Shown: piece by piece, positions 1-45,944 of the stretch
Numbering within the stretch: position 1 is the first letter of the stretch
Layout of the letters: every line of letters begins with the position of its first letter
Virus record (IMG/VR): IMGVR_UViG_3300027970_000046
Span: 1 to 45,944 of that record
DNA: 45,944 nucleotides
Direction: 5' to 3' (one strand)
Source of the DNA: a virus
Notes under the pieces: generated by a model
The model's database searches: none
What the model was told of the DNA's origin: nothing
The model's input: the letters and a program-made list of their open reading frames with translations, nothing else
Position numbers and translations under genes: made by a program

Positions 1-3000
1 GTTTGCACCAGATTTAACATTTACATTGATACTATAATTATACACTGACTCTCCAGAATATGTGCCATCATTTACAGCCTTCATATTATCAACACCAAAG
101 TTTTTAACAGCATATTTACTCATTACAAATTCACCAGGGGTAAGCATTGCTGGAACAATATCAGAACCAAGACTTGGCCCTCCTTTGGCATAATATTTTT
201 TCATTAATCCGCCAGCATTTGCAAATTTAGATCTTAATCTGTTACTTGTTTCATATGCTGCATTTGTTGCTGCTTGAGTTGCTGCTTTCTGTTGTTCCTG
301 TTGTTGTTGATATTGAATAGCCATACCTGTATATCTTGCAGTAGAAGCAGCATTTGCTGTATCTACACCCTGAGCAACCAATCCAGTCATCATTGCATTT
401 GCAATATTTGATGCAGACTCTCCAACAAGAACTGCTACCTGTACTGCTTTGTTGATATCTTTTGTTGTTTGCGCTGTACTTATAGCAGTAATAGCAGATT
501 TTACAGATGCTGCATCTGCTGCGGCGGCTGCGGCTGCGGCTGCTGCGGCTGCTGCCTCTGCTTCTAGTGCTGCCGCTGCTGCGGCGGCTGCTGCTGCGGC
601 TGCTGCATCACCATCTGTGTCAGTATCACCATCATCCTCTTCATCATCATCTGTGTCAGTATCAAATCCTGCTACAACACCAGCACCTGACATAGCCAAT
701 GCCATAGCGGCAGCAATCTTTTTCCAGTATTCTAGAATAGAAGCCAATTTTTCTTTAGTTGCCTCTAAAACATCGTTGTATTTACCAGCAAGAACTGATG
801 CAGCAATCGTTGCATCTGCTGCTGCCTGCCAAGCATCTTTTTGTGCATCAATATCATCAAGTCTGGCCTGCAACTGATCTTTAATTACTTGCAAATTATC
901 CTGAGCAACCTTTAAATCATTTTGTGCTGTTAACAAACTTCCATTTTTAATTTCATAAACTTTGTCTTCAAGATCACGAATTTGGATTAAATTGGCTTCA
1001 CGCTGCTCTTCAAGATTATAAATTTGGTCTTCAATTATACGAATCTGCTCTTGTGCAAGTTTTTGTTTTTCCTGGTATGCATAAATTTGATCTTGCTTAA
1101 TACGAATTTGTTCTTGTAAAGGAATTCTTGCTTGTTCTAATGCATAAATCTGATCTTGTTTAGCAAGAATTTGTGCCTGTACCGCTTCACGCTGCTCTTC
1201 TAAATTAAATACTTGTTGACTAATAGCAAACTGACGTTGTTCTACCTGTACTCTTGTCATTCCCTGACGTGTACGCAAAGCCTCTAATTGAGCCTGACGT
1301 GCAGCATCTATGGTTCCAGAAGCCCTTTCTGATGCCGAAGCAGCGGCTTGCGCTCTTGCTTCCTGTGCAGCCTGTGCAGCAGCAGAAATATCTCCTTGAG
1401 TTAAAGCGTCTGCAATACTAAGTTGTGATTTTTGTTGAGCAGCAATCTCTTGATTAATATCAGATATTCTACTTAAGGCCTCTTCTTGTGCATCATATTT
1501 GCTGTTAATTTCTTCAGCAGCACGATCCATTAATTCAAGTTCATTAGATAAGTCAGATGCTTCTTCTTGTAATGCAGCAATTGGACGCTCAAATCCAAGT
1601 TCAATGCTGCGTTGCATTGCTTCAATATCAGCCTGTAGTCCAGAAATAGGTCTATCAAAACTAATCTCTATCTGTCTTTCAATAGAATTAATTTGTTCAC
1701 TAAGTTGTTCAATAGGTCTTTCAAAATTTAATTCAATATTGCGCTGCAAATCAGCAATTTGTTCTTGGAATGCCTCTATTGGTCTAGAAAGATTTAATTC
1801 TGTTTTTCTTTGTAAAGATTCAATATCTCTTTCATATCCGTCAACAACTGCCTGAACTTTATCTACAGCAGCCTGTGCTGCCTCCACTTCCTTTTCAGCA
1901 TTTGTAATTTTAGGCTTATATTCACGCTGTACTGCTCTTTCAAGAAATCCAAATAATTCATCTGCTTTACGCTGTAACTCTGCTTCTGCATCATCTTCAC
2001 TAAAACCAAGAATAAGATCAATCCTTTTAATTTCTGGTATTTGTTCAATATATTTGGCAAGTTCTTTAGAGTTTAATACACCATCTTGTAGGTCTTTTAT
2101 AAACGCCCTTGCTAAATCTGGATCAGAAAATATTGCTTTAATATCTTCAGACTTCAGCCCCATGCCTTCTAGCAGTGGAAGGATTTCAGCAAATTGTTTC
2201 TTTAGATTTAGTTCTGCGGTTCTTCCTTCAAAGAATTTAAGAAGTTCACTGCTCAATAGTTCTCTATTTACATCTTTAATTAATTTAAGAAGTTCTTTCC
2301 ATTGTGGCGTTCCTACTTTTGTTGTAGCAATAGCAGCGGCCAGAATTGGATTAGATGCTATCTCAAATGCTCTTCCAGTTTCAACACCAGCCTTTTTTAG
2401 TTTAGCAAAAGCATCTTGTGACTTAATTAATTGTTTTCTTTGTTCTTTTAATTCCTCAATGGCTTTTTGATATACAGATTTTTCACCACCGCCACCACCG
2501 CCACCGCCCAATTCTTTAGCAACAAGTTCACGAATTTCTTTAAGGCTGGCAATTTCTTCTTTAATTCTTCTTCTTACTCTGCTTGCTGCTCTTTGTGCTC
2601 CACCATCTAAAGATTCTTCTGCCATTTCAAGTGCTGCAATCATGGCTGGTGTAATTGTTGTAACACCAAGCATTGCAGCCTCAACTAATAATAACTGATT
2701 TGATGTATTTTTTAATCCTGCTGCACTCTTTGCTAGTTCTCCAGGAAGATTTTTAAACACTTCCCCCATTAAAAGAGCGGCCTGTGGCTTTGGCATGTTA
2801 GAAACTGCTTTAGAAATATTACCAAAACTTTGATCAAACTGCTTTGCTGTTATTGTGCCAGTTTCTAGTTGACCAGAAATACCATTTAATATTCCAACTA
2901 CTGATTTAGAAACAGTTGAAACAGTCTTTTTTAAGTCTTTGGAGAGTGTTTGTTTTGTCCAAGTTACCACTTCTCCAGTAGCCCTATTTATTGCACTCTG

Positions 3001-6000
3001 TGTTTCTTCCGTATACCCTGCAGAAAAATCTTTTCCTAAAAAACTGCCTAGATCAGCAATATTCTTTTTTAATGTTGCTTGTCCTTGATCAGTTCCTAAA
3101 TCTATGCTTGCAAAATCAAACTTAAGATCAACTTTTCCAGATTCTTCTTGAAGAGCCTGAATAATATTTGTAACTTGTTCTTTTGCAAAACCTTTGCCTT
3201 TAAGTTGTATTGCAAGTGAATTGAAAACTAGTTCTGCCTCTTCGGTAGTTGCCTGTCTTAGTGCTTTTATGTCATTTTCAAATTGCTTTAAGAAGTCCTG
3301 ATTAGACCTTAACTCATCAATCCTTGTTCTTTCTTCTCTATTTACTACTAGAGATGGACCAGTTCTTTCTAATGCAGTTGTTTGTGGAACTACCCCAAAA
3401 ATATCACCTAAAGTTTTTAATTTATTTTTAGTTAATAAAGCAGCATCTCCAAGACCTTCGATTGTCAACCTTTCTTTTTCTCTCCAAGCATTTACGCCTC
3501 TTATAACTGATGCAGTTGTTGCAATTGCTGTTATTGCCAACCCAATTGGACCTAAAAATCTTGCAATCGCTTTACCAAAATTAAAAAGATTAGGGAGTAG
3601 TTTTTTAATACCCCCAGCAAACAGGGTTGAATTAAATGCCATTTTTTTAGTGGCAGTATTTCCTATTAGTAGGCCTGCAGCAGAAGCCCTATCCGATGCT
3701 AACTTTAAGAACTGTGTTTGTGTAAGCATTTGTGTAACTGACATTAATGCAAACATTGCAAGATTTAATTTTGAAACGGTACCCGCAAATTCTCCTAATT
3801 TACCACCACTCATTGATGCTAATCCAGATAAAGATCCAAGAGCAAAAGTTCCACTCATTAAGCCTCTATTAAGGCCAGTCATTCTGTCTTGGAAAGATTT
3901 GGCAGATGCAACCATGTCATTTGCAGACTTTTTTGTTGCTTCTGAAATAACTGCAGCATTGGCAACTTGTGAAACTGATACTCCATCATTAGTTTTTTTA
4001 ATATCAAAGTCTGTTCCTGGTGTAATTACTCCAGTACCTGCACTACGTCTAGTTCTTGTTACTGCACCCTCTCTTGCTTTTTCATATGCAGTTCCATCAT
4101 CATTTCCATCTTTAGGTGCAAGTGGATGTGGGCTTGTTCTTTGACGTGATTCAACATAAATATCTTTTAAGCCACTTTTTTCTACGCCAAGTTTATATGA
4201 TTCTCCTGTTTTAAGTCCTGCAAGTTCTGCTTCTTTTTGGAACTCTGCAGTAAATTTTGCAATATCTCCTCTTAATGAGGCGAGTCTAATTTTTACTTCA
4301 TCAGAAAATTGAGCATAAACGGCAGCAGCATTAGCAGATGTAAGACCAAGTTGTTCTGCCATTGGGTTTGTAATTTTAAATCTTGCTTTTTCTTGGTATG
4401 GCACATTTCCAGCGCCAGCCATTTCTTCCATTCCACCAAAATAAGCACCAGATTTTCTAAATTTAAAATAAGGGTCTTTGCTTAAGGCAACACGAGAATC
4501 TGTTCTTGGGTCTGTTAAAGCGGTGGCCTGACGCATTCTGGCTTGTGCATCTTTTACACGCTGATCTGTTCTTGCAACTTCATTATACGCATCACTAATT
4601 AATTTATCTAAATCTTCAGCAGTTACCTCAGTAATATCTCCAAGTTTGTCAAAACCTGTTTTGATTTCTTCTGTAACTCTCTTGTTAATTATTTTAATTT
4701 CTTCTACTGATACCCCCGCACTTTTAAGTTGACGCTGAAGTTCAATATCTCGTACTTCTCCACGTTCAATTAGATCTCTACGAGCAAGCCCAACATCTGC
4801 TTTCTTTCCACTTCCAGTTCTACCAACTGCACGATTAAGTTCTGTAGAAGTAGCAATAACTTCATTGCTAAATACTGTAAATACTCTATCTAGCCCACCC
4901 TCTACTTCTGCAACCATCGTTCTGATTTGTCTAGCAAAAGCAGTGTTAAGACCTTCTACTATTGCTAAAAGTTCTTTACCAGACCTATATGCACTGCCAC
5001 CAAAATGTGCAGCAGCAAAACCTCCAGGTATGTCAACGGCTGTTCCAGTTCCTTTACCAGTTCTGTATCCAGGAATATTTCCAGCAATCATTCCATCAAT
5101 AAGTGCGCCATACTTCTTTGTCATATCTGCAGGAATAACCGCTTCTCCTGGAGTTAGCATTGCAGGAACAGTATCTTTGTTTCCACTTCCTGGAACTACA
5201 ACAACACCTTTATTATATTTCTTTGGTGGCATCATCATGCCAGGATTACGTTGTGCAAATTGTTGTAATGCTGCTAGAGCATTACGATATTCATTAGCAA
5301 GATTTCTTATAGCCCCTGCTTCAGCATTAAATGTTTGTGTAAGTCTTGCATGTGATTGATCTAGTGAGTGAGCAACTGCAGCAGCCCTTTGTTGTTCTAC
5401 CGTTAAATAATCTGTTTGTTCTCCAAGAATTTGTGTCTGACCAGTTAATCTTAGATATCCTTGACGTAGTACCAGCAATCCTTTAGCACCGTTTGCCAAA
5501 GCATTCATCAATAAACCAAATGTCATAAGCGCTACTGGACCTATTGCACCAATTGCAACTGTTAAAACAACTATTGCTTTCTTTACCCCAGATGAAAGAT
5601 TGTCAAATCTTTCTAATATTCCGCCTACAAATTCTAATATTGGAGTAACTGCTTGAAGAAATGCTTCTCCTACTGGAATTAATGCAAGTTTTAGATCTTC
5701 TACAGATTTACGAAACTTAATCATTCCAGAGTCAGCAGTCATACCTAATTCTGACTCAGCCATTCTTGCTAATTCTTCAGTTGATGCTGTTGTTAAATCA
5801 ATTACCCTAGATGCCTGATTTCCATCTTGAATAACATTTTGAAATAATGTAGATAAACGTGCTAATTGGAATTTACCAAACAATTGCTCAATTGCTCTTT
5901 GTCTATTTAAATCTGTCAAACTATCAAGAGCAGTAGCAAATTCAATAACTGTTTGTTTTACGTTTCCTGCATTTCTGTTTACAATGGAATCAATATCAAT

Positions 6001-7203
6001 TCCAAAGCCCTTCATCATATCTCTTGCTTTGTCTGTAGGATTAATCAAAGATGCAAGACCAGACTTTAGTGCGTTAGCACCTTCAGATGCATTAACACCG
6101 CCTTCTTTCATAGCAGTTAAGAAGAATGCTAAATCTTTTACATCTCCTCCAAGTTGTTTTACAACTGGTGCTGCTTTAGGAATAGCCGTAGTAATGTCGT
6201 CAAGAGATACAACAGTTTGATTCTCTACTGCGTTTAGAAAATTAATTGCCTCTGCTAATTCTTCAGACTGTAACTGAAAAGCATTTTGCAAAGAAATTGT
6301 TGTTTCAAGTGCCTTTTGTTGATCAAGTTGTCCAAGAATTTGAAGCCTTGTTGCCTCTGTTACTTGCCTTTGTAAATCTAAACCTTGAAAACCCGCTGCT
6401 GCAGCGTCTGCTGCTAGGCTAACAGTTTGAGAAACTGCAATACCGTATCTAGTAAATGATTGTCCTAAAGCCTCTATATCAGCAAGTGCTTGCTGTCTTT
6501 CTGCTTCTGGAGTAAATAAATCTCCGTATACCTTTCTAAATTTAATGGCAGCAGTTTCCATATCCATAAATGTTTTTGATGCTGTCATTCCAAGAGTTGC
6601 TAGTGGTAAGGTAAAGCCAACCATCAACTGACGACCAGCCCACTGTGTATTTTTACCAAAATTTAAAAGATTTGTAGAGCCCTGTTTTACTAGTTGATTA
6701 AATAAAGATTGTCTTTGCGCTGCCATCTGTAACTGAGTTGACATTTTTGACATGTCAAGTTCATTTGGCATAATCGCAATTGCTCGCATTGCACCACTTG
6801 CATCACGCCCCATCTTAACATACTGAGTTTGAAGACGTTTTACATTTTGTTCTGCTACTTTATTTATTGTGTCAAATTCAGAAGTAAATAACTTACCAAA
6901 TGTTTTTGTTGATGCACCAGCAAAGCGGAAGTATTCCCGCATTGAAAACTTGTTTTTTTCTAAAGAATCAGTAAAAGACTCTGCTGTTGTTTTAACAGTT
7001 CGTAATTCTGCAGAAAAAGATCCAATAGCATTTATGCTATTAAGGAAATTCTTCTGCAGATCACGTTGTGCCAGTCCAGCGGTTTCGCTGCTTCTAGCAA
7101 TTGATGTATGAAATTGTGAGATCTGACGCTGTAATGCTTTTAGTTGTGCTAATGCATTCGACGTATCAATATTAACGCCAATATTAGCATTAACGTCAGC
7201 CAC
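1..7203 (-). CDS. tail tape measure protein (partial, C-terminus beyond window)
   Basis: The frame is open from a GTG start to the left edge, so at least 2,401 codons are present. GTG is chosen because an AGAGGTGAG ribosome site lies just upstream and the tail chaperones directly precede it. The N-terminal third resembles the TP901-type tape measure core. The signature VPAMLTPGE occurs twice, near 5120-5170 and 125-165. Other visible parts are hydrophobic helices, an eight-glycine run (2485-2508), coiled-coil repeats of 22 residues (about 1570-1800) and 21 residues (about 950-1215), and an Ala-rich stretch split by an Asp-rich segment (500-665). In siphoviruses this protein fills the tail tube and sets its length. 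At about 0.15 nm per residue the visible part implies a tail of at least about 360 nm. Confidence 0.95.
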   Translation of the reverse strand, partial: MADVNANIGVNIDTSNALAQLKALQRQISQFHTSIARSSETAGLAQRDLQKNFLNSINAIGSFSAELRTVKTTAESFTDSLEKNKFSMREYFRFAGASTKTFGKLFTSEFDTINKVAEQNVKRLQTQYVKMGRDASGAMRAIAIMPNELDMSKMSTQLQMAAQRQSLFNQLVKQGSTNLLNFGKNTQWAGRQLMVGFTLPLATLGMTASKTFMDMETAAIKFRKVYGDLFTPEAERQQALADIEALGQSFTRYGIAVSQTVSLAADAAAAGFQGLDLQRQVTEATRLQILGQLDQQKALETTISLQNAFQLQSEELAEAINFLNAVENQTVVSLDDITTAIPKAAPVVKQLGGDVKDLAFFLTAMKEGGVNASEGANALKSGLASLINPTDKARDMMKGFGIDIDSIVNRNAGNVKQTVIEFATALDSLTDLNRQRAIEQLFGKFQLARLSTLFQNVIQDGNQASRVIDLTTASTEELARMAESELGMTADSGMIKFRKSVEDLKLALIPVGEAFLQAVTPILEFVGGILERFDNLSSGVKKAIVVLTVAIGAIGPVALMTFGLLMNALANGAKGLLVLRQGYLRLTGQTQILGEQTDYLTVEQQRAAAVAHSLDQSHARLTQTFNAEAGAIRNLANEYRNALAALQQFAQRNPGMMMPPKKYNKGVVVVPGSGNKDTVPAMLTPGEAVIPADMTKKYGALIDGMIAGNIPGYRTGKGTGTAVDIPGGFAAAHFGGSAYRSGKELLAIVEGLNTAFARQIRTMVAEVEGGLDRVFTVFSNEVIATSTELNRAVGRTGSGKKADVGLARRDLIERGEVRDIELQRQLKSAGVSVEEIKIINKRVTEEIKTGFDKLGDITEVTAEDLDKLISDAYNEVARTDQRVKDAQARMRQATALTDPRTDSRVALSKDPYFKFRKSGAYFGGMEEMAGAGNVPYQEKARFKITNPMAEQLGLTSANAAAVYAQFSDEVKIRLASLRGDIAKFTAEFQKEAELAGLKTGESYKLGVEKSGLKDIYVESRQRTSPHPLAPKDGNDDGTAYEKAREGAVTRTRRSAGTGVITPGTDFDIKKTNDGVSVSQVANAAVISEATKKSANDMVASAKSFQDRMTGLNRGLMSGTFALGSLSGLASMSGGKLGEFAGTVSKLNLAMFALMSVTQMLTQTQFLKLASDRASAAGLLIGNTATKKMAFNSTLFAGGIKKLLPNLFNFGKAIARFLGPIGLAITAIATTASVIRGVNAWREKERLTIEGLGDAALLTKNKLKTLGDIFGVVPQTTALERTGPSLVVNREERTRIDELRSNQDFLKQFENDIKALRQATTEEAELVFNSLAIQLKGKGFAKEQVTNIIQALQEESGKVDLKFDFASIDLGTDQGQATLKKNIADLGSFLGKDFSAGYTEETQSAINRATGEVVTWTKQTLSKDLKKTVSTVSKSVVGILNGISGQLETGTITAKQFDQSFGNISKAVSNMPKPQAALLMGEVFKNLPGELAKSAAGLKNTSNQLLLVEAAMLGVTTITPAMIAALEMAEESLDGGAQRAASRVRRRIKEEIASLKEIRELVAKELGGGGGGGGEKSVYQKAIEELKEQRKQLIKSQDAFAKLKKAGVETGRAFEIASNPILAAAIATTKVGTPQWKELLKLIKDVNRELLSSELLKFFEGRTAELNLKKQFAEILPLLEGMGLKSEDIKAIFSDPDLARAFIKDLQDGVLNSKELAKYIEQIPEIKRIDLILGFSEDDAEAELQRKADELFGFLERAVQREYKPKITNAEKEVEAAQAAVDKVQAVVDGYERDIESLQRKTELNLSRPIEAFQEQIADLQRNIELNFERPIEQLSEQINSIERQIEISFDRPISGLQADIEAMQRSIELGFERPIAALQEEASDLSNELELMDRAAEEINSKYDAQEEALSRISDINQEIAAQQKSQLSIADALTQGDISAAAQAAQEARAQAAASASERASGTIDAARQAQLEALRTRQGMTRVQVEQRQFAISQQVFNLEEQREAVQAQILAKQDQIYALEQARIPLQEQIRIKQDQIYAYQEKQKLAQEQIRIIEDQIYNLEEQREANLIQIRDLEDKVYEIKNGSLLTAQNDLKVAQDNLQVIKDQLQARLDDIDAQKDAWQAAADATIAASVLAGKYNDVLEATKEKLASILEYWKKIAAAMALAMSGAGVVAGFDTDTDDDEEDDGDTDTDGDAAAAAAAAAAAAALEAEAAAAAAAAAAAAADAASVKSAITAISTAQTTKDINKAVQVAVLVGESASNIANAMMTGLVAQGVDTANAASTARYTGMAIQYQQQQEQQKAATQAATNAAYETSNRLRSKFANAGGLMKKYYAKGGPSLGSDIVPAMLTPGEFVMSKYAVKNFGVDNMKAVNDGTYSGESVYNYSINVNVKSGAN

Positions 7204-7220
7204 TTCTCACCTCTTTAGTT

Positions 7221-7535
7221 TTAGTTGCTAAGAGCGTCTTCAGCAGCAGCAAGTTGTGTACCTGATGCAGCCTCAACAATCTTATATACGGTTGGCAGAT
7301 CCAGAATATCCTCAAGTTTTGAGAGATCGGCCAACTCTGGCTTGTATTGCTGCATTGCAATTGCAACGCATTCTACAAGAAGAGTCATAGACTTCTCGTT
7401 ATCATCCGCCACCGCTGCAACTCCCTCAAACTTCTTCATAAAAGGACGAAGAAGAGAAATTTTTAGAGGGCGAACTGAGATTTTTGTCCCGTCCATAAGC
7501 GTGAGTTCTTTAGACTCATGCACAGTTGTTGCCAT
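7221..7535 (-). CDS. tail assembly chaperone, short (G-type)
   Basis: This 104-residue protein sits directly upstream of the tape measure gene, the usual place of tail assembly chaperones, which coat the tape measure during tail tube assembly. It matches the N-terminal half of the neighbouring longer protein: both have DGT, then PLKI..LR.FM..FE, a Cys-containing helix with MKQYYP/MQQYKP, and LDLPT(V/I)YKI. It lacks the C-terminal extension. ATG follows a strong AGGAGG site, and the gene has its own TGCTATAAT promoter candidate at 7562-7570. No frameshift is needed to make it. The family call rests on position and on the paralogy. Confidence 0.8.
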   Translation of the reverse strand: MATTVHESKELTLMDGTKISVRPLKISLLRPFMKKFEGVAAVADDNEKSMTLLVECVAIAMQQYKPELADLSKLEDILDLPTVYKIVEAASGTQLAAAEDALSN

Positions 7536-7561
7536 TATTTCCTCCTATATAGGTTATGTTA

Positions 7562-7570
7562 ATTATAGCA
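7562..7570 (-). promoter_or_regulatory. extended -10 promoter candidate before short tail chaperone
   Basis: TGCTATAAT on the minus strand lies 26 bases before the ATG of the short chaperone gene, in the gap after the long chaperone gene. It is one of a family of TGnTATAAT boxes in this window. No clear -35 box is seen. Confidence 0.6.
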
Positions 7571-7590
7571 CAAAACGCTGTTTTTTTAAA

Positions 7591-8304
7591 TTAAGATTTC
7601 ATAACAGATGGGTCTCTCATATCATCATAATCGATACCCATATTTATACCAAACCCTACTTTTCTAGCATTTTCTCCTTGTAGTGCCAGGATATCATTGC
7701 TATCTTTTGCACTACCCTTGCTAAATACCCTGGCTTTCATGTCTTCCCATTCTTTTTGACCACGCTCAGCGCCAGTAGCCTTGTCTAAATCTACCCCCTG
7801 TATTGCAGCCAAAAATTTTCTTTCCTGATAATCAAGGTCCCTTTTGCTTTCCAATGTTGTTAATAATTCGGGCATTGATAAAGACTTTTCTAATTCATGA
7901 TAATCTTTCCATATACCCAATAAAAATACCTCTGACTCTAACTTTGCCAAATCTAAATCATCCCATGTATTACCACTAGTAGTTGCTTGTTTGGTAACTG
8001 TTTCTTCTGATTGTTGGTTTATTTTAATACCCGCTGAAATGTCTAAAATTTTATAGATTGTTGGAAGATCTAAATTATCCTCAATATCTTCAGTTGTTTT
8101 TGATATTTGTGGATAGTATTGTTTCATGCATATCCTTGCACACTCTGTTAATTTTTCAATAGCCTCATCATCACCTTTTGATTGTTTTACATCTTCAAAG
8201 GCAACCATAAATTCTCTAAGGTATTTTATCTTTAATGGAGTTATTTCTAATTCTGTACCGTCAATTAAAAAAATATTTCCACTCTTGTATATTTCTGTAG
8301 CCAT
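7591..8304 (-). CDS. tail assembly chaperone, long (GT-type)
   Basis: The product has 237 residues from ATG 8304. The frame stays open to a TTG at 8328, but that codon lies inside a terminator hairpin. ATG 8304 sits 7 bases after TGATAGAAT, which fits a leaderless start. The first ~95 residues are paralogous to the short chaperone (DGTELEITPLKIKYLREFM; LDLPTIYKILD). The rest is an acidic helical extension beginning near DLAKLESEVFLLGIW, with LDYQERKFLAAIQGVDLD, like the T part of GT chaperones. In most siphoviruses GT arises by -1 frameshift from G. Here the fused form is a gene of its own, and a separate G-type gene follows. Confidence 0.8.
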   Translation of the reverse strand: MATEIYKSGNIFLIDGTELEITPLKIKYLREFMVAFEDVKQSKGDDEAIEKLTECARICMKQYYPQISKTTEDIEDNLDLPTIYKILDISAGIKINQQSEETVTKQATTSGNTWDDLDLAKLESEVFLLGIWKDYHELEKSLSMPELLTTLESKRDLDYQERKFLAAIQGVDLDKATGAERGQKEWEDMKARVFSKGSAKDSNDILALQGENARKVGFGINMGIDYDDMRDPSVMKS

Positions 8305-8311
8305 TTCATCT

Positions 8312-8320
8312 ATTCTATCA
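8312..8320 (-). promoter_or_regulatory. extended -10 promoter candidate for long tail chaperone
   Basis: TGATAGAAT on the minus strand ends 7 bases before ATG 8304 and directly follows the terminator hairpin. Transcription would start at or next to the start codon, giving a leaderless message. The match is weaker than the TGnTATAAT boxes elsewhere. Confidence 0.4.
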
Positions 8321-8326
8321 TACAAC

Positions 8327-8356
8327 AAAACCCACCCCCGTTTAAGGGATGGGCTT
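8327..8356 (-). terminator. intrinsic terminator after major tail protein
   Basis: On the minus strand AAGCCCATCCC pairs with GGGGTGGGTTTT across a short TTAAACG loop, giving an 11-pair stem with some G-U pairs followed by TTTTGTTG. It stands between the tail tube gene and the chaperone genes, so it would limit read-through from a highly expressed gene. A second small inverted repeat (TAATCTAA/TTAGATTA) lies at 8360-8378. Confidence 0.7.
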
Positions 8357-8379
8357 GTTATTAATCTAAAATTAGATTA

Positions 8380-9015
8380 TTATGATGCTTGAGTCCAAGT
8401 ACGGTCAATAAGTTTGCCGTATGAAGCACTAGTATCTTCAGGAAGAAGACGGAAGGAAACCTCAAACATGGAAGGTTCGTCACGCTTTGCGGATACTGTT
8501 ACATTCTCAATTGAGAGTGCACGGTACGCAGCGTAAACACGCTCTACGTATGCGGAGTCTTCGCAGTCTCCAGTTCCAGGTCCAACAGCAACAATTCCAC
8601 GCTCAACTGGGCATTCTCCAATGTCTCCTGCGGAGAGATTAAGAGTTTGTCCTGCTGAAGTAGATTTGGTTCCTGTTAGTTCGTCGCTTGGGGAAGCAAT
8701 AGCCAAGAGAAGATTCTCAAGGGTAGCCTCTGCAAAAGCAGTTGCCATATTTACTTGCATTCCTTGCTTGTATAACTTAGCAACGTCAAGAAGTTGGTCA
8801 ACCTGTACTTCACCGAAGTCTGGTTGGAACTGCAATTCAAGACCGTTCATGGTATAACCTACGTTTGTAAAATCTGAATCGTCTGCAAGTGTTTCTCTGT
8901 AGGACTCTGAAGATGTAAACGCAGGTAGTGTGCCAGCGGTCAATGTTGCGTCAGCAACAAAGAAAGCAGCAGCACCAACAATAATGTTGTTTGATGTACC
9001 ACGTGTATATGCCAT
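8380..9015 (-). CDS. major tail protein (tail tube subunit)
   Basis: This is a 211-residue protein at the syntenic place of the tail tube subunit, between the tail terminator gene and the tail chaperones. It starts MAYTRGTSNN and has a small-residue-rich N-terminus, and the C-terminal part (MFEVSFRLLPEDTSASYGKLIDR) reads like the beta strands of tail tube proteins. ATG follows an AGAGGTG site. A TGTTATAAT box lies at 9076-9084 and a terminator follows the stop, so it may be an independently expressed, abundant product. The call rests mainly on order and size. Confidence 0.75.
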   Translation of the reverse strand: MAYTRGTSNNIIVGAAAFFVADATLTAGTLPAFTSSESYRETLADDSDFTNVGYTMNGLELQFQPDFGEVQVDQLLDVAKLYKQGMQVNMATAFAEATLENLLLAIASPSDELTGTKSTSAGQTLNLSAGDIGECPVERGIVAVGPGTGDCEDSAYVERVYAAYRALSIENVTVSAKRDEPSMFEVSFRLLPEDTSASYGKLIDRTWTQAS

Positions 9016-9075
9016 ATTTTCACCTCTACTTTCAATATTTTCTATATTAAGTTTTTGGCGGGTTTCCTCAACATA

Positions 9076-9084
9076 ATTATAACA
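9076..9084 (-). promoter_or_regulatory. extended -10 promoter candidate before major tail protein
   Basis: TGTTATAAT on the minus strand lies about 60 bases before the ATG of the major tail protein, in the only sizeable gap of this gene group. Confidence 0.55.
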
Positions 9085-9090
9085 GTGTTT

Positions 9091-9645
9091 TTAGGTATAA
9101 GGGTACCCTGGAGGGTTATTTGAGTGATAATCGTATTCTACAATGAGTTTATTTGCGTATACCGTTCGTGCTGAGGCCAGTTCAAGTAGGTCTCTTGTTT
9201 CGTCTGCCTGGTATACCCTGATATTATGAAAGAATATATTAAATGGTAGGGATGCTTGAGACTGTCCAGCACACCAGGCATTTACGTCCTGTGCTGCAGC
9301 ATCTTCACGGTCTAGGGCATCGCTTATAACTCTATGGGCGTCTGTTATCTTGCTTAGATCTGTGCAATATAAATAATAGACTACCTGTTCTCTTTTACGT
9401 CTATAAAAAGCATTAGGTCTAAATCTAATTAATCTTTCATACTGAATTAATAGTGGGTCGTCTATTCCTGGAGCCCCTATGTAGTTTTTAAATACATCTT
9501 CTATATTTGTTGGGGTAGTGGGAAAAACAGGAACCATCTGCTCAAAACCACTTAAAATATCAAACATTTTTAATTGTTCAACAACATACTGGTTTATAAA
9601 AATAGGGGGAAAGGCTGTGTCTGTTATTTTAGATACATATGTCAT
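9091..9645 (-). CDS. probable tail terminator protein
   Basis: This 184-residue protein lies between the neck genes and the tail tube gene, where siphoviruses usually encode the tail terminator (gpU-like), which caps the tube and joins it to the head. The sequence has an alpha/beta look with YERLIRFRPNAFYRRKREQVVYYLYC in the middle and a C-terminal strand YANKLIVEYDYHSNN. It starts four bases after the upstream stop, so translation is probably coupled. No diagnostic motif was seen; the call is by synteny. Confidence 0.55.
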   Translation of the reverse strand: MTYVSKITDTAFPPIFINQYVVEQLKMFDILSGFEQMVPVFPTTPTNIEDVFKNYIGAPGIDDPLLIQYERLIRFRPNAFYRRKREQVVYYLYCTDLSKITDAHRVISDALDREDAAAQDVNAWCAGQSQASLPFNIFFHNIRVYQADETRDLLELASARTVYANKLIVEYDYHSNNPPGYPYT

Positions 9646-9649
9646 GATA

Positions 9650-10327
9650 TTATTCTACCTCAATCTTAGCATTGGTAATCCATTTATATCCAGTTGAAAT
9701 ACCTTTTGATTTACCCTGTCTTGCACCAGCAGCAAAGTTTTGTTTAAATACCCTTGGCTTTTGGATATAGTCAAATAGACCACTTGCTCTTAAAAACCCT
9801 TGAGTAAAATATTTTTGCATAAATTCATCAAAAACTCTTTCAAAAGATCCTTCTACTTCTTCTCCTCCAGGGTTTCTAACTGTGATAGGTTTTCTAACAA
9901 ACACTGTTTGTCCACCTTCATAAAACCTTAAGACAGAGTTTGCTTTTGGTTTAATTACAACTGGAATACCCTCTTCCATTATTTTTGCCTTATTATAAAA
10001 TGGTGTGTTTGTATCTGCCTGTATTGATCTAGATTGTTTAAAGGTAGAGTTAACAGATAATCCAAGATTACTTACTGTGTAATCAATGTCAAACAATCTT
10101 GCTGCTGGGCTTCCTGTTTGATACCATTCGTATACGTGATGCAACGCACTACTGTTTGCTCTAGCCTCAAGATCTATATATTGACCCAAAGCGCCTATTG
10201 TTGCTTTTCCAAGGTTATTTAAAAATACCTTTTTACCACGCTGAGCACCCTCTATAAAGCCAAGAGAATACTGCACAATATTTATAAGTTGTTTTTCAAA
10301 ACTATTAACCGTAAGAGATGCTCTCAT
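9650..10327 (-). CDS. probable neck / HK97 gp10-like minor tail protein
   Basis: This 225-residue protein has a helical N-terminus and a basic C-terminus (FKQNFAAGARQGKSKG). Its position between the head closure and tail terminator candidates suggests a neck or tail completion protein. Its ATG overlaps the previous stop as TAATG, so it is translationally coupled. No family motif is certain. Confidence 0.5.
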   Translation of the reverse strand: MRASLTVNSFEKQLINIVQYSLGFIEGAQRGKKVFLNNLGKATIGALGQYIDLEARANSSALHHVYEWYQTGSPAARLFDIDYTVSNLGLSVNSTFKQSRSIQADTNTPFYNKAKIMEEGIPVVIKPKANSVLRFYEGGQTVFVRKPITVRNPGGEEVEGSFERVFDEFMQKYFTQGFLRASGLFDYIQKPRVFKQNFAAGARQGKSKGISTGYKWITNAKIEVE

Positions 10328-10776
10328 TAGTCACCTACCGCTTGATTTTCTGTCCTACGCCAAAGCATCTTGTAATATTCTATATTTCCAAAAGGATTAA
10401 CAAAAGGTTCAATGGTTCCAATTTCATAAATAGTTCCACGACCATTTCTTGGGCCAGCAGTTTCTTTATAAATTAAAGTATCTGCTGCGGTTCTAATGTT
10501 TGTAACCAAGATATTGCTAACAGCATTATTAGTTCCATCAGAAGATATGCGAAGATCAAACTTAGAGCGAGCAACTAGTTTGCCATCATATTGTAGAAAC
10601 ACTTCTGGCTTTAATTCATCAGTTCCTGCTCCACCTACAGTTGTTGCATTACAGGCTACAGTTCTATCAAATACCCACTCTTTATTTGGCTGACCATATT
10701 GATTTTGAGTGATAATAGGATAGTAGATATCTGCTTTCATTGGGTATACAAAATCTGTAGTTTCACAGGTATTCAT
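10327..10776 (-). CDS. probable head closure (stopper) protein
   Basis: This 149-residue beta-rich protein starts with a Cys pair-containing MNTCETTDF and has MKADIYYPIITQNQYGQ, typical of small head-closure proteins that begin with a strand listing the substrate of a conversion loop. It follows the adaptor candidate with a TAATG overlap. Assignment is by order and size. Confidence 0.5.
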   Translation of the reverse strand: MNTCETTDFVYPMKADIYYPIITQNQYGQPNKEWVFDRTVACNATTVGGAGTDELKPEVFLQYDGKLVARSKFDLRISSDGTNNAVSNILVTNIRTAADTLIYKETAGPRNGRGTIYEIGTIEPFVNPFGNIEYYKMLWRRTENQAVGD

Positions 10777-11768
10777 TATAATACCCCAGGCTTACCAAAA
10801 TTGGTAATGTATTTCTCCAAAATCTTATCCACTAAAAGATTTCCAGTTCCAAAGAAAGAACCCTTATCTACTTGTATTTTAAACTGATCTGTTGAATAGT
10901 TTGTTACATATCTCTTGTGATAATCTAATCTACCACATTTAATATCATCAATAAGCATAAGAGTTGCATCTTTAATATCATAAGGTACTACTTTGTATCC
11001 CGTCGCTAATTGGAACAGATAATTCCATCCCATAGGAAATGTTACTCCTGGGGCTACGGCAATTGTGTTTGGGCTATCTTCTGAATCATACATATAGACA
11101 GAATCGGAGTATGCTAGTGGAACTCCTCTTGGGAAACCTGCTTGACGAATATAGGAGTCTGTGATTTGAGCCCAGTCTTTAATAATTGCAGTCTTATCTT
11201 TTGTTAACAAGTAATTCCATTGTCCATCACCCTGTGCTTGTGGGCTATCATCATTATCCCAAACAAGTTCATTATTTTCATATGCTTTAAGAATTAAATA
11301 GGTTCTTGCCCATAATGGCATAAAGTCGGTATTGTTACCAATTGTTTCATACCAAGTACGATTATAATAAAATCCTCCAGGAACAATGGAGTCAATAATT
11401 GCTCTTGCTAAGTTTTCCCATTCTGCATATTGAGCCTTTTCTGTAGCGGTAGTGCCAAGAGTATTTGGATCTACATATGGCCTATTTACCTCAAGATTAT
11501 CTTCTACAACAATGTCGCCCTCTTCTGCGCTTGTAGAAGCGGTAGTGTAAACTGCGTCGTAAATTGTTAAAGAATAAGAATCATCATAGGTATTGAATAG
11601 ATCTGGAAGAATATAGGAAATCTGAGAGTCCGCTGAAGATGTTATTGTTTCTTGAACTTCATTAACATTTCTAGTACCCTCATTAATTACTAGGATATAG
11701 TCTGTATCTGCTTCTGGCACATCATATGTGATAGAAAGGGGATAGGGTGGGAGTCTTAAGATCTGCAT
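10776..11768 (-). CDS. probable head-tail adaptor (connector) protein
   Basis: This is a 330-residue protein. Residues 1-95 look like an added beta domain (LPPYPLSITYDVPEADTDY). The C-terminal half (LLTKDKTAIIKDWAQITDSYIR; LMLIDDIKCGRLDYHKRYV) is the helical and strand region typical of actinophage head-to-tail adaptors. It lies downstream of the capsid genes and couples by TAATG overlaps to both neighbours. Confidence 0.5.
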   Translation of the reverse strand: MQILRLPPYPLSITYDVPEADTDYILVINEGTRNVNEVQETITSSADSQISYILPDLFNTYDDSYSLTIYDAVYTTASTSAEEGDIVVEDNLEVNRPYVDPNTLGTTATEKAQYAEWENLARAIIDSIVPGGFYYNRTWYETIGNNTDFMPLWARTYLILKAYENNELVWDNDDSPQAQGDGQWNYLLTKDKTAIIKDWAQITDSYIRQAGFPRGVPLAYSDSVYMYDSEDSPNTIAVAPGVTFPMGWNYLFQLATGYKVVPYDIKDATLMLIDDIKCGRLDYHKRYVTNYSTDQFKIQVDKGSFFGTGNLLVDKILEKYITNFGKPGVL

Positions 11769-12118
11769 TATACTTTGCCGTAATGTTTGGCTACTTCTTC
11801 AGGCGTTGCTGATCGCACTGCCTTATGCTTTAGCCACTTTTCGGATACCTCCTTAGTAACAATATTATAACCCCTTTGAAGTTGCCCCACGCCATTCCAA
11901 TGAAGATTCTTTTCTGAGAATACCGCTACCTTTTCTTGAACGGTACTTGATTTAACTTCCTGATGATCCTCTCTAGGAACAAAAGGTAAAATCGCTTCTA
12001 ATAAGTCTAATTTTGTAGTTGCACCAAATGTATCAATATTATTTTTTTTAGCATATGACTTTAACTGCGGTACTGTCTTTTTATTAAATTCTTCTACTAC
12101 TTCTTTTGTTGTTGCCAT
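11768..12118 (-). CDS. small SAP-like head/connector protein, function unknown
   Basis: The product has 116 residues from ATG 12118, chosen because a GGAGGA site lies 5 bases upstream; an in-frame GTG at 12130 overlaps that site and is unlikely. Residues 1-50 contain VPQLKSYAKKNNID followed by a KLDLLEAI helix, resembling the SAP / Rho-N helix-extended-loop-helix fold that binds nucleic acid. The C-terminus (LHWNGVGQLQRGYNIVTKEVSEKWL) is a conserved-looking beta segment. A TGATATAAT box lies at 12135-12143. Similar small genes follow capsid genes in other phages, but its role is not known to me. Confidence 0.6.
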   Translation of the reverse strand: MATTKEVVEEFNKKTVPQLKSYAKKNNIDTFGATTKLDLLEAILPFVPREDHQEVKSSTVQEKVAVFSEKNLHWNGVGQLQRGYNIVTKEVSEKWLKHKAVRSATPEEVAKHYGKV

Positions 12119-12134
12119 TTTTTCCTCCACTGCT

Positions 12135-12143
12135 ATTATATCA
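12135..12143 (-). promoter_or_regulatory. extended -10 promoter candidate before 12118 gene
   Basis: TGATATAAT on the minus strand, 16 bases before ATG 12118, between the capsid-arm mini-gene and the connector block. Confidence 0.55.
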
Positions 12144-12149
12144 GAATCC

Positions 12150-12362
12150 CTATCTGTATAAACTTTGTGCTCTTCTTACTCCCGCAGGAGTCCCACTTAT
12201 AATTACATTTTCACCAAAATTAGGTGTTGGTATGCATCCCAGTGCATATCTTTCTGTGATAATTCCATTAGGTCCACTAATGATTGTTCCTATACCGCCA
12301 ACTGCTATAGCACCGTCACCACTGTGTTGATGATTTACTGTTGGTTGTCCTGGATATGACAT
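12150..12362 (-). CDS. mini-protein homologous to the N-terminal arm of the major capsid protein
   Basis: This 70-residue product aligns with the N-terminus of the upstream capsid protein. It shares YPG.PTV.HQH.GDGA.A.G.IG at its start, then TPNFG, then GTP.G near the end. The homology stops where the capsid protein enters its first helix (EQARRFIDY). ATG follows TTAGGAGAACAA, a good ribosome site. It looks like a partial duplication of the capsid gene kept as a separate, translatable gene. Whether it is a minor capsid or decoration component, or a remnant, cannot be told from sequence. Confidence 0.8.
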   Translation of the reverse strand: MSYPGQPTVNHQHSGDGAIAVGGIGTIISGPNGIITERYALGCIPTPNFGENVIISGTPAGVRRAQSLYR

Positions 12363-12377
12363 TTGTTCTCCTAATGT

Positions 12378-12412
12378 GATAAAGGAGGACAGTTTTACCT
12401 GCCCTCCTTATC
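12378..12412 (-). terminator. hairpin after the major capsid gene
   Basis: On the minus strand GATAAGGAGGGCAG pairs with CTGTCCTCCTTTATC around a GTAAAA loop, a stem of about 14 pairs with one wobble and one bulge. There is no good T tract, so it may pause or process the message, or protect the capsid mRNA, rather than fully terminate. It separates the capsid gene from its mini-copy. Confidence 0.55.
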
Positions 12413-12428
12413 GGTTAGTTTTTACAAA

Positions 12429-13568
12429 CTATGCGGTTGGGTCATAGGCCGCATCTGCGTAAGCAACTGCATCCTGCTCTTCCCATTGCAAGCCAAAACG
12501 AACGAATACTGTGTACTCGATTGTATCTTTCTTTGGCTTGTATTCACGGTTTACGGTAATATCTCTCTGGAAACCCCATACACGGTTAGCAGGGAATGTC
12601 AAATCGACATAATCTGCTGGGTAGTAAGGAACTTCCATAACATCAATTCCAAGAACACGAGTTGTACGTGCTCCACCGAATGTCTGTCCAACACCATCTA
12701 GGTATTGCTGACGGTTACGCTCTGTACCACCAGTACGAGGTGCAAACGCTTCAGCAATTGCATCAGCGAGTGTACCGTTGTTCTTAACAATTCCCTGGAA
12801 AGCATCTGTACCAGCATAGAACTTTAGGTTCTGCTTGATAGCACGATACTTACGTGGCATTGCAAGAATGATGTCCTGCATGACCTCTGTTGTCCAGTTG
12901 TCATCAGTAACAGTAACGAGTGCCTCATGAGCATCTCCGTCATTTTCTACTTTGTGAACAAAGCCTTCCATAATTGAAAGGAATGCTCCTGTAGAACCAT
13001 CACCATTAATGGCTAGGTCTTCGATATCGTTAGCAAATGCATTGGTCATCAAGCGAACTAGATGATCTTCCAACGCACCTCCTTCAATATTGTCTTCAAG
13101 TGATTCTGTAGATACTTCCCAATCAAGACGAATCTTTTTGGTTGTTAGTTCTACCTTAGTGAATGAAGCACCTGTGTTTGTATAATCGTTGCTTGCTTGT
13201 GCAGCAGCACGAATAACACGTTCACCAACGTTAACCTTCTCGATTTCCATGGTGTTTGCTCGCATTGTAACTCTACGACCATCTTTGGCGAGAACTGTTG
13301 CATCCCACACGTAGTCGATGAAGCGGCGAGCCTGCTCTGGCAGAAGAATACCACCTGGTGTACCAGTTGGACTTACTGCGTTCGGGCCGTTTGTCACACC
13401 AAAGTTTGGTGTAGCAATGTTACCCAGTTGAGCGCCAACATCAGATGTGGTTGGACTGGTTGCTGTTGCACCGCCAATGTCACCTGAAGCGAAAGCACCA
13501 TCACCTGCGTGTTGATGCGCTACGGTTGGAGCACCTGGATAATTTTTTACGATTTCTTGTTCCGACAT
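12429..13568 (-). CDS. major capsid protein, HK97 fold
   Basis: The product has 379 residues from ATG 13568, which lies 8 bases after AGGAGG; an in-frame GTG at 13577 is inside that spacer. After a Gly/Ala/Thr-rich N-arm (residues 8-65) the chain enters ARRFIDYVWDATVLAKDGRRV, then has TTKKIRLDWEVSTESLEDNIEGGALEDHL and a long helix LMTNAFANDIEDLAINGDGS, the spine-helix pattern of HK97-type capsid proteins. It lies downstream of protease and scaffold, as expected. It forms the head shell. Confidence 0.9.
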   Translation of the reverse strand: MSEQEIVKNYPGAPTVAHQHAGDGAFASGDIGGATATSPTTSDVGAQLGNIATPNFGVTNGPNAVSPTGTPGGILLPEQARRFIDYVWDATVLAKDGRRVTMRANTMEIEKVNVGERVIRAAAQASNDYTNTGASFTKVELTTKKIRLDWEVSTESLEDNIEGGALEDHLVRLMTNAFANDIEDLAINGDGSTGAFLSIMEGFVHKVENDGDAHEALVTVTDDNWTTEVMQDIILAMPRKYRAIKQNLKFYAGTDAFQGIVKNNGTLADAIAEAFAPRTGGTERNRQQYLDGVGQTFGGARTTRVLGIDVMEVPYYPADYVDLTFPANRVWGFQRDITVNREYKPKKDTIEYTVFVRFGLQWEEQDAVAYADAAYDPTA

Positions 13569-13595
13569 ATTGTTCACCTCCTAGTGAATATACCT

Positions 13596-14177
13596 TTAAT
13601 TAAATAGGTCGGCTGTTTTGAGGAAACGTCCGCCCCATAGGGATTTTTGAGTTTTCATTTCTGGAAACTCCTGCACGATCTCGCCTAGATCGCCAGACTT
13701 GCGGAAAGCAGTATCTTTTTCTACAAGATCTACTCGCTTTCCAAACTCATTAAAAGTTCCCTTTACTTGGCTTACCTCATTTGCTACAGACTTTACTTCG
13801 CCTGTAACTGTTTCAAGGGACTTTGTGATTGCTTCAACGTTAGCCTGCATAGACTTAACTGTTTCAGCAAGATTGCTCAAGGCATTAGTAAGAGAGTCAT
13901 TGATCTCAGCAACAGACTTTGCAATCTCTGCTGCACTATCAACTACTGCATCTACTGACTTTTCCGCTGCGATGTCAACAACAGGAGCATCTGCTACTGG
14001 TGCTGAATCTGCCACTGGCTCTGCAACAGGTGCTTCTGCAGAAACTTCTGCTGGAGCATCTACTGGAGCCTCTGCTACAGCATCTGCTGGAGCCTCTGGA
14101 GCAACCTCAACATGTTCAACTACTTCTGCTGTATCTGCAACTGGTGCATCTACAACTTCCATTGTTTCTTCTGTCAT
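13596..14177 (-). CDS. nested scaffold protein from internal in-frame start
   Basis: ATG 14177 (codon 248 of the protease-scaffold gene) is preceded at an 8-base spacing by AAAGGAGG, the best ribosome site of the region. It begins a 193-residue in-frame product MTEETMEVVDAP..., which is the linker, coiled coil and C-terminal tail without the protease. This layout matches the lambda C/Nu3 nested protease/scaffold pair. The internal start is inferred from the ribosome site; the codons forming it read KEEN in the longer protein. Confidence 0.65.
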   Translation of the reverse strand: MTEETMEVVDAPVADTAEVVEHVEVAPEAPADAVAEAPVDAPAEVSAEAPVAEPVADSAPVADAPVVDIAAEKSVDAVVDSAAEIAKSVAEINDSLTNALSNLAETVKSMQANVEAITKSLETVTGEVKSVANEVSQVKGTFNEFGKRVDLVEKDTAFRKSGDLGEIVQEFPEMKTQKSLWGGRFLKTADLFN

Positions 14178-14918
14178 AGGATTTTCCTCCTTTGTAATCT
14201 TAATTGTCCTAATGCCTTTTGCACTATCAACTAAGAACTTTACTGTTGTGATATCTTCTTGATCTTCAACAAATCCAATGTTTTTCATTGAACCATTGCA
14301 AGATGGACAACTTTCATCAGACTCTTTTGAAAGTCTTACGATATCATCTGCCTTACACCAATAAACTGTATCAATAACTGCTTTTGATAAGTACCCGCCA
14401 AGTTGTCCTTTTTCAATAGAGATAACATTGGCAAATTGGTTTGCTGGATTATCAACAAGTGATAACTCAAACAATTCGTACTCTTTAATTATACGCACTG
14501 ATTTATCAATTTTTTCATCATACATGTCATCAGACTTTGTAATGTTGCCACCAATTGAAAAACCAGTCAAAGTTCCATCAAGGACTTTCTCCCAGGTATC
14601 CTGAGCGCCTTTTGAAACATAAGCAGAAACATAAACTCCGCTATAAAACTTTTTTACCTGTGGATCAAAATAACGATCCTCTTTAAAAGAAACAACCTTA
14701 CCTACAGCGCTAGGCTGGTGCATCTCACGAAGGTTCCCTCTGAATTTCTTAAATGCATCTATACTTGCTTCTGTTGTAACAATATCATTTTGCTTATCTA
14801 CGTTATCTAGAGTGGCAAAGCCAGAGACAATACGACGTTCTTGGTCTACTTTGCCAATAGGCATAGAAAAGCGAACATTGTCGCCATCAGTAATCCAGTG
14901 TGCTTTATTTATAGTCAT
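13596..14918 (-). CDS. prohead protease fused to scaffold domain
   Basis: This is a 440-residue protein. Residues 1-170 carry the HK97/U35 prohead protease pattern: GFATLDNVDKQNDIV, a likely catalytic His in REMHQPSAVGKV, a likely catalytic Ser in GTLTGFSIGG, and YELFELSLVDNPAN. A Cys-containing insert (CPSC) follows at about 205. From about 250 an Ala/Pro/Val/Glu-rich linker leads into a coiled coil (EINDSLTNALSNLAETVKSMQANVEAI) and a conserved-looking tail, typical of scaffold. It processes and guides capsid assembly. TGCTATAAT at 14928-14936 ends 9 bases before ATG. Confidence 0.9.
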   Translation of the reverse strand: MTINKAHWITDGDNVRFSMPIGKVDQERRIVSGFATLDNVDKQNDIVTTEASIDAFKKFRGNLREMHQPSAVGKVVSFKEDRYFDPQVKKFYSGVYVSAYVSKGAQDTWEKVLDGTLTGFSIGGNITKSDDMYDEKIDKSVRIIKEYELFELSLVDNPANQFANVISIEKGQLGGYLSKAVIDTVYWCKADDIVRLSKESDESCPSCNGSMKNIGFVEDQEDITTVKFLVDSAKGIRTIKITKEENPMTEETMEVVDAPVADTAEVVEHVEVAPEAPADAVAEAPVDAPAEVSAEAPVAEPVADSAPVADAPVVDIAAEKSVDAVVDSAAEIAKSVAEINDSLTNALSNLAETVKSMQANVEAITKSLETVTGEVKSVANEVSQVKGTFNEFGKRVDLVEKDTAFRKSGDLGEIVQEFPEMKTQKSLWGGRFLKTADLFN

Positions 14919-14927
14919 GGCAGTATT

Positions 14928-14936
14928 ATTATAGCA
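14928..14936 (-). promoter_or_regulatory. extended -10 promoter candidate before protease-scaffold
   Basis: TGCTATAAT on the minus strand ends 9 bases before ATG 14918, in the short gap after the portal gene. The message would have almost no leader. Confidence 0.55.
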
Positions 14937-14958
14937 TTAGTTTATAATGCTTTCTCAA

Positions 14959-16614
14959 CTATTGAGACGATCTGCCTTCACCTTGTGCATTTCTTCCAGA
15001 TATGGTTGTAGGAGAATCTGATTCATTATTTGCTCTTTCAGCATCTCTTTCTCTGTTACCCGCCAAGTTTGCCCTAGCATCTGTGGCTTGTCTAGCACTC
15101 ATTGTAAATGGGTCATCTCCATCTGGACGCTGTGACATGTTTAGTATTTCACGTGCCTCATTTGGAGTAATAACCTGAGTCTTGACATACCGCTCAATAA
15201 TCTGAGATTGGGCAATTTCATCTGTAAGTGTAAGTTCATTAAACTTAAGATCAAGAATGTCAGTCTTTTCCTTAACTATCTTATTTACGATCTTCTCTAA
15301 ATGACGTTGGGCTGGACGAGAAACCTGCTCTTTAAAGGTTCTATCCTGTGCAAGGGCAGCAGCGATAGCAGCAGAGTCAGATCCGCCAAGTTTTGAAATA
15401 GGAACCTGATGGGCAACCAAAATATCATCACGATTTTGTTTACGATATTTTTCAAATGAACCTTCTTGAACACCATTTTCAATAGGTTGCATACTAAACT
15501 CAACCTTATTTCCATCTGTATCTCCAGGAAGTGGGATATATAGTGTTCTGTGATTTTGTCCTTTTAGACCTGTTTGCATAAAACGGAACATCTTATCTTC
15601 AGCATCAGCAGATAATTTTGCACCTTTTACTGTGATGATATATCTTGGTACCGCCTTGTTTTGGAAATAATCAATATTATACTGAGCAGCAAGAGAGTCT
15701 CCAATAAGAGAAGAAACGGCAGACAGAATATCTGGAACCCCGTAAAATGTATTTAAAGGAGAGTATTGTTTAAGATGTAAAATTTCGTTTGGTCTTTGAT
15801 CTGCAGTAAGAGGATTTGTATTTTTTGCACCAAAGTTTCTAAAGTATACTAACTTCTGACCAATGATTTGTACAAAACCATCACGCAAACGACGGACACG
15901 AACTGTGGTTGCTGGAATGTGTCCAACATAACCAATCTCCCCAGTTACGGTACGGCCAATCTCAAGGAAGCCATTTCCTGTAGCCTGAACATCTGTATAG
16001 AACTTTTCCATTGTTTGCTGAAAAGTATCCTCATCATTTAAAGATTCTAGCCAGTCACGAACCTCTAGTTTCATACGCTCTACACGACGACGAGCACGAT
16101 CAACGGCATCATCATCATCGTTCATTTCAAACCTTAACATTGTTCTATCTGTTAATTCAAATTTATAACCAAGACCTACAACATTTTCTACCTTTGCATC
16201 AATAGCAGCATGATTAGCAAAAGAAGTATCATAATAACTTGCTAGTTCATAAAGGTTATATGGTGGTGTGATTACATCAAATAAGCCATAGCCATTTTGA
16301 TATACCGTTCCAGGATTAATCTGTTTTGACTGTGCCCCGTCTTTTCCAGAAGGAAAGGCGTTTGCATCATTTAAATATGCAGGAGTTGGAGCAATTGCAG
16401 GATAACGAGGATTGTAAGTCTCTGGAGCCATGGAATACTTGGAAACTGTTCTGCTAGTTCTGCGCTTGAAGTTAGTATCTATGCCAGACAGATCTTTAAG
16501 TTGGTCCCATGATTTTAAGAAAGGGTCACTCTCAAGAAACTGATTGTTTCCTGTATCTTCTGTGTTTAGACTTGCTTGAATATATTCAAATTCTCTATCC
16601 ATTTTCGTATGCAT
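14959..16614 (-). CDS. portal protein
   Basis: This 551-residue protein has the HK97/PBSX-type portal pattern: NHAAIDAKVENVVGLGYKF, DVQATGNGFLEIGR, PNEILHLKQYSPLNTFYGVPDILSA, YNIDYFQNKAVPRYIITVKG, and ILVAHQVPISKLGGSDSAAI. It forms the dodecameric ring through which DNA is packaged. ATG 16614 overlaps the preceding gene by 20 bases; ATG 16602 (codon 5) is an alternative start. The C-terminus is polar and Asn/Arg/Asp-rich. Protease and capsid genes follow, as usual. Confidence 0.92.
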   Translation of the reverse strand: MHTKMDREFEYIQASLNTEDTGNNQFLESDPFLKSWDQLKDLSGIDTNFKRRTSRTVSKYSMAPETYNPRYPAIAPTPAYLNDANAFPSGKDGAQSKQINPGTVYQNGYGLFDVITPPYNLYELASYYDTSFANHAAIDAKVENVVGLGYKFELTDRTMLRFEMNDDDDAVDRARRRVERMKLEVRDWLESLNDEDTFQQTMEKFYTDVQATGNGFLEIGRTVTGEIGYVGHIPATTVRVRRLRDGFVQIIGQKLVYFRNFGAKNTNPLTADQRPNEILHLKQYSPLNTFYGVPDILSAVSSLIGDSLAAQYNIDYFQNKAVPRYIITVKGAKLSADAEDKMFRFMQTGLKGQNHRTLYIPLPGDTDGNKVEFSMQPIENGVQEGSFEKYRKQNRDDILVAHQVPISKLGGSDSAAIAAALAQDRTFKEQVSRPAQRHLEKIVNKIVKEKTDILDLKFNELTLTDEIAQSQIIERYVKTQVITPNEAREILNMSQRPDGDDPFTMSARQATDARANLAGNRERDAERANNESDSPTTISGRNAQGEGRSSQ

Positions 16615-17005
16615 CTCTTCCGTGTGTTTTTAATGTTTTTTGTGCAGCGTCAACAGCGCCTAGATCATTTAGTGAAGGAATAAGTCCTTGATTAAATCTA
16701 TCTACCTGCTCGCTATACTCTTCGTCTGTAACTCTGGTTAGACCTGGCACAAATACCGCCTGACCATCACCCTCATCGCCATAGAAAACTGCTGTTTGTT
16801 TTAATTTTGCAATCTGGGCAATATCTCCACGAAGCGACTCAATGTTTAAAACATTGCCATCTCCATCTGTAAACCACTTGCCATTAGCCTTTTTATAAAC
16901 ATAAAGACCCCAATTGTAGTCTTTCTCAATGACCTTACGGCGAACATTACTTACAATAGGTTTGCCAGTTTTAGGGTTAATCAATGGATTATTTTTAGAA
17001 CTCAT
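16595..17005 (-). CDS. unknown protein upstream of portal
   Basis: This 136-residue protein starts MSSKNNPLINPKTGKPI and contains RRKVIEKDYNWGLYVYKKANGKWFTDGDGNVLNI and a charged C-terminus that overlaps the portal start. No family is recognised. A TGCTATACT box (17012-17020) ends 6 bases before ATG, so it looks leaderless. Its tight overlap with portal suggests a role in packaging or head assembly, but that is only context. Confidence 0.75.
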   Translation of the reverse strand: MSSKNNPLINPKTGKPIVSNVRRKVIEKDYNWGLYVYKKANGKWFTDGDGNVLNIESLRGDIAQIAKLKQTAVFYGDEGDGQAVFVPGLTRVTDEEYSEQVDRFNQGLIPSLNDLGAVDAAQKTLKTHGRDAYENG

Positions 17006-17011
17006 ACCACA

Positions 17012-17020
17012 AGTATAGCA
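17012..17020 (-). promoter_or_regulatory. leaderless promoter candidate before 17005 gene
   Basis: TGCTATACT on the minus strand is followed by 6 bases and then ATG 17005, placing the expected transcription start on or next to the start codon. Confidence 0.6.
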
Positions 17021-17022
17021 GA

Positions 17023-20000
17023 TTATACTGGTGTTGCAACATTGGTTGACCAGATTACCTCTGAATATAGGCTTAATTCGTTCGGTTCAATACTAAGTCC
17101 TTCATCATCATCAATAATAATCTTATTTGTTCCAAGATAGGTCTTATATACATCTACTGGATTTACCCCATATAGTTCAGATGAGGAAATAATAAGAACA
17201 CCTTCCCAGATAAAATTATTAAGCCAGAATTCCCATTCAAAGTTTGTTATACCGTCAGTTTTTACTCTGAGCCATGGCCTTGTAAGATTACTCTGGACCT
17301 GCTGAAGATTATTTGCCTGGTAATAAGCAATATTATTAAACACCACTGGACCATTAAGATTAATACCGCCCAGATATAAATCAAAGTTAAGGGATGTAGA
17401 AAATGCTAGACCAAGAACTCCCCACTCTTTAATTGTTATTACTGGCTCTCTTACTAAAGTACCGTTCCAATAATAGGCAAGACCATTAAAATTTCCACCA
17501 GTTGCTACGCTTTTTGCAAATACCCTTGCTCTTGACCCATCGCTATCCAAAGCCTCCATAAAAAACTTAATTGTGTCACCCTTATACTCAATTTCAAATA
17601 GTTCTGTTTCTGCTAATGGAAATTTATCTAAATCAGATCTCATCCACATCTGCATGGCGCTTACACGATAGTTATCAGCAATTGTGCTATTAATTGGAAT
17701 AGCAATTCCACGACTTACCTGTGGATCATACTGTCCTCGTATTTCTATGCCAGAAGTTCTATTTAAATATAAATATGGAGTACTGCCCTTGTAAATGCTG
17801 AAAGGATTTTTTGCTTTATAGTCATAGTAAAGGCCAGCACGTGTGTATGGGAATAGGTCAACACCAAATCGTGTTCCAACTGGATTAAATGAATTATCAT
17901 TAAACGCCTGAGATGCAAGTTCAAGTCTACGAAGTGTAATTGGCTTTGTTAAAATACCACGAATATTAAACTCAAGGTGATAAACAATTGCTAAATCATT
18001 AAAGTCAGCAGACTTGTTAGGATAAACCAAGGTGTTATCTACTACCTCAAATTTTGTAACATCCCAATACTGATAATCTGAAATGTCTATAACAGACCCT
18101 TCTTTAGGTGGCTCTATAGTAGTAAAAGCAGACTGTGGCGAGTTGGCACCCTCAGCAACATACTGGAAAGTTAAATAACTTCTAATTGATGCTTCTGTGG
18201 TGTCGTATTCATAAAACTTAAGAGAATTAGACTCCATATCCTCATAGTTGTTCCAACCAGTAAACAGATAATTGTCTAAATCATTATATGTTCTCTGAAC
18301 TGGATGACGATATTCTTGAAACAGTTCTTCATAAGTCCAAGATGATGTAGTTTCATCTTCTAACAGTTTTGATGGCTTTGGATATCCAATATTAAACTGA
18401 ATAAAGTCTAGATCGTAGTATGATCCACCTTCTTCGTTTGTAACAAATTGAGCAAAATATGATAGTGGCAAATAATCTTCCCAATACCCCGCAACTCCAA
18501 TATCTAAATAATATGTATCATATGCCTCTGTAGGCAAAAGGGTATAACTTGCGGTATGAGCAAGAAGCGCCTTAGCATTTTCTGATTCTGCTGAACCAGT
18601 AGCCAAATAACTATCCAAGATTGCCGTTCCATTTAACTCAAAATGATCTTCAATCTCAAATGCATTGTACGATGTTGATAATCCTACAGAATAGATCTTT
18701 CCAGTGAACTGATATGTGTCTGTTCCATCTCCACCAACATACATTTTTAATCCATTTTGATTACCAAAGAATGCTGCTACATTACCGCCAAAATAACTAG
18801 ACAGGGCTTGAATCTGAATACCAGCAGCATATTTTTCATCTTCTACAATTATGTCTGTAGTGTATATTTCTTCTTCTGTACCATTAAAAGTTAAAGAATA
18901 ATGAATTTCATCTAAGTCTTTTCTGATGCTAAAAGAGTTTCCAGTTAGTGGGTTATAAATTTTAAATAAAAGTTCTTCTGTTAATAAATCATCTGAAGAA
19001 AACACACCGTAGATGCTATAAATACCGTCATTTATAATATTAAACTGTGGAAAATTAAAATATGATTGAACAGAAACCCAAGAGGTATTTGGTCTAAATG
19101 TTATGAAGGTATCATCATTGGGATCTTGAATTGCCTGATTATCATCATAGAGTTCTTGTAGCGTTTTTGTACCAGTGCTTATCTGTGGTAAAGAATAGGT
19201 TGGAGTTGTTATAGATGTTTCTGTTGTTACGAGATTATCAAACGTACCCTGGTCCCAACGAGCAAAGTCTGGATAGTTATAGTTTGCAGTGTAATCAGCA
19301 AACGGATAATCAATAAACGCCTGTGTTCCTCCATAAGCAGAGTTAATAGTTTCTGGAGAAAGAACTCCTTGACCATAAACCCAACGACGCTTTGCTACCG
19401 TTACCGCAACAGAGTACGGATAGATAGCAACACAATCTAACTCAATTGGACTTACTTCTTCATATGCATAAAATCCAAGCCAGTCTTGATCATCTCCGTA
19501 TGCGTCTACAATATTAGGTAAGTCCAAAGTGTCTGTATTGATACTTAAGCCTATGACTTCTTCTCCATTAATTAGTACGCTAACATTATTTCTAATCATT
19601 CTAATATGAATTAGCATAGGCCTAAACCATTCACCAACAAAGTGTGAGGAAAATTGTTTTCCAATAACTAAAGTTAAAAATCCACCTTCAATATATAACC
19701 CATCTGTTGATGCTATAGGACCAAATATTCTTTTAGGATCAAATGTATTTGAGTTTACCCTCATCCAAAACTCAACAGTGTAATCTTTAAACTGACCATC
19801 TTTATTTAAAAAGCCTTTGCCAGGAACGATGAGAGATGGCTCTCCATCATTTTCTCTTAGCCTTGTAATGTTTGATGCACCAAAAACCATTGGAAGGGCA
19901 GTATTACGAGCCTTTAAATTATTATCATTAATTAAATAATATCCAACTTGTCCACCAAGACCATAAGGATCTGCGGGAATAGCCTGAGCAGTTGTTAGTG

Positions 20001-20631
20001 GAATGTTTGATGGCAATGAAACTGGAGTAACACCTAAAGAAACGGTATTAAAATCTTCTGACCATTGTCCAAGAGTAAAACCATTTACATAAAATGTATA
20101 ATCAGATGTAGTTCCGCCCTGATCATATTGAAACTCTATAACCATTCTTAATTCTGTATCTTCATCTGGTATTTCAAAGGTACCAGAAACAAAACTCCAA
20201 GCCTGAAAAGAGTTGGTATTAAAGGTTTGAAGTCTTTCTATAACTTGTGAAGAAGTTGTATCTGTATATTGGTATCCTATTGATACCGCTGTTAAATAGG
20301 GACTCTCTGAATAAAAATATGCACCAACACAAAATGTTTTTAGATATTGATCTATTTCTGTAAAGTTTATAATATTTTGGCTAACACAGACAACACTTTC
20401 TGAGGTTACCGCTGGAACATCTCCTTCAATTAAAGATGTTACGCTATCTGGAAAGGGCTCATTTGAAAAAGAAGAACTTGTTGCTGTACCGTTTGTAACT
20501 GTCCAAAGACCTAGATCTCTATCTGTTTCATCAATAAGACTAATATAGTCAGCCTGATCATCTAACGCCCATAAAATTGTAGGGTGTTCTGCAAATATCT
20601 TTTCTGCATATAAGTTAGATGGGGTAGTCAT
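17023..20631 (-). CDS. large structural protein with LamG/concanavalin-like domains
   Basis: This 1,202-residue beta-rich protein starts MTTPSNLYAEKIFAEHPTILWALDD. A jelly-roll segment at about 230-410 (DYTVEFWMRVNSNTFDPKRIFGPIAS; IHIRMIRNNVSVLINGEEV; DCVAIYPYSV) resembles LamG-type lectin domains. Further similar repeats appear near 520-660 and in the last 200 residues. No transmembrane segment is seen. Such proteins are usually virion-surface or minor tail components that may bind glycans. ATG follows GGTAGGAG, and TGATATAAT lies at 20647-20655. Its place between nrdJ/HNH and portal is unusual for a tail adhesin. Confidence 0.75.
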   Translation of the reverse strand: MTTPSNLYAEKIFAEHPTILWALDDQADYISLIDETDRDLGLWTVTNGTATSSSFSNEPFPDSVTSLIEGDVPAVTSESVVCVSQNIINFTEIDQYLKTFCVGAYFYSESPYLTAVSIGYQYTDTTSSQVIERLQTFNTNSFQAWSFVSGTFEIPDEDTELRMVIEFQYDQGGTTSDYTFYVNGFTLGQWSEDFNTVSLGVTPVSLPSNIPLTTAQAIPADPYGLGGQVGYYLINDNNLKARNTALPMVFGASNITRLRENDGEPSLIVPGKGFLNKDGQFKDYTVEFWMRVNSNTFDPKRIFGPIASTDGLYIEGGFLTLVIGKQFSSHFVGEWFRPMLIHIRMIRNNVSVLINGEEVIGLSINTDTLDLPNIVDAYGDDQDWLGFYAYEEVSPIELDCVAIYPYSVAVTVAKRRWVYGQGVLSPETINSAYGGTQAFIDYPFADYTANYNYPDFARWDQGTFDNLVTTETSITTPTYSLPQISTGTKTLQELYDDNQAIQDPNDDTFITFRPNTSWVSVQSYFNFPQFNIINDGIYSIYGVFSSDDLLTEELLFKIYNPLTGNSFSIRKDLDEIHYSLTFNGTEEEIYTTDIIVEDEKYAAGIQIQALSSYFGGNVAAFFGNQNGLKMYVGGDGTDTYQFTGKIYSVGLSTSYNAFEIEDHFELNGTAILDSYLATGSAESENAKALLAHTASYTLLPTEAYDTYYLDIGVAGYWEDYLPLSYFAQFVTNEEGGSYYDLDFIQFNIGYPKPSKLLEDETTSSWTYEELFQEYRHPVQRTYNDLDNYLFTGWNNYEDMESNSLKFYEYDTTEASIRSYLTFQYVAEGANSPQSAFTTIEPPKEGSVIDISDYQYWDVTKFEVVDNTLVYPNKSADFNDLAIVYHLEFNIRGILTKPITLRRLELASQAFNDNSFNPVGTRFGVDLFPYTRAGLYYDYKAKNPFSIYKGSTPYLYLNRTSGIEIRGQYDPQVSRGIAIPINSTIADNYRVSAMQMWMRSDLDKFPLAETELFEIEYKGDTIKFFMEALDSDGSRARVFAKSVATGGNFNGLAYYWNGTLVREPVITIKEWGVLGLAFSTSLNFDLYLGGINLNGPVVFNNIAYYQANNLQQVQSNLTRPWLRVKTDGITNFEWEFWLNNFIWEGVLIISSSELYGVNPVDVYKTYLGTNKIIIDDDEGLSIEPNELSLYSEVIWSTNVATPV

Positions 20632-20646
20632 ATTTCTCCTACCTTT

Positions 20647-20655
20647 ATTATATCA
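20647..20655 (-). promoter_or_regulatory. extended -10 promoter candidate before the 1,202-residue protein
   Basis: TGATATAAT on the minus strand lies 15 bases before ATG 20631, with the ribosome site GGTAGGAG between them. Confidence 0.6.
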
Positions 20656-20658
20656 GTT

Positions 20659-21255
20659 CTAGGCTTTACTATATTTATCAACATAGTCTGCCAAAAGTCT
20701 TAAAATTGCAGAACTTTCTTTTGCTTGTCCTATTGATCTATTGCAATGTTGACATAAAGTTCCACGAACACACTGGCCACAGGAAAACCTTGCATTGCAA
20801 CAATTATGATCATGGTCTATTGTCAGGCCTTCTGAAGAGCCACAAACCTCACAAGAATTAGAAAGCATAGAGACAATTCTTTCTGTTGAAAGGCTATAGG
20901 TTCTTTTTGTAGTATCGTGTGTTCTGCAAAGGCCTCCTGCGTGGTGTGGCTTATTGCAAAATGTAATCTGGCATCCAGTCTGATTATATTTTAAAACTTT
21001 TACTGGTTTATTTTCTTGAATATCTCCACCACTTTTAAATCTAGCATAGTGTGCGGCGCAATAATTCATAGAATAGTGTTTTCTTGTACATTTATATGCT
21101 ACGCAAATACCTGGTCTTTTTGCTCTAGGCTTGCTACCAGAGGCTCTTCTTTTTTGCTCTCTGTAATGATTGTGACAAAGCCCCTTTGCATGAACTTCTT
21201 TTTTACAAGAAGTGGCAGAGCAGGCTTTTGTGTGCTTTTGTACTTTGTCAAACAT
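20659..21255 (-). CDS. HNH endonuclease, endonuclease VII-like, with N-terminal zinc knuckles
   Basis: The product has 198 residues from ATG 21255; a TTG further upstream lies in the nrdJ tail. Three repeats of a C...C.......GLC..HY type (residues about 8-95) form putative zinc fingers. The C-terminus is an endonuclease VII fold: CEVCGSSEGLTIDHDHNCC, CGQCVRGTLCQHCNRSIG. This is the pattern of free-standing homing endonucleases in phages. TGGTACAAT ends 6 bases before ATG (leaderless). It follows nrdJ, a common neighbour or target of homing endonucleases. Confidence 0.9.
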   Translation of the reverse strand: MFDKVQKHTKACSATSCKKEVHAKGLCHNHYREQKRRASGSKPRAKRPGICVAYKCTRKHYSMNYCAAHYARFKSGGDIQENKPVKVLKYNQTGCQITFCNKPHHAGGLCRTHDTTKRTYSLSTERIVSMLSNSCEVCGSSEGLTIDHDHNCCNARFSCGQCVRGTLCQHCNRSIGQAKESSAILRLLADYVDKYSKA

Positions 21256-21261
21256 AAGATA

Positions 21262-21270
21262 ATTGTACCA
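21262..21270 (-). promoter_or_regulatory. leaderless promoter candidate of HNH gene
   Basis: TGGTACAAT on the minus strand, inside the end of nrdJ and just before the HNH gene, with 6 bases to ATG 21255. Confidence 0.55.
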
Positions 21271-21272
21271 TA

Positions 21273-23294
21273 CTATATTGCACAATTATCGTTGTTACAG
21301 TATTTCTCCCCAATCGCATCCAAATTCTCTATACCCTCATAAATTGCAGACCAGTCAATTTTAGCAATTTTCCCAATGTAAGCGTTGTAGTCTTCTTCTG
21401 AAAGATATGTATATGGCTGCTGAGGGTAAACCTCATCTCCCATTGGTAAAAACGAAACAGCCTTTAGTTGTCCTTCAAACATGTGCAAGGCTGGAGCAAT
21501 ATCCTTTTTTTCTTTTTCTTTATCAAAAGAAAGTGTTACGGAAACTCCATTGTCTGACCAATATCTTTGAGTTAATGCTGCCAAACTAATCTTTTCCCAA
21601 AGAGTAACATCTTTTTCGCTTCTCTTATGTGGTGTTGCTACTGGAAAATAAACAACCAAAGTATTATCAGAATATACATCGTTTTCTATTTTATAGCCTG
21701 CTGCTTTAAATAAGTGAACCATTGGGTCCAGCGAACTAAACCTAATTGCACGTAAAAAATATTTTCCTCCTGGAGACCAATGAACTCCTGGTGTTGCTCC
21801 AGATAAAATAGAAACAGATCCAGATGGTTTTACTGTTGTTACACGAATTGATTCACGTACACACAGCCACTCAGAATATGCCTTGTCATAATTTTTAATT
21901 GTCTCATATCCACTATGCATCCAGTCACGAACTGTTGGCACTCCATTTTGATCAGTAAAAGAAGCAATCCCAGTCAAAGAAGTTCCGATTCTTCTATTTC
22001 TTTGCATTACTGCATTTGTTGTTTGCCAGTGTGTTGCCATTAATGTGACCGTTTTTCCATATAAATATGCAAACTTTAAAGTACGCAAAAAATCTTCCTT
22101 AGATTCATGACGATTTAAATGCACTTCAACAAGTGTACACATTTCAGTGCTTTCAAGGCACATCTCAGCACAAGGATTCATGCCCATAACACGATAATCT
22201 TTATTATCTGAAATATCATTTAGTCTTCCATACTTACGAATAACATCAAGCCAAATAAATCCTGGCTCTCCATTGTTAGCGATTAAATCAACATAGTCTT
22301 CATAGTTTGTGCCTACTTTTGCAGATATAGAATTATTGGACATGTAAGCCCATCCAGGATTTTCTGGATCATAAGAATTTCTTTCGGGAAAAACTTCTGC
22401 ATTTTTTAAGTTAATAAAATCTTTATCTTCTGGAGCGCCAAGTGCGAGGGTAGCAGAACGACGAACATTACCAGCAACCACACAAGTTCCAATAAGATTT
22501 ACAATATCAACAATTGCACGAGAATCAAGAATATCTTCTGCTCTATCTCCAATTACTTTACGAATGGTTTCATGTAATTTAATCAATGGCTCTGGACCTG
22601 AAGCGGTACCACCAAAACCTTTAATAGGTGCACCTAATGGTCTAATCAAAGAATAATCAAAATTAATCTTAGCCTGACCTTGTTTCAAATATGAGTTAAT
22701 AAGTAGTCTTACAGATTCTACCCATCCTTCTCTTGTATCAGGTATTTGATATGCTATTTCTTCTTTGGTATTGGCATATATTTCCATACCCTTTTCTTGT
22801 CCAAGGGTGTCAAATCCTACCCCCACACCAAGCATCAGAGCATCCATAACCCAGCCAAAAAGGGCCCCAGGGTCGTTTCTATCAATGTCCCTAGTAGATA
22901 CCATGGCACAGTTCTGTAAGGCCGCAGAATTGCGTCTCTCCATCGTCATAGGGGTACCAAAAGCCCATAGCCCACGACCTGGAGGGGTCCATTTAAGATT
23001 AAACATACGATCATAGGCTTCTTGGGCAGACTTCTGTGCCTTATTGTCATTCCAAGGAAGGCGGTTTTCTTTAGCATGATTCTTTTGAACAGAATACATT
23101 CCTTCAATTACCCGCTTACAAACTTCATGCCATCGTTCTTTTGTGCCATCTTCTTTGACTCTTGAATATGTGCGGATAAAAGTTACCTCACCTAAAGAGT
23201 TGCCACCTGCGTCGGTAAAGCCAAAAGGAGGCTCAACATCTTTATATTTATTAACAAATTCATCCAATAGCCTAAAAGAAAATACGTCTGACAT
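21273..23294 (-). CDS. nrdJ: adenosylcobalamin-dependent ribonucleoside-triphosphate reductase (class II)
   Basis: This 673-residue protein is of the monomeric class II type. Key residues are visible: Cys129 in QNCAMVST; Cys375, Glu377 and Cys386 in NPCAEMCLESTEMC, with the C-x-E and +11 Cys spacing of the thiyl-radical site; and Cys666/Cys671 in the C-terminal YCNNDNCAI, the swinging redox pair. TVKPSGSVSILSGATPGVHWSPG is also typical. It makes dNTPs in the cytoplasm using B12 and does not need a second subunit. The gene sits between tail fibre and head genes, which is unusual for a metabolic gene. The host must supply or import cobalamin. Confidence 0.95.
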   Translation of the reverse strand: MSDVFSFRLLDEFVNKYKDVEPPFGFTDAGGNSLGEVTFIRTYSRVKEDGTKERWHEVCKRVIEGMYSVQKNHAKENRLPWNDNKAQKSAQEAYDRMFNLKWTPPGRGLWAFGTPMTMERRNSAALQNCAMVSTRDIDRNDPGALFGWVMDALMLGVGVGFDTLGQEKGMEIYANTKEEIAYQIPDTREGWVESVRLLINSYLKQGQAKINFDYSLIRPLGAPIKGFGGTASGPEPLIKLHETIRKVIGDRAEDILDSRAIVDIVNLIGTCVVAGNVRRSATLALGAPEDKDFINLKNAEVFPERNSYDPENPGWAYMSNNSISAKVGTNYEDYVDLIANNGEPGFIWLDVIRKYGRLNDISDNKDYRVMGMNPCAEMCLESTEMCTLVEVHLNRHESKEDFLRTLKFAYLYGKTVTLMATHWQTTNAVMQRNRRIGTSLTGIASFTDQNGVPTVRDWMHSGYETIKNYDKAYSEWLCVRESIRVTTVKPSGSVSILSGATPGVHWSPGGKYFLRAIRFSSLDPMVHLFKAAGYKIENDVYSDNTLVVYFPVATPHKRSEKDVTLWEKISLAALTQRYWSDNGVSVTLSFDKEKEKKDIAPALHMFEGQLKAVSFLPMGDEVYPQQPYTYLSEEDYNAYIGKIAKIDWSAIYEGIENLDAIGEKYCNNDNCAI

Positions 23295-23346
23295 TTAATT
23301 TACGAACCTCTCACTAAAAATAATATTAGAACTTTACAAATCGTAA

Positions 23347-23457
23347 AGTACTCCCAAGTATAGCACAAATTTTAATTAAAAATAAATTGATTTATAACGA
23401 TTTTATAAACTTTAACTATGAAGTTAAGGTTGAGTACTTTTAATTTTACAAAGTACT
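23347..23457. promoter_or_regulatory. nrdJ upstream region: promoter box and three AGTACT palindromes
   Basis: The gap upstream of nrdJ holds TGCTATACT on the minus strand (23357-23365) about 60 bases before ATG. AGTACT occurs at 23347-23352, 23433-23438 and 23452-23457. Just downstream of the box, CTTTAC and GTAAAG form a small hairpin (23333-23348). The repeats could be operator sites for nucleotide-pool control, but they do not match the NrdR box. The gap is too small and lacks the motifs for a cobalamin riboswitch. Confidence 0.4.
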
Positions 23458-24416
23458 TAACTAATTACAAGACCAGACTTACCATTTTTTACTTCTCCCC
23501 ATGTTAAACCAGGAAGAGCAGCAGTAATTGCTACGTTATTAATTTTAAATGACTTACCAGAAGCAAGATTCATATGTTCTGAAGATGTCCAAGCATCAGT
23601 TGCGTCTATCCATTCAAATGTTTTATTGGTTGCTCCCAATAATGTAATACCACCACCGTCAGCACCAGCGTCTGAAGTATTTCCATAAGCAATAACAATA
23701 TTTTTATCTTCTACCTGAAGTGTTTGTGTATCAATTGTAGTAGTAGTTCCATTAACTGTCAAATCTCCAGTAATAACTACACTGTTGTTAAATGTTGCCG
23801 TACCGCTGGTAGCACCAATTGACAATACTGTCGCAGCACCGCCAAAATTAATAGTTGTTGCGGTTGTATTTAAAAGATCAAAAGATGTGGATGCGGTTGT
23901 TAAAGATGTTTCAATTGAAGGGCTTGTATTAAATACCAATAAACCAGACCCTGTTTCGTCTGTCATTGCAGATGCAAGATTTGCAGATGAAGGGGTACCA
24001 AGCCATGTTCCAATTCCGCTTCCATAGTCGCTTGAGATAACTAAAGTTCCAGTAGCATCTGGAAGAGTAATGGTTCGATCTGCAGTAGGATCTACTGTAA
24101 CAAGAGTTGTTTGATATGAGTTAGTTGTAGCACCTTCAAAAATTACAGATTCTCTAGTTAAAACATTTTTATTAGAATCTAATTCTGCTACACCATCAAC
24201 AGCGCCTTTTTCAGATGTTTCAATATAACCCTCAAGGCTTGTAACTAATTCTGCATCTGTAGCAAGATAGGTTAGTTCTGACCAGATCGTAGAGCCATCT
24301 CCAACCTTAAGTTGTCCAAGAGTAGAGTTATACCCAAGTTCACCTTCATTAAGAATTGGATCTGCATCGTTCCATTCGGAACTAGTGCCCCTACGCATTT
24401 GAATTCTAACGGCCAC
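23457..24416 (-). CDS. tail fibre protein with Mtd-like N-terminal domain
   Basis: This is a 319-residue protein. Residues 1-52 (IQMRRGTSSEWNDADPILNEGELGY, KVGDGSTIWSELTY) match the N-terminal attachment module found on many phage fibres (Mtd-like). Then come Thr/Ser/Gly-rich fibre repeats, including TTLVTVDPTADRTITLPDATGTLV, and TINFGGAATVLSIG, a common fibre strand repeat. It is the last gene of the fibre block before nrdJ. TGGTATAAT at 24440-24448 and a GGAGG site precede it. Confidence 0.85.
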   Translation of the reverse strand: MAVRIQMRRGTSSEWNDADPILNEGELGYNSTLGQLKVGDGSTIWSELTYLATDAELVTSLEGYIETSEKGAVDGVAELDSNKNVLTRESVIFEGATTNSYQTTLVTVDPTADRTITLPDATGTLVISSDYGSGIGTWLGTPSSANLASAMTDETGSGLLVFNTSPSIETSLTTASTSFDLLNTTATTINFGGAATVLSIGATSGTATFNNSVVITGDLTVNGTTTTIDTQTLQVEDKNIVIAYGNTSDAGADGGGITLLGATNKTFEWIDATDAWTSSEHMNLASGKSFKINNVAITAALPGLTWGEVKNGKSGLVIS

Positions 24417-24439
24417 AGCAAACCTCCAAGTTATCTTCC

Positions 24440-24448
24440 ATTATACCA
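24440..24448 (-). promoter_or_regulatory. extended -10 promoter candidate before 24416 fibre gene
   Basis: TGGTATAAT on the minus strand, 23 bases before ATG 24416, with an AGGTTTGCTG ribosome-site region between them. Confidence 0.5.
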
Positions 24449-24455
24449 AAATTTG

Positions 24456-24854
24456 TCATGCTGCACTACCGCCATCTATTACCATAGCAAAAGATGTTGT
24501 TGCTGGTGTACCGCCATCAAGTGAAGTACCAAGCCATTGACCTTCAGGACCGTTTCCTTGATATTGATAAATACTGTCTACAAAGCCGTCAACATTGTGT
24601 GTGTGATCTGTGACGGTAGCAGTATCATCATAATTAGCCATTGCATACCAGGTAGCACTATAATAATAATAAATACGATTTGTATTTGTATCTAAATGCA
24701 TTGCCCCATTTGATGGGCTTACAGGAAAAGTACTTCCTACAGTAATAGCAGAGCCTGTAAAGGCTGTGGTTTGAACTGAGTTATCTGGGAATGTAACTCC
24801 AGTGGCGACCTTAAGGCCTTGTTTTACTACAAAGTCTCTATCAGTTGTTGCCAC
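24456..24854 (-). CDS. small tail fibre protein
   Basis: This 132-residue protein starts MATTDRDFVVKQGLKVATGVTFPDNSVQTTAF, a start shared in pattern with the next fibre gene (MATVDKAFRIKNGLVV). It has an AMHLDTNTNRIYYYYSATWY fibre-strand motif and ends in a Gly-rich tail. The shared N-terminus suggests that both attach to the same baseplate site. Confidence 0.75.
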   Translation of the reverse strand: MATTDRDFVVKQGLKVATGVTFPDNSVQTTAFTGSAITVGSTFPVSPSNGAMHLDTNTNRIYYYYSATWYAMANYDDTATVTDHTHNVDGFVDSIYQYQGNGPEGQWLGTSLDGGTPATTSFAMVIDGGSAA

Positions 24855-24883
24855 TGAAGTTCACTGTCCCTTCGTGGTTCACT

Positions 24884-27226
24884 TTACGCTTCGATTAGCG
24901 TTCTGTGTACCTTTACTGTTGTTCCGTTTGTTGATGTTACGAGTAGACGAACATTTGATCCTGAGTAGTCTGCATCAATTGTGCCGATTTGTGCATTGCT
25001 CTGAACATCTGCATATTCAGTTAGATAGACATTGTTATTTCCATCTACGGTTACAAGAACCTCAAGAACCTCAATGTCATTTCCATTACGCATTTGAACT
25101 ACGTACTTAGCAGACTTAAATGTTGCTGCTGCCCATGAATCTACTACAGTTGCGCTAGTTGATGTAACGCTTGTTGTAGCAGTGCCCATAAGAGCATCTG
25201 TAAGTGTTACATATCCAACACCAATGCTTGCAAATGTTGGGCTAGATGTTGTAGCAATGCTCTGTGGTAGAGATAAAGTTACTGCACCAGTTGATGCTGA
25301 TGCTGTAATCTGATCTGCAGTTCCAGTAATGCTTGTTACACCTGCGTTACTAATTGTAAGAACATTGTTTGTTGAAGCATAAGATGCTGTGATTCCTGTA
25401 TTGCCAGTTACTGCGTTACCGAATGCATCAATTGATGTTTCAATGTCAGATGTAAAGGCTAGTGTACCTGTTGCATCTTGAAGTGTAATTGTACGGTCTG
25501 CTGTTGGATCCGTTACTGTTAATGTTGTTTCATGATCATTTTCTGTACCCTCAAAAACAATACTTGAATCATCTAACTTAAGACCAGTTACTGTTGGTGT
25601 AGTAAGTGTTGGACTTGTTAAAGTTTTGTTTGTAAAAGTCTGTGCTGTAGTAAGATCTGCTGTAACTGCAGTATTGATGCTGAATGAGTTACCAGTTAGT
25701 GTTAATCCGTTTCCAGCAACAAATGTTCCTGCTCCAGAAAATTGTGAGAAAGTAATTTCTGTTACACCAATAGTTACAGAATTATTTGTACAAACAAAAC
25801 CTTTGTCTGCATTTGAAGTTCCTGCCTCAACAAATGTAAAGGCTGATGGAAATTCACTACCTTCATTCATATCTGATGAACGAGTTGGTGCTCCAGAGGC
25901 TTGAACTACATAAATACCATTAGCAGTTGCATCTGTTTGATCCTTAATAAGAATTCTGTTACCAGTTGCAAGAGTTACGCCATCTACTACGCTTCCATTA
26001 TCAAAATCAGTGGCAAGTGTTCCATTTTCAGTTGTAGCAACCCTTACAGATGCTTTAACGTCTAATCCTTGTGCTACAGAATCAACATATTGTTTTGTTG
26101 CTGCTTCTAGAGCCTGTGAAGGATCTGCATTTAGAGTTACAGTTCCTGGAAATACTACTGTATTTGGAAGAGATAGAACAATGTCACCAGTAGTTGAACT
26201 TACTGCAATCTGACTTGTTGTACCACTCACGCTAGAAACACCAGAAGTGATATTGATTGATCCACCAAGTGCTGTTGCAGTACCATTAATTGTGATAGAA
26301 GAGTTTGCAAGTTTTTCATTTGCAATTGATCCTGCAAGCATTGTATTTGTAACAGATCCTGTATCTCCTGTTGTTACTACTGTACCAGTTACGTCAGGTA
26401 GAGTAATTGTACGATCTGCTGTTGGATTTGTAACTGTAAGAGTTGTTTCGTTTGAATCTACTGATGAACCTTCAAAGATAATACTTGAGTCATTAAGTGT
26501 AAGTCCTGTAACGACTGGAGAGGTAAGTGTCTTATTTGTAAGAGTTTCTGTTCCAGCAATAGTTGCAAAGTCAGCATCTGAAAGTGCAGCATTAAACTCT
26601 GCAATTGTACCAGTCAAAGTATTTGAAGTAAGAGAAACAGACTTGTTTGTAAGTGTCTGTGTTCCAGATGTTGTTGCTACTGTTGAATCAATCGCAATTG
26701 TTACTGCTGATGAACCGTTGTATGTGCTTCCACTTAGACCTGTTGAAATTGTCAGCGCATCTAGGTTAGTTCCTAGTGCCTTGTCAGAAATAGTAGAGTT
26801 TGTTAATGAACCATTTCCAATATTTGTAAGAGTATTAGATGTTCCAGAAATTGTTTTATTTGTAAGAGTATCTGTTGTTGCCTTACCGACCAAAGTATCT
26901 GTAGCATTTGGAAGTGTTACAGTAACATCTGTTGTAGGATCTACTACTAGAAGTGTTAACTCGTGAGCATCTGGAGTTGTACCTTCAAAAATAATTCTAT
27001 CTGCGAACTCTGGTGTTGTTGATACTGCGGCATTAATTGTGCCAGTTTCATCATTATAAGTAAATGTAATACCTGTTTGGGTACCATTTGTAAACATCGC
27101 TCCAGTTGTATCTTGGAGGAATTCTGTGCTCGCTTCTGTAAGAACATTAGAGCCATTAACTGTAGCAGATGATCCTTCTACTACCAGGCCGTTCTTGATG
27201 CGAAAGGCTTTGTCGACTGTTGCCAT
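24884..27226 (-). CDS. large tail fibre protein with repeated modules
   Basis: This 780-residue fibre protein begins MATVDKAFRIKNGLVVEGSS. At least three copies of a module with (I/V)FEG....TTLTV..PTADRTITL.D.TGT occur (near residues 80, 270 and 560). TLTNKT/S segments repeat between them. PSQALEAATKQYVDSVAQGLDVKASVRVAT is a widespread phage fibre motif. The C-terminal part differs (VVDSWAAATFKSAKYVVQMRNGNDIEVLEVLVTVDGNN) and resembles the ends of the next fibre gene. It is probably a trimeric fibre shaft with a distal receptor-contact domain. Confidence 0.85.
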   Translation of the reverse strand: MATVDKAFRIKNGLVVEGSSATVNGSNVLTEASTEFLQDTTGAMFTNGTQTGITFTYNDETGTINAAVSTTPEFADRIIFEGTTPDAHELTLLVVDPTTDVTVTLPNATDTLVGKATTDTLTNKTISGTSNTLTNIGNGSLTNSTISDKALGTNLDALTISTGLSGSTYNGSSAVTIAIDSTVATTSGTQTLTNKSVSLTSNTLTGTIAEFNAALSDADFATIAGTETLTNKTLTSPVVTGLTLNDSSIIFEGSSVDSNETTLTVTNPTADRTITLPDVTGTVVTTGDTGSVTNTMLAGSIANEKLANSSITINGTATALGGSINITSGVSSVSGTTSQIAVSSTTGDIVLSLPNTVVFPGTVTLNADPSQALEAATKQYVDSVAQGLDVKASVRVATTENGTLATDFDNGSVVDGVTLATGNRILIKDQTDATANGIYVVQASGAPTRSSDMNEGSEFPSAFTFVEAGTSNADKGFVCTNNSVTIGVTEITFSQFSGAGTFVAGNGLTLTGNSFSINTAVTADLTTAQTFTNKTLTSPTLTTPTVTGLKLDDSSIVFEGTENDHETTLTVTDPTADRTITLQDATGTLAFTSDIETSIDAFGNAVTGNTGITASYASTNNVLTISNAGVTSITGTADQITASASTGAVTLSLPQSIATTSSPTFASIGVGYVTLTDALMGTATTSVTSTSATVVDSWAAATFKSAKYVVQMRNGNDIEVLEVLVTVDGNNNVYLTEYADVQSNAQIGTIDADYSGSNVRLLVTSTNGTTVKVHRTLIEA

Positions 27227-27245
27227 TCTTTATCTCCTTGTGGGT

Positions 27246-27683
27246 CTATGCCTTCAAACCAGTACGGTAATACCTTATGGTCATCGGCGTTAGGGTTGGT
27301 GTAACCGTCATGCTAATTGTACCAGAATTTAAACTAGCAGTTATATTTCCTACATTATTTCCAGTATTTGCTACTGAGGCAAATTCTGTAATATTTTGAT
27401 TGGTACCATCAAAAACTAAGTTTATTTCAGTACTTCTATAAGCACTTCCTGAAGCATTGGATACTTGGATAAGGTATTTAACTGTTCTCCAGGTAGATGT
27501 GTCTATTGTGTCAAATACTGTGGCTGATTCAATACCGTTGATTGTTACGGAGTTATTTCCATCCGCCCCCATGGAATCAGCACGGTATGAAGTAGTATCA
27601 ATTAGATCTGTAAAATCTGCACCACTAGGCCTATCGCCTGTTTCAAACTTTGCTTTTAGTTGATTAATTGGTAGAATGGCCAT
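27246..27683 (-). CDS. tail fibre / baseplate protein sharing a C-terminal fibre-tip domain
   Basis: This is a 145-residue protein. The N-terminus (LPINQLKAKFETGDRPSGADFTDLIDT) is a baseplate-attachment motif seen in many phages. Residues 60-145 (TWRTVKYLIQVSNASGSAYRSTEINLVFDG...YYRTGLKA) match the C-terminal tip of the 780-residue fibre (AATFKSAKYVVQMRNGNDIEVLEVLVTVDG). TGATATAAT ends 6 bases before ATG, so the gene looks leaderless. Confidence 0.7.
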   Translation of the reverse strand: MAILPINQLKAKFETGDRPSGADFTDLIDTTSYRADSMGADGNNSVTINGIESATVFDTIDTSTWRTVKYLIQVSNASGSAYRSTEINLVFDGTNQNITEFASVANTGNNVGNITASLNSGTISMTVTPTLTPMTIRYYRTGLKA

Positions 27684-27689
27684 ATTGTG

Positions 27690-27698
27690 ATTATATCA
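27690..27698 (-). promoter_or_regulatory. leaderless promoter candidate before 27683 gene
   Basis: TGATATAAT on the minus strand is followed by 6 bases and ATG 27683. Confidence 0.6.
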
Positions 27699-27896
27699 TA
27701 AAATGTAGTTATTAATACCAATGATAGCAAGGCCAATTGGGGGTACATTTTGCGGGGAATAAGAAGGAACCACAATATTAGTAACCCTAATATAAAACGG
27801 TAAATCAGAAATAACAACTGCTTTTCTAGATCTACAAGTTTGAATTACCTCAATGACTCTTTTACTGTCAGTAGGTATGACAGTTGCTGTAGCCAT
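27696..27896 (-). CDS. small baseplate-region protein, unknown
   Basis: This 66-residue hydrophobic-patterned protein starts MATATVIPTDSKRVIEVIQTC and ends GLAIIGINNYIL. Its ATG overlaps the stop of the preceding gene (TAATG), so it is translationally coupled within the fibre block. No family is recognised. Confidence 0.6.
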   Translation of the reverse strand: MATATVIPTDSKRVIEVIQTCRSRKAVVISDLPFYIRVTNIVVPSYSPQNVPPIGLAIIGINNYIL

Positions 27897-28273
27897 TAGT
27901 CTGTAATATCCTCAACCATATTTATAGTACCCTGCAAAACTGTCCATACAATTGCATTGGCTGTAGTAGCCATTTGAATATCAAATTCATCATCTGTTTC
28001 TAAAATTTCTGTTTCATCATATTCTAGATATACCGTGAATTCTCCTGGACCATCATCTTCGTCTGCTTCTGGGGTAACTGTCAAAACAACGCTGGTAGTT
28101 GAAGGACGATAAAAATCCATTTCAATTGTCCAATCAGAAATTTCTAAAGGTTCTCCTGCATCATCTTGGACATACATTTTAAAAGAAGCAGTATCTCCTC
28201 TTACAATTGTCCATATAGATTGTGGTGGCTCAGAACCAATTTGATATGGTGATTGATTTCTATATTGTGCCAT
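27896..28273 (-). CDS. BppU-like baseplate protein
   Basis: The product has 125 residues from ATG 28273, which overlaps the upstream stop as TAATG; an earlier in-frame start at 28303 would lie inside that gene. It contains WTIVRGDTASFKMYVQDD, then LEISDWTIEMDFYRP and ends GTINMVEDITD. The same layout occurs in the proteins at 40404-40814 and 39284-39631, so the three are paralogues of the upper-baseplate, Ig-like type. Confidence 0.65.
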   Translation of the reverse strand: MAQYRNQSPYQIGSEPPQSIWTIVRGDTASFKMYVQDDAGEPLEISDWTIEMDFYRPSTTSVVLTVTPEADEDDGPGEFTVYLEYDETEILETDDEFDIQMATTANAIVWTVLQGTINMVEDITD

Positions 28274-28806
28274 TATGATAATCCTGTCTTTATTGATCCC
28301 CAAGTGCCGTTGCCACGAACTGCCCCTACAAGTATAATTCCATTTACAGCAACATATGCAACAACGCCAACTGCACCAGAGCCTGAACTTGGTTGAACAT
28401 CTGTAAGACCCCCGCCATCGGCGGTATACAAAATAGAACTAGAAGTAAAAGCAGCAGTATCAACTCCTGAAAATACACCAGATAAAACAATTACTCCACT
28501 AGATCCATCTGCTATTGCTGTTTGGGCTAATCCTGCTACAGGAAAAGTATTTATATCTGTTGAATCACATTTAGATATTTCTGGTTTATTTTCTATAGAA
28601 TCATATCCTGATATAAATACAGGATCACCTTTATCAATATTATCTCCACTATTGTTTGAAACTTCAAGGGTATGTAAAGGAAGTCCAATAGAAGGCAAAA
28701 CATTTTCAATTTGTTCTGCTAATGCTTGTATATCTGAAGATACTGCTACAGGATCAGATAATACTGGATAAGGTAGATCGTATACGGGAGTTGAGCCAGA
28801 TGACAT
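28273..28806 (-). CDS. tail fibre / baseplate protein
   Basis: This 177-residue protein starts MSSGSTPVYDLPYPVLSDPVAV, followed by a helix (SDIQALAEQIENVLPSIGLP) and a beta domain with GDPVFISGYDS, FPVAGLAQTAIADGSSGVIVLSGVFSG, a pattern found in fibre-associated proteins of aquatic phages. TGCTATAAT at 28816-28824 is 9 bases before ATG. It is divergent from the lysozyme-like gene. Confidence 0.7.
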   Translation of the reverse strand: MSSGSTPVYDLPYPVLSDPVAVSSDIQALAEQIENVLPSIGLPLHTLEVSNNSGDNIDKGDPVFISGYDSIENKPEISKCDSTDINTFPVAGLAQTAIADGSSGVIVLSGVFSGVDTAAFTSSSILYTADGGGLTDVQPSSGSGAVGVVAYVAVNGIILVGAVRGNGTWGSIKTGLS

Positions 28807-28815
28807 AGTTATTAT

Positions 28816-28824
28816 ATTATAGCA
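28816..28824 (-). promoter_or_regulatory. extended -10 promoter candidate before 28806 gene
   Basis: TGCTATAAT on the minus strand with 9 bases to ATG 28806. It lies back to back with the plus-strand lysozyme promoter. Confidence 0.55.
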
Positions 28825-28834
28825 CTTACAAGAG

Positions 28835-28893
28835 TTGTACTTATGAGTAATTTTGTGTTATACTAGGTGTATGACACCGTATATGGTGTCATA
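28835..28893 (+). promoter_or_regulatory. lysozyme gene promoter with perfect hairpin at transcript start
   Basis: TTGTAC (28835-28840), an 18-base spacer and TGTTATACT (28856-28864) form a -35/extended -10 promoter. The expected transcript begins near 28871, right on a perfect 9-base inverted repeat TATGACACC/GGTGTCATA (28870-28878 and 28885-28893). It can act as a DNA operator or as a 5' hairpin that protects the RNA. The ribosome site AGGAGG follows at 28902-28907. Confidence 0.65.
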
Positions 28894-28913
28894 TGCATTT
28901 TAGGAGGATAAAC

Positions 28914-29465
28914 TTGACAAATAATAAAATGCTTGTAGGGGTAATAGGTAGTACGTTTCTGTTGGTATCTATTTTAGGTTCTATACCGTCTCATGCTACC
29001 AAAAACAATTTATCAAAATCAGAAGGAATAGTCTTTGCCACCCCAGAGGTGGCTTTTCTGCTTTCTGAGGATAAAAATGAAAAAATACTTACTAAGTATA
29101 AAAATGCGACAAGTTTGACTGACAGCCAGTTAGTTGAATTACTTGAAGCAGTGGGGTTCAAAGGAAAGGCTTTAAGAACTGCCTACGCAGTTGCTAAGGC
29201 TGAATCCAATGGTCGCCCGTTTGCTTTTAACGGAAACATCAAAACTGGAGACTCCTCATTTGGCGTCTTTCAAATCAATATGCTAGATGTTCTTGGAGAG
29301 GATCGCCGTGAGCGATTTGATCTAGAGCATAATGCTGATCTTTTCAATCCCGTCATAAATGCACAAATTGCATATCGCATGACAAAGGGCGGTATTGATT
29401 GGAGTTCATGGTCATCTTATAATAAAGGTGCTGTGAATAAGTGGCTTCATAAATTCCCTGGTTAA
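28914..29465 (+). CDS. secreted lysozyme / lytic transglycosylase-like endolysin
   Basis: The product has 183 residues from TTG 28914, 6 bases after AGGAGG; an in-frame ATG at 28893 precedes that site and overlaps the hairpin, so it is less likely. Residues 4-29 form a signal peptide (KMLVGVIGSTFLLVSILGS, ending SHA). The mature part has a SLT/lysozyme-like core: AYAVAKAESNGRPFAFNG with the likely catalytic Glu, then SSFGVFQINM and a final INAQIAYRMTKGG..WSSWSSYNKGA, which fits goose-type or transglycosylase folds. It would cleave the peptidoglycan glycan chain. It is the only plus-strand gene in the 1-41 kb part and is flanked by its own promoter and terminator. Confidence 0.85.
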   Translation: MTNNKMLVGVIGSTFLLVSILGSIPSHATKNNLSKSEGIVFATPEVAFLLSEDKNEKILTKYKNATSLTDSQLVELLEAVGFKGKALRTAYAVAKAESNGRPFAFNGNIKTGDSSFGVFQINMLDVLGEDRRERFDLEHNADLFNPVINAQIAYRMTKGGIDWSSWSSYNKGAVNKWLHKFPG

Positions 29466-29482
29466 TTTTAGGGAATAAAAAT

Positions 29483-29515
29483 ACCCCCAGATTTTGGTCT
29501 GGGGGTTATTTTTTT
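29483..29515. terminator. bidirectional intrinsic terminator
   Basis: ACCCCCAGA (29483-29491) pairs with TCTGGGGGT (29498-29506) around a 6-base loop. A T tract follows on the plus strand (29509-29515) and an A-rich run (TTTTTAT on the minus strand) lies on the other side. It stops the lysozyme gene and, from the other direction, the fibre operon that ends at 29524. Confidence 0.85.
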
Positions 29516-29523
29516 ATATAAAA

Positions 29524-30000
29524 TTATTTGGCGTATCTAACTATAACTATACCTGAGCCGCCTGCGCCAGCAGTTGCTGTACTGTTATGACTTGCTCCGC
29601 CACCACCACTACCTGTATTGGCTGTACCACTTGTTGCTTGAACAGTTGTTGCTTGGTTTTTTGCACCTTGTCCACCACCACCAGTTCCGCCGTTTCCAGT
29701 AGTTGATGCACCGCTATAGGTAGAACCACCGCCTCCACCAGCATAAGTTACAGAAGAACCAGTAATGGATACTGCAACTCCATTACCACCGCTACCAGCA
29801 GTTGTTCCTGAAGCATCTCCACCTATTGCACCCGCACCGCCACCTCCGCCACCGTTATTTCCAGTGTTAGTGCTAGAATTTCCACCTCCACCGCCAACGC
29901 CTATGCCCACAGAGGGTATGTGGTATTGGGATGAAGATAGCCTAAGTTGGCTGGAACAATCTTTATAGATTGTGCTAAAGGCCGAGAGCTTTGATTTCAT
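29524..30000 (-). CDS. glycine-rich adhesin tip, apparently lacking its N-terminal domain
   Basis: This 158-residue frame is mostly GGGG-rich and ends GAGGSGIVIVRYAK, the usual end of Gly-rich phage adhesins. Two other Gly-rich adhesins here (34184-35101 and 36276-37394) have a beta N-terminal domain before the Gly part. This one instead has about 30 odd residues (MKSKLSAFSTIYKDCSSQ) that overlap the preceding gene by 26 bases and include a 16-base repeat. It looks like a fibre tip joined to this locus by recombination and may start further in. It may be a pseudogene-like remnant or be translated by coupling. Confidence 0.55.
   Translation of the reverse strand: MKSKLSAFSTIYKDCSSQLRLSSSQYHIPSVGIGVGGGGGNSSTNTGNNGGGGGGAGAIGGDASGTTAGSGGNGVAVSITGSSVTYAGGGGGSTYSGASTTGNGGTGGGGQGAKNQATTVQATSGTANTGSGGGGASHNSTATAGAGGSGIVIVRYAK
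29961..29976. repeat. 16-base direct repeat, copy 1
   Basis: CTTTATAGATTGTGCT occurs here and again at 30889-30904. Both copies lie directly after the stop codon of two related small genes (29975-30247 and 30904-31113), so it marks a likely recombination joint in the fibre block. Confidence 0.7.
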
Positions 30001-30247
30001 TATCTGTGAAACCTAGTTCTTTCAATTTATCTAGTCCCTGTTGCTTATTAAGGTTTGTGATTATCTCTGGATCAGGTTGTGCAATATGAGCTTCAATTGC
30101 CGCTTCTAATTCTTCTTCAGTTACTGTTGAATTCTCTGCAACTGTAATAATCTTTTTCTTTGGGTCGTTGAAATCACCGCATAGACCTTGATTACCAAGC
30201 TCTCTTTGCAACTGACTAAAATTTATTTCCTTTGATGTAATAGCCAT
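29975..30247 (-). CDS. small fibre-associated protein, possible assembly chaperone
   Basis: This 90-residue protein starts MAITSKEINFSQLQRELGNQGLCGD, has an acidic helical middle (TVTEEELEAAIEAHIAQ) and ends in a short helix pair LDKLKELGFTDNEIKALGL. This end resembles that of the protein at 30904-31113 (LLNRLGITADEAKLLLG). It follows a fibre gene and precedes the Gly-rich tip, as fibre assembly proteins often do. Confidence 0.65.
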   Translation of the reverse strand: MAITSKEINFSQLQRELGNQGLCGDFNDPKKKIITVAENSTVTEEELEAAIEAHIAQPDPEIITNLNKQQGLDKLKELGFTDNEIKALGL

Positions 30248-30256
30248 TTCATCTCC

Positions 30257-30853
30257 TTATGCTAGATTTATTACAAAGATTTCGCGTTGCGCAAAATGTG
30301 CTTGTTGAACTTCGCCGCTGCCGTCCCACCGATATTTCGCCGTAAAAGTGTTTGAACCAGCGGTCAAAGTAGCAACCGAAGCAGCACTTGCGCGAATAGG
30401 CTGATTATTATCTGATCCCGTTTGGCGAATCAATAAACATACATCATCACTTGCTGCAATGGTAGTTGCGCCAGAAACGGCATAAGTCATTCTGGCTTGC
30501 TGAAGTGAACCTTGCGCATATAGTGCCGCGGTAATTATAACTAGAGCCTTAGTTCCTGTTGTTACTGTTACCGCTGGGCCGCTAGTTGTTAAATCGGTGT
30601 AAGTTGTTGAACCTGTAAATTGATTAGTTTCAACGCGATCCACCGCATTGGCTGGAACACCACTAGCAGGTGCAGCCCACTTTAATCCTGTTGGAGAAAC
30701 TGAACTATCCGCTACAAGTGTGAAATTGTCGGTCCCAACAGGAAGGCGGGCTACGGCATCAGCTCCTGTGCCAACGATCAGGTCTCCCTTAGCGTCTACT
30801 ATTGTTTCTTGAATGGCAGCCGTGCCATTTATTGGTATGCGTCCTGTAGCCAT
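30257..30853 (-). CDS. tail fibre / adhesin protein
   Basis: This 198-residue protein starts MATGRIPINGTAAIQETIVDAKGDLI. The same start (MTTGRIP...IQPTIFDAKADLL) occurs in the 31113-31778 gene, followed in both by an A(R)LPVG/LAVG..TLVADSS...TGLKWAAPA stretch. After that the two differ completely, as adhesins with a shared base and exchanged tips do. The C-terminal domain is a beta sandwich (TTSGPAVTVTTGTKALVIITAALYAQ). Confidence 0.75.
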   Translation of the reverse strand: MATGRIPINGTAAIQETIVDAKGDLIVGTGADAVARLPVGTDNFTLVADSSVSPTGLKWAAPASGVPANAVDRVETNQFTGSTTYTDLTTSGPAVTVTTGTKALVIITAALYAQGSLQQARMTYAVSGATTIAASDDVCLLIRQTGSDNNQPIRASAASVATLTAGSNTFTAKYRWDGSGEVQQAHFAQREIFVINLA

Positions 30854-30888
30854 TTAGTGGTGGCTCCTTTCGTTTGGTTTGTTCATAA

Positions 30889-30904
30889 CTTTATAGATTG
30901 TGCT
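30889..30904. repeat. 16-base direct repeat, copy 2
   Basis: Second copy of the repeat described at 29961-29976, again directly after the stop of a small gene of the fibre block. Confidence 0.7.
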
Positions 30905-31113
30905 TAGCCTAAAAGCAGTTTGGCTTCATCGGCAGTAATGCCAAGGCGATTAAGTAGGGCTGCCTTGGCTATTGCTGCTTCCGCTTCCACTACTTTTTCT
31001 CTTTGAATATCTGCAATCCTAATTTTAAAATCAGCATATTCAACATCGGTCATTTCTCTTTCAATCGTTTCACCAGTTGCAGCATCAAAGATTTTAGTAA
31101 TTGGATTTGGCAT
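30904..31113 (-). CDS. small fibre assembly-type protein
   Basis: This 69-residue protein starts MPNPITKIFDAATGETIEREMT, then has a long helix and ends AALLNRLGITADEAKLLLG. This pattern is common next to phage tail fibre genes and suggests a fibre assembly chaperone. ATG overlaps the end of the 31113-31778 gene. Confidence 0.65.
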   Translation of the reverse strand: MPNPITKIFDAATGETIEREMTDVEYADFKIRIADIQREKVVEAEAAIAKAALLNRLGITADEAKLLLG

Positions 31114-31778
31114 TAGTTTACCCCATATACATAGACGGTTCCACCTGAAAAGTTTCCAGTATCATTAATAAAAGTTATTGAAGTTATGGCTGCTGTAATG
31201 TTTGTTACGCCATAAAGAGTGCTAAGCACATAAGAAGTAGGTGTCGTTTTTTCATTAGTTATTGAAACGCCATCAAAAATTTTCCAAGTGTTTTCAGTAT
31301 AACCGCGAATAAAACTGTAACCAAGAGCGTTGCTTGTGCCATTGTCTTGAGCATAAACTAAACGGGCGCTAGTAGTGTTAAAGGTTAATGCTCCAGTAGA
31401 AGCAAAATTGTTGCCGTATTTTGTTCCGTTATCTGAATTAACATAAAACCTTAACTGTTCATCATCATTAACTGGGTCATAATTAGTTGCCAAGATATAC
31501 AAATCCCGATATGTTCCAGGAATACTTGAAACTGTAACGCTAGAACCCGTTAATGTTGTTCCACCTGTGTTAATTAAAGTATAGGAACCACTAGCAGCAG
31601 GCGCAGCCCATTTGAGGCCTGTCGCTGTACTTGAGTCAGCAGTAAGGACTGTATCGTTTGCACCAACTGCCAACCTAGCAGGCGTATCTGCTGCAGTAGC
31701 AGTCAGTAAATCCGCCTTAGCATCAAAGATGGTAGGTTGGATACCACCTTCAATAGAAGGTATTCTTCCAGTAGTCAT
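31113..31778 (-). CDS. tail fibre / adhesin protein
   Basis: The product has 221 residues from ATG 31778, one base after the preceding TAG. Earlier in-frame codons reach 31832 but overlap that gene, and homology to the 30257-30853 protein begins at MTTGRIP. The C-terminal domain is a jelly-roll-like tip (YRDLYILATNYDPVNDDEQLRFYVN; YSFIRGYTENTWKIFDG) that is unrelated to the tip of its neighbour. Confidence 0.75.
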   Translation of the reverse strand: MTTGRIPSIEGGIQPTIFDAKADLLTATAADTPARLAVGANDTVLTADSSTATGLKWAAPAASGSYTLINTGGTTLTGSSVTVSSIPGTYRDLYILATNYDPVNDDEQLRFYVNSDNGTKYGNNFASTGALTFNTTSARLVYAQDNGTSNALGYSFIRGYTENTWKIFDGVSITNEKTTPTSYVLSTLYGVTNITAAITSITFINDTGNFSGGTVYVYGVN

Positions 31779-31779
31779 A

Positions 31780-32109
31780 CTATGAAATCTCGCTTCCGAA
31801 TGCGTTGAATGAAAAATTTGCAGTTGAGGCATAGACGCTTACTACATCTGTTGCGCCAAGGGTTACACCGAGTGTCAGTGTATCTGTAGCATTAGCAGGT
31901 AGTGATGCGTCATAGACAAGATATTGTGCGTTAGCAGCAGCGGCACCAGCAATGCGTACATAGACGCGGTAGGTTCCAGCAGTTGCTGCTCTATTGGCTA
32001 CAGTTATCGTTGAGACGATTGTTTGAGTACCCGCAGGCACGGTGTATAAATCTGCTTGCGTTGTTGCAGCAGGGGCAGACTGCCCTAATACTTTATAAGT
32101 TGTTGCCAT
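31780..32109 (-). CDS. small beta-sandwich fibre-associated protein
   Basis: This 109-residue protein starts MATTYKVLGQSAPAATTQADLYTVPAGTQTIVSTI. It is paralogous to the 35113-35427 protein (MATTSKTLFRGAAATSNTTLYTVP). Each stands between a fibre gene ending in LMGA and an adhesin gene, so it is a fixed part of a repeated cassette. TGGTACAAT at 32132-32140 precedes it. Confidence 0.75.
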   Translation of the reverse strand: MATTYKVLGQSAPAATTQADLYTVPAGTQTIVSTITVANRAATAGTYRVYVRIAGAAAANAQYLVYDASLPANATDTLTLGVTLGATDVVSVYASTANFSFNAFGSEIS

Positions 32110-32131
32110 TAGATTTTCTCCTTATTTGAAT

Positions 32132-32140
32132 ATTGTACCA
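32132..32140 (-). promoter_or_regulatory. extended -10 promoter candidate before 32109 gene
   Basis: TGGTACAAT on the minus strand lies 22 bases before ATG 32109, with an AAGGAG site between them. Confidence 0.5.
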
Positions 32141-32142
32141 TA

Positions 32143-32889
32143 TTATGCACCCATCAACATAAATACTTGAGGAACTGGATCTGTGGATATTGTTACGCTA
32201 CCGCCCAAAGATACTGCTGATCCATTTACGGTAATAGAACTATTTGCCAGCATAGTATTTGTTACAGTTCCTGTATCTCCTGTTGTAATAAGGGTACCTG
32301 TGATATTTGGAATGGTGATTGTTCTATCTGCCGTCGGATTTGTGACGGTAAGGGTAGTCTCATGATCATCAGCAGAAGATCCCTCAAAAACAATACTTGA
32401 GTCATTTAATGTTAAACCAGTAACAACAGGACTTGTTAATGTCTTGTTTGACATTGTTAAGGTGTTATTTGTTGTTGCAACTACCGCCGTATCTACGGAA
32501 AGTGTAATTGTACCAGCAGTACCACCTCCGCTTAGACCTGTGCCAGCGGTAACTCCAGAAATATCTCCATCATTAGCAGTCCAAGCAGATCCACTGTAAT
32601 ATTGAATTTGGTTTAATGGTGATCCACCAGCATCTTGTCTTACAAAACAAATTGTTCCATGAACAGGTGATGTTATTGCTGCATCTCTTGCAGCAGGATT
32701 AAGAAAATTATTAAAACCATCTAGGATATTTACAGTGGCATCAAAATTGACGGTATTTAAAAATGTTTGTGTATTAGTCCATTCATATGCTGAAGCAGTA
32801 TCAATCTTTGCTCCAAAGGCATACCATGTATCTCCAACCGAATCATACATGTAAGCGGGTTTACCGCTATTGTCAAATGATGCTGGCAT
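32143..32889 (-). CDS. tail fibre protein ending in LMGA
   Basis: This 248-residue fibre protein has an N-terminal PAYMYDSVGDTWYAFGAKID module, like the PGYVYDADVDTWFPLLGLA module of the 35462-35911 gene. It contains the repeated (S)IVFEGSSADDHETTLTVTNPTADRTITIPN module also present in the 780-residue fibre. Its end, VFMLMGA, matches the MTLMGAY end of the 35462 gene. TGCTATAAT lies 7 bases before ATG. Confidence 0.8.
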   Translation of the reverse strand: MPASFDNSGKPAYMYDSVGDTWYAFGAKIDTASAYEWTNTQTFLNTVNFDATVNILDGFNNFLNPAARDAAITSPVHGTICFVRQDAGGSPLNQIQYYSGSAWTANDGDISGVTAGTGLSGGGTAGTITLSVDTAVVATTNNTLTMSNKTLTSPVVTGLTLNDSSIVFEGSSADDHETTLTVTNPTADRTITIPNITGTLITTGDTGTVTNTMLANSSITVNGSAVSLGGSVTISTDPVPQVFMLMGA

Positions 32890-32896
32890 AGTTTAT

Positions 32897-32942
32897 ATTA
32901 TAGCAGGAATTTCTGCTATCTCCTCTACCTGAAATTATAGCA
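32897..32942 (-). promoter_or_regulatory. two tandem extended -10 boxes around a palindrome
   Basis: TGCTATAAT occurs at 32934-32942 and at 32897-32905 on the minus strand; the second ends 7 bases before ATG 32889. Between them lies the near-palindrome AGCAGAAATTCCTGCT. The distal box overlaps the end region of the preceding gene. Confidence 0.5.
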
Positions 32943-32945
32943 TAT

Positions 32946-33653
32946 TTAACGATACTCTTTAGGCTGTCTAAACTGCCTTTTATAAGAATCAAAAAATACA
33001 GACCTTAGTTTATTTGATACCTTTGCCTGTTGTTGGAATTCTTCATTGCTACCGATTTCCATTTGGAACTCATCTCTTTTAAATGGAATAACTTGCATTA
33101 TTGGAGTACCCGCTGGAATTAGGCCATCCATTTTTGGATCCCGCAAAACAAAGGGGAAGTTAACAGGAGCATTATAAGTATCAGTATCTACTACTCCAGG
33201 CAAAACAATAATAGGAGTTTCTCTATGAAGAGGAGATATAAAAAGACATGAATATCCAGGAGGAGTTGTTATAGCCCAAGCATTAGTCCATTTAGGATAA
33301 CTTATTTCATGCCCTGCTCCATCTGGATGATCTGGTAGTTGATGTTTTGGGTGAAATCCTAAAGCACCAAAATTAGCCCATTCATAATGAGGATATATTT
33401 TTCCATTTTCATCTGGTCTTTGAGATACGAATAAGTCTGTATGGGTTGAAATTATATACCCGCCAGTTATGGCATCAAATATAGGCATACAACGTTTTGC
33501 TGTTGCTGTTGTAGATGCATTTCCATCTGGTCTTTTTTCTCCACCAATATAAGACTCTAAATTCTTATACCAATCAGGAATTATTTTTGAAGCGGGTACT
33601 GGACGATATTCTTCTGGTACCCCAATAGTATCTGTAAATTTAATTATTTGCAT
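32946..33653 (-). CDS. unknown protein of a type found in aquatic phages
   Basis: This 235-residue protein has IIKFTDTIGVPEEYRPVPASKIIPDWYKNL, CMPIFDAITGGYII, YHEWANF-like aromatic patches and PLHRETPIIVLPGVVDTDTYN. I recall similar proteins in cyanophages, where their function is not known to me. A DUF number cannot be checked here. It overlaps the preceding zinc-ribbon gene and lies in the fibre block, but it does not look like a fibre itself. Confidence 0.6.
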   Translation of the reverse strand: MQIIKFTDTIGVPEEYRPVPASKIIPDWYKNLESYIGGEKRPDGNASTTATAKRCMPIFDAITGGYIISTHTDLFVSQRPDENGKIYPHYEWANFGALGFHPKHQLPDHPDGAGHEISYPKWTNAWAITTPPGYSCLFISPLHRETPIIVLPGVVDTDTYNAPVNFPFVLRDPKMDGLIPAGTPIMQVIPFKRDEFQMEIGSNEEFQQQAKVSNKLRSVFFDSYKRQFRQPKEYR

Positions 33654-33918
33654 TATCTTCTTTCTGTAATTCTACAAATAAATTAGATACATCTACTACA
33701 AGCCTGTCATCTATTCTTTCATTTTCTTTCTCTGCAATCTTAGCAATCTTACTTAAGATATTTGGTAATGTTATTAATTCAGCAAATTTATTATTTATAC
33801 CGCACATTTTACAAAAATTCATACCCATTTTTTGAACGGTATATAATTTAAAACTCTCCTTACAACTAAAGCATTCAGCAGTAGTTATATCAGGAATGTA
33901 TGTTAGATCTTTTTCCAT
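33640..33918 (-). CDS. small zinc-ribbon protein
   Basis: The product has 92 residues from ATG 33918; a TTG 12 bases upstream is in frame but has less support. It has CFSC near residue 16 and CKMC near residue 36, a four-Cys zinc ribbon, followed by a helical C-terminus. TGATATACT lies at 33937-33945, right after a terminator. It overlaps the next gene by 14 bases. Confidence 0.65.
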   Translation of the reverse strand: MEKDLTYIPDITTAECFSCKESFKLYTVQKMGMNFCKMCGINNKFAELITLPNILSKIAKIAEKENERIDDRLVVDVSNLFVELQKEDNANN

Positions 33919-33936
33919 AATTACCCCCAAGTTTTT

Positions 33937-33977
33937 AGTATATCATAAAAATAGCCCCTATGCAAATATAGGGGCTA
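33937..33977 (-). terminator. terminator directly followed by an extended -10 promoter
   Basis: On the minus strand TAGCCCCTAT (33968-33977) pairs with ATAGGGGCTA (33952-33961) around a 6-base loop and is followed by TTTTTAT. TGATATACT (33937-33945) starts just after. It would end the upstream fibre transcript and restart a new one for the zinc-ribbon gene. Confidence 0.75.
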
Positions 33978-33991
33978 ATAGTTAAAATAAA

Positions 33992-34174
33992 TTATTCAGT
34001 TGGTAATTCTGGTTCTGGAGTTATAAAGTTTTCTCCATCCCAAATATCATTAATTTTTGCAATGTCAGATTGAATGCATTCTAGTTTTGTTGCTTCTTCA
34101 GCAATTTCTTTAGAGTCAGCAACAATAACATTAATTACTTTTTTATCTTGTGTTAATATTGCAAAGTTTGGCAT
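33992..34174 (-). CDS. small fibre assembly-type protein
   Basis: This 60-residue protein has NFAILTQDKKVINVIVADSKEIAEEA and ends DIWDGENFITPEPELPTE. This pattern (report strand, Cys, then W.G..F..P) is common directly after phage fibre genes. The 35942-36265 protein has the same start pattern (NYAFIKNDLIVNVAVFDD). Confidence 0.7.
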   Translation of the reverse strand: MPNFAILTQDKKVINVIVADSKEIAEEATKLECIQSDIAKINDIWDGENFITPEPELPTE

Positions 34175-34183
34175 ATTTCTCCT

Positions 34184-35101
34184 TTAGTAATAAATCTTAA
34201 TCGCCCCAGCGCCACCAGCGCCGCCAATTACGGTTGATGATCCACCGCCAGCACCGCCGCCGCCAGCACCACCATTTTTATCATTTGTAGCAGCAATCCA
34301 TCCACCGCCGCCGCCGCCAGTTGAGGAAGTGTTTGAGGTGCTTCCAAAATTTGCTCCGCTATATATACCACTTCCGCCATTACCGATTTGGTGACCGCTA
34401 GTTCCGCCCTTACCACCTCCACCACCACCTGCATAATTACCATTTCCGCCAATTCCACCATTGGCGCCGCTGCCTCCGCCACCGCCGCCAGATAAATATT
34501 GCGAACCACCTTCTCCATTAAAACCCTGATTGTTAGTACTGCCTGCGCCCATAGCAGAAAATACTATTCCATACTCTCCACGTGTATTATCAAAAGCATT
34601 TCCTCCTCTACCAGATAGACCAGCACCGCCACCTGGAATAGCGTTGCCATTGCCTGTAACTCCAGAAGTTCCTCCTCCTGCGCCACCAATAGATCCTTGG
34701 CCACCATTTGGACCAACAGTTATAGCGAAAGATATTCCTGGTGCACCACCACCAGCCGATTCGGTTGAATAATATGTAATTCCACCATAGCCACCATCTG
34801 AAAAACTATTTCCGCTTCCAGTTGGCGCTGTTCCTCCAGCGCCTATTACTGCAGAATTTGATGCTATGACCCATCCTGTAAAAACTCCACCAGCACCGCC
34901 GCCGCCGCCGCAAGACCTTGCATTGTTATTAGTTCCACCACCATGGCCGCCGCCGCCGCCGCCGCCAATCATTTCAGCATAAACATACTTAACATCTGCG
35001 GGAATTCCAATATTGTTTGTTGTAGAGTTAATAGTATGACGAAGTTCAATTTTAGTCATATCAAATCCTGCTGCTGCAGGTGGAAAGACTTCAATACCCA
35101 T
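34184..35101 (-). CDS. glycine-rich tail adhesin
   Basis: This is a 305-residue protein. The N-terminal 45 residues (MGIEVFPPAAAGFDMTKIELRHTI...PADVKYVYAEMI) form a beta base, and the remaining 260 are Gly-rich (GGGGGGGHGG..., GGGGGWIAATN) and end GGAGAIKIYY. Such Gly-rich domains form polyglycine-sheet receptor-binding tips in phage adhesins. It stands in cassette order after the 104-residue beta protein and before a small assembly protein. Confidence 0.8.
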   Translation of the reverse strand: MGIEVFPPAAAGFDMTKIELRHTINSTTNNIGIPADVKYVYAEMIGGGGGGGHGGGTNNNARSCGGGGGAGGVFTGWVIASNSAVIGAGGTAPTGSGNSFSDGGYGGITYYSTESAGGGAPGISFAITVGPNGGQGSIGGAGGGTSGVTGNGNAIPGGGAGLSGRGGNAFDNTRGEYGIVFSAMGAGSTNNQGFNGEGGSQYLSGGGGGGSGANGGIGGNGNYAGGGGGGKGGTSGHQIGNGGSGIYSGANFGSTSNTSSTGGGGGGWIAATNDKNGGAGGGGAGGGSSTVIGGAGGAGAIKIYY

Positions 35102-35112
35102 TTTTTATCTCC

Positions 35113-35427
35113 TTATACTATTTCTACGCCAGCAATATGAAAATTAACTGTTGTAGCAGATGCTGATCCAGAAATTGTTTTTGGTGTTGCGTTTGCATCT
35201 AATACCTGCTTTAAATCAATAAAAGCAGTTGTATTTGCTGCTACTGATACCGCCGAAAGTGCTGCTACGCCATCTAAATTTACTGTAGCAGTTGCTGAAG
35301 AAGCAGCGGTATTTGTAATTGCAATATTTGTAACTACTGTTGTAGTAGATGTTGTTGGAACTGTATAAAGAGTAGTGTTGCTTGTTGCTGCAGCACCTCT
35401 AAATAGTGTTTTACTTGTTGTAGCCAT
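35113..35427 (-). CDS. small beta-sandwich fibre-associated protein
   Basis: This 104-residue protein (MATTSKTLFRGAAATSNTTLYTVPTTSTTTVVTNI) is a paralogue of the 31780-32109 protein and takes the same cassette position, between an LMGA fibre and an adhesin. TATAAT without the TGn extension lies at 35448-35453, and GGAGGTAG precedes the start codon. Confidence 0.75.
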   Translation of the reverse strand: MATTSKTLFRGAAATSNTTLYTVPTTSTTTVVTNIAITNTAASSATATVNLDGVAALSAVSVAANTTAFIDLKQVLDANATPKTISGSASATTVNFHIAGVEIV

Positions 35428-35461
35428 TAGTTACTACCTCCAGTAGTATTATAAGACATTT

Positions 35462-35911
35462 TTAGTATGCCCCCATTAGTGTCATGATTCTTAGATCCTC
35501 TACCTGGGCGGTAGTAGCCAAAGTAACTGTTCCAGTTGGAACTGTAACAGTACCAGAATTAGAAATAGAAGAAATAATTGGGGTTGTTAAAGTTTTATTT
35601 GTTAGGGTTTGAGCGGTATTTAAATCTACCGTCACTGTTGTATCAATAGCAATTGAAGGAATTGGACCTGTACCATTTGTTACAGTAATGCCTGTTCCTG
35701 ATGTTACCGCCGTAATATCGCCAGTCTCACCGCTATTAACCCAGTTTGTACCATTGTACATAAGTACTTGGTTTGTTGCAGGGGTAGTTAAAACAACATC
35801 TGTTAAATCTTCTAAAGACTGTGTTGCTAAACCAAGAAGGGGAAACCAAGTATCTACATCTGCGTCATATACATACCCTGGTTTTGGATCGGTAGTGTTA
35901 ATAGTTGCCAT
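35462..35911 (-). CDS. tail fibre protein ending in LMGAY
   Basis: This 149-residue protein starts ATINTTDPKPGYVYDADVDTWFPLLGLA, followed by a short ITAVTSGTGITVTNGTGPIPSIAIDTTVTV module shared with the 37407-38651 fibre and a TLTNKTLTTP stretch. It ends RIMTLMGAY like its paralogue at 32143. TGATATAAT at 35939-35947 and a GAGGAG site precede it. Confidence 0.8.
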   Translation of the reverse strand: MATINTTDPKPGYVYDADVDTWFPLLGLATQSLEDLTDVVLTTPATNQVLMYNGTNWVNSGETGDITAVTSGTGITVTNGTGPIPSIAIDTTVTVDLNTAQTLTNKTLTTPIISSISNSGTVTVPTGTVTLATTAQVEDLRIMTLMGAY

Positions 35912-35938
35912 TATATCTCCTCTGGTTTATTATATCAG

Positions 35939-35947
35939 ATATTACTC
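35939..35947 (-). promoter_or_regulatory. extended -10 promoter candidate before 35911 gene
   Basis: TGATATAAT on the minus strand, 27 bases before ATG 35911 and overlapping the end of the preceding gene. Confidence 0.55.
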
Positions 35948-36265
35948 TGATACCTGGATTTCTTCCCAGTTTAAGATTTCTTCGTTCCATTCATAATACC
36001 GTGGATTTTCTTCGTCAAAAGCAGGGTATGAAACAGGTGCTTCCCACTCATTTAATTCTTCATTTTTAATCCAAGAAGAATATGGTTGAGGTGTCCAAAA
36101 CTTGGCGCCATCATATGTACCCCCTATAAAAGCATTATCTACTTGTAATATTAAATCAACATTATGAATTTGTTTAAATGTGTTTATTGTATCCTCTGTT
36201 GGATCATCAAAAACAGCAACATTTACGATCAAATCGTTTTTTATAAATGCATAGTTTTTTTCCAT
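35942..36265 (-). CDS. fibre assembly-type protein
   Basis: This 107-residue protein starts MEKNYAFIKNDLIVNVAVFDDPTEDTINTFKQIHNVDLI. The second half (GGTYDGAKFWTPQPYSSWI...EWEAPVSYPAFDEENPRYYEW) carries Trp- and Pro-rich repeats typical of small proteins encoded after phage fibre genes. It follows a Gly-rich adhesin. Confidence 0.7.
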   Translation of the reverse strand: MEKNYAFIKNDLIVNVAVFDDPTEDTINTFKQIHNVDLILQVDNAFIGGTYDGAKFWTPQPYSSWIKNEELNEWEAPVSYPAFDEENPRYYEWNEEILNWEEIQVSE

Positions 36266-36275
36266 TTTTTTCCAA

Positions 36276-37394
36276 TCACTTTACGTAAATTACAACTCGT
36301 CCTGCGCCACCACTTCCACCAGTTCCTCCTCCTAGAGAAGAGTCTCTTGTTTCACCACCGCCGCCACCACCGCCGCCGCCAGGTTGTCCACCAACATTAC
36401 CAAGTCCTCCTTGATTTTGGTTAGTGTTTGCGCCAGCGCCACCATTGCCACCAAAAGATAAGCCACCGCCGAATCCACTATTAGCGTTGTTTCCTCCAAT
36501 ACTAGTACCGCTACCACCACCGCCGCCGCCGCCGCCCCAAGATGAAAGGTTTAAATTAGTGGCAGTAGTCATAATAGTTCTAGAACCGCCTGCGTTTCCG
36601 CTTCCACCTTGTGTAATCCTTCCTTGGCCACCATTGCCACCAGAGTATGTAGTTGCTCCACTTACATTAGAACCACCAGAACCAGCATTACCTCCTAAAC
36701 TTTTATTTCCGTCACCAACCCTATTTGGGCCAAAAAATCCACCATTACCGCCGTTTGCGTTAGCAATTGTGGTTCCGCTTCTTACTAAAGTGCTTACTCC
36801 ACCAGCAGGGGCCTGATTGCTTGCTCCACTCCAGGCTCCACCACTTCCAACAGTAACAGAGATAGTGTCTCCAGGATTAACAGAGTATCCAGAAAATGCA
36901 ACACCACCGCCTGCACCACCGCCACCACCACCGTTAGAGTCTCCTCCTCCACCAGATGCACCTCCACCTACAATAAAGGCTGCAAGAATATTTTTACCAG
37001 CAGGCATTGTAAATGTTCCAGATGCATTAAATGTTTGTTGCAACGTATATGGAGGATTTGGTTTTACTGACCCTGAAGCAGAAGAAGCATCAGAAGTTCC
37101 AACAGCATTTGTAGCAGTCATTGTAAAAGTATAATTTGTATCTTCAACAAATGTTCCTGTTACGGTTATCGATCCATCTAGGTCAGTATTTGTAAATGTT
37201 AAAGCAATTGATGGTGATGAAGTAAATCCAATAGTTGTAATTGGAGCGCCATTGTTTGAGCCAAGGGTATAAGTAATAGTCACTGATGTATCAGACGCTC
37301 TTGTTACGCTATTAATAGTTGGTGCATTAGGCTTACCAGCACCTTGAAATCCAAGACCTCTTACACTTGCTGTTCTTCCACCAATAATAGGCAT
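36276..37394 (-). CDS. glycine-rich tail adhesin with fibronectin-like domain
   Basis: This is a 372-residue protein. Residues 15-110 (PTINSVTRASDTSVTITYTLGSNNGAPIT...VTGTFVEDTNYTFTMTATNAVG) form a fibronectin III/Ig-like domain. Residues 115-145 form a beta base (TFNASGTFTMPAGKNILAAF), and the rest is Gly-rich, ending GRVVIYVK. It is the largest of three Gly-rich adhesins here. ATG follows AAGGGG. Confidence 0.8.
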   Translation of the reverse strand: MPIIGGRTASVRGLGFQGAGKPNAPTINSVTRASDTSVTITYTLGSNNGAPITTIGFTSSPSIALTFTNTDLDGSITVTGTFVEDTNYTFTMTATNAVGTSDASSASGSVKPNPPYTLQQTFNASGTFTMPAGKNILAAFIVGGGASGGGGDSNGGGGGGAGGGVAFSGYSVNPGDTISVTVGSGGAWSGASNQAPAGGVSTLVRSGTTIANANGGNGGFFGPNRVGDGNKSLGGNAGSGGSNVSGATTYSGGNGGQGRITQGGSGNAGGSRTIMTTATNLNLSSWGGGGGGGGSGTSIGGNNANSGFGGGLSFGGNGGAGANTNQNQGGLGNVGGQPGGGGGGGGGETRDSSLGGGTGGSGGAGRVVIYVK

Positions 37395-37406
37395 CTATTA
37401 TTCCCC

Positions 37407-38651
37407 TTATGCAAATTTCGTCTGAGAACCAAATGCTGTAAAAGCAGCGTTTCCTGTCTTTACGATTGTGTATGAATAAATATCAATGCTGCTTGTATTA
37501 CCCGCTGATGGAGCAGTACCATTCTGCCATTTAGGAGTTACAGCATTACCATCAACTTGGAATCCTGTTTGATAATAAGCAGTTGCTCCGTTTGTTACAA
37601 AGAATACCACTGTAATAGAATCATTTGTAGCAAGCATTGTATTTAGCGATGTAGATCCATCTCCACGAACATTTAATGTCCAGTTACCAGTAGCATTAGA
37701 TGTGTAATATAAAATACCGCTTGTATTTGCATCAAAGTTAATTGTTCCAGTTGCAGCGGCAGCAGCAACATTCCAACGCTCTTCTGGAGAACGAAGAATA
37801 GGTGTTGTATTTAATGCACTTGTAATTGTTTTGTTTGTTAGTGTTTCGCTACCCGCTAAAGATGCAAAGTCCGCATCTGTAAGAGCAGTGTTGAACTCAG
37901 CAAGAGTTCCACTAACTGTGTTTGAACCAAGTGCAAGTGTTTTATTTGTTAAAGTTAATGTATTGTTTGTTGTAGCAACAACCGCTGTATCTACTGCAAC
38001 AGATGGAATTGGACCAGTACCATTTGTAACTGTAATTCCTGTACCAGATGTTACGGCTGTGATATCTCCAGTGTCATTTGCAATCCACTCAAGTCCACTT
38101 GTTGTTGCTGAGTTAACAGCCAAGATGTATCCATTAGTTGATGCAGTGTTCAAAACTGAAGCGGTATCGTTAGCAGTTCCTACTAAAATATCTCCCTTAG
38201 CAGAAATAACTGCTTGTGGAATAAAAGGATTTGCTGTAATTGAAGTTGGATCTTTATCTACCCAAATTACACCAGTTGAAAGATCTGATGTTGGAACAGA
38301 GTTTGTAAATACTGAAGTTGCAGAAATTGGTTGTCCACCAATTGTTCCATCTTGATCTACCCAGATATATCCATTAGGAATTTCTGCAGGAGTAAAGTCT
38401 CCTGGTACTGGTACGTTAACGGCAACATCTCCACCAGATGATGGACGATTTTCTAGATCAACGATGTCTTGCTGAATATCATAAATTGTTTTTGCCATTG
38501 AAGGCGTAACAAGTGAGCCAGGTGATGTGTTTGCTGGATTATAAGCATATTCTCCATAGTGATATACACGAAGAGCAGCCTGAATATCTGCTGCATCTGC
38601 ATAGCCTGGGATTGCTGTTGGAATTAACGCTCCAATTGATTCTGCTGCCAT
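37407..38651 (-). CDS. tail fibre protein
   Basis: This is a 414-residue protein. Residues 1-70 (GALIPTAIPGYADAADIQAALRVYHYG...IYDIQQDIVDLE) are helical and look like a baseplate-binding head. Then come fibre modules shared with the 780-residue fibre (GTLAEFNTALTDADFASLAGSETLTNKT) and a distinct C-terminal domain (RWNVAAAAATGTINFDANTSGILYY...WTLNVRGDGS), a common phage fibre tip. ATG follows AGAGGTG, with TGGTATAAT at 38676-38684. Confidence 0.8.
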   Translation of the reverse strand: MAAESIGALIPTAIPGYADAADIQAALRVYHYGEYAYNPANTSPGSLVTPSMAKTIYDIQQDIVDLENRPSSGGDVAVNVPVPGDFTPAEIPNGYIWVDQDGTIGGQPISATSVFTNSVPTSDLSTGVIWVDKDPTSITANPFIPQAVISAKGDILVGTANDTASVLNTASTNGYILAVNSATTSGLEWIANDTGDITAVTSGTGITVTNGTGPIPSVAVDTAVVATTNNTLTLTNKTLALGSNTVSGTLAEFNTALTDADFASLAGSETLTNKTITSALNTTPILRSPEERWNVAAAAATGTINFDANTSGILYYTSNATGNWTLNVRGDGSTSLNTMLATNDSITVVFFVTNGATAYYQTGFQVDGNAVTPKWQNGTAPSAGNTSSIDIYSYTIVKTGNAAFTAFGSQTKFA

Positions 38652-38675
38652 TTAGATTTCACCTCTTAATCCAAA

Positions 38676-38684
38676 ATTATACCA
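38676..38684 (-). promoter_or_regulatory. extended -10 promoter candidate before 38651 fibre gene
   Basis: TGGTATAAT on the minus strand, 24 bases before ATG 38651, next to the stop of the preceding gene. Confidence 0.55.
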
Positions 38685-38687
38685 TAG

Positions 38688-39284
38688 TTATGGGACTATA
38701 GTAATTTGTAAATGGGTTGTAACTTCCACTCCGCTAGTATATGTTCCAGTATCCCCTAGGGGTAACCAAGTAGAAGTGTCATATTCTACAGCGTGTAAGT
38801 TGATTATTAAATTGCTACCCGCCAAAGCAGGGATTTGCATTGAGGAAGCAATAGGGTTTTGATATGCAATGCTATATTTAACATTAAAATTTTCTGCAGT
38901 TAGCGGGGTACCAGAAACAGTAACAATATCCTCTACAGGTATTACTATCTGAGCATCTCCATCTTCAAAGGTAGTTATATGATTCTCTGAATAAATAGTA
39001 GGATTTATATCCAATACTTCTACCCAGGTATTTCCACCAGGTTCTGCTACATATTGAAAAATATATCCATAGGTAGCACTTGGAGAAACGTTTACATAAA
39101 GATCATTAAGAATTAAGGTTTGTCCACCTAGTTCTCCACTAGAGGTTTGAGCATTTGGATCACCAGATCCTACAAAGAATTTATTTCCACGAGTACCCTG
39201 GGCTCCAATATCAAGTTGGAGTTCAATTACACTTGGGGGTCCAAGTACGGTGACATCATCGTTAGATAATAATACATCTACCAT
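38688..39284 (-). CDS. baseplate / fibre-associated protein
   Basis: This 198-residue protein starts MVDVLLSNDDVTVLGPPSVIELQLDIGAQGTRGNKFFVGSG, a start pattern seen at the base of phage fibre loci, followed by a beta domain. Its ATG overlaps the stop of the ATT-start gene as TAATG and no ribosome site is visible, so it depends on translational coupling to that gene. Confidence 0.7.
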   Translation of the reverse strand: MVDVLLSNDDVTVLGPPSVIELQLDIGAQGTRGNKFFVGSGDPNAQTSSGELGGQTLILNDLYVNVSPSATYGYIFQYVAEPGGNTWVEVLDINPTIYSENHITTFEDGDAQIVIPVEDIVTVSGTPLTAENFNVKYSIAYQNPIASSMQIPALAGSNLIINLHAVEYDTSTWLPLGDTGTYTSGVEVTTHLQITIVP

Positions 39285-39631
39285 TATGCAGCGCCTGTAA
39301 CCTGCTCAGTTACTGTAATGGTGCCAGTAAGCAAAGTGAATACAAGGGATGGTCCATTTTCAATTTGTACGTCATAAACATATGTACCAGCATCAAGAGT
39401 ATTTCCAACACCTGGCAAAATTGTGCAAGTAACAGTATCGTTTACGGAATTTACTACAGCCTGTGCTTCAACGCTAAATGTTGGATTATCTCCACGACTT
39501 GATGCAATAAAAAATTCAGCATCATAACCAGTTAAATCAAATGCTCCACCATTAGAAGTCTTTGGGCGAATAACAAATTCATTGGTGTCTGCCTTATAAT
39601 ACGAAAAATTATAGGTACCTGGGAAACTAAT
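39284..39631 (-). CDS. BppU-like baseplate protein with a probable ATT start
   Basis: This 115-residue frame reads SFPGTYNFSYYKADTNEF, GGAFDLTGYDAEFFIAS, then DAGTYVYDVQIENG and ends TGTITVTEQVTGAA, a clear upper-baseplate Ig-like protein paralogous to 40404-40814. An in-frame TGA lies seven codons before SFPG and no ATG, GTG or TTG lies between. The only start-like codon is ATT at 39631, placed 6 bases after AAAGGAG. The promoter TGCTATAAT (39655-39663) and that ribosome site lie inside the end of the upstream HNH gene, whose stop overlaps the ATT by 5 bases. Confidence 0.8.
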   Translation of the reverse strand: MSFPGTYNFSYYKADTNEFVIRPKTSNGGAFDLTGYDAEFFIASSRGDNPTFSVEAQAVVNSVNDTVTCTILPGVGNTLDAGTYVYDVQIENGPSLVFTLLTGTITVTEQVTGAA

Positions 39632-40268
39632 GGTATTCTCCTTTGCTCAAATAGATTATAGCATATTTGAGGGTATCAATACTATCTCTAGATTGACCTA
39701 TGAGAAAATTGCACCCAGCACAAAGCAGACCACGAACGCACTTCCCACAAGAACTTGTCTTATCGCAACAAGAATGATCGTGATCTATATAAAGACCTCT
39801 TTTAAAAGTAGAAACGTCTAGTTTGCATATTGCACATGAGTTGTTCTGATTTTGTAAAATCATAGAATATTTTTCTTCAGTTAGCCCATGTTTTAATATA
39901 TTGTATCTTTTAAGTCTTTTTTTAAACATTTCAGGCTTTTCCTTTTGATGTTTTATTGTTCTTGCTGAGGCACATTTACGACATAAATTTGCATATCCGC
40001 TTTTCATTGATTTTTCTTTAACAAACATTTTTTCACGTTCTATATCGTCTTTAGGCTTTAATCCACAGTCTTTACATTTAGTGCTTTTATCAGGGTATTG
40101 ATAAGTACCGTTTCTTTTTTGCCTATTTACCTCAGCATTACAGGCTTTACAGGTAGCCTTTGTAAAATAAAAATTTGACTTCTTTTTATCAGATACAAAA
40201 AGTTTTAAATCTATAATTGATTTTGCTTCAAACTTACATCTAGTGCATTGTCTTAGTGTCTTTTCCAT
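39627..40268 (-). CDS. HNH endonuclease, endonuclease VII-like
   Basis: This 213-residue protein has two or three N-terminal Cys-pair knuckles (CTRCKFE, CKACN, CKDCG, CRKCA) and a C-terminal endonuclease VII core: CAICKLDV, then YIDHDHSCC, CGKCVRGLLCAGCNFLIG. It is close in layout to the 20659 endonuclease. TGATATAAT ends 6 bases before ATG (leaderless). Its 3' end carries the promoter and ribosome site of the next baseplate gene, as after a recent insertion. Confidence 0.9.
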   Translation of the reverse strand: MEKTLRQCTRCKFEAKSIIDLKLFVSDKKKSNFYFTKATCKACNAEVNRQKRNGTYQYPDKSTKCKDCGLKPKDDIEREKMFVKEKSMKSGYANLCRKCASARTIKHQKEKPEMFKKRLKRYNILKHGLTEEKYSMILQNQNNSCAICKLDVSTFKRGLYIDHDHSCCDKTSSCGKCVRGLLCAGCNFLIGQSRDSIDTLKYAIIYLSKGEYH

Positions 40269-40274
40269 AATTTG

Positions 40275-40283
40275 ATTATATCA
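40275..40283 (-). promoter_or_regulatory. leaderless promoter candidate of HNH gene
   Basis: TGATATAAT on the minus strand is followed by 6 bases and ATG 40268. Confidence 0.6.
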
Positions 40284-40305
40284 CAATATAATCTGGAAAT
40301 GATAC

Positions 40306-40407
40306 TTATGCTTCTACCTTAAATACTTCATCGTTAACTTTAATAAGCGGCGGAAGTAGATCGTTACTGTCATCAACCTTAATTACGGGCGGTAGCGAAA
40401 CTGTCAT
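40306..40407 (-). CDS. 33-residue mini-protein with PP.IKV repeat
   Basis: A small frame codes for MTVSLPPVIKVDDSNDLLPP and then LIKVNDEVFKVEA, an imperfect internal repeat (PPVIKVDD / PPLIKVND). ATG overlaps the previous stop as ATGA and follows a strong AGGAGG site inside the preceding gene. The strong site and the overlap support translation. Its role is unknown; by context it belongs to the baseplate. Confidence 0.6.
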   Translation of the reverse strand: MTVSLPPVIKVDDSNDLLPPLIKVNDEVFKVEA

Positions 40408-40814
40408 AAACTTCCTCCTGGAGTTACATCACCTAGTACACTAATTGTACCAATAACTGGTGTCCAAATTGTCGGATTTGCTAAATTGTTTCCAATTTGC
40501 ACAGATAGATCAAAAGATAATTCTGCAACAATATTTTTATACCCCGTTCCCCATCTTTGGGTAATATCACATTCGGCGGTAATCACTACAGATCCCGTTG
40601 TAGCGGTCACATCAAGGTTATCTAGCACATCACCTAGGGGATCATAAACTGTGGCCTTATAGGTCCAGTCAGAGGTGTCAAAGGGGGTAGTCTCATCAAG
40701 TTCTAGAAAGTCAACTGTCAAAGTTGCGGTATCGCCACGAACCACTCGCCACTGAATGTTAGCAGGATTAGCGCCATATTTTTCTATATCATTTGAGCAG
40801 CAAGAGTTAGCCAT
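40404..40814 (-). CDS. BppU-like baseplate protein
   Basis: This 136-residue protein has IQWRVVRGDTATLTVDF, DTSDWTYKATVYDP and ends TPVIGTISVLGDVTPGGSL, the same layout as the 27896 and 39284 proteins. It carries an extra N-terminal Cys pair (SCCSND). TGATATAAT ends 8 bases before ATG. It is the first gene of the tail fibre block in transcription order. Confidence 0.75.
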   Translation of the reverse strand: MANSCCSNDIEKYGANPANIQWRVVRGDTATLTVDFLELDETTPFDTSDWTYKATVYDPLGDVLDNLDVTATTGSVVITAECDITQRWGTGYKNIVAELSFDLSVQIGNNLANPTIWTPVIGTISVLGDVTPGGSL

Positions 40815-40822
40815 AATGTTTG

Positions 40823-40831
40823 ATTATATCA
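40823..40831 (-). promoter_or_regulatory. leaderless promoter candidate opening the fibre block
   Basis: TGATATAAT on the minus strand with 8 bases to ATG 40814, directly after the structured RNA element. Confidence 0.6.
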
Positions 40832-40910
40832 TAAAATAAGGCTGAAACCCGCTAGGAGCAGTGGGGGTGGGTAGAGAGCAACCTAGCGGGCCAGCACATT
40901 GATTATAACA
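40832..40910 (-). ncRNA. candidate small structured RNA with own promoter
   Basis: TGTTATAAT (40902-40910, minus) predicts a transcript start near 40895. From there GCTG-g-CCCGCTAGG (40895-40882) pairs with CCTAGCGGG-ttt-CAGC (40856-40841), 13 base pairs in two blocks, around a 25-base C-rich loop containing CTCTCTACCCACCCCCAC. A TTATTTT run follows near 40832-40839. Promoter, hairpin and T-rich end in about 65 bases suggest a small RNA, or a terminator for the upstream gene. No tRNA or known RNA family is recognised. Confidence 0.5.
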
Positions 40911-41122
40911 TTTCTTTATTATGAAAACGGACAAAAGGTATAAAAACTTTTAAACCAGACAGTATTTCTAAACTGTTATCAAATTGTTATAAAGAAAAAA
41001 CGGTATAAAGTTGAAAACTGTAAAACCAGAGTGTATAATTGAAATATATAAAAGAAAAGAATATACTAACTATTAAGATATCTTTTAATATATTATATTA
41101 AGTACTATAGTATAATATATAG
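40911..41122. other. AT-rich gap before the plus-strand HNH gene
   Basis: No gene is seen. Two imperfect direct repeats (GGTATAAA...AACT.TAAA(A)CCAGA) lie near 40934-40960 and 40999-41030. At the right end TATAAT (41111-41116) is followed by 6 bases and the HNH ATG, a leaderless promoter on the plus strand. Confidence 0.5.
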
Positions 41123-41524
41123 ATGAAACTTTGTCCAAAATGTAAAATAAATCCACGTCATAAAAAATTAGGATATTGTCACCCATGTCAAAAAGAATAT
41201 TTAAGACAATATAATAAAACCGAAAAAGGTAAAGAAAAAATAAAACTATCTGTTAGGAAAATTCAAAGAGAAAGAATTGGCTTTACAGAGGATATATTTA
41301 ATCAAATGCTCAAATCTCAAAACATGTCCTGTGCGATATGTGGTGCATTAACGCCATCAAAAAATAATAAAAGAGACTGGCATTGTGATCATGACCATAA
41401 AACCAATAAACCTAGAGGTATTTTATGTGCTGGATGCAACACACTTTTAGGTAGACTAGAGTCTGTAGGGTTTGACTGGGTAGATAAGGCAAAAAATTAT
41501 TTAAATAAGGATATTACTTCTTAG
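41123..41524 (+). CDS. HNH endonuclease, endonuclease VII-like
   Basis: This 133-residue protein starts MKLCPKCKINPRHKKLGYCHPC (Cys knuckle). It has CAICGALT, WHCDHDHKTNKPRGILCAGCNTLLG and a helical end, so it is a compact endonuclease VII/HNH enzyme. TATAAT at 41111 lies 6 bases before ATG. It is convergent with the membrane protein gene and overlaps its end by 11 bases. It is more AT-rich than its neighbours, suggesting a mobile gene. Confidence 0.9.
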   Translation: MKLCPKCKINPRHKKLGYCHPCQKEYLRQYNKTEKGKEKIKLSVRKIQRERIGFTEDIFNQMLKSQNMSCAICGALTPSKNNKRDWHCDHDHKTNKPRGILCAGCNTLLGRLESVGFDWVDKAKNYLNKDITS

Positions 41525-41741
41525 AATGATCTGCAAGGTGTTCAATCATCATATCAAAAACCTTGTCCATTTTATCCTCAAGCCGTGTTACTTGATCTTT
41601 CATTGATGTTCCACTATTTGGCTTTAATTCGGACAAAATATCCTCAACGTATTTTTTCACAATCCACCTTCCGACAAGTCCGACGGCGCCAAGAATGGAT
41701 ATAACCGTTAATATAAATCCAGCCCAATCTTGTGCAGTCAT
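41514..41741 (-). CDS. small membrane protein, holin-like candidate
   Basis: This is a 75-residue protein. Residues 4-27 form one transmembrane helix (WAGFILTVISILGAVGLVGRWIV), followed by a charged coiled-coil tail (MKDQVTRLEDKMDKVFDMMIEHL). Size and form fit a one-helix holin or spanin-like lysis protein of Gram-positive phages. It is not next to the lysozyme gene, so the role is uncertain. TGATATAAT (41749-41757) ends 7 bases before ATG. Confidence 0.6.
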   Translation of the reverse strand: MTAQDWAGFILTVISILGAVGLVGRWIVKKYVEDILSELKPNSGTSMKDQVTRLEDKMDKVFDMMIEHLADHSKK

Positions 41742-41748
41742 GAGAGAA

Positions 41749-41757
41749 ATTATATCA
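41749..41757 (-). promoter_or_regulatory. leaderless promoter candidate of holin-like gene
   Basis: TGATATAAT on the minus strand with 7 bases to ATG 41741. It is divergent from the zinc-ribbon gene promoter. Confidence 0.6.
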
Positions 41758-41830
41758 TTATTTGAGATTAAATTCGGGCGGTATACAACAAAGCCGAAAA
41801 TAGATATTCAAACCACACCCTAGACAATCT

Positions 41831-41880
41831 ATGAATGAAACATTCATTATGTCTGGTTATGTAGGTGTCTAAGGTATAAT
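41831..41880 (+). promoter_or_regulatory. palindrome and leaderless promoter of 41888 gene
   Basis: ATGAATG-AAA-CATTCAT (41831-41847) is a perfect palindrome with 7-base arms in the gap between divergent genes, a possible operator. TATAAT (41875-41880) is followed by 7 bases and ATG 41888. Confidence 0.5.
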
Positions 41881-41887
41881 GGCATAT

Positions 41888-42097
41888 ATGGAAAATAACC
41901 AGGATGAAGTAAGGCCATGGGATTTATTAAATCCTAATAAACCTAGAAGTTCAGAAGAATTGGCTGAATACCGTTTGGAAATTTGTAGGGCTTGTCCTAT
42001 GTACCGTCCAAAATCCAATACCTGTAAAAAATGTGGATGTTTTATGAAATTGAAAACTCAATTGGAACATGCTAAATGTCCTATTGGGAAATGGTAG
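41888..42097 (+). CDS. small zinc-binding protein
   Basis: The product has 69 residues from ATG 41888; the ATG at 41879 overlaps the -10 box and cannot be used by that promoter. It has ICRACPMYRPKSNTCKKCGCFMKLKTQL and CPIGKW at the end, a compact Cys-rich fold widely found in phages and of unknown role. Five of its six Cys fall into C-x2-C and C-x-C groups. Confidence 0.75.
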   Translation: MENNQDEVRPWDLLNPNKPRSSEELAEYRLEICRACPMYRPKSNTCKKCGCFMKLKTQLEHAKCPIGKW

Positions 42098-42118
42098 ATT
42101 TTTTATATACCGCTTTAA

Positions 42119-42304
42119 TTACATGCACTCAACACAATAGTTAGTTATACGACGATTTGATTCAGAAACAAATATGGACCTTCCACAATGAAAACATCTG
42201 GATTCTTGAACATTGGAAAAGTTCATAATATTTTTATACCTGTTTGTATAAAACAACATTGTAATGGTCCAGGTGAGAAATATAATCAATAGTATTTTTA
42301 TCAT
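42119..42304 (-). CDS. membrane-anchored zinc-ribbon mini-protein
   Basis: This is a 61-residue protein. Residues 2-19 form a transmembrane helix (IKILLIIFLTWTITMLF), then CFHC and CVEC make a zinc ribbon on the cytoplasmic or outer side. TGATACAAT (42311-42319) ends 6 bases before ATG (leaderless). Function unknown. Confidence 0.65.
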   Translation of the reverse strand: MIKILLIIFLTWTITMLFYTNRYKNIMNFSNVQESRCFHCGRSIFVSESNRRITNYCVECM

Positions 42305-42316
42305 ATATTTATTGTA

Positions 42317-42502
42317 TCAGATACTCCACCAGCCTCTTATAGTACCCCCATCTATTGGGCATATATACTCTTTGTTTTTACCAGATGCATAATATTCTAC
42401 AAATAGTTTATGGGATAGATCTAGATCAGGTTCATGGGTATACCGCCCACAATCAGGGCATGTTTCATGATGAACATATTGGAAGATATGGATACAGGTC
42501 AT
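42317..42502 (-). CDS. zinc-ribbon mini-protein
   Basis: The product has 61 residues from ATG 42502. A longer frame reaches 42541, but TATAAT (42509-42514) lies in that part, 6 bases before ATG 42502, which decides the start. It has HHETCPDCGRYTHEPD and ICPIDGG, a Cys pair plus His/Cys ligands. Function unknown. Confidence 0.65.
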   Translation of the reverse strand: MTCIHIFQYVHHETCPDCGRYTHEPDLDLSHKLFVEYYASGKNKEYICPIDGGTIRGWWSI

Positions 42503-42519
42503 GATTTTATTATACCCTG

Positions 42520-42563
42520 GAAAATCTGAATATTTTTTCATTTTATGAAAATCTGAATATTTT
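42520..42563. repeat. 17-base direct repeat pair
   Basis: GAAAATCTGAATATTTT occurs at 42520-42536 and 42547-42563, 27 bases apart, upstream of the 42502 gene. It may be a protein-binding site or the trace of a small duplication. Confidence 0.6.
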
Positions 42564-42647
42564 GCTGAGATGTATGATGCAGCATTTTGAAAAAAAATAA
42601 TAAAATAATTAGTGCGACCACCTTATGAGATCCCACAAGGGGGGACA

Positions 42648-42830
42648 TCAGCGCATTGGCGCTGTGCCCTGTATGTATCCATCTAATCCTAACAAATCAC
42701 AAGTAATTTTTACTCTTTGATTTTTTCTTAGAGATTTTTTATACAAGTCTATAAAATAATAAACATTTTCTTTAGTAGGCAAATCCATTTTCATTTCTTT
42801 GCCGTTCATGCTAGTTATTGTTAGTTTCAT
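42648..42830 (-). CDS. small unknown early-type protein
   Basis: The product has 60 residues from ATG 42830, preceded by AAAGGGTATCAG. Earlier in-frame codons up to 42887 run through a hairpin (CCCACC...GGTGGG, 42880-42899) and are less likely. It reads MKLTITSMNGKEMKMDLPTK, then YYFIDLYKKSLRKNQRVKI. No family is known. It is the last gene of the leftward early cluster. Confidence 0.6.
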   Translation of the reverse strand: MKLTITSMNGKEMKMDLPTKENVYYFIDLYKKSLRKNQRVKITCDLLGLDGYIQGTAPMR

Positions 42831-42935
42831 CTGATACCCTTTCGTTTTCGTAATGTGTTCTGTCATAGTTAGCAAGTGTCCCACCATTGGCTAGGTGGGC
42901 TATCCTGCGTAATTGTTCATCTGAGTAGGTAGCCA

Positions 42936-43046
42936 CTATGCTACACACTCGCAAGGCTCAACGCCGTAATCGTTATCATCTCCGTAGAAAATAACGCCGT
43001 GTCCGTAGCACTCATCACAATTTATTCTATCTATTGCGTTTATCAT
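42936..43046 (-). CDS. 36-residue CxxCxGxG zinc mini-protein
   Basis: It reads MINAIDRINCDECYGHGVIF, then YGDDNDYGVEPCECVA, with CDECYGHG as a DnaJ-type Cys motif and a final CEC. The 45407-45625 protein has the same plan (AIRNCNACEGKG...WGNGDDYDFETCEC), so the two are paralogues on opposite strands. The ribosome site AGAAAGGAT lies at normal distance from ATG. Confidence 0.65.
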   Translation of the reverse strand: MINAIDRINCDECYGHGVIFYGDDNDYGVEPCECVA

Positions 43047-43048
43047 TT

Positions 43049-43207
43049 TTACTTATCCTTTCTTACTGATAATACATTGTAGGTAGCGTCTTTTTCTACT
43101 ACCTGTAATTCTTTCATAAACTCTAGTAATTCTTTTGTAGATGTAAAAGTTTCTACACCTAATACCTTAGTTTTCTTACTATTCCAAATTGCTATTTCTA
43201 TTTTCAT
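43049..43207 (-). CDS. 52-residue unknown early-type protein
   Basis: It reads MKIEIAIWNSKKTKVLGVET, then FTSTKELLEFMKELQVVEKD and ends VLSVRKDK, an alpha/beta mini-protein. ATG follows AGAAAGGATAACTAAGAAA, the early-gene ribosome-site pattern. Its end overlaps the ribosome-site region of the next gene. Function unknown. Confidence 0.65.
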   Translation of the reverse strand: MKIEIAIWNSKKTKVLGVETFTSTKELLEFMKELQVVEKDATYNVLSVRKDK

Positions 43208-43232
43208 TTTCTTAGTTATCCTTTCTTAATTC

Positions 43233-43391
43233 TTAAAGTGTAGCAGGAGATACTGACATCTCCACCACATCAAATCCATTGGATACTAGGGTATCCATTA
43301 GGTCATTTATCATAGACTCATTTATCATAAGTCTATCTGAGACGGAGACTAGAGAGCCGTCTTTCTCTACTGTATAACTTAGGTTTAGCAT
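43233..43391 (-). CDS. 52-residue unknown early-type protein
   Basis: The product starts at ATG 43391 (MLNLSYTVEKDGSLVSVSDR), preceded by AGAAGGTAGCAAA. The frame is open to 43448, but that upstream part is the PafBC-type promoter itself, so an upstream start is unlikely. It is the first gene of the leftward early cluster. Function unknown. Confidence 0.65.
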   Translation of the reverse strand: MLNLSYTVEKDGSLVSVSDRLMINESMINDLMDTLVSNGFDVVEMSVSPATL

Positions 43392-43425
43392 TTTGCTACC
43401 TTCTTTCTTTCTGTTTAATACTGTA

Positions 43426-43447
43426 AGTCTATCTCTTGCCACTGACA
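43426..43447 (-). promoter_or_regulatory. PafBC/RecA-NDp-type early promoter, leftward
   Basis: On the minus strand TGTCAGTG, an 8-base spacer and TAGACT match the actinobacterial RecA-NDp pattern TGTCRGTG-N8-TAGNNT at every fixed position. CAGTAT follows, where transcription would start, and ATG 43391 comes about 35 bases later. Confidence 0.75.
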
Positions 43448-43456
43448 TTTTGGGGT

Positions 43457-43510
43457 CTTATTCGCTTAGGCTCACTGTGATACTGGTCACATTTATTTGC
43501 TAAGGCTCAT
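43457..43510 (-). repeat. leader repeat pair, minus strand
   Basis: On the minus strand ATGAGCCTTAGCAAATAAA (43492-43510) and GTGAGCCTAAGCGAATAAG (43457-43475) flank a CRP-like palindrome. The same motif occurs twice on the plus strand at 43768-43816. Both copies lie in the transcript expected from the 43542 box. Each can be read as a five-codon frame (MSLSK, MSLSE). Confidence 0.65.
43476..43491. promoter_or_regulatory. CRP/GlxR-like palindrome 1
   Basis: TGTGATACTGGTCACA is an exact TGTGA-N6-TCACA site, the consensus of cAMP-receptor proteins (CRP, GlxR). It lies between the two minus-strand leader repeats. Confidence 0.6.
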
Positions 43511-43541
43511 ACCTTGCTTCTTTATTTTTTTGTATAATGGA

Positions 43542-43550
43542 ATTATAGCA
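43542..43550 (-). promoter_or_regulatory. extended -10 promoter candidate, leftward early
   Basis: TGCTATAAT on the minus strand. Its transcript would run through both leader repeats and the PafBC-type promoter before reaching ATG 43391, a leader of about 145 bases. Confidence 0.55.
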
Positions 43551-43600
43551 GAGATAACCCCAAAAATCAAATCCAAACACGGCGTGTCGCAAACAATTTC

Positions 43601-43616
43601 TGTGGTGTTCATCACA
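43601..43616. promoter_or_regulatory. CRP/GlxR-like palindrome 2
   Basis: TGTGGTGTTCATCACA has one mismatch to TGTGA-N6-TCACA. Its centre is roughly 73 bases upstream of the transcript start expected for the 43542 box, a distance used by class I CRP activation. Confidence 0.5.
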
Positions 43617-43621
43617 CCTGG

Positions 43622-43642
43622 TTATTCACATAGTTATCCACA
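43622..43642. other. two DnaA-box-like sequences
   Basis: TTATTCACA (43622-43630) and TTATCCACA (43634-43642) both match TTATNCACA in the same orientation, 12 bases apart. Such pairs mark DnaA-dependent origins in bacteria and plasmids. Confidence 0.55.
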
Positions 43643-43653
43643 GGCTCGGGGGG

Positions 43654-43669
43654 TGTGATGCTTATCACA
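43654..43669. promoter_or_regulatory. CRP/GlxR-like palindrome 3
   Basis: TGTGATGCTTATCACA is an exact TGTGA-N6-TCACA site, 12 bases after the DnaA-box pair and about 50 bases before the PafBC-type promoter. Confidence 0.6.
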
Positions 43670-43718
43670 AAAATTCTTTTTAAGAATGTCTATTTTATAC
43701 CGTTTTGTTCTCGCAAAA

Positions 43719-43740
43719 TGTCAGACCCCCCTGATAGACT
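43719..43740 (+). promoter_or_regulatory. PafBC/RecA-NDp-type early promoter, rightward 1
   Basis: TGTCAGAC, 8 bases and TAGACT on the plus strand match TGTCRGTG-N8-TAGNNT except for the seventh and eighth bases. TCCAGTAT follows. Its transcript would include the plus-strand leader repeats and the 43844 gene. Confidence 0.7.
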
Positions 43741-43760
43741 TCCAGTATCAAAATTAAATA

Positions 43761-43822
43761 GTGCTAAATGAGCCTAGCAAATAAGTCTAGAAATAGAATG
43801 AGCCTAGCAAATAAGTTAGCAC
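43761..43822 (+). repeat. leader repeat pair closed by an inverted repeat, plus strand
   Basis: ATGAGCCTAGCAAATAAGT occurs at 43768-43786 and 43798-43816, identical over 19 bases and 30 bases apart. GTGCTAA (43761-43767) and TTAGCAC (43816-43822) enclose the pair as a perfect 7-base inverted repeat, so the leader RNA could fold around both copies. An open frame MSLANKSRNRMSLANKLAHD starts at the first copy and overlaps the next gene. Confidence 0.7.
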
Positions 43823-43843
43823 ACGATAAGAAAGGAAAACTAA

Positions 43844-44023
43844 ATGACTACAATTGAAATTGTATTAGAAAATGGTTTTAACATTCAAGATAAGATTTGC
43901 GTATTTTGCTCAAATACCCTTGACCGTTGGGATCAATTCTGCCACTCTTGCCAAGAGTATAAAGGCGTGATGAATGTCGTTGACGCCGTAGACTACTACG
44001 GAGTAGACATCTTGGGTGTGTGA
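43844..44023 (+). CDS. 59-residue zinc-ribbon early protein
   Basis: It reads MTTIEIVLENGFNIQDKICV, then FCSNTLDRWDQFCHSCQEYK and ends DILGV. CVFC and CHSC form a zinc ribbon. ATG lies 7 bases after AAAGGA. It is the first gene after the rightward PafBC-type promoter, and its stop overlaps a CRP-like palindrome. A longer frame on the other strand over this place is judged a shadow. Confidence 0.75.
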   Translation: MTTIEIVLENGFNIQDKICVFCSNTLDRWDQFCHSCQEYKGVMNVVDAVDYYGVDILGV

Positions 44024-44034
44024 GGTAAATCACA
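44019..44034. promoter_or_regulatory. CRP/GlxR-like palindrome 4
   Basis: TGTGAGGTAAATCACA is an exact TGTGA-N6-TCACA site over the stop codon of the 43844 gene. A weak -35/-10 pair (TTGACT, then AATAAT about 17 bases later) follows at about 44057-44086, before the 44111 gene. Confidence 0.5.
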
Positions 44035-44110
44035 CGCCACAAGCGTGGGTCTAATTTGACTTTAACGCTAAAAAATGAAATAATAAATTTATAAAGAAAG
44101 GTAAAACTAA

Positions 44111-44308
44111 ATGAAAACTTATTCAATTCCAGACCTATTGGTGGGTCAAACTTACTACCCTCGCTCTCTTGCGAGAAAATACCAATACGGCGAAATTACT
44201 TTCGCTGAGAAGCGTGAGGATATTTATTTATCTAAGGGCTATGAAGCCTACGCAATTAAATTCAATGGTCATCGTTGGGCTACTATCGCAGTAAAGGTGG
44301 CAGACTAA
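44111..44308 (+). CDS. 65-residue unknown early protein
   Basis: It reads MKTYSIPDLLVGQTYYPRSL, then RKYQYGEITFAEKREDIYLS and ends WATIAVKVAD, a small alpha/beta fold. ATG follows AGAAAGGTAAAACTAA. Its stop overlaps the next ATG (TAATG). Function unknown. Confidence 0.75.
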   Translation: MKTYSIPDLLVGQTYYPRSLARKYQYGEITFAEKREDIYLSKGYEAYAIKFNGHRWATIAVKVAD

Positions 44309-44427
44309 TGAAACTAGATGAATTCAAGGCTCTTATTGAGAGCCAGCGCAAAGCGCAACAATTGACAAACTTAGAGAAAATCGCTAAAATAGTATCAACA
44401 ACAAATACCAAGAAAGGTAAAAACTAA
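44308..44427 (+). CDS. 39-residue unknown early protein
   Basis: It reads MKLDEFKALIESQRKAQQLT, then NLEKIAKIVSTTNTKKGKN, a charged helix. ATG overlaps the preceding stop, so translation is coupled. EKIAKI recurs as ERIAKI in the 45190 protein. Function unknown. Confidence 0.6.
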   Translation: MKLDEFKALIESQRKAQQLTNLEKIAKIVSTTNTKKGKN

Positions 44428-44429
44428 CT

Positions 44430-44636
44430 ATGAAATCTATAACACACTCGCTACAATTCGTCACGGAATTAGACGAAAATCACCCAACTGCTAAGCAGTT
44501 TCTTACTCTTGATGAGATAACACAAATTGCTTTTCTTGAAAGTATGCTAAAAGAAATTCTTGCGCCTGCTATCAAACCTGCTCTTGATGAAATCAATGAA
44601 GGCAATTCTTGGGCTCTACTAAAGGTGGCTGAATAA
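44430..44636 (+). CDS. 68-residue unknown early protein
   Basis: It reads MKSITHSLQFVTELDENHPT, then AKQFLTLDEITQIAFLESML and ends WALLKVAE, mostly helical and acidic. ATG follows AGAAAGGTAAAAACTAACT. Function unknown. Confidence 0.7.
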   Translation: MKSITHSLQFVTELDENHPTAKQFLTLDEITQIAFLESMLKEILAPAIKPALDEINEGNSWALLKVAE

Positions 44637-44828
44637 ATGATGACACGAAAAGACTATGTCAAGACCGCTGAAATTCTAAAAGGTTTCAGCGAGGAAATTC
44701 ACCCACAAGTTTTTGAGGATTTGGTAGAGGAGTTTTCACAATTCTTCAAGTCTGATAATGATAGATTTGATTTCGCAAGATTTGAAAAGGCTTGCGGTGT
44801 TGATGAGATAGGACTAATTCCAGTATGA
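44637..44828 (+). CDS. 63-residue unknown early protein
   Basis: It starts directly after the previous stop (TAAATGATG); ATG 44637 or 44640 can serve. It reads MMTRKDYVKTAEILKGFSEE, then LVEEFSQFFKSDNDRFDFAR, acidic and helical. The sequence KTAEILKGFSEEIHPQVFEDLVEEFSQFFKSDN resembles small proteins I have seen in actinophage early regions. Its stop overlaps the next ATG (ATGA). Confidence 0.7.
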   Translation: MMTRKDYVKTAEILKGFSEEIHPQVFEDLVEEFSQFFKSDNDRFDFARFEKACGVDEIGLIPV

Positions 44829-44986
44829 CACTTTTAACAACTGACATAATCGCAATAATAATTGCTCTCGTTGGCTTAATTGGAATAACATTTCACGGAC
44901 TAATTACACTAAGAAAATTAGAAAATGAAAATAGAAAATTGCGAAAAGAAAATGCTGAGATGAAATGGAATCAAATAAAAGTTTGA
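44825..44986 (+). CDS. 53-residue membrane protein with coiled-coil tail
   Basis: It reads MTLLTTDIIAIIIALVGLIG, then ITFHGLITLRKLENENRKLR and a charged end. Residues 6-28 form one transmembrane helix, and the tail is a coiled coil (LENENRKLRKENAEM). ATG overlaps the preceding stop. Function unknown. Confidence 0.65.
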   Translation: MTLLTTDIIAIIIALVGLIGITFHGLITLRKLENENRKLRKENAEMKWNQIKV

Positions 44987-45026
44987 TTTAAAAATTGCAA
45001 CTTTAATTTAAATAATTAGGGTTGCA

Positions 45027-45090
45027 AAAATCCCGAGGGGTTTTCCACAGGTTATCCACAATGTGAATTAAGACACAATTACGGGATTTT
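45027..45090. other. second DnaA-box-like cluster inside an inverted repeat
   Basis: AAAATCCCG (45027-45035) and CGGGATTTT (45082-45090) form a perfect 9-base inverted repeat. Between them lie TTTTCCACA (45041-45049) and TTATCCACA (45052-45060). Two one-mismatch CRP-like sites, TGTGAATTAAGACACA (45062-45077) and TGTGAGATTCCCCACA (45090-45105), overlap or follow. The gap of about 200 bases has no gene. Confidence 0.5.
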
Positions 45091-45131
45091 GTGAGATTCC
45101 CCACATTTTTTGGGCGTGTCTAATTGTAAAT

Positions 45132-45153
45132 TGTCAGTAGAAAATGATAGGAT
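45132..45153 (+). promoter_or_regulatory. PafBC/RecA-NDp-type early promoter, rightward 2
   Basis: TGTCAGTA, 8 bases and TAGGAT on the plus strand, 36 bases before ATG 45190. TACAG follows where transcription would start. Confidence 0.7.
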
Positions 45154-45189
45154 TACAGAGTAATAAAATGAAAGAAAGGATAACTTAAA

Positions 45190-45351
45190 ATGACAGTTAT
45201 TGAAAAAATGGAAAGAATTGCTAAAATTGAGCAATTAGCAAAAGATAAATACGGAGATAAGTATATTTATGGTCTTTGGGGAAGCGCACAGAGTTTTCTA
45301 ACAGAGCAAAACTTAGAAATTATGGAAAGAGTTTTTGGTAAGGAGATTTGA
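45190..45351 (+). CDS. 53-residue unknown early protein
   Basis: It reads MTVIEKMERIAKIEQLAKDK, then YGDKYIYGLWGSAQSFLTEQ and ends MERVFGKEI. ATG follows AGAAAGGATAACTTAAA. It is the only gene between two PafBC-type promoters. Function unknown. Confidence 0.7.
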   Translation: MTVIEKMERIAKIEQLAKDKYGDKYIYGLWGSAQSFLTEQNLEIMERVFGKEI

Positions 45352-45354
45352 AAA

Positions 45355-45376
45355 TGTCAGACCCTTATGATAGGAT
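45355..45376 (+). promoter_or_regulatory. PafBC/RecA-NDp-type early promoter, rightward 3
   Basis: TGTCAGAC, 8 bases and TAGGAT on the plus strand, followed by TTCAGTATAAACAGAAAG. That tail is nearly identical to the start of the leftward promoter's transcript (TACAGTATTAAACAGAAAG), so the repeated unit includes the early leader. Confidence 0.75.
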
Positions 45377-45406
45377 TTCAGTATAAACAGAAAGAAGGAA
45401 AGAAAA

Positions 45407-45625
45407 ATGGATAAACTAGATTATGCGTTAAACGCAATTCGTAATTGTAATGCTTGCGAGGGTAAAGGTAATCTCTATTGGGGAAATGGTGATGACTATG
45501 ATTTTGAAACTTGCGAGTGTAATCCCTATGAACTAATCTTAGATGATGACGGAGATGTTATTTGGGACAATGGTTTGCTAAGCGAACCTGAATTGGCTAT
45601 CTTTGGAAATAGAGAGGCTAACTAA
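45407..45625 (+). CDS. CxxCxGxG zinc protein, acidic
   Basis: This 72-residue protein has CNACEGKG (residues 14-21) and ETCEC, the DnaJ-type Cys plan, followed by a very acidic tail (LILDDDGDVIWDNG). It is paralogous to the 36-residue protein at 42936-43046. ATG follows AGAAGGAAAGAAAA. Function unknown; such mini-proteins can bind zinc and could inhibit a host protein. Confidence 0.75.
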   Translation: MDKLDYALNAIRNCNACEGKGNLYWGNGDDYDFETCECNPYELILDDDGDVIWDNGLLSEPELAIFGNREAN

Positions 45626-45626
45626 A

Positions 45627-45926
45627 ATGGGAAGTAATTTCGCAACAGAAATGGCAGACGGAACTCTTGCTGAATTGGGTATCCAATTAGATATTGAAAC
45701 ACAGATAGCAATTCACTTATCTGCTAATCACTACCCGCCAATTCCTAAAACTATGGTTCAGCCTTGTATTGAAGCAATTGACGCCGTAAATGACTTAGGG
45801 CTATGGGACTTAGAAATACCTATGCCTGAAGGAATAACCTATAAGGGTTTGACTACTGCCCCTGCTTGGGCTATTGTTGAACAACACCACCTTGATGCGT
45901 GGCTTATTGAAAGAGAGGAATACTAA
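45627..45926 (+). CDS. unknown early protein
   Basis: The product has 99 residues from ATG 45627, one base after the previous stop; an in-frame TTG upstream lies in that gene. It reads MGSNFATEMADGTLAELGIQ, then LDIETQIAIHLSANHYPPIP and a helical, Trp-containing end. Function unknown. Confidence 0.7.
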   Translation: MGSNFATEMADGTLAELGIQLDIETQIAIHLSANHYPPIPKTMVQPCIEAIDAVNDLGLWDLEIPMPEGITYKGLTTAPAWAIVEQHHLDAWLIEREEY

Positions 45927-45927
45927 A

Positions 45928-45944
45928 ATGGAATATAACTATGT
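45928..45944 (+). CDS. start of a further early gene (partial)
   Basis: ATG 45928 follows the TAA of the preceding gene by one base, with AAGAGAGGAA upstream. Five codons (MEYNY) are visible before the window ends. Confidence 0.5.

Follow-up and report, generated by a model that had tools for sequence, protein, structure and literature searches.

Candidate early promoters pairing a PafBC-type core with CRP-type palindromes in a phage family that very probably infects small-genome actinobacteria

Which proteins read the early promoters of a phage when those promoters resemble a DNA-damage promoter of its presumed host? The question is raised by a viral genome fragment from IMG/VR (IMGVR_UViG_3300027970_000046, here G000), analysed over the whole 45,944 b of its record, hereafter the window. 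A first-pass annotation, made from the sequence alone, had pointed to four promoter-like sites before early-type gene starts, had likened them to RecA-NDp, the actinobacterial damage promoter read with PafBC, and had proposed that the phage couples its early genes to the PafBC response of an actinobacterial host. PafBC governs the principal response to DNA damage in mycobacteria, and probably in other actinobacteria too. It inserts between the promoter and sigmaA domain 4, reads a motif at -26 and needs single-stranded DNA (ssDNA) (PMC11804915).

Genes for the portal, prohead protease, capsid and tail proteins and for a class II ribonucleotide reductase (RNR) lie in the left part of the window, nearly all of them on the minus strand. 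The promoter-like sites lie in a divergent region which is taken to be early because its ORFs are small and its layout divergent. No PHROG match was obtained for 9 of the 10 early ORFs, and an Rfam search of positions 42000-45944 matched no structured RNA.

RecA-NDp-type motifs in the window and its relatives

The motif TGTCAG-N10-TAGRMT occurs exactly four times in the 45.9 kb, every time within a 2-kb stretch of the divergent early region (Table 1), against 0.03 copies expected from dinucleotide shuffling. Positions, strands and spacing are exactly those first described. So is the complete match of the minus-strand copy to all fixed bases of TGTCRGTG-N8-TAGNNT: TG is present there at positions 7-8, and at none of the other three sites. 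The downstream tract that had been described as common to all four reads CAGTAT at three of them and CAGAGT at 45132. The nearest Shine-Dalgarno-led start codons lie about 34, 103, 36 and 30 nt beyond the ends of the motifs at 43426, 43719, 45132 and 45355, respectively. The looser pattern TGTCRG-N10-TAGNNT adds a single match to the full-genome scan, at 25444, antisense within a tail-fibre gene; motif density outside the early region is therefore at background.

Table 1. Promoter-like sites and palindromes in the early region of the window
Feature	Sequence	Position	Strand	Context
Promoter-like site	TGTCAGTGGCAAGAGATAGACT	43426..43447	-	Leftward early gene start at ~43391; orthologous site G002 17809
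Promoter-like site	TGTCAGACCCCCCTGATAGACT	43719..43740	+	5' of ORF 43844; orthologous site G002 18408
Promoter-like site	TGTCAGTAGAAAATGATAGGAT	45132..45153	+	5' of ORF 45190; orthologous site G002 19910
Promoter-like site	TGTCAGACCCTTATGATAGGAT	45355..45376	+	5' of ORF 45407; orthologous site G002 20481; no CRP site seen
Fifth, weaker promoter-like site	TGTCAG-N10-TACACT	43237..43258	-	Kept in G002 at 17618; missed by the first-pass annotation
CRP/GlxR-type palindrome	TGTGATACTGGTCACA	43476..43491	.	Gap of 28 bp to the minus-strand site (43426..43447)
CRP/GlxR-type palindrome	TGTGATGCTTATCACA	43654..43669	.	Gap of 49 bp to the 43719 site
CRP-type palindrome, one mismatch	TGTGAGATTCCCCACA	45090..45105	.	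Gap of 26 bp to the 45132 site
CRP/GlxR-type palindrome	TGTGAGGTAAATCACA	44019..44034	.	Followed by sigmaA-like TTGACT-N17-AATAAT (44056-44084) and ORF 44111
Repeat pair on either side of a CRP palindrome	GAGCCTWAGCRAATAA	43458..43508	-	Around the palindrome at 43476

The portal protein of the window has 43 related loci in IMG/VR, and a scan of related phages recovered comparable arrays in three records: six to seven sites in G002 (101.8 kb), from 17618 to 20502, six in G014 (107.7 kb), and two or three in G024, all divergent and at corresponding places of the genomes. A reversed-pattern control gave no match in any of the 29 related records searched. Among the matches listed, all 10 array-bearing records above 61 kb carry the same portal family, and judged by this common portal the large array-bearing records are one phage family. 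Compared by portal, the annotated phages closest to the window are the Streptomyces phages of the Stanwilliamsviridae, at 45-47% identity, and Rhodococcus phage Trina. The gene order RNR - portal - protease - major capsid protein of the window is also that of Stanwilliamsviridae (Annadreamy, Faust, StarPlatinum) and Trina, whereas G+C content is about 37% here and 47-54% in the stretches of the Streptomyces phages measured, and the motif arrays set the present phages apart: 12 cultured Streptomyces and Rhodococcus relatives have background motif matches only, with no conserved array. Samisti12 has one isolated site 5' of gp015, within a sequence duplicated near the other end of its record.

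The phage sites share the core consensus [A/T]4-TGTCAG-N7-TG-N-TAG(R)(M)T, in which a TGTCRG box stands at a fixed N10 from TANNNT, as in promoters of the PafBC/RecA-NDp type. TGTCAG itself is invariant among the collected sites by construction, being part of the search pattern. The TG of the extended -10 is strongly conserved (52/64 and 55/64 dereplicated phage sites), and that of positions 7-8 is found in 15/64, C being favoured there. This poor conservation implies either that PafBC does without the TG or that another protein is the reader. The likening to RecA-NDp is thus supported by the spacing, by the conservation of the arrays and by the core of the host recA promoter (see below), and is softer at positions 7-8, where three of the four window sites lack the classical TG. 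Around the -10, an inverted repeat has a mean stem of 4.45, against 3.94 (sd 0.10) for swapped halves; per-column covariation is weak despite this excess, and we make no claim of a hairpin or covarying repeat.

CRP-type palindromes at helically phased distances

A putative CRP palindrome lies upstream of most motif copies, a feature that the first-pass annotation had overlooked together with its helical phasing. The window has TGTGA-N6-TCACA six times, exactly at 43476, 43654 and 44019 and with a single mismatch at three further places, and all six lie in the stretch from 43.4 to 45.1 kb. Exact palindromes number 3 in the window, 8 in G002, 5 in G014 and 5 in G024, where at most ~0.2 per genome would be expected, and they are confined to the early region. 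The copy at 44019 is also centred at -64.5, in this single case from an ordinary TTGACT-N17-AATAAT promoter.

An unbiased pattern scan of IMG/VR found the palindrome 24-54 bp 5' of TGTCAG-N10-TAGNNT in at least 120 stretches, and in none when the core was written backwards. Further scans gave 11 stretches with gaps of 0-23 bp and 63 with gaps of 55-85 bp; all pair counts are lower bounds, and sites were thinned at 80% identity. The gaps peak at 28, 38, 48 and 58 bp, with a best period of 10.4 bp (R 0.64, p ~1e-25, n=141 dereplicated sites); this p-value is nominal because the thinned sites are related and not independent by tree. Among the matches listed, the classes are 28 bp (38 sites), 38 bp (24), 48-49 bp (16) and 57-61 bp (15), with few sites between them; a minor class at 33-34 bp (13 sites) is half a helical turn off. 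Gaps that repeat with each helical turn are the signature of an activator acting from one face of the DNA. If the -10 is taken as -12 to -7, the palindromes are centred at about -64.5, -74.5, -84.5 and -95; the consensus, and the recurrence of its distance to the core at each helical turn, are as at class I CRP sites. The palindrome-core pair was found in 0 of 296 host-family genomes, so that the composite promoter appears to be a phage construction.

The likely host and its regulators

The phage family very probably infects small-genome actinobacteria, in keeping with the actinobacterial host first proposed: the closest phages are those of Streptomyces and Rhodococcus, WhiB is encoded in the larger relatives G002 and G014, and, among cellular genomes, a relative was found just once, on a 4.9-kb contig in the metagenome-assembled genome (MAG; L094/G030) of an actinobacterium. 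That contig is only suggestive of the host genus. Genomes of the MAG's genus are mostly 0.8-1.4 Mb, with 45-49% G+C in the two genomes read, and in size and composition therefore fit what are presumably Nanopelagicales. Two isolated Planktophila phages are ~39 kb long and encode a sigma-70 factor (PMC10202952); judging by size and gene content, they belong to a different family from the present phages.

The proposed host lineage had been expected to possess pafBC. Of 41 genomes belonging to the genus of the MAG, itself the presumed host genus, most have a tandem pafB-pafC (WYL) pair; it neighbours a tRNA methyltransferase-like gene and, in G070, also tatA, tatC and a helicase gene (names assigned by eye). 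PafB of this genus matches the M. smegmatis PafBC structure chains 9fnd and 7p5x. Where the region upstream of recA could be read, most genomes of the genus have TGTCRG(TG)-N8-TAnnnT directly before a LexA box, and the host recA promoter CCTGCTACCTT gives an extended -10 identical to the phage core. These host recA sites carry TG at positions 7-8, unlike most phage sites. In the G030/G044/G058/G064 lineage, to which the phage-bearing MAG belongs, TGTCAG is absent from the recA promoters. In G070, TGTCRGTG-N8-TANNNT occurs six times, always 5' of a gene; recA and carD are two of these genes.

The CRP of the host can be matched to Mtb Crp along its entire length, and the two share the same recognition helix (ASRETVNKALADF). 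The exact palindrome is found neither in G070 nor in 800 kb of G044, which are complete or near-complete genomes of the host genus. Near-matches with a gap of 6 are depleted in both genomes (12 against 25-49 at other gaps, and 11 against 15-37). Such depletion at gap 6 alone suggests that a protein binds there and that stray sites are selected against.

Reading of the promoters, rival explanations and known systems

G002 also encodes RecA/UvsX, SSB, DnaB and nucleases. A promoter reader of the phages' own was sought and rejected: the phages encode no WYL protein, no CRP, PafB or SigA homologue was found in them, and no sigma domain was seen among the Pfam families listed for 40 non-structural G002 proteins. 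The simplest account is host RNA polymerase with sigmaA, PafBC and CRP, and we consider it probable that the early promoters are read by this polymerase, with PafBC of the host as sigma adaptor and its CRP as booster. We infer the following mechanism, including its binding, activation, transcription start and timing as well as the exact host. The host's RNA polymerase, carrying the housekeeping sigmaA, would read the promoters through the extended -10 (TG-N-TAGRMT), a -26 box TGTCAG standing in place of the -35. Since this box is the PafBC box of the host recA, host PafBC loaded with ssDNA would adapt sigmaA to the phage promoter. At most copies, host CRP of the Mtb Crp/GlxR type, bound to TGTGA-N6-TCACA, would touch RNA polymerase from the same helix face in the class I manner. 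Early transcription would thus receive two inputs from the host, one being ssDNA or DNA damage and the other a cAMP-type signal; it would either wait for ssDNA, or CRP would provide basal activity that PafBC amplifies once ssDNA appears.

An unlikely alternative is that the promoters are real and CRP-activated while PafBC is not the reader of TGTCAG. The reader would then be sigmaA itself, with CRP and the extended -10 replacing a degenerate -35, a different activator of the host, or the WhiB of the phage acting on sigmaA region 4. A poor -35 can be compensated by CRP alone, the extended -10 TG is kept where the 7-8 TG is not, G002 and G014 have WhiB genes, and one CRP site of the window lies before an ordinary TTGACT-N17-AATAAT promoter. 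Against this, host recA has TGTCAG at the identical distance from TANNNT, beside a LexA box, and the 45355 copy is conserved although it lacks any CRP site. Slightly less credible is that the palindrome is the operator of a phage regulator, possibly a repressor, its phasing arising from DNA looping or cooperative repression. That G070 and 800 kb of G044 lack the exact palindrome would agree with a phage operator, as would the other phage repeats (GAGCCTWAGCAAATAA) on both sides of the palindrome. Yet the palindrome sequence is the CRP/GlxR consensus, the host CRP shares its recognition helix with Mtb Crp, host genomes are depleted of gap-6 near-matches, and at 28, 38 and 48 bp before the core the palindrome is placed as an activator site would be, and not as an operator that overlaps its promoter. 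Chance matches in AT-rich intergenic DNA, which do arise singly as at 25444, are refuted as an explanation by the fourfold occurrence against 0.03 expected, the conserved arrays, the at least 120 pairs against 0 in the control and the helical phasing, and are scarcely conceivable.

Joint reading by sigmaA, PafBC and CRP suggests a function that we put forward more tentatively. The composite CRP and PafBC promoter, absent from the host, may be a two-input switch built by a widespread phage family: ssDNA arising in infection, from replication or nucleolysis of the host chromosome, would load PafBC and so feed back on the early genes, and CRP would report the cAMP or energy state. If so, the ssDNA-triggered damage response of a host can serve an invading phage, and the pairing, found in none of the 296 host-family genomes, is a new promoter architecture. 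The phage sites would also form a large natural set of PafBC-type promoters, variable at positions 7-8, that could define the true requirement of PafBC, and would offer a direct handle on infection control by phages of abundant small-genome actinobacteria. The palindrome-core pair also gives metagenome surveys a sequence signature for recognising such phages. The first-pass annotation knew of no phage using such promoters; among the titles and abstracts of the open-licence literature searched we likewise found no paper on a PafBC-type phage promoter and, in the open-licence literature, none on CRP at actinophage early promoters, which is not proof of absence in either case.

Three known systems are closest. 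Phages such as GIL01 and CTX phi are controlled through host LexA, by release from a repressor; they too have genes wired to a DNA-damage regulator of the host, whereas the regulator proposed here is a damage-responsive activator, in a family not known as temperate. Class I CRP promoters (E. coli lac type, and actinobacterial GlxR/Crp sites) likewise have TGTGA-N6-TCACA upstream at per-turn distances, but the phage core is a PafBC-type -26/-10 and not a -35/-10, and its nearest palindrome centres are estimated some 3 bp further upstream, at -64.5 against the -61.5 of a class I site. RecA-NDp/PafBC promoters, for example that of recA (PMC8223512, PMC11804915), have the same -26 TGTCRG box at equal spacing to a TANNNT -10, and the extended -10 TG of the phages is that of recA promoters in the likely host genus; here, in contrast, such promoters belong to phages, whose genomes carry them as divergent arrays ahead of early genes, with the TG of positions 7-8 mostly replaced by C and CRP sites added.

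Repeated elements around the phage promoters

Inverted repeats occur in excess around the -10 and start region of the phage promoter sites (L146-L225), as in CTATGT-TAGGAT-ACATAG, and their arms change in part from one site to another. Upstream of the TGTCAG box, several phage promoters carry a GGCGTGTC(G)/CGACACGC element in either orientation, which is also present, again in either orientation, at recA promoters of the host genus (upstream regions L266-L295). Paired GAGCCTWAGCRAATAA repeats lie around the CRP palindrome or within the leader in the window and in the related phage records G002, G014 and G024. The clusters of DnaA boxes are possible replication origins served by host DnaA.

Features located in the phage records
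Feature	Record	Positions	Strand	Remark
DnaA box cluster (TTATCCACA and variants)	window	43622-43642		within or close to early control region
DnaA box cluster (same)	window	45041-45060		within or close to early control region
DnaA box cluster (same)	G002	16942-17007		within or close to early control region
DnaA box cluster (same)	G024	1088-1247		within or close to early control region
GGCGTGTC(G)/CGACACGC element	window	43581; 45113
Paired GAGCCTWAGCRAATAA repeats	window	43458-43508; 43770-43814
Open reading frame, >2400 codons	window	1-7203	-	one frame; runs off left end
Single TGTCGG-N10-TAGACT	Samisti12 (L404)	8038-8059	-	upstream of gp015

Sites in host-genus genomes

At recA of the G030/G044/G058/G064 lineage (L281, L282, L284, L286), the LexA box is retained and TGTCAG is lost, with GGCGTGTCG at about its place. 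In three host-genus genomes a RecA-NDp-type site directly precedes carD (L126, L130, L131). In G070 and 800 kb of G044, depletion of near-CRP palindromes is confined to the 6-bp gap, and no exact CRP palindrome was found despite the presence of one CRP gene.

A lone site in Samisti12

In the cultured Streptomyces phage Samisti12, a relative without promoter arrays, the TGTCGG-N10-TAGACT site is duplicated, the copy lying at 131082, close to the record's right end.

Follow-up and report, generated by a model that had tools for sequence, protein, structure and literature searches.

The window, that is, the whole stretch of DNA that was analysed, is a linear IMG/VR virus record of 45,944 bases with 38% GC. 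Between 43.4 and 45.1 kb it holds a divergent early-type control region from which small genes exit both ways, to the left through the ORF 43233–43391, whose start is an internal Met, and to the right through ORFs from 43844. Elsewhere in the window, a ribonucleotide reductase gene (PHROG 367; 21273–23294, –) lies inside the structural gene region, two small Cys/His-rich proteins resembling HNH endonucleases are encoded on opposite strands (39627–40268, –; 41123–41524, +), and very glycine-rich tail-type proteins are found at 29524–30000, 34184–35101 and 36276–37394 (–), the antisense strands being open and proline-rich. The nearest named phages are Streptomyces phages of the Stanwilliamsviridae (portal 45–47%, capsid protein 40–44%), and megablast found no named phage resembling positions 30000–45944. 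The portal is identical in an IMG/VR record of 101,845 bases (G021), where the control region lies at about 16–21 kb; similar IMG/VR records reach 117 kb, the actinophage group being of about 102–117 kb, and WhiB, which marks actinophages, is present in 15 of the 25 phage records tested. The portal match to large records, together with WhiB, therefore indicates that the window is only part of the genome of a large actinophage of freshwater type. GC content is 34–42% in nearly all related loci and, taken with WhiB, the type of DnaA box and the literature on freshwater actinophages (PMC6802176, PMC10202952), points to Nanopelagicales as the presumable host.

The control region contains a repeat of 37–39 nt matching the consensus of the mycobacterial RecA-NDp (P1)/PafBC promoters, tTGTCRgtg-8nt-TannnT (PMC5656591), whose spacing is common to the phage promoters: the candidate promoters of the window have TGTCR and TANNNT separated by 11 nt. 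All +1 positions given here are predicted from the –10 hexamer, +1 being set seven bases past the last base of TANNNT. The leftward promoter P_L (TGTCAGTGGCAAGAGATAGACT, TGTCR-N11-TANNNT; 43426–43447, –), recognised from inverted repeat I1, the motif scan and the published consensus (PMC5656591), has its predicted +1 at 43419 and runs into the ORF 43233–43391. An exact CRP/GlxR-type palindrome (TGTGATACTGGTCACA, 43476–43491) is centred at –64.5 of P_L and is flanked by two copies of a phage-specific repeat, TGAGCCTAAGCGAAT (43460–43474, –) and, on the opposite side, TGAGCCTTAGCAAAT (43495–43509, –). Further to the left, a PafBC-type promoter without palindrome (TGTCAGTATCTCCTGCTACACT, 43237–43258, –) precedes the ORF 43049–43207 and is conserved at position 1640 of L233, the corresponding locus of G021.

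On the rightward side, the element GGCGTGTCG (43581–43589, +), which recurs in related control regions, is followed by a one-mismatch palindrome (TGTGGTGTTCATCACA, 43601–43616) centred at –138.5 of the rightward promoter P_R, a distance at which relatives show a minor peak of palindrome centres (–137 to –140). Two DnaA boxes come next (43622–43642, +), TTATTCACA at 43622–43630 and TTATCCACA at 43634–43642, the latter 11 bp before an exact palindrome (TGTGATGCTTATCACA, 43654–43669) centred at –85.5 of P_R. P_R itself (TGTCAGACCCCCCTGATAGACT, 43719–43740, +; direct repeat D2) has its predicted +1 at 43747, and its predicted 5′ leader carries two tandem TGAGCCTAGCAAAT repeats 30 bp apart (43769–43812, +; repeat D9), which are kept in L233. 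The third exact palindrome (TGTGAGGTAAATCACA, 44019–44034) overlaps the stop of the ORF 43844–44023 and is centred at –64.5 of the next promoter, which is of the sigma70 type (TTGACT-17-AATAAT with an extended –10; 44056–44084, +; predicted +1 at 44091) and precedes the ORF 44111–44308. In a second module, the DnaA boxes TTTTCCACA (45041–45049) and TTATCCACA (45052–45060), together spanning 45041–45060 (+), are followed by two one-mismatch palindromes within 45062–45105, at 45062–45077 (–90.5) and 45090–45105 (–62.5), the orthologue of the latter being exact in L237, also at –62.5. The element GGCGTGTC (45113–45120, +), found also at the recA promoter of the candidate host genome G257, and a PafBC-type promoter (TGTCAGTAGAAAATGATAGGAT, 45132–45153, +; predicted +1 at 45160) then lead to the ORF 45190–45351, and one more PafBC-type promoter, without palindrome (TGTCAGACCCTTATGATAGGAT, 45355–45376, +), precedes the ORF 45407–45625.

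A count over the whole window recovered exact TGTGA-N6-TCACA at 43476, 43654 and 44019 only, and one-mismatch copies at 43601, 45062 and 45090 only; this is the very set of sites listed in the preliminary description, which had noticed no exact copy elsewhere. Exact copies are expected 0.08 times per window, with a maximum of 2 in any of 300 dinucleotide-preserving shuffles, and a 600-bp span with two exact copies arose in 0 of the 300. TGTGA and TCACA were not found in the window with any other spacer from 0 to 19 tried. Two-mismatch palindromes are at background in the window (20 vs 26.5 expected), and the signal thus comes from exact and one-mismatch sites, which cluster at 43.4–45.1 kb. 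The claimed clustering in the early control region is seen, and an equal frequency along the genome, named beforehand as a refuting outcome, did not occur as far as the window and its relatives show. The proposed identity of the motif holds as well, since TGTGA-N6-TCACA equals the published GlxR consensus (PMC7999487), and the window sites, with their 6-bp spacer, qualify as candidate CRP/GlxR sites.

Comparison of 21 unique orthologous copies of the 43476 site gave an identity of 99.5% for the arms, 53% for the N6 spacer and 91% for the flanks, which contain the phage-specific repeat; in two orthologues of the 44019 site the arms are 100% and the spacer 58% identical. Constant arms around a variable spacer are the mark of a symmetric DNA-binding protein, not of an RNA hairpin. 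The phage-specific repeat, TGAGCC(T)(A)AGCAAAT, brackets the left palindrome with two copies 35 bp apart and has a tandem pair in the leader of P_R; it was found 85 times in 39 loci vs 0 for the reversed control, with a spacing of mostly 35, and may be an operator for a regulator of the phage.

Related viral loci were collected as TTATCCACA followed by a palindrome within 30 bp, which gave at least 120 stretches vs 8 when the half-sites were reversed as a control; no viral contig matched the exact composite pattern TGTCAGACCCNNNNTGATAGNNTTNCAGTAT. Among the matches listed, the gap between TTATCCACA and the palindrome peaks at 10–14 bp. The 120 viral loci listed, 1.19 Mb in total, contain 477 palindromes vs one copy of the reversed control, and 1022 copies of TGTCR-N11-TANNNT vs 97 for N8; the palindrome spacer is N6 only (N5, 0; N7, 1). 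The element GGCGTGTCG, noted in the window at 43581–43589 and 45113–45120, has 441 copies in both orientations vs 1 for its reversed control in the same 120 loci, again among the matches listed. Several loci encode, directly after the palindrome-promoter module, a protein with a MAH(D/N)LE start similar to that of a DUF932 gene found among the G021 early genes (L233, 8755–9771). Outside the phages, TTATCCACA, 12 bp and TGTGA-N6-TCACA follow one another in Frankia, Parafrankia and Pseudofrankia loci (L133, L134, L150, L160, L169 and others), conserved among these Frankia relatives in a gene context other than that of the phages, and Acidobacteriaceae, Halomonas and Methyloglobulus have each their own locus of this type.

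Most palindromes of the phage loci are tied to a promoter. Among the matches listed, 367 of 472 (78%) have their centre at –50 to –100 of a TGTCR-N11-TANNNT promoter, compared with 6–28 (1–6%) when the palindromes are shifted by 150–500 bp as a control. In the listed loci the centres peak at –54.5, –64.5, –74.5 and –84.5/–85.5, one helical turn apart, with a Rayleigh z of about 60 at a period of 10.25 bp for the –50 to –100 pairs among 127 dereplicated, which come from related phages and are not independent samples; a minor group at –69.5/–70.5 is out of phase. Seen from the promoters, the 297 dereplicated strict ones include 121 with a palindrome in the 150 bp before TGTC and about 60 with a DnaA-type box. 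Because the 120 loci were selected using the palindrome, the stronger tests are the position of the palindrome and loci chosen independently. G021 and G022, chosen by portal similarity and not by motif, have 8 and 5 palindromes, respectively, vs 0 control matches, with promoter-linked sites at –64.5, –74.5 and –74.5 in L233 (G021) and at –64.5, –74.5, –74.5 and –86.5 in L234 (G022). The palindrome was not found in four shorter portal relatives (G023, G025, G026 and G027), possibly because these records lack this region. Sites of the 44019 type lie at –64.5 of their sigma70-type promoter in the window and L233, at –63.5 in L117 and at –54.5 in L238, where a move by one turn keeps the phase. Judged from these arrangements, the palindromes appear to be the upstream part of predicted PafBC-type promoters, and of a sigma70-type promoter at 44019, at helix-phased distances.

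As regards the protein that would bind them, a PF13545 match is present in 296 of 296 Actinomycetes-class genomes sampled, and each of eight small genomes of host-like size has one GlxR-like CRP with the helix ASRETVNKALADF, identical to the recognition helix of M. tuberculosis CRP in an alignment to PDB structures. The best PDB matches of the CRP of one genome (G155) are M. tuberculosis CRP, and 3r6s, 4byy and 4cyd match too. A cognate CRP with a matching recognition helix is present in the candidate hosts, as the presumed assignment has them, and the lack of a CRP gene in the host, named beforehand as a refuting outcome, did not occur as far as these genomes show. HTH_Crp_2 was absent from 25 phage records, thirteen of them of 96–118 kb and some of them perhaps fragments, which leaves unsupported a CRP-family protein as the phage's own binding protein that was suggested earlier. 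In the host chromosomes, perfect palindromes number 4 in all in 29 small actinomycete genomes vs 9 for the control, and none was found in G257, where sites with two mismatches or fewer are modestly enriched in intergenic DNA (71 of 333, vs 10% of the DNA being intergenic). Among the matches to DnaA box plus palindrome in genome contigs, no freshwater Nanopelagicales host was recognisable. In C. glutamicum, creation of a perfect TGTGA-N6-TCACA raised GlxR binding and promoter activity (PMC7999487); the phage sites would then be perfected forms of sites that are weak in the host.

The two other elements of the phage modules also have host counterparts. A TTGTCAGTGG..TANNNT promoter precedes recA in four candidate hosts (G055, G107, G121, G175), and PafB and PafC were looked for in one candidate host genome, G257 (1.16 Mb, 40% GC), which has a tandem pafB-pafC matching mycobacterial PafB/PafC structures and a TGTCC variant of the promoter at recA. 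The total of PafBC-type promoters in host genomes does not exceed the control (28 vs 34), for which reason only examples that recur across genomes, recA and DUF6504-like, were used. Many candidate host genomes carry TTATCCACA around dnaA, within their first 3 kb, and the TTATNCACA boxes of the phage are of the same type as those of the candidate host oriC.

On these grounds, a host regulator of the CRP/GlxR type probably binds the palindromes as upstream activator elements of early promoters that are mostly of the RecA-NDp/PafBC type. It is conceivable, albeit unlikely, that the sites are instead recognised by a phage-encoded DNA-binding protein outside the CRP family, acting as an early activator or repressor of the phage's own: candidate host chromosomes have almost no perfect sites, yet there are 3–8 per phage record, many small early proteins belong to no known family, and Streptomyces phages, homologous in portal and capsid only, are without the cluster. 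Against such a protein speak the exact CRP/GlxR consensus of the motif, the nearly constant presence of a CRP-type HTH in the host class, and the helix phasing to sigma-type promoters, which is what a CRP activator requires.

The region might also be read as a replication origin, with an initiator complex assembled on the DnaA boxes and palindromes, and with promoters that are incidental or provide activating transcription. TTATNCACA boxes stand at 43622, 43634 and 45052, with one more in the rest of the window, TTATCCACA is present around host dnaA, and the cumulative GC skew is lowest at 44 kb (1-kb marks); however, the skew hardly changes between 37 and 45 kb, with the contig end nearby, there are several modules per genome, each tied to a promoter, many modules are without DnaA boxes, and 78% of the palindromes among the matches listed are linked to a promoter, which makes this reading improbable. 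Equally improbable is that host CRP represses or silences early transcription from these sites, so that the phage waits for a fall of cAMP. Actinobacterial CRPs can repress, and the pir, dam and recE promoters of coliphage T1 are repressed by cAMP-CRP (PMC6737242), but repressor sites usually overlap the core promoter, whereas 78% of the centres here are at –50 to –100 (among the matches listed), and helical periodicity suits activation. That the palindromes are RNA hairpins or terminators can be set aside, for although 43604–43618 and 44033–44047 score as weak terminator-like hairpins, most sites are upstream of the predicted transcript start, T-runs are absent and the arms, at 99.5% identity, have no compensatory change.

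If host CRP activates these promoters, a CRP dimer near the early promoter would occupy a single helix face, placed at –64.5, –74.5 or about –85, and would touch either the alpha C-terminal domain of RNA polymerase or PafBC, a contact that would strengthen transcription of the divergent early operons. PafBC lodges between the DNA of the promoter and the sigma domain normally in contact with –35 (PMC11804915), and would act on the phage early promoters together with host CRP. The adjacent DnaA boxes may be a third host input and, lying just upstream, could add repression, activation or origin function. Early transcription may in this way respond to cAMP or to the carbon state of the host, as the preliminary description supposed; a strict dependence on cAMP does not hold for every actinobacterial CRP. 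More tentatively, the early promoters might read three inputs together, namely host CRP for metabolism, PafBC for single-stranded DNA and damage, the phage's own replication included, and DnaA, with infection tuned to host physiology without a phage regulator.

The likeness to the CRP class I promoters of E. coli CRP, C. glutamicum GlxR (e.g., ldhA) and M. tuberculosis CRP is in the shared consensus, in centres placed upstream of the core promoter in one-turn steps, and in the M. tuberculosis CRP recognition helix of the candidate host CRP. The E. coli class I optimum positions are –61.5, –71.5 and –82.5, and the phage peaks, reckoned from a predicted +1, keep the helical steps but lie about 3 bp upstream of them; this offset may reflect an effect of PafBC or the choice of +1, or may argue against a plain contact of the class I kind. 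Unlike class I promoters, the phage has perfect copies clustered at the early region, and its core promoter is mostly of the PafBC type rather than –35/–10. With respect to mycobacterial RecA-NDp/PafBC promoters, a type also found before recA in candidate hosts, with PafB/PafC in G257, the phage version differs in serving early genes, in an extended TG before the –10, and in its association with a CRP palindrome and DnaA boxes. In coliphage T1, phage genes are likewise under host CRP, together with the phage protein Pir (PMC6737242), but that case is repression in one phage, whereas activation is the presumed mode here, in many related phages with phased perfect sites. The Streptomyces Stanwilliamsviridae phages Annadreamy and Comrade, although nearest among named phages by portal and capsid, are without the palindrome cluster, with 0 and 1 exact palindromes, respectively, and one-mismatch counts at control level.

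Although both CRP sites and PafBC promoters are familiar on their own, a limited literature search found no account of the two paired, or of PafBC promoters in phages, and their regular combination in phages seems not to have been described in the literature searched. The pairing is of clear interest because it is both widespread and testable: two phages of ‘Ca. Planktophila’ are in culture (PMC10202952), so that the sharing of regulators between streamlined hosts and their phages is directly testable. The palindrome plus TGTCAG promoter also provides an alignment-free signature for spotting this phage group in metagenomes. The arrangement of these sites suggests that a widespread group of freshwater actinophages has its first genes switched on by the metabolic and damage regulators of the host. 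Since single-stranded DNA activates PafBC (PMC11804915), PafBC would give phage replication a positive feedback and, if the proposed scheme is true, many phages of the dominant freshwater actinobacteria would tie infection to host metabolic and damage signals.
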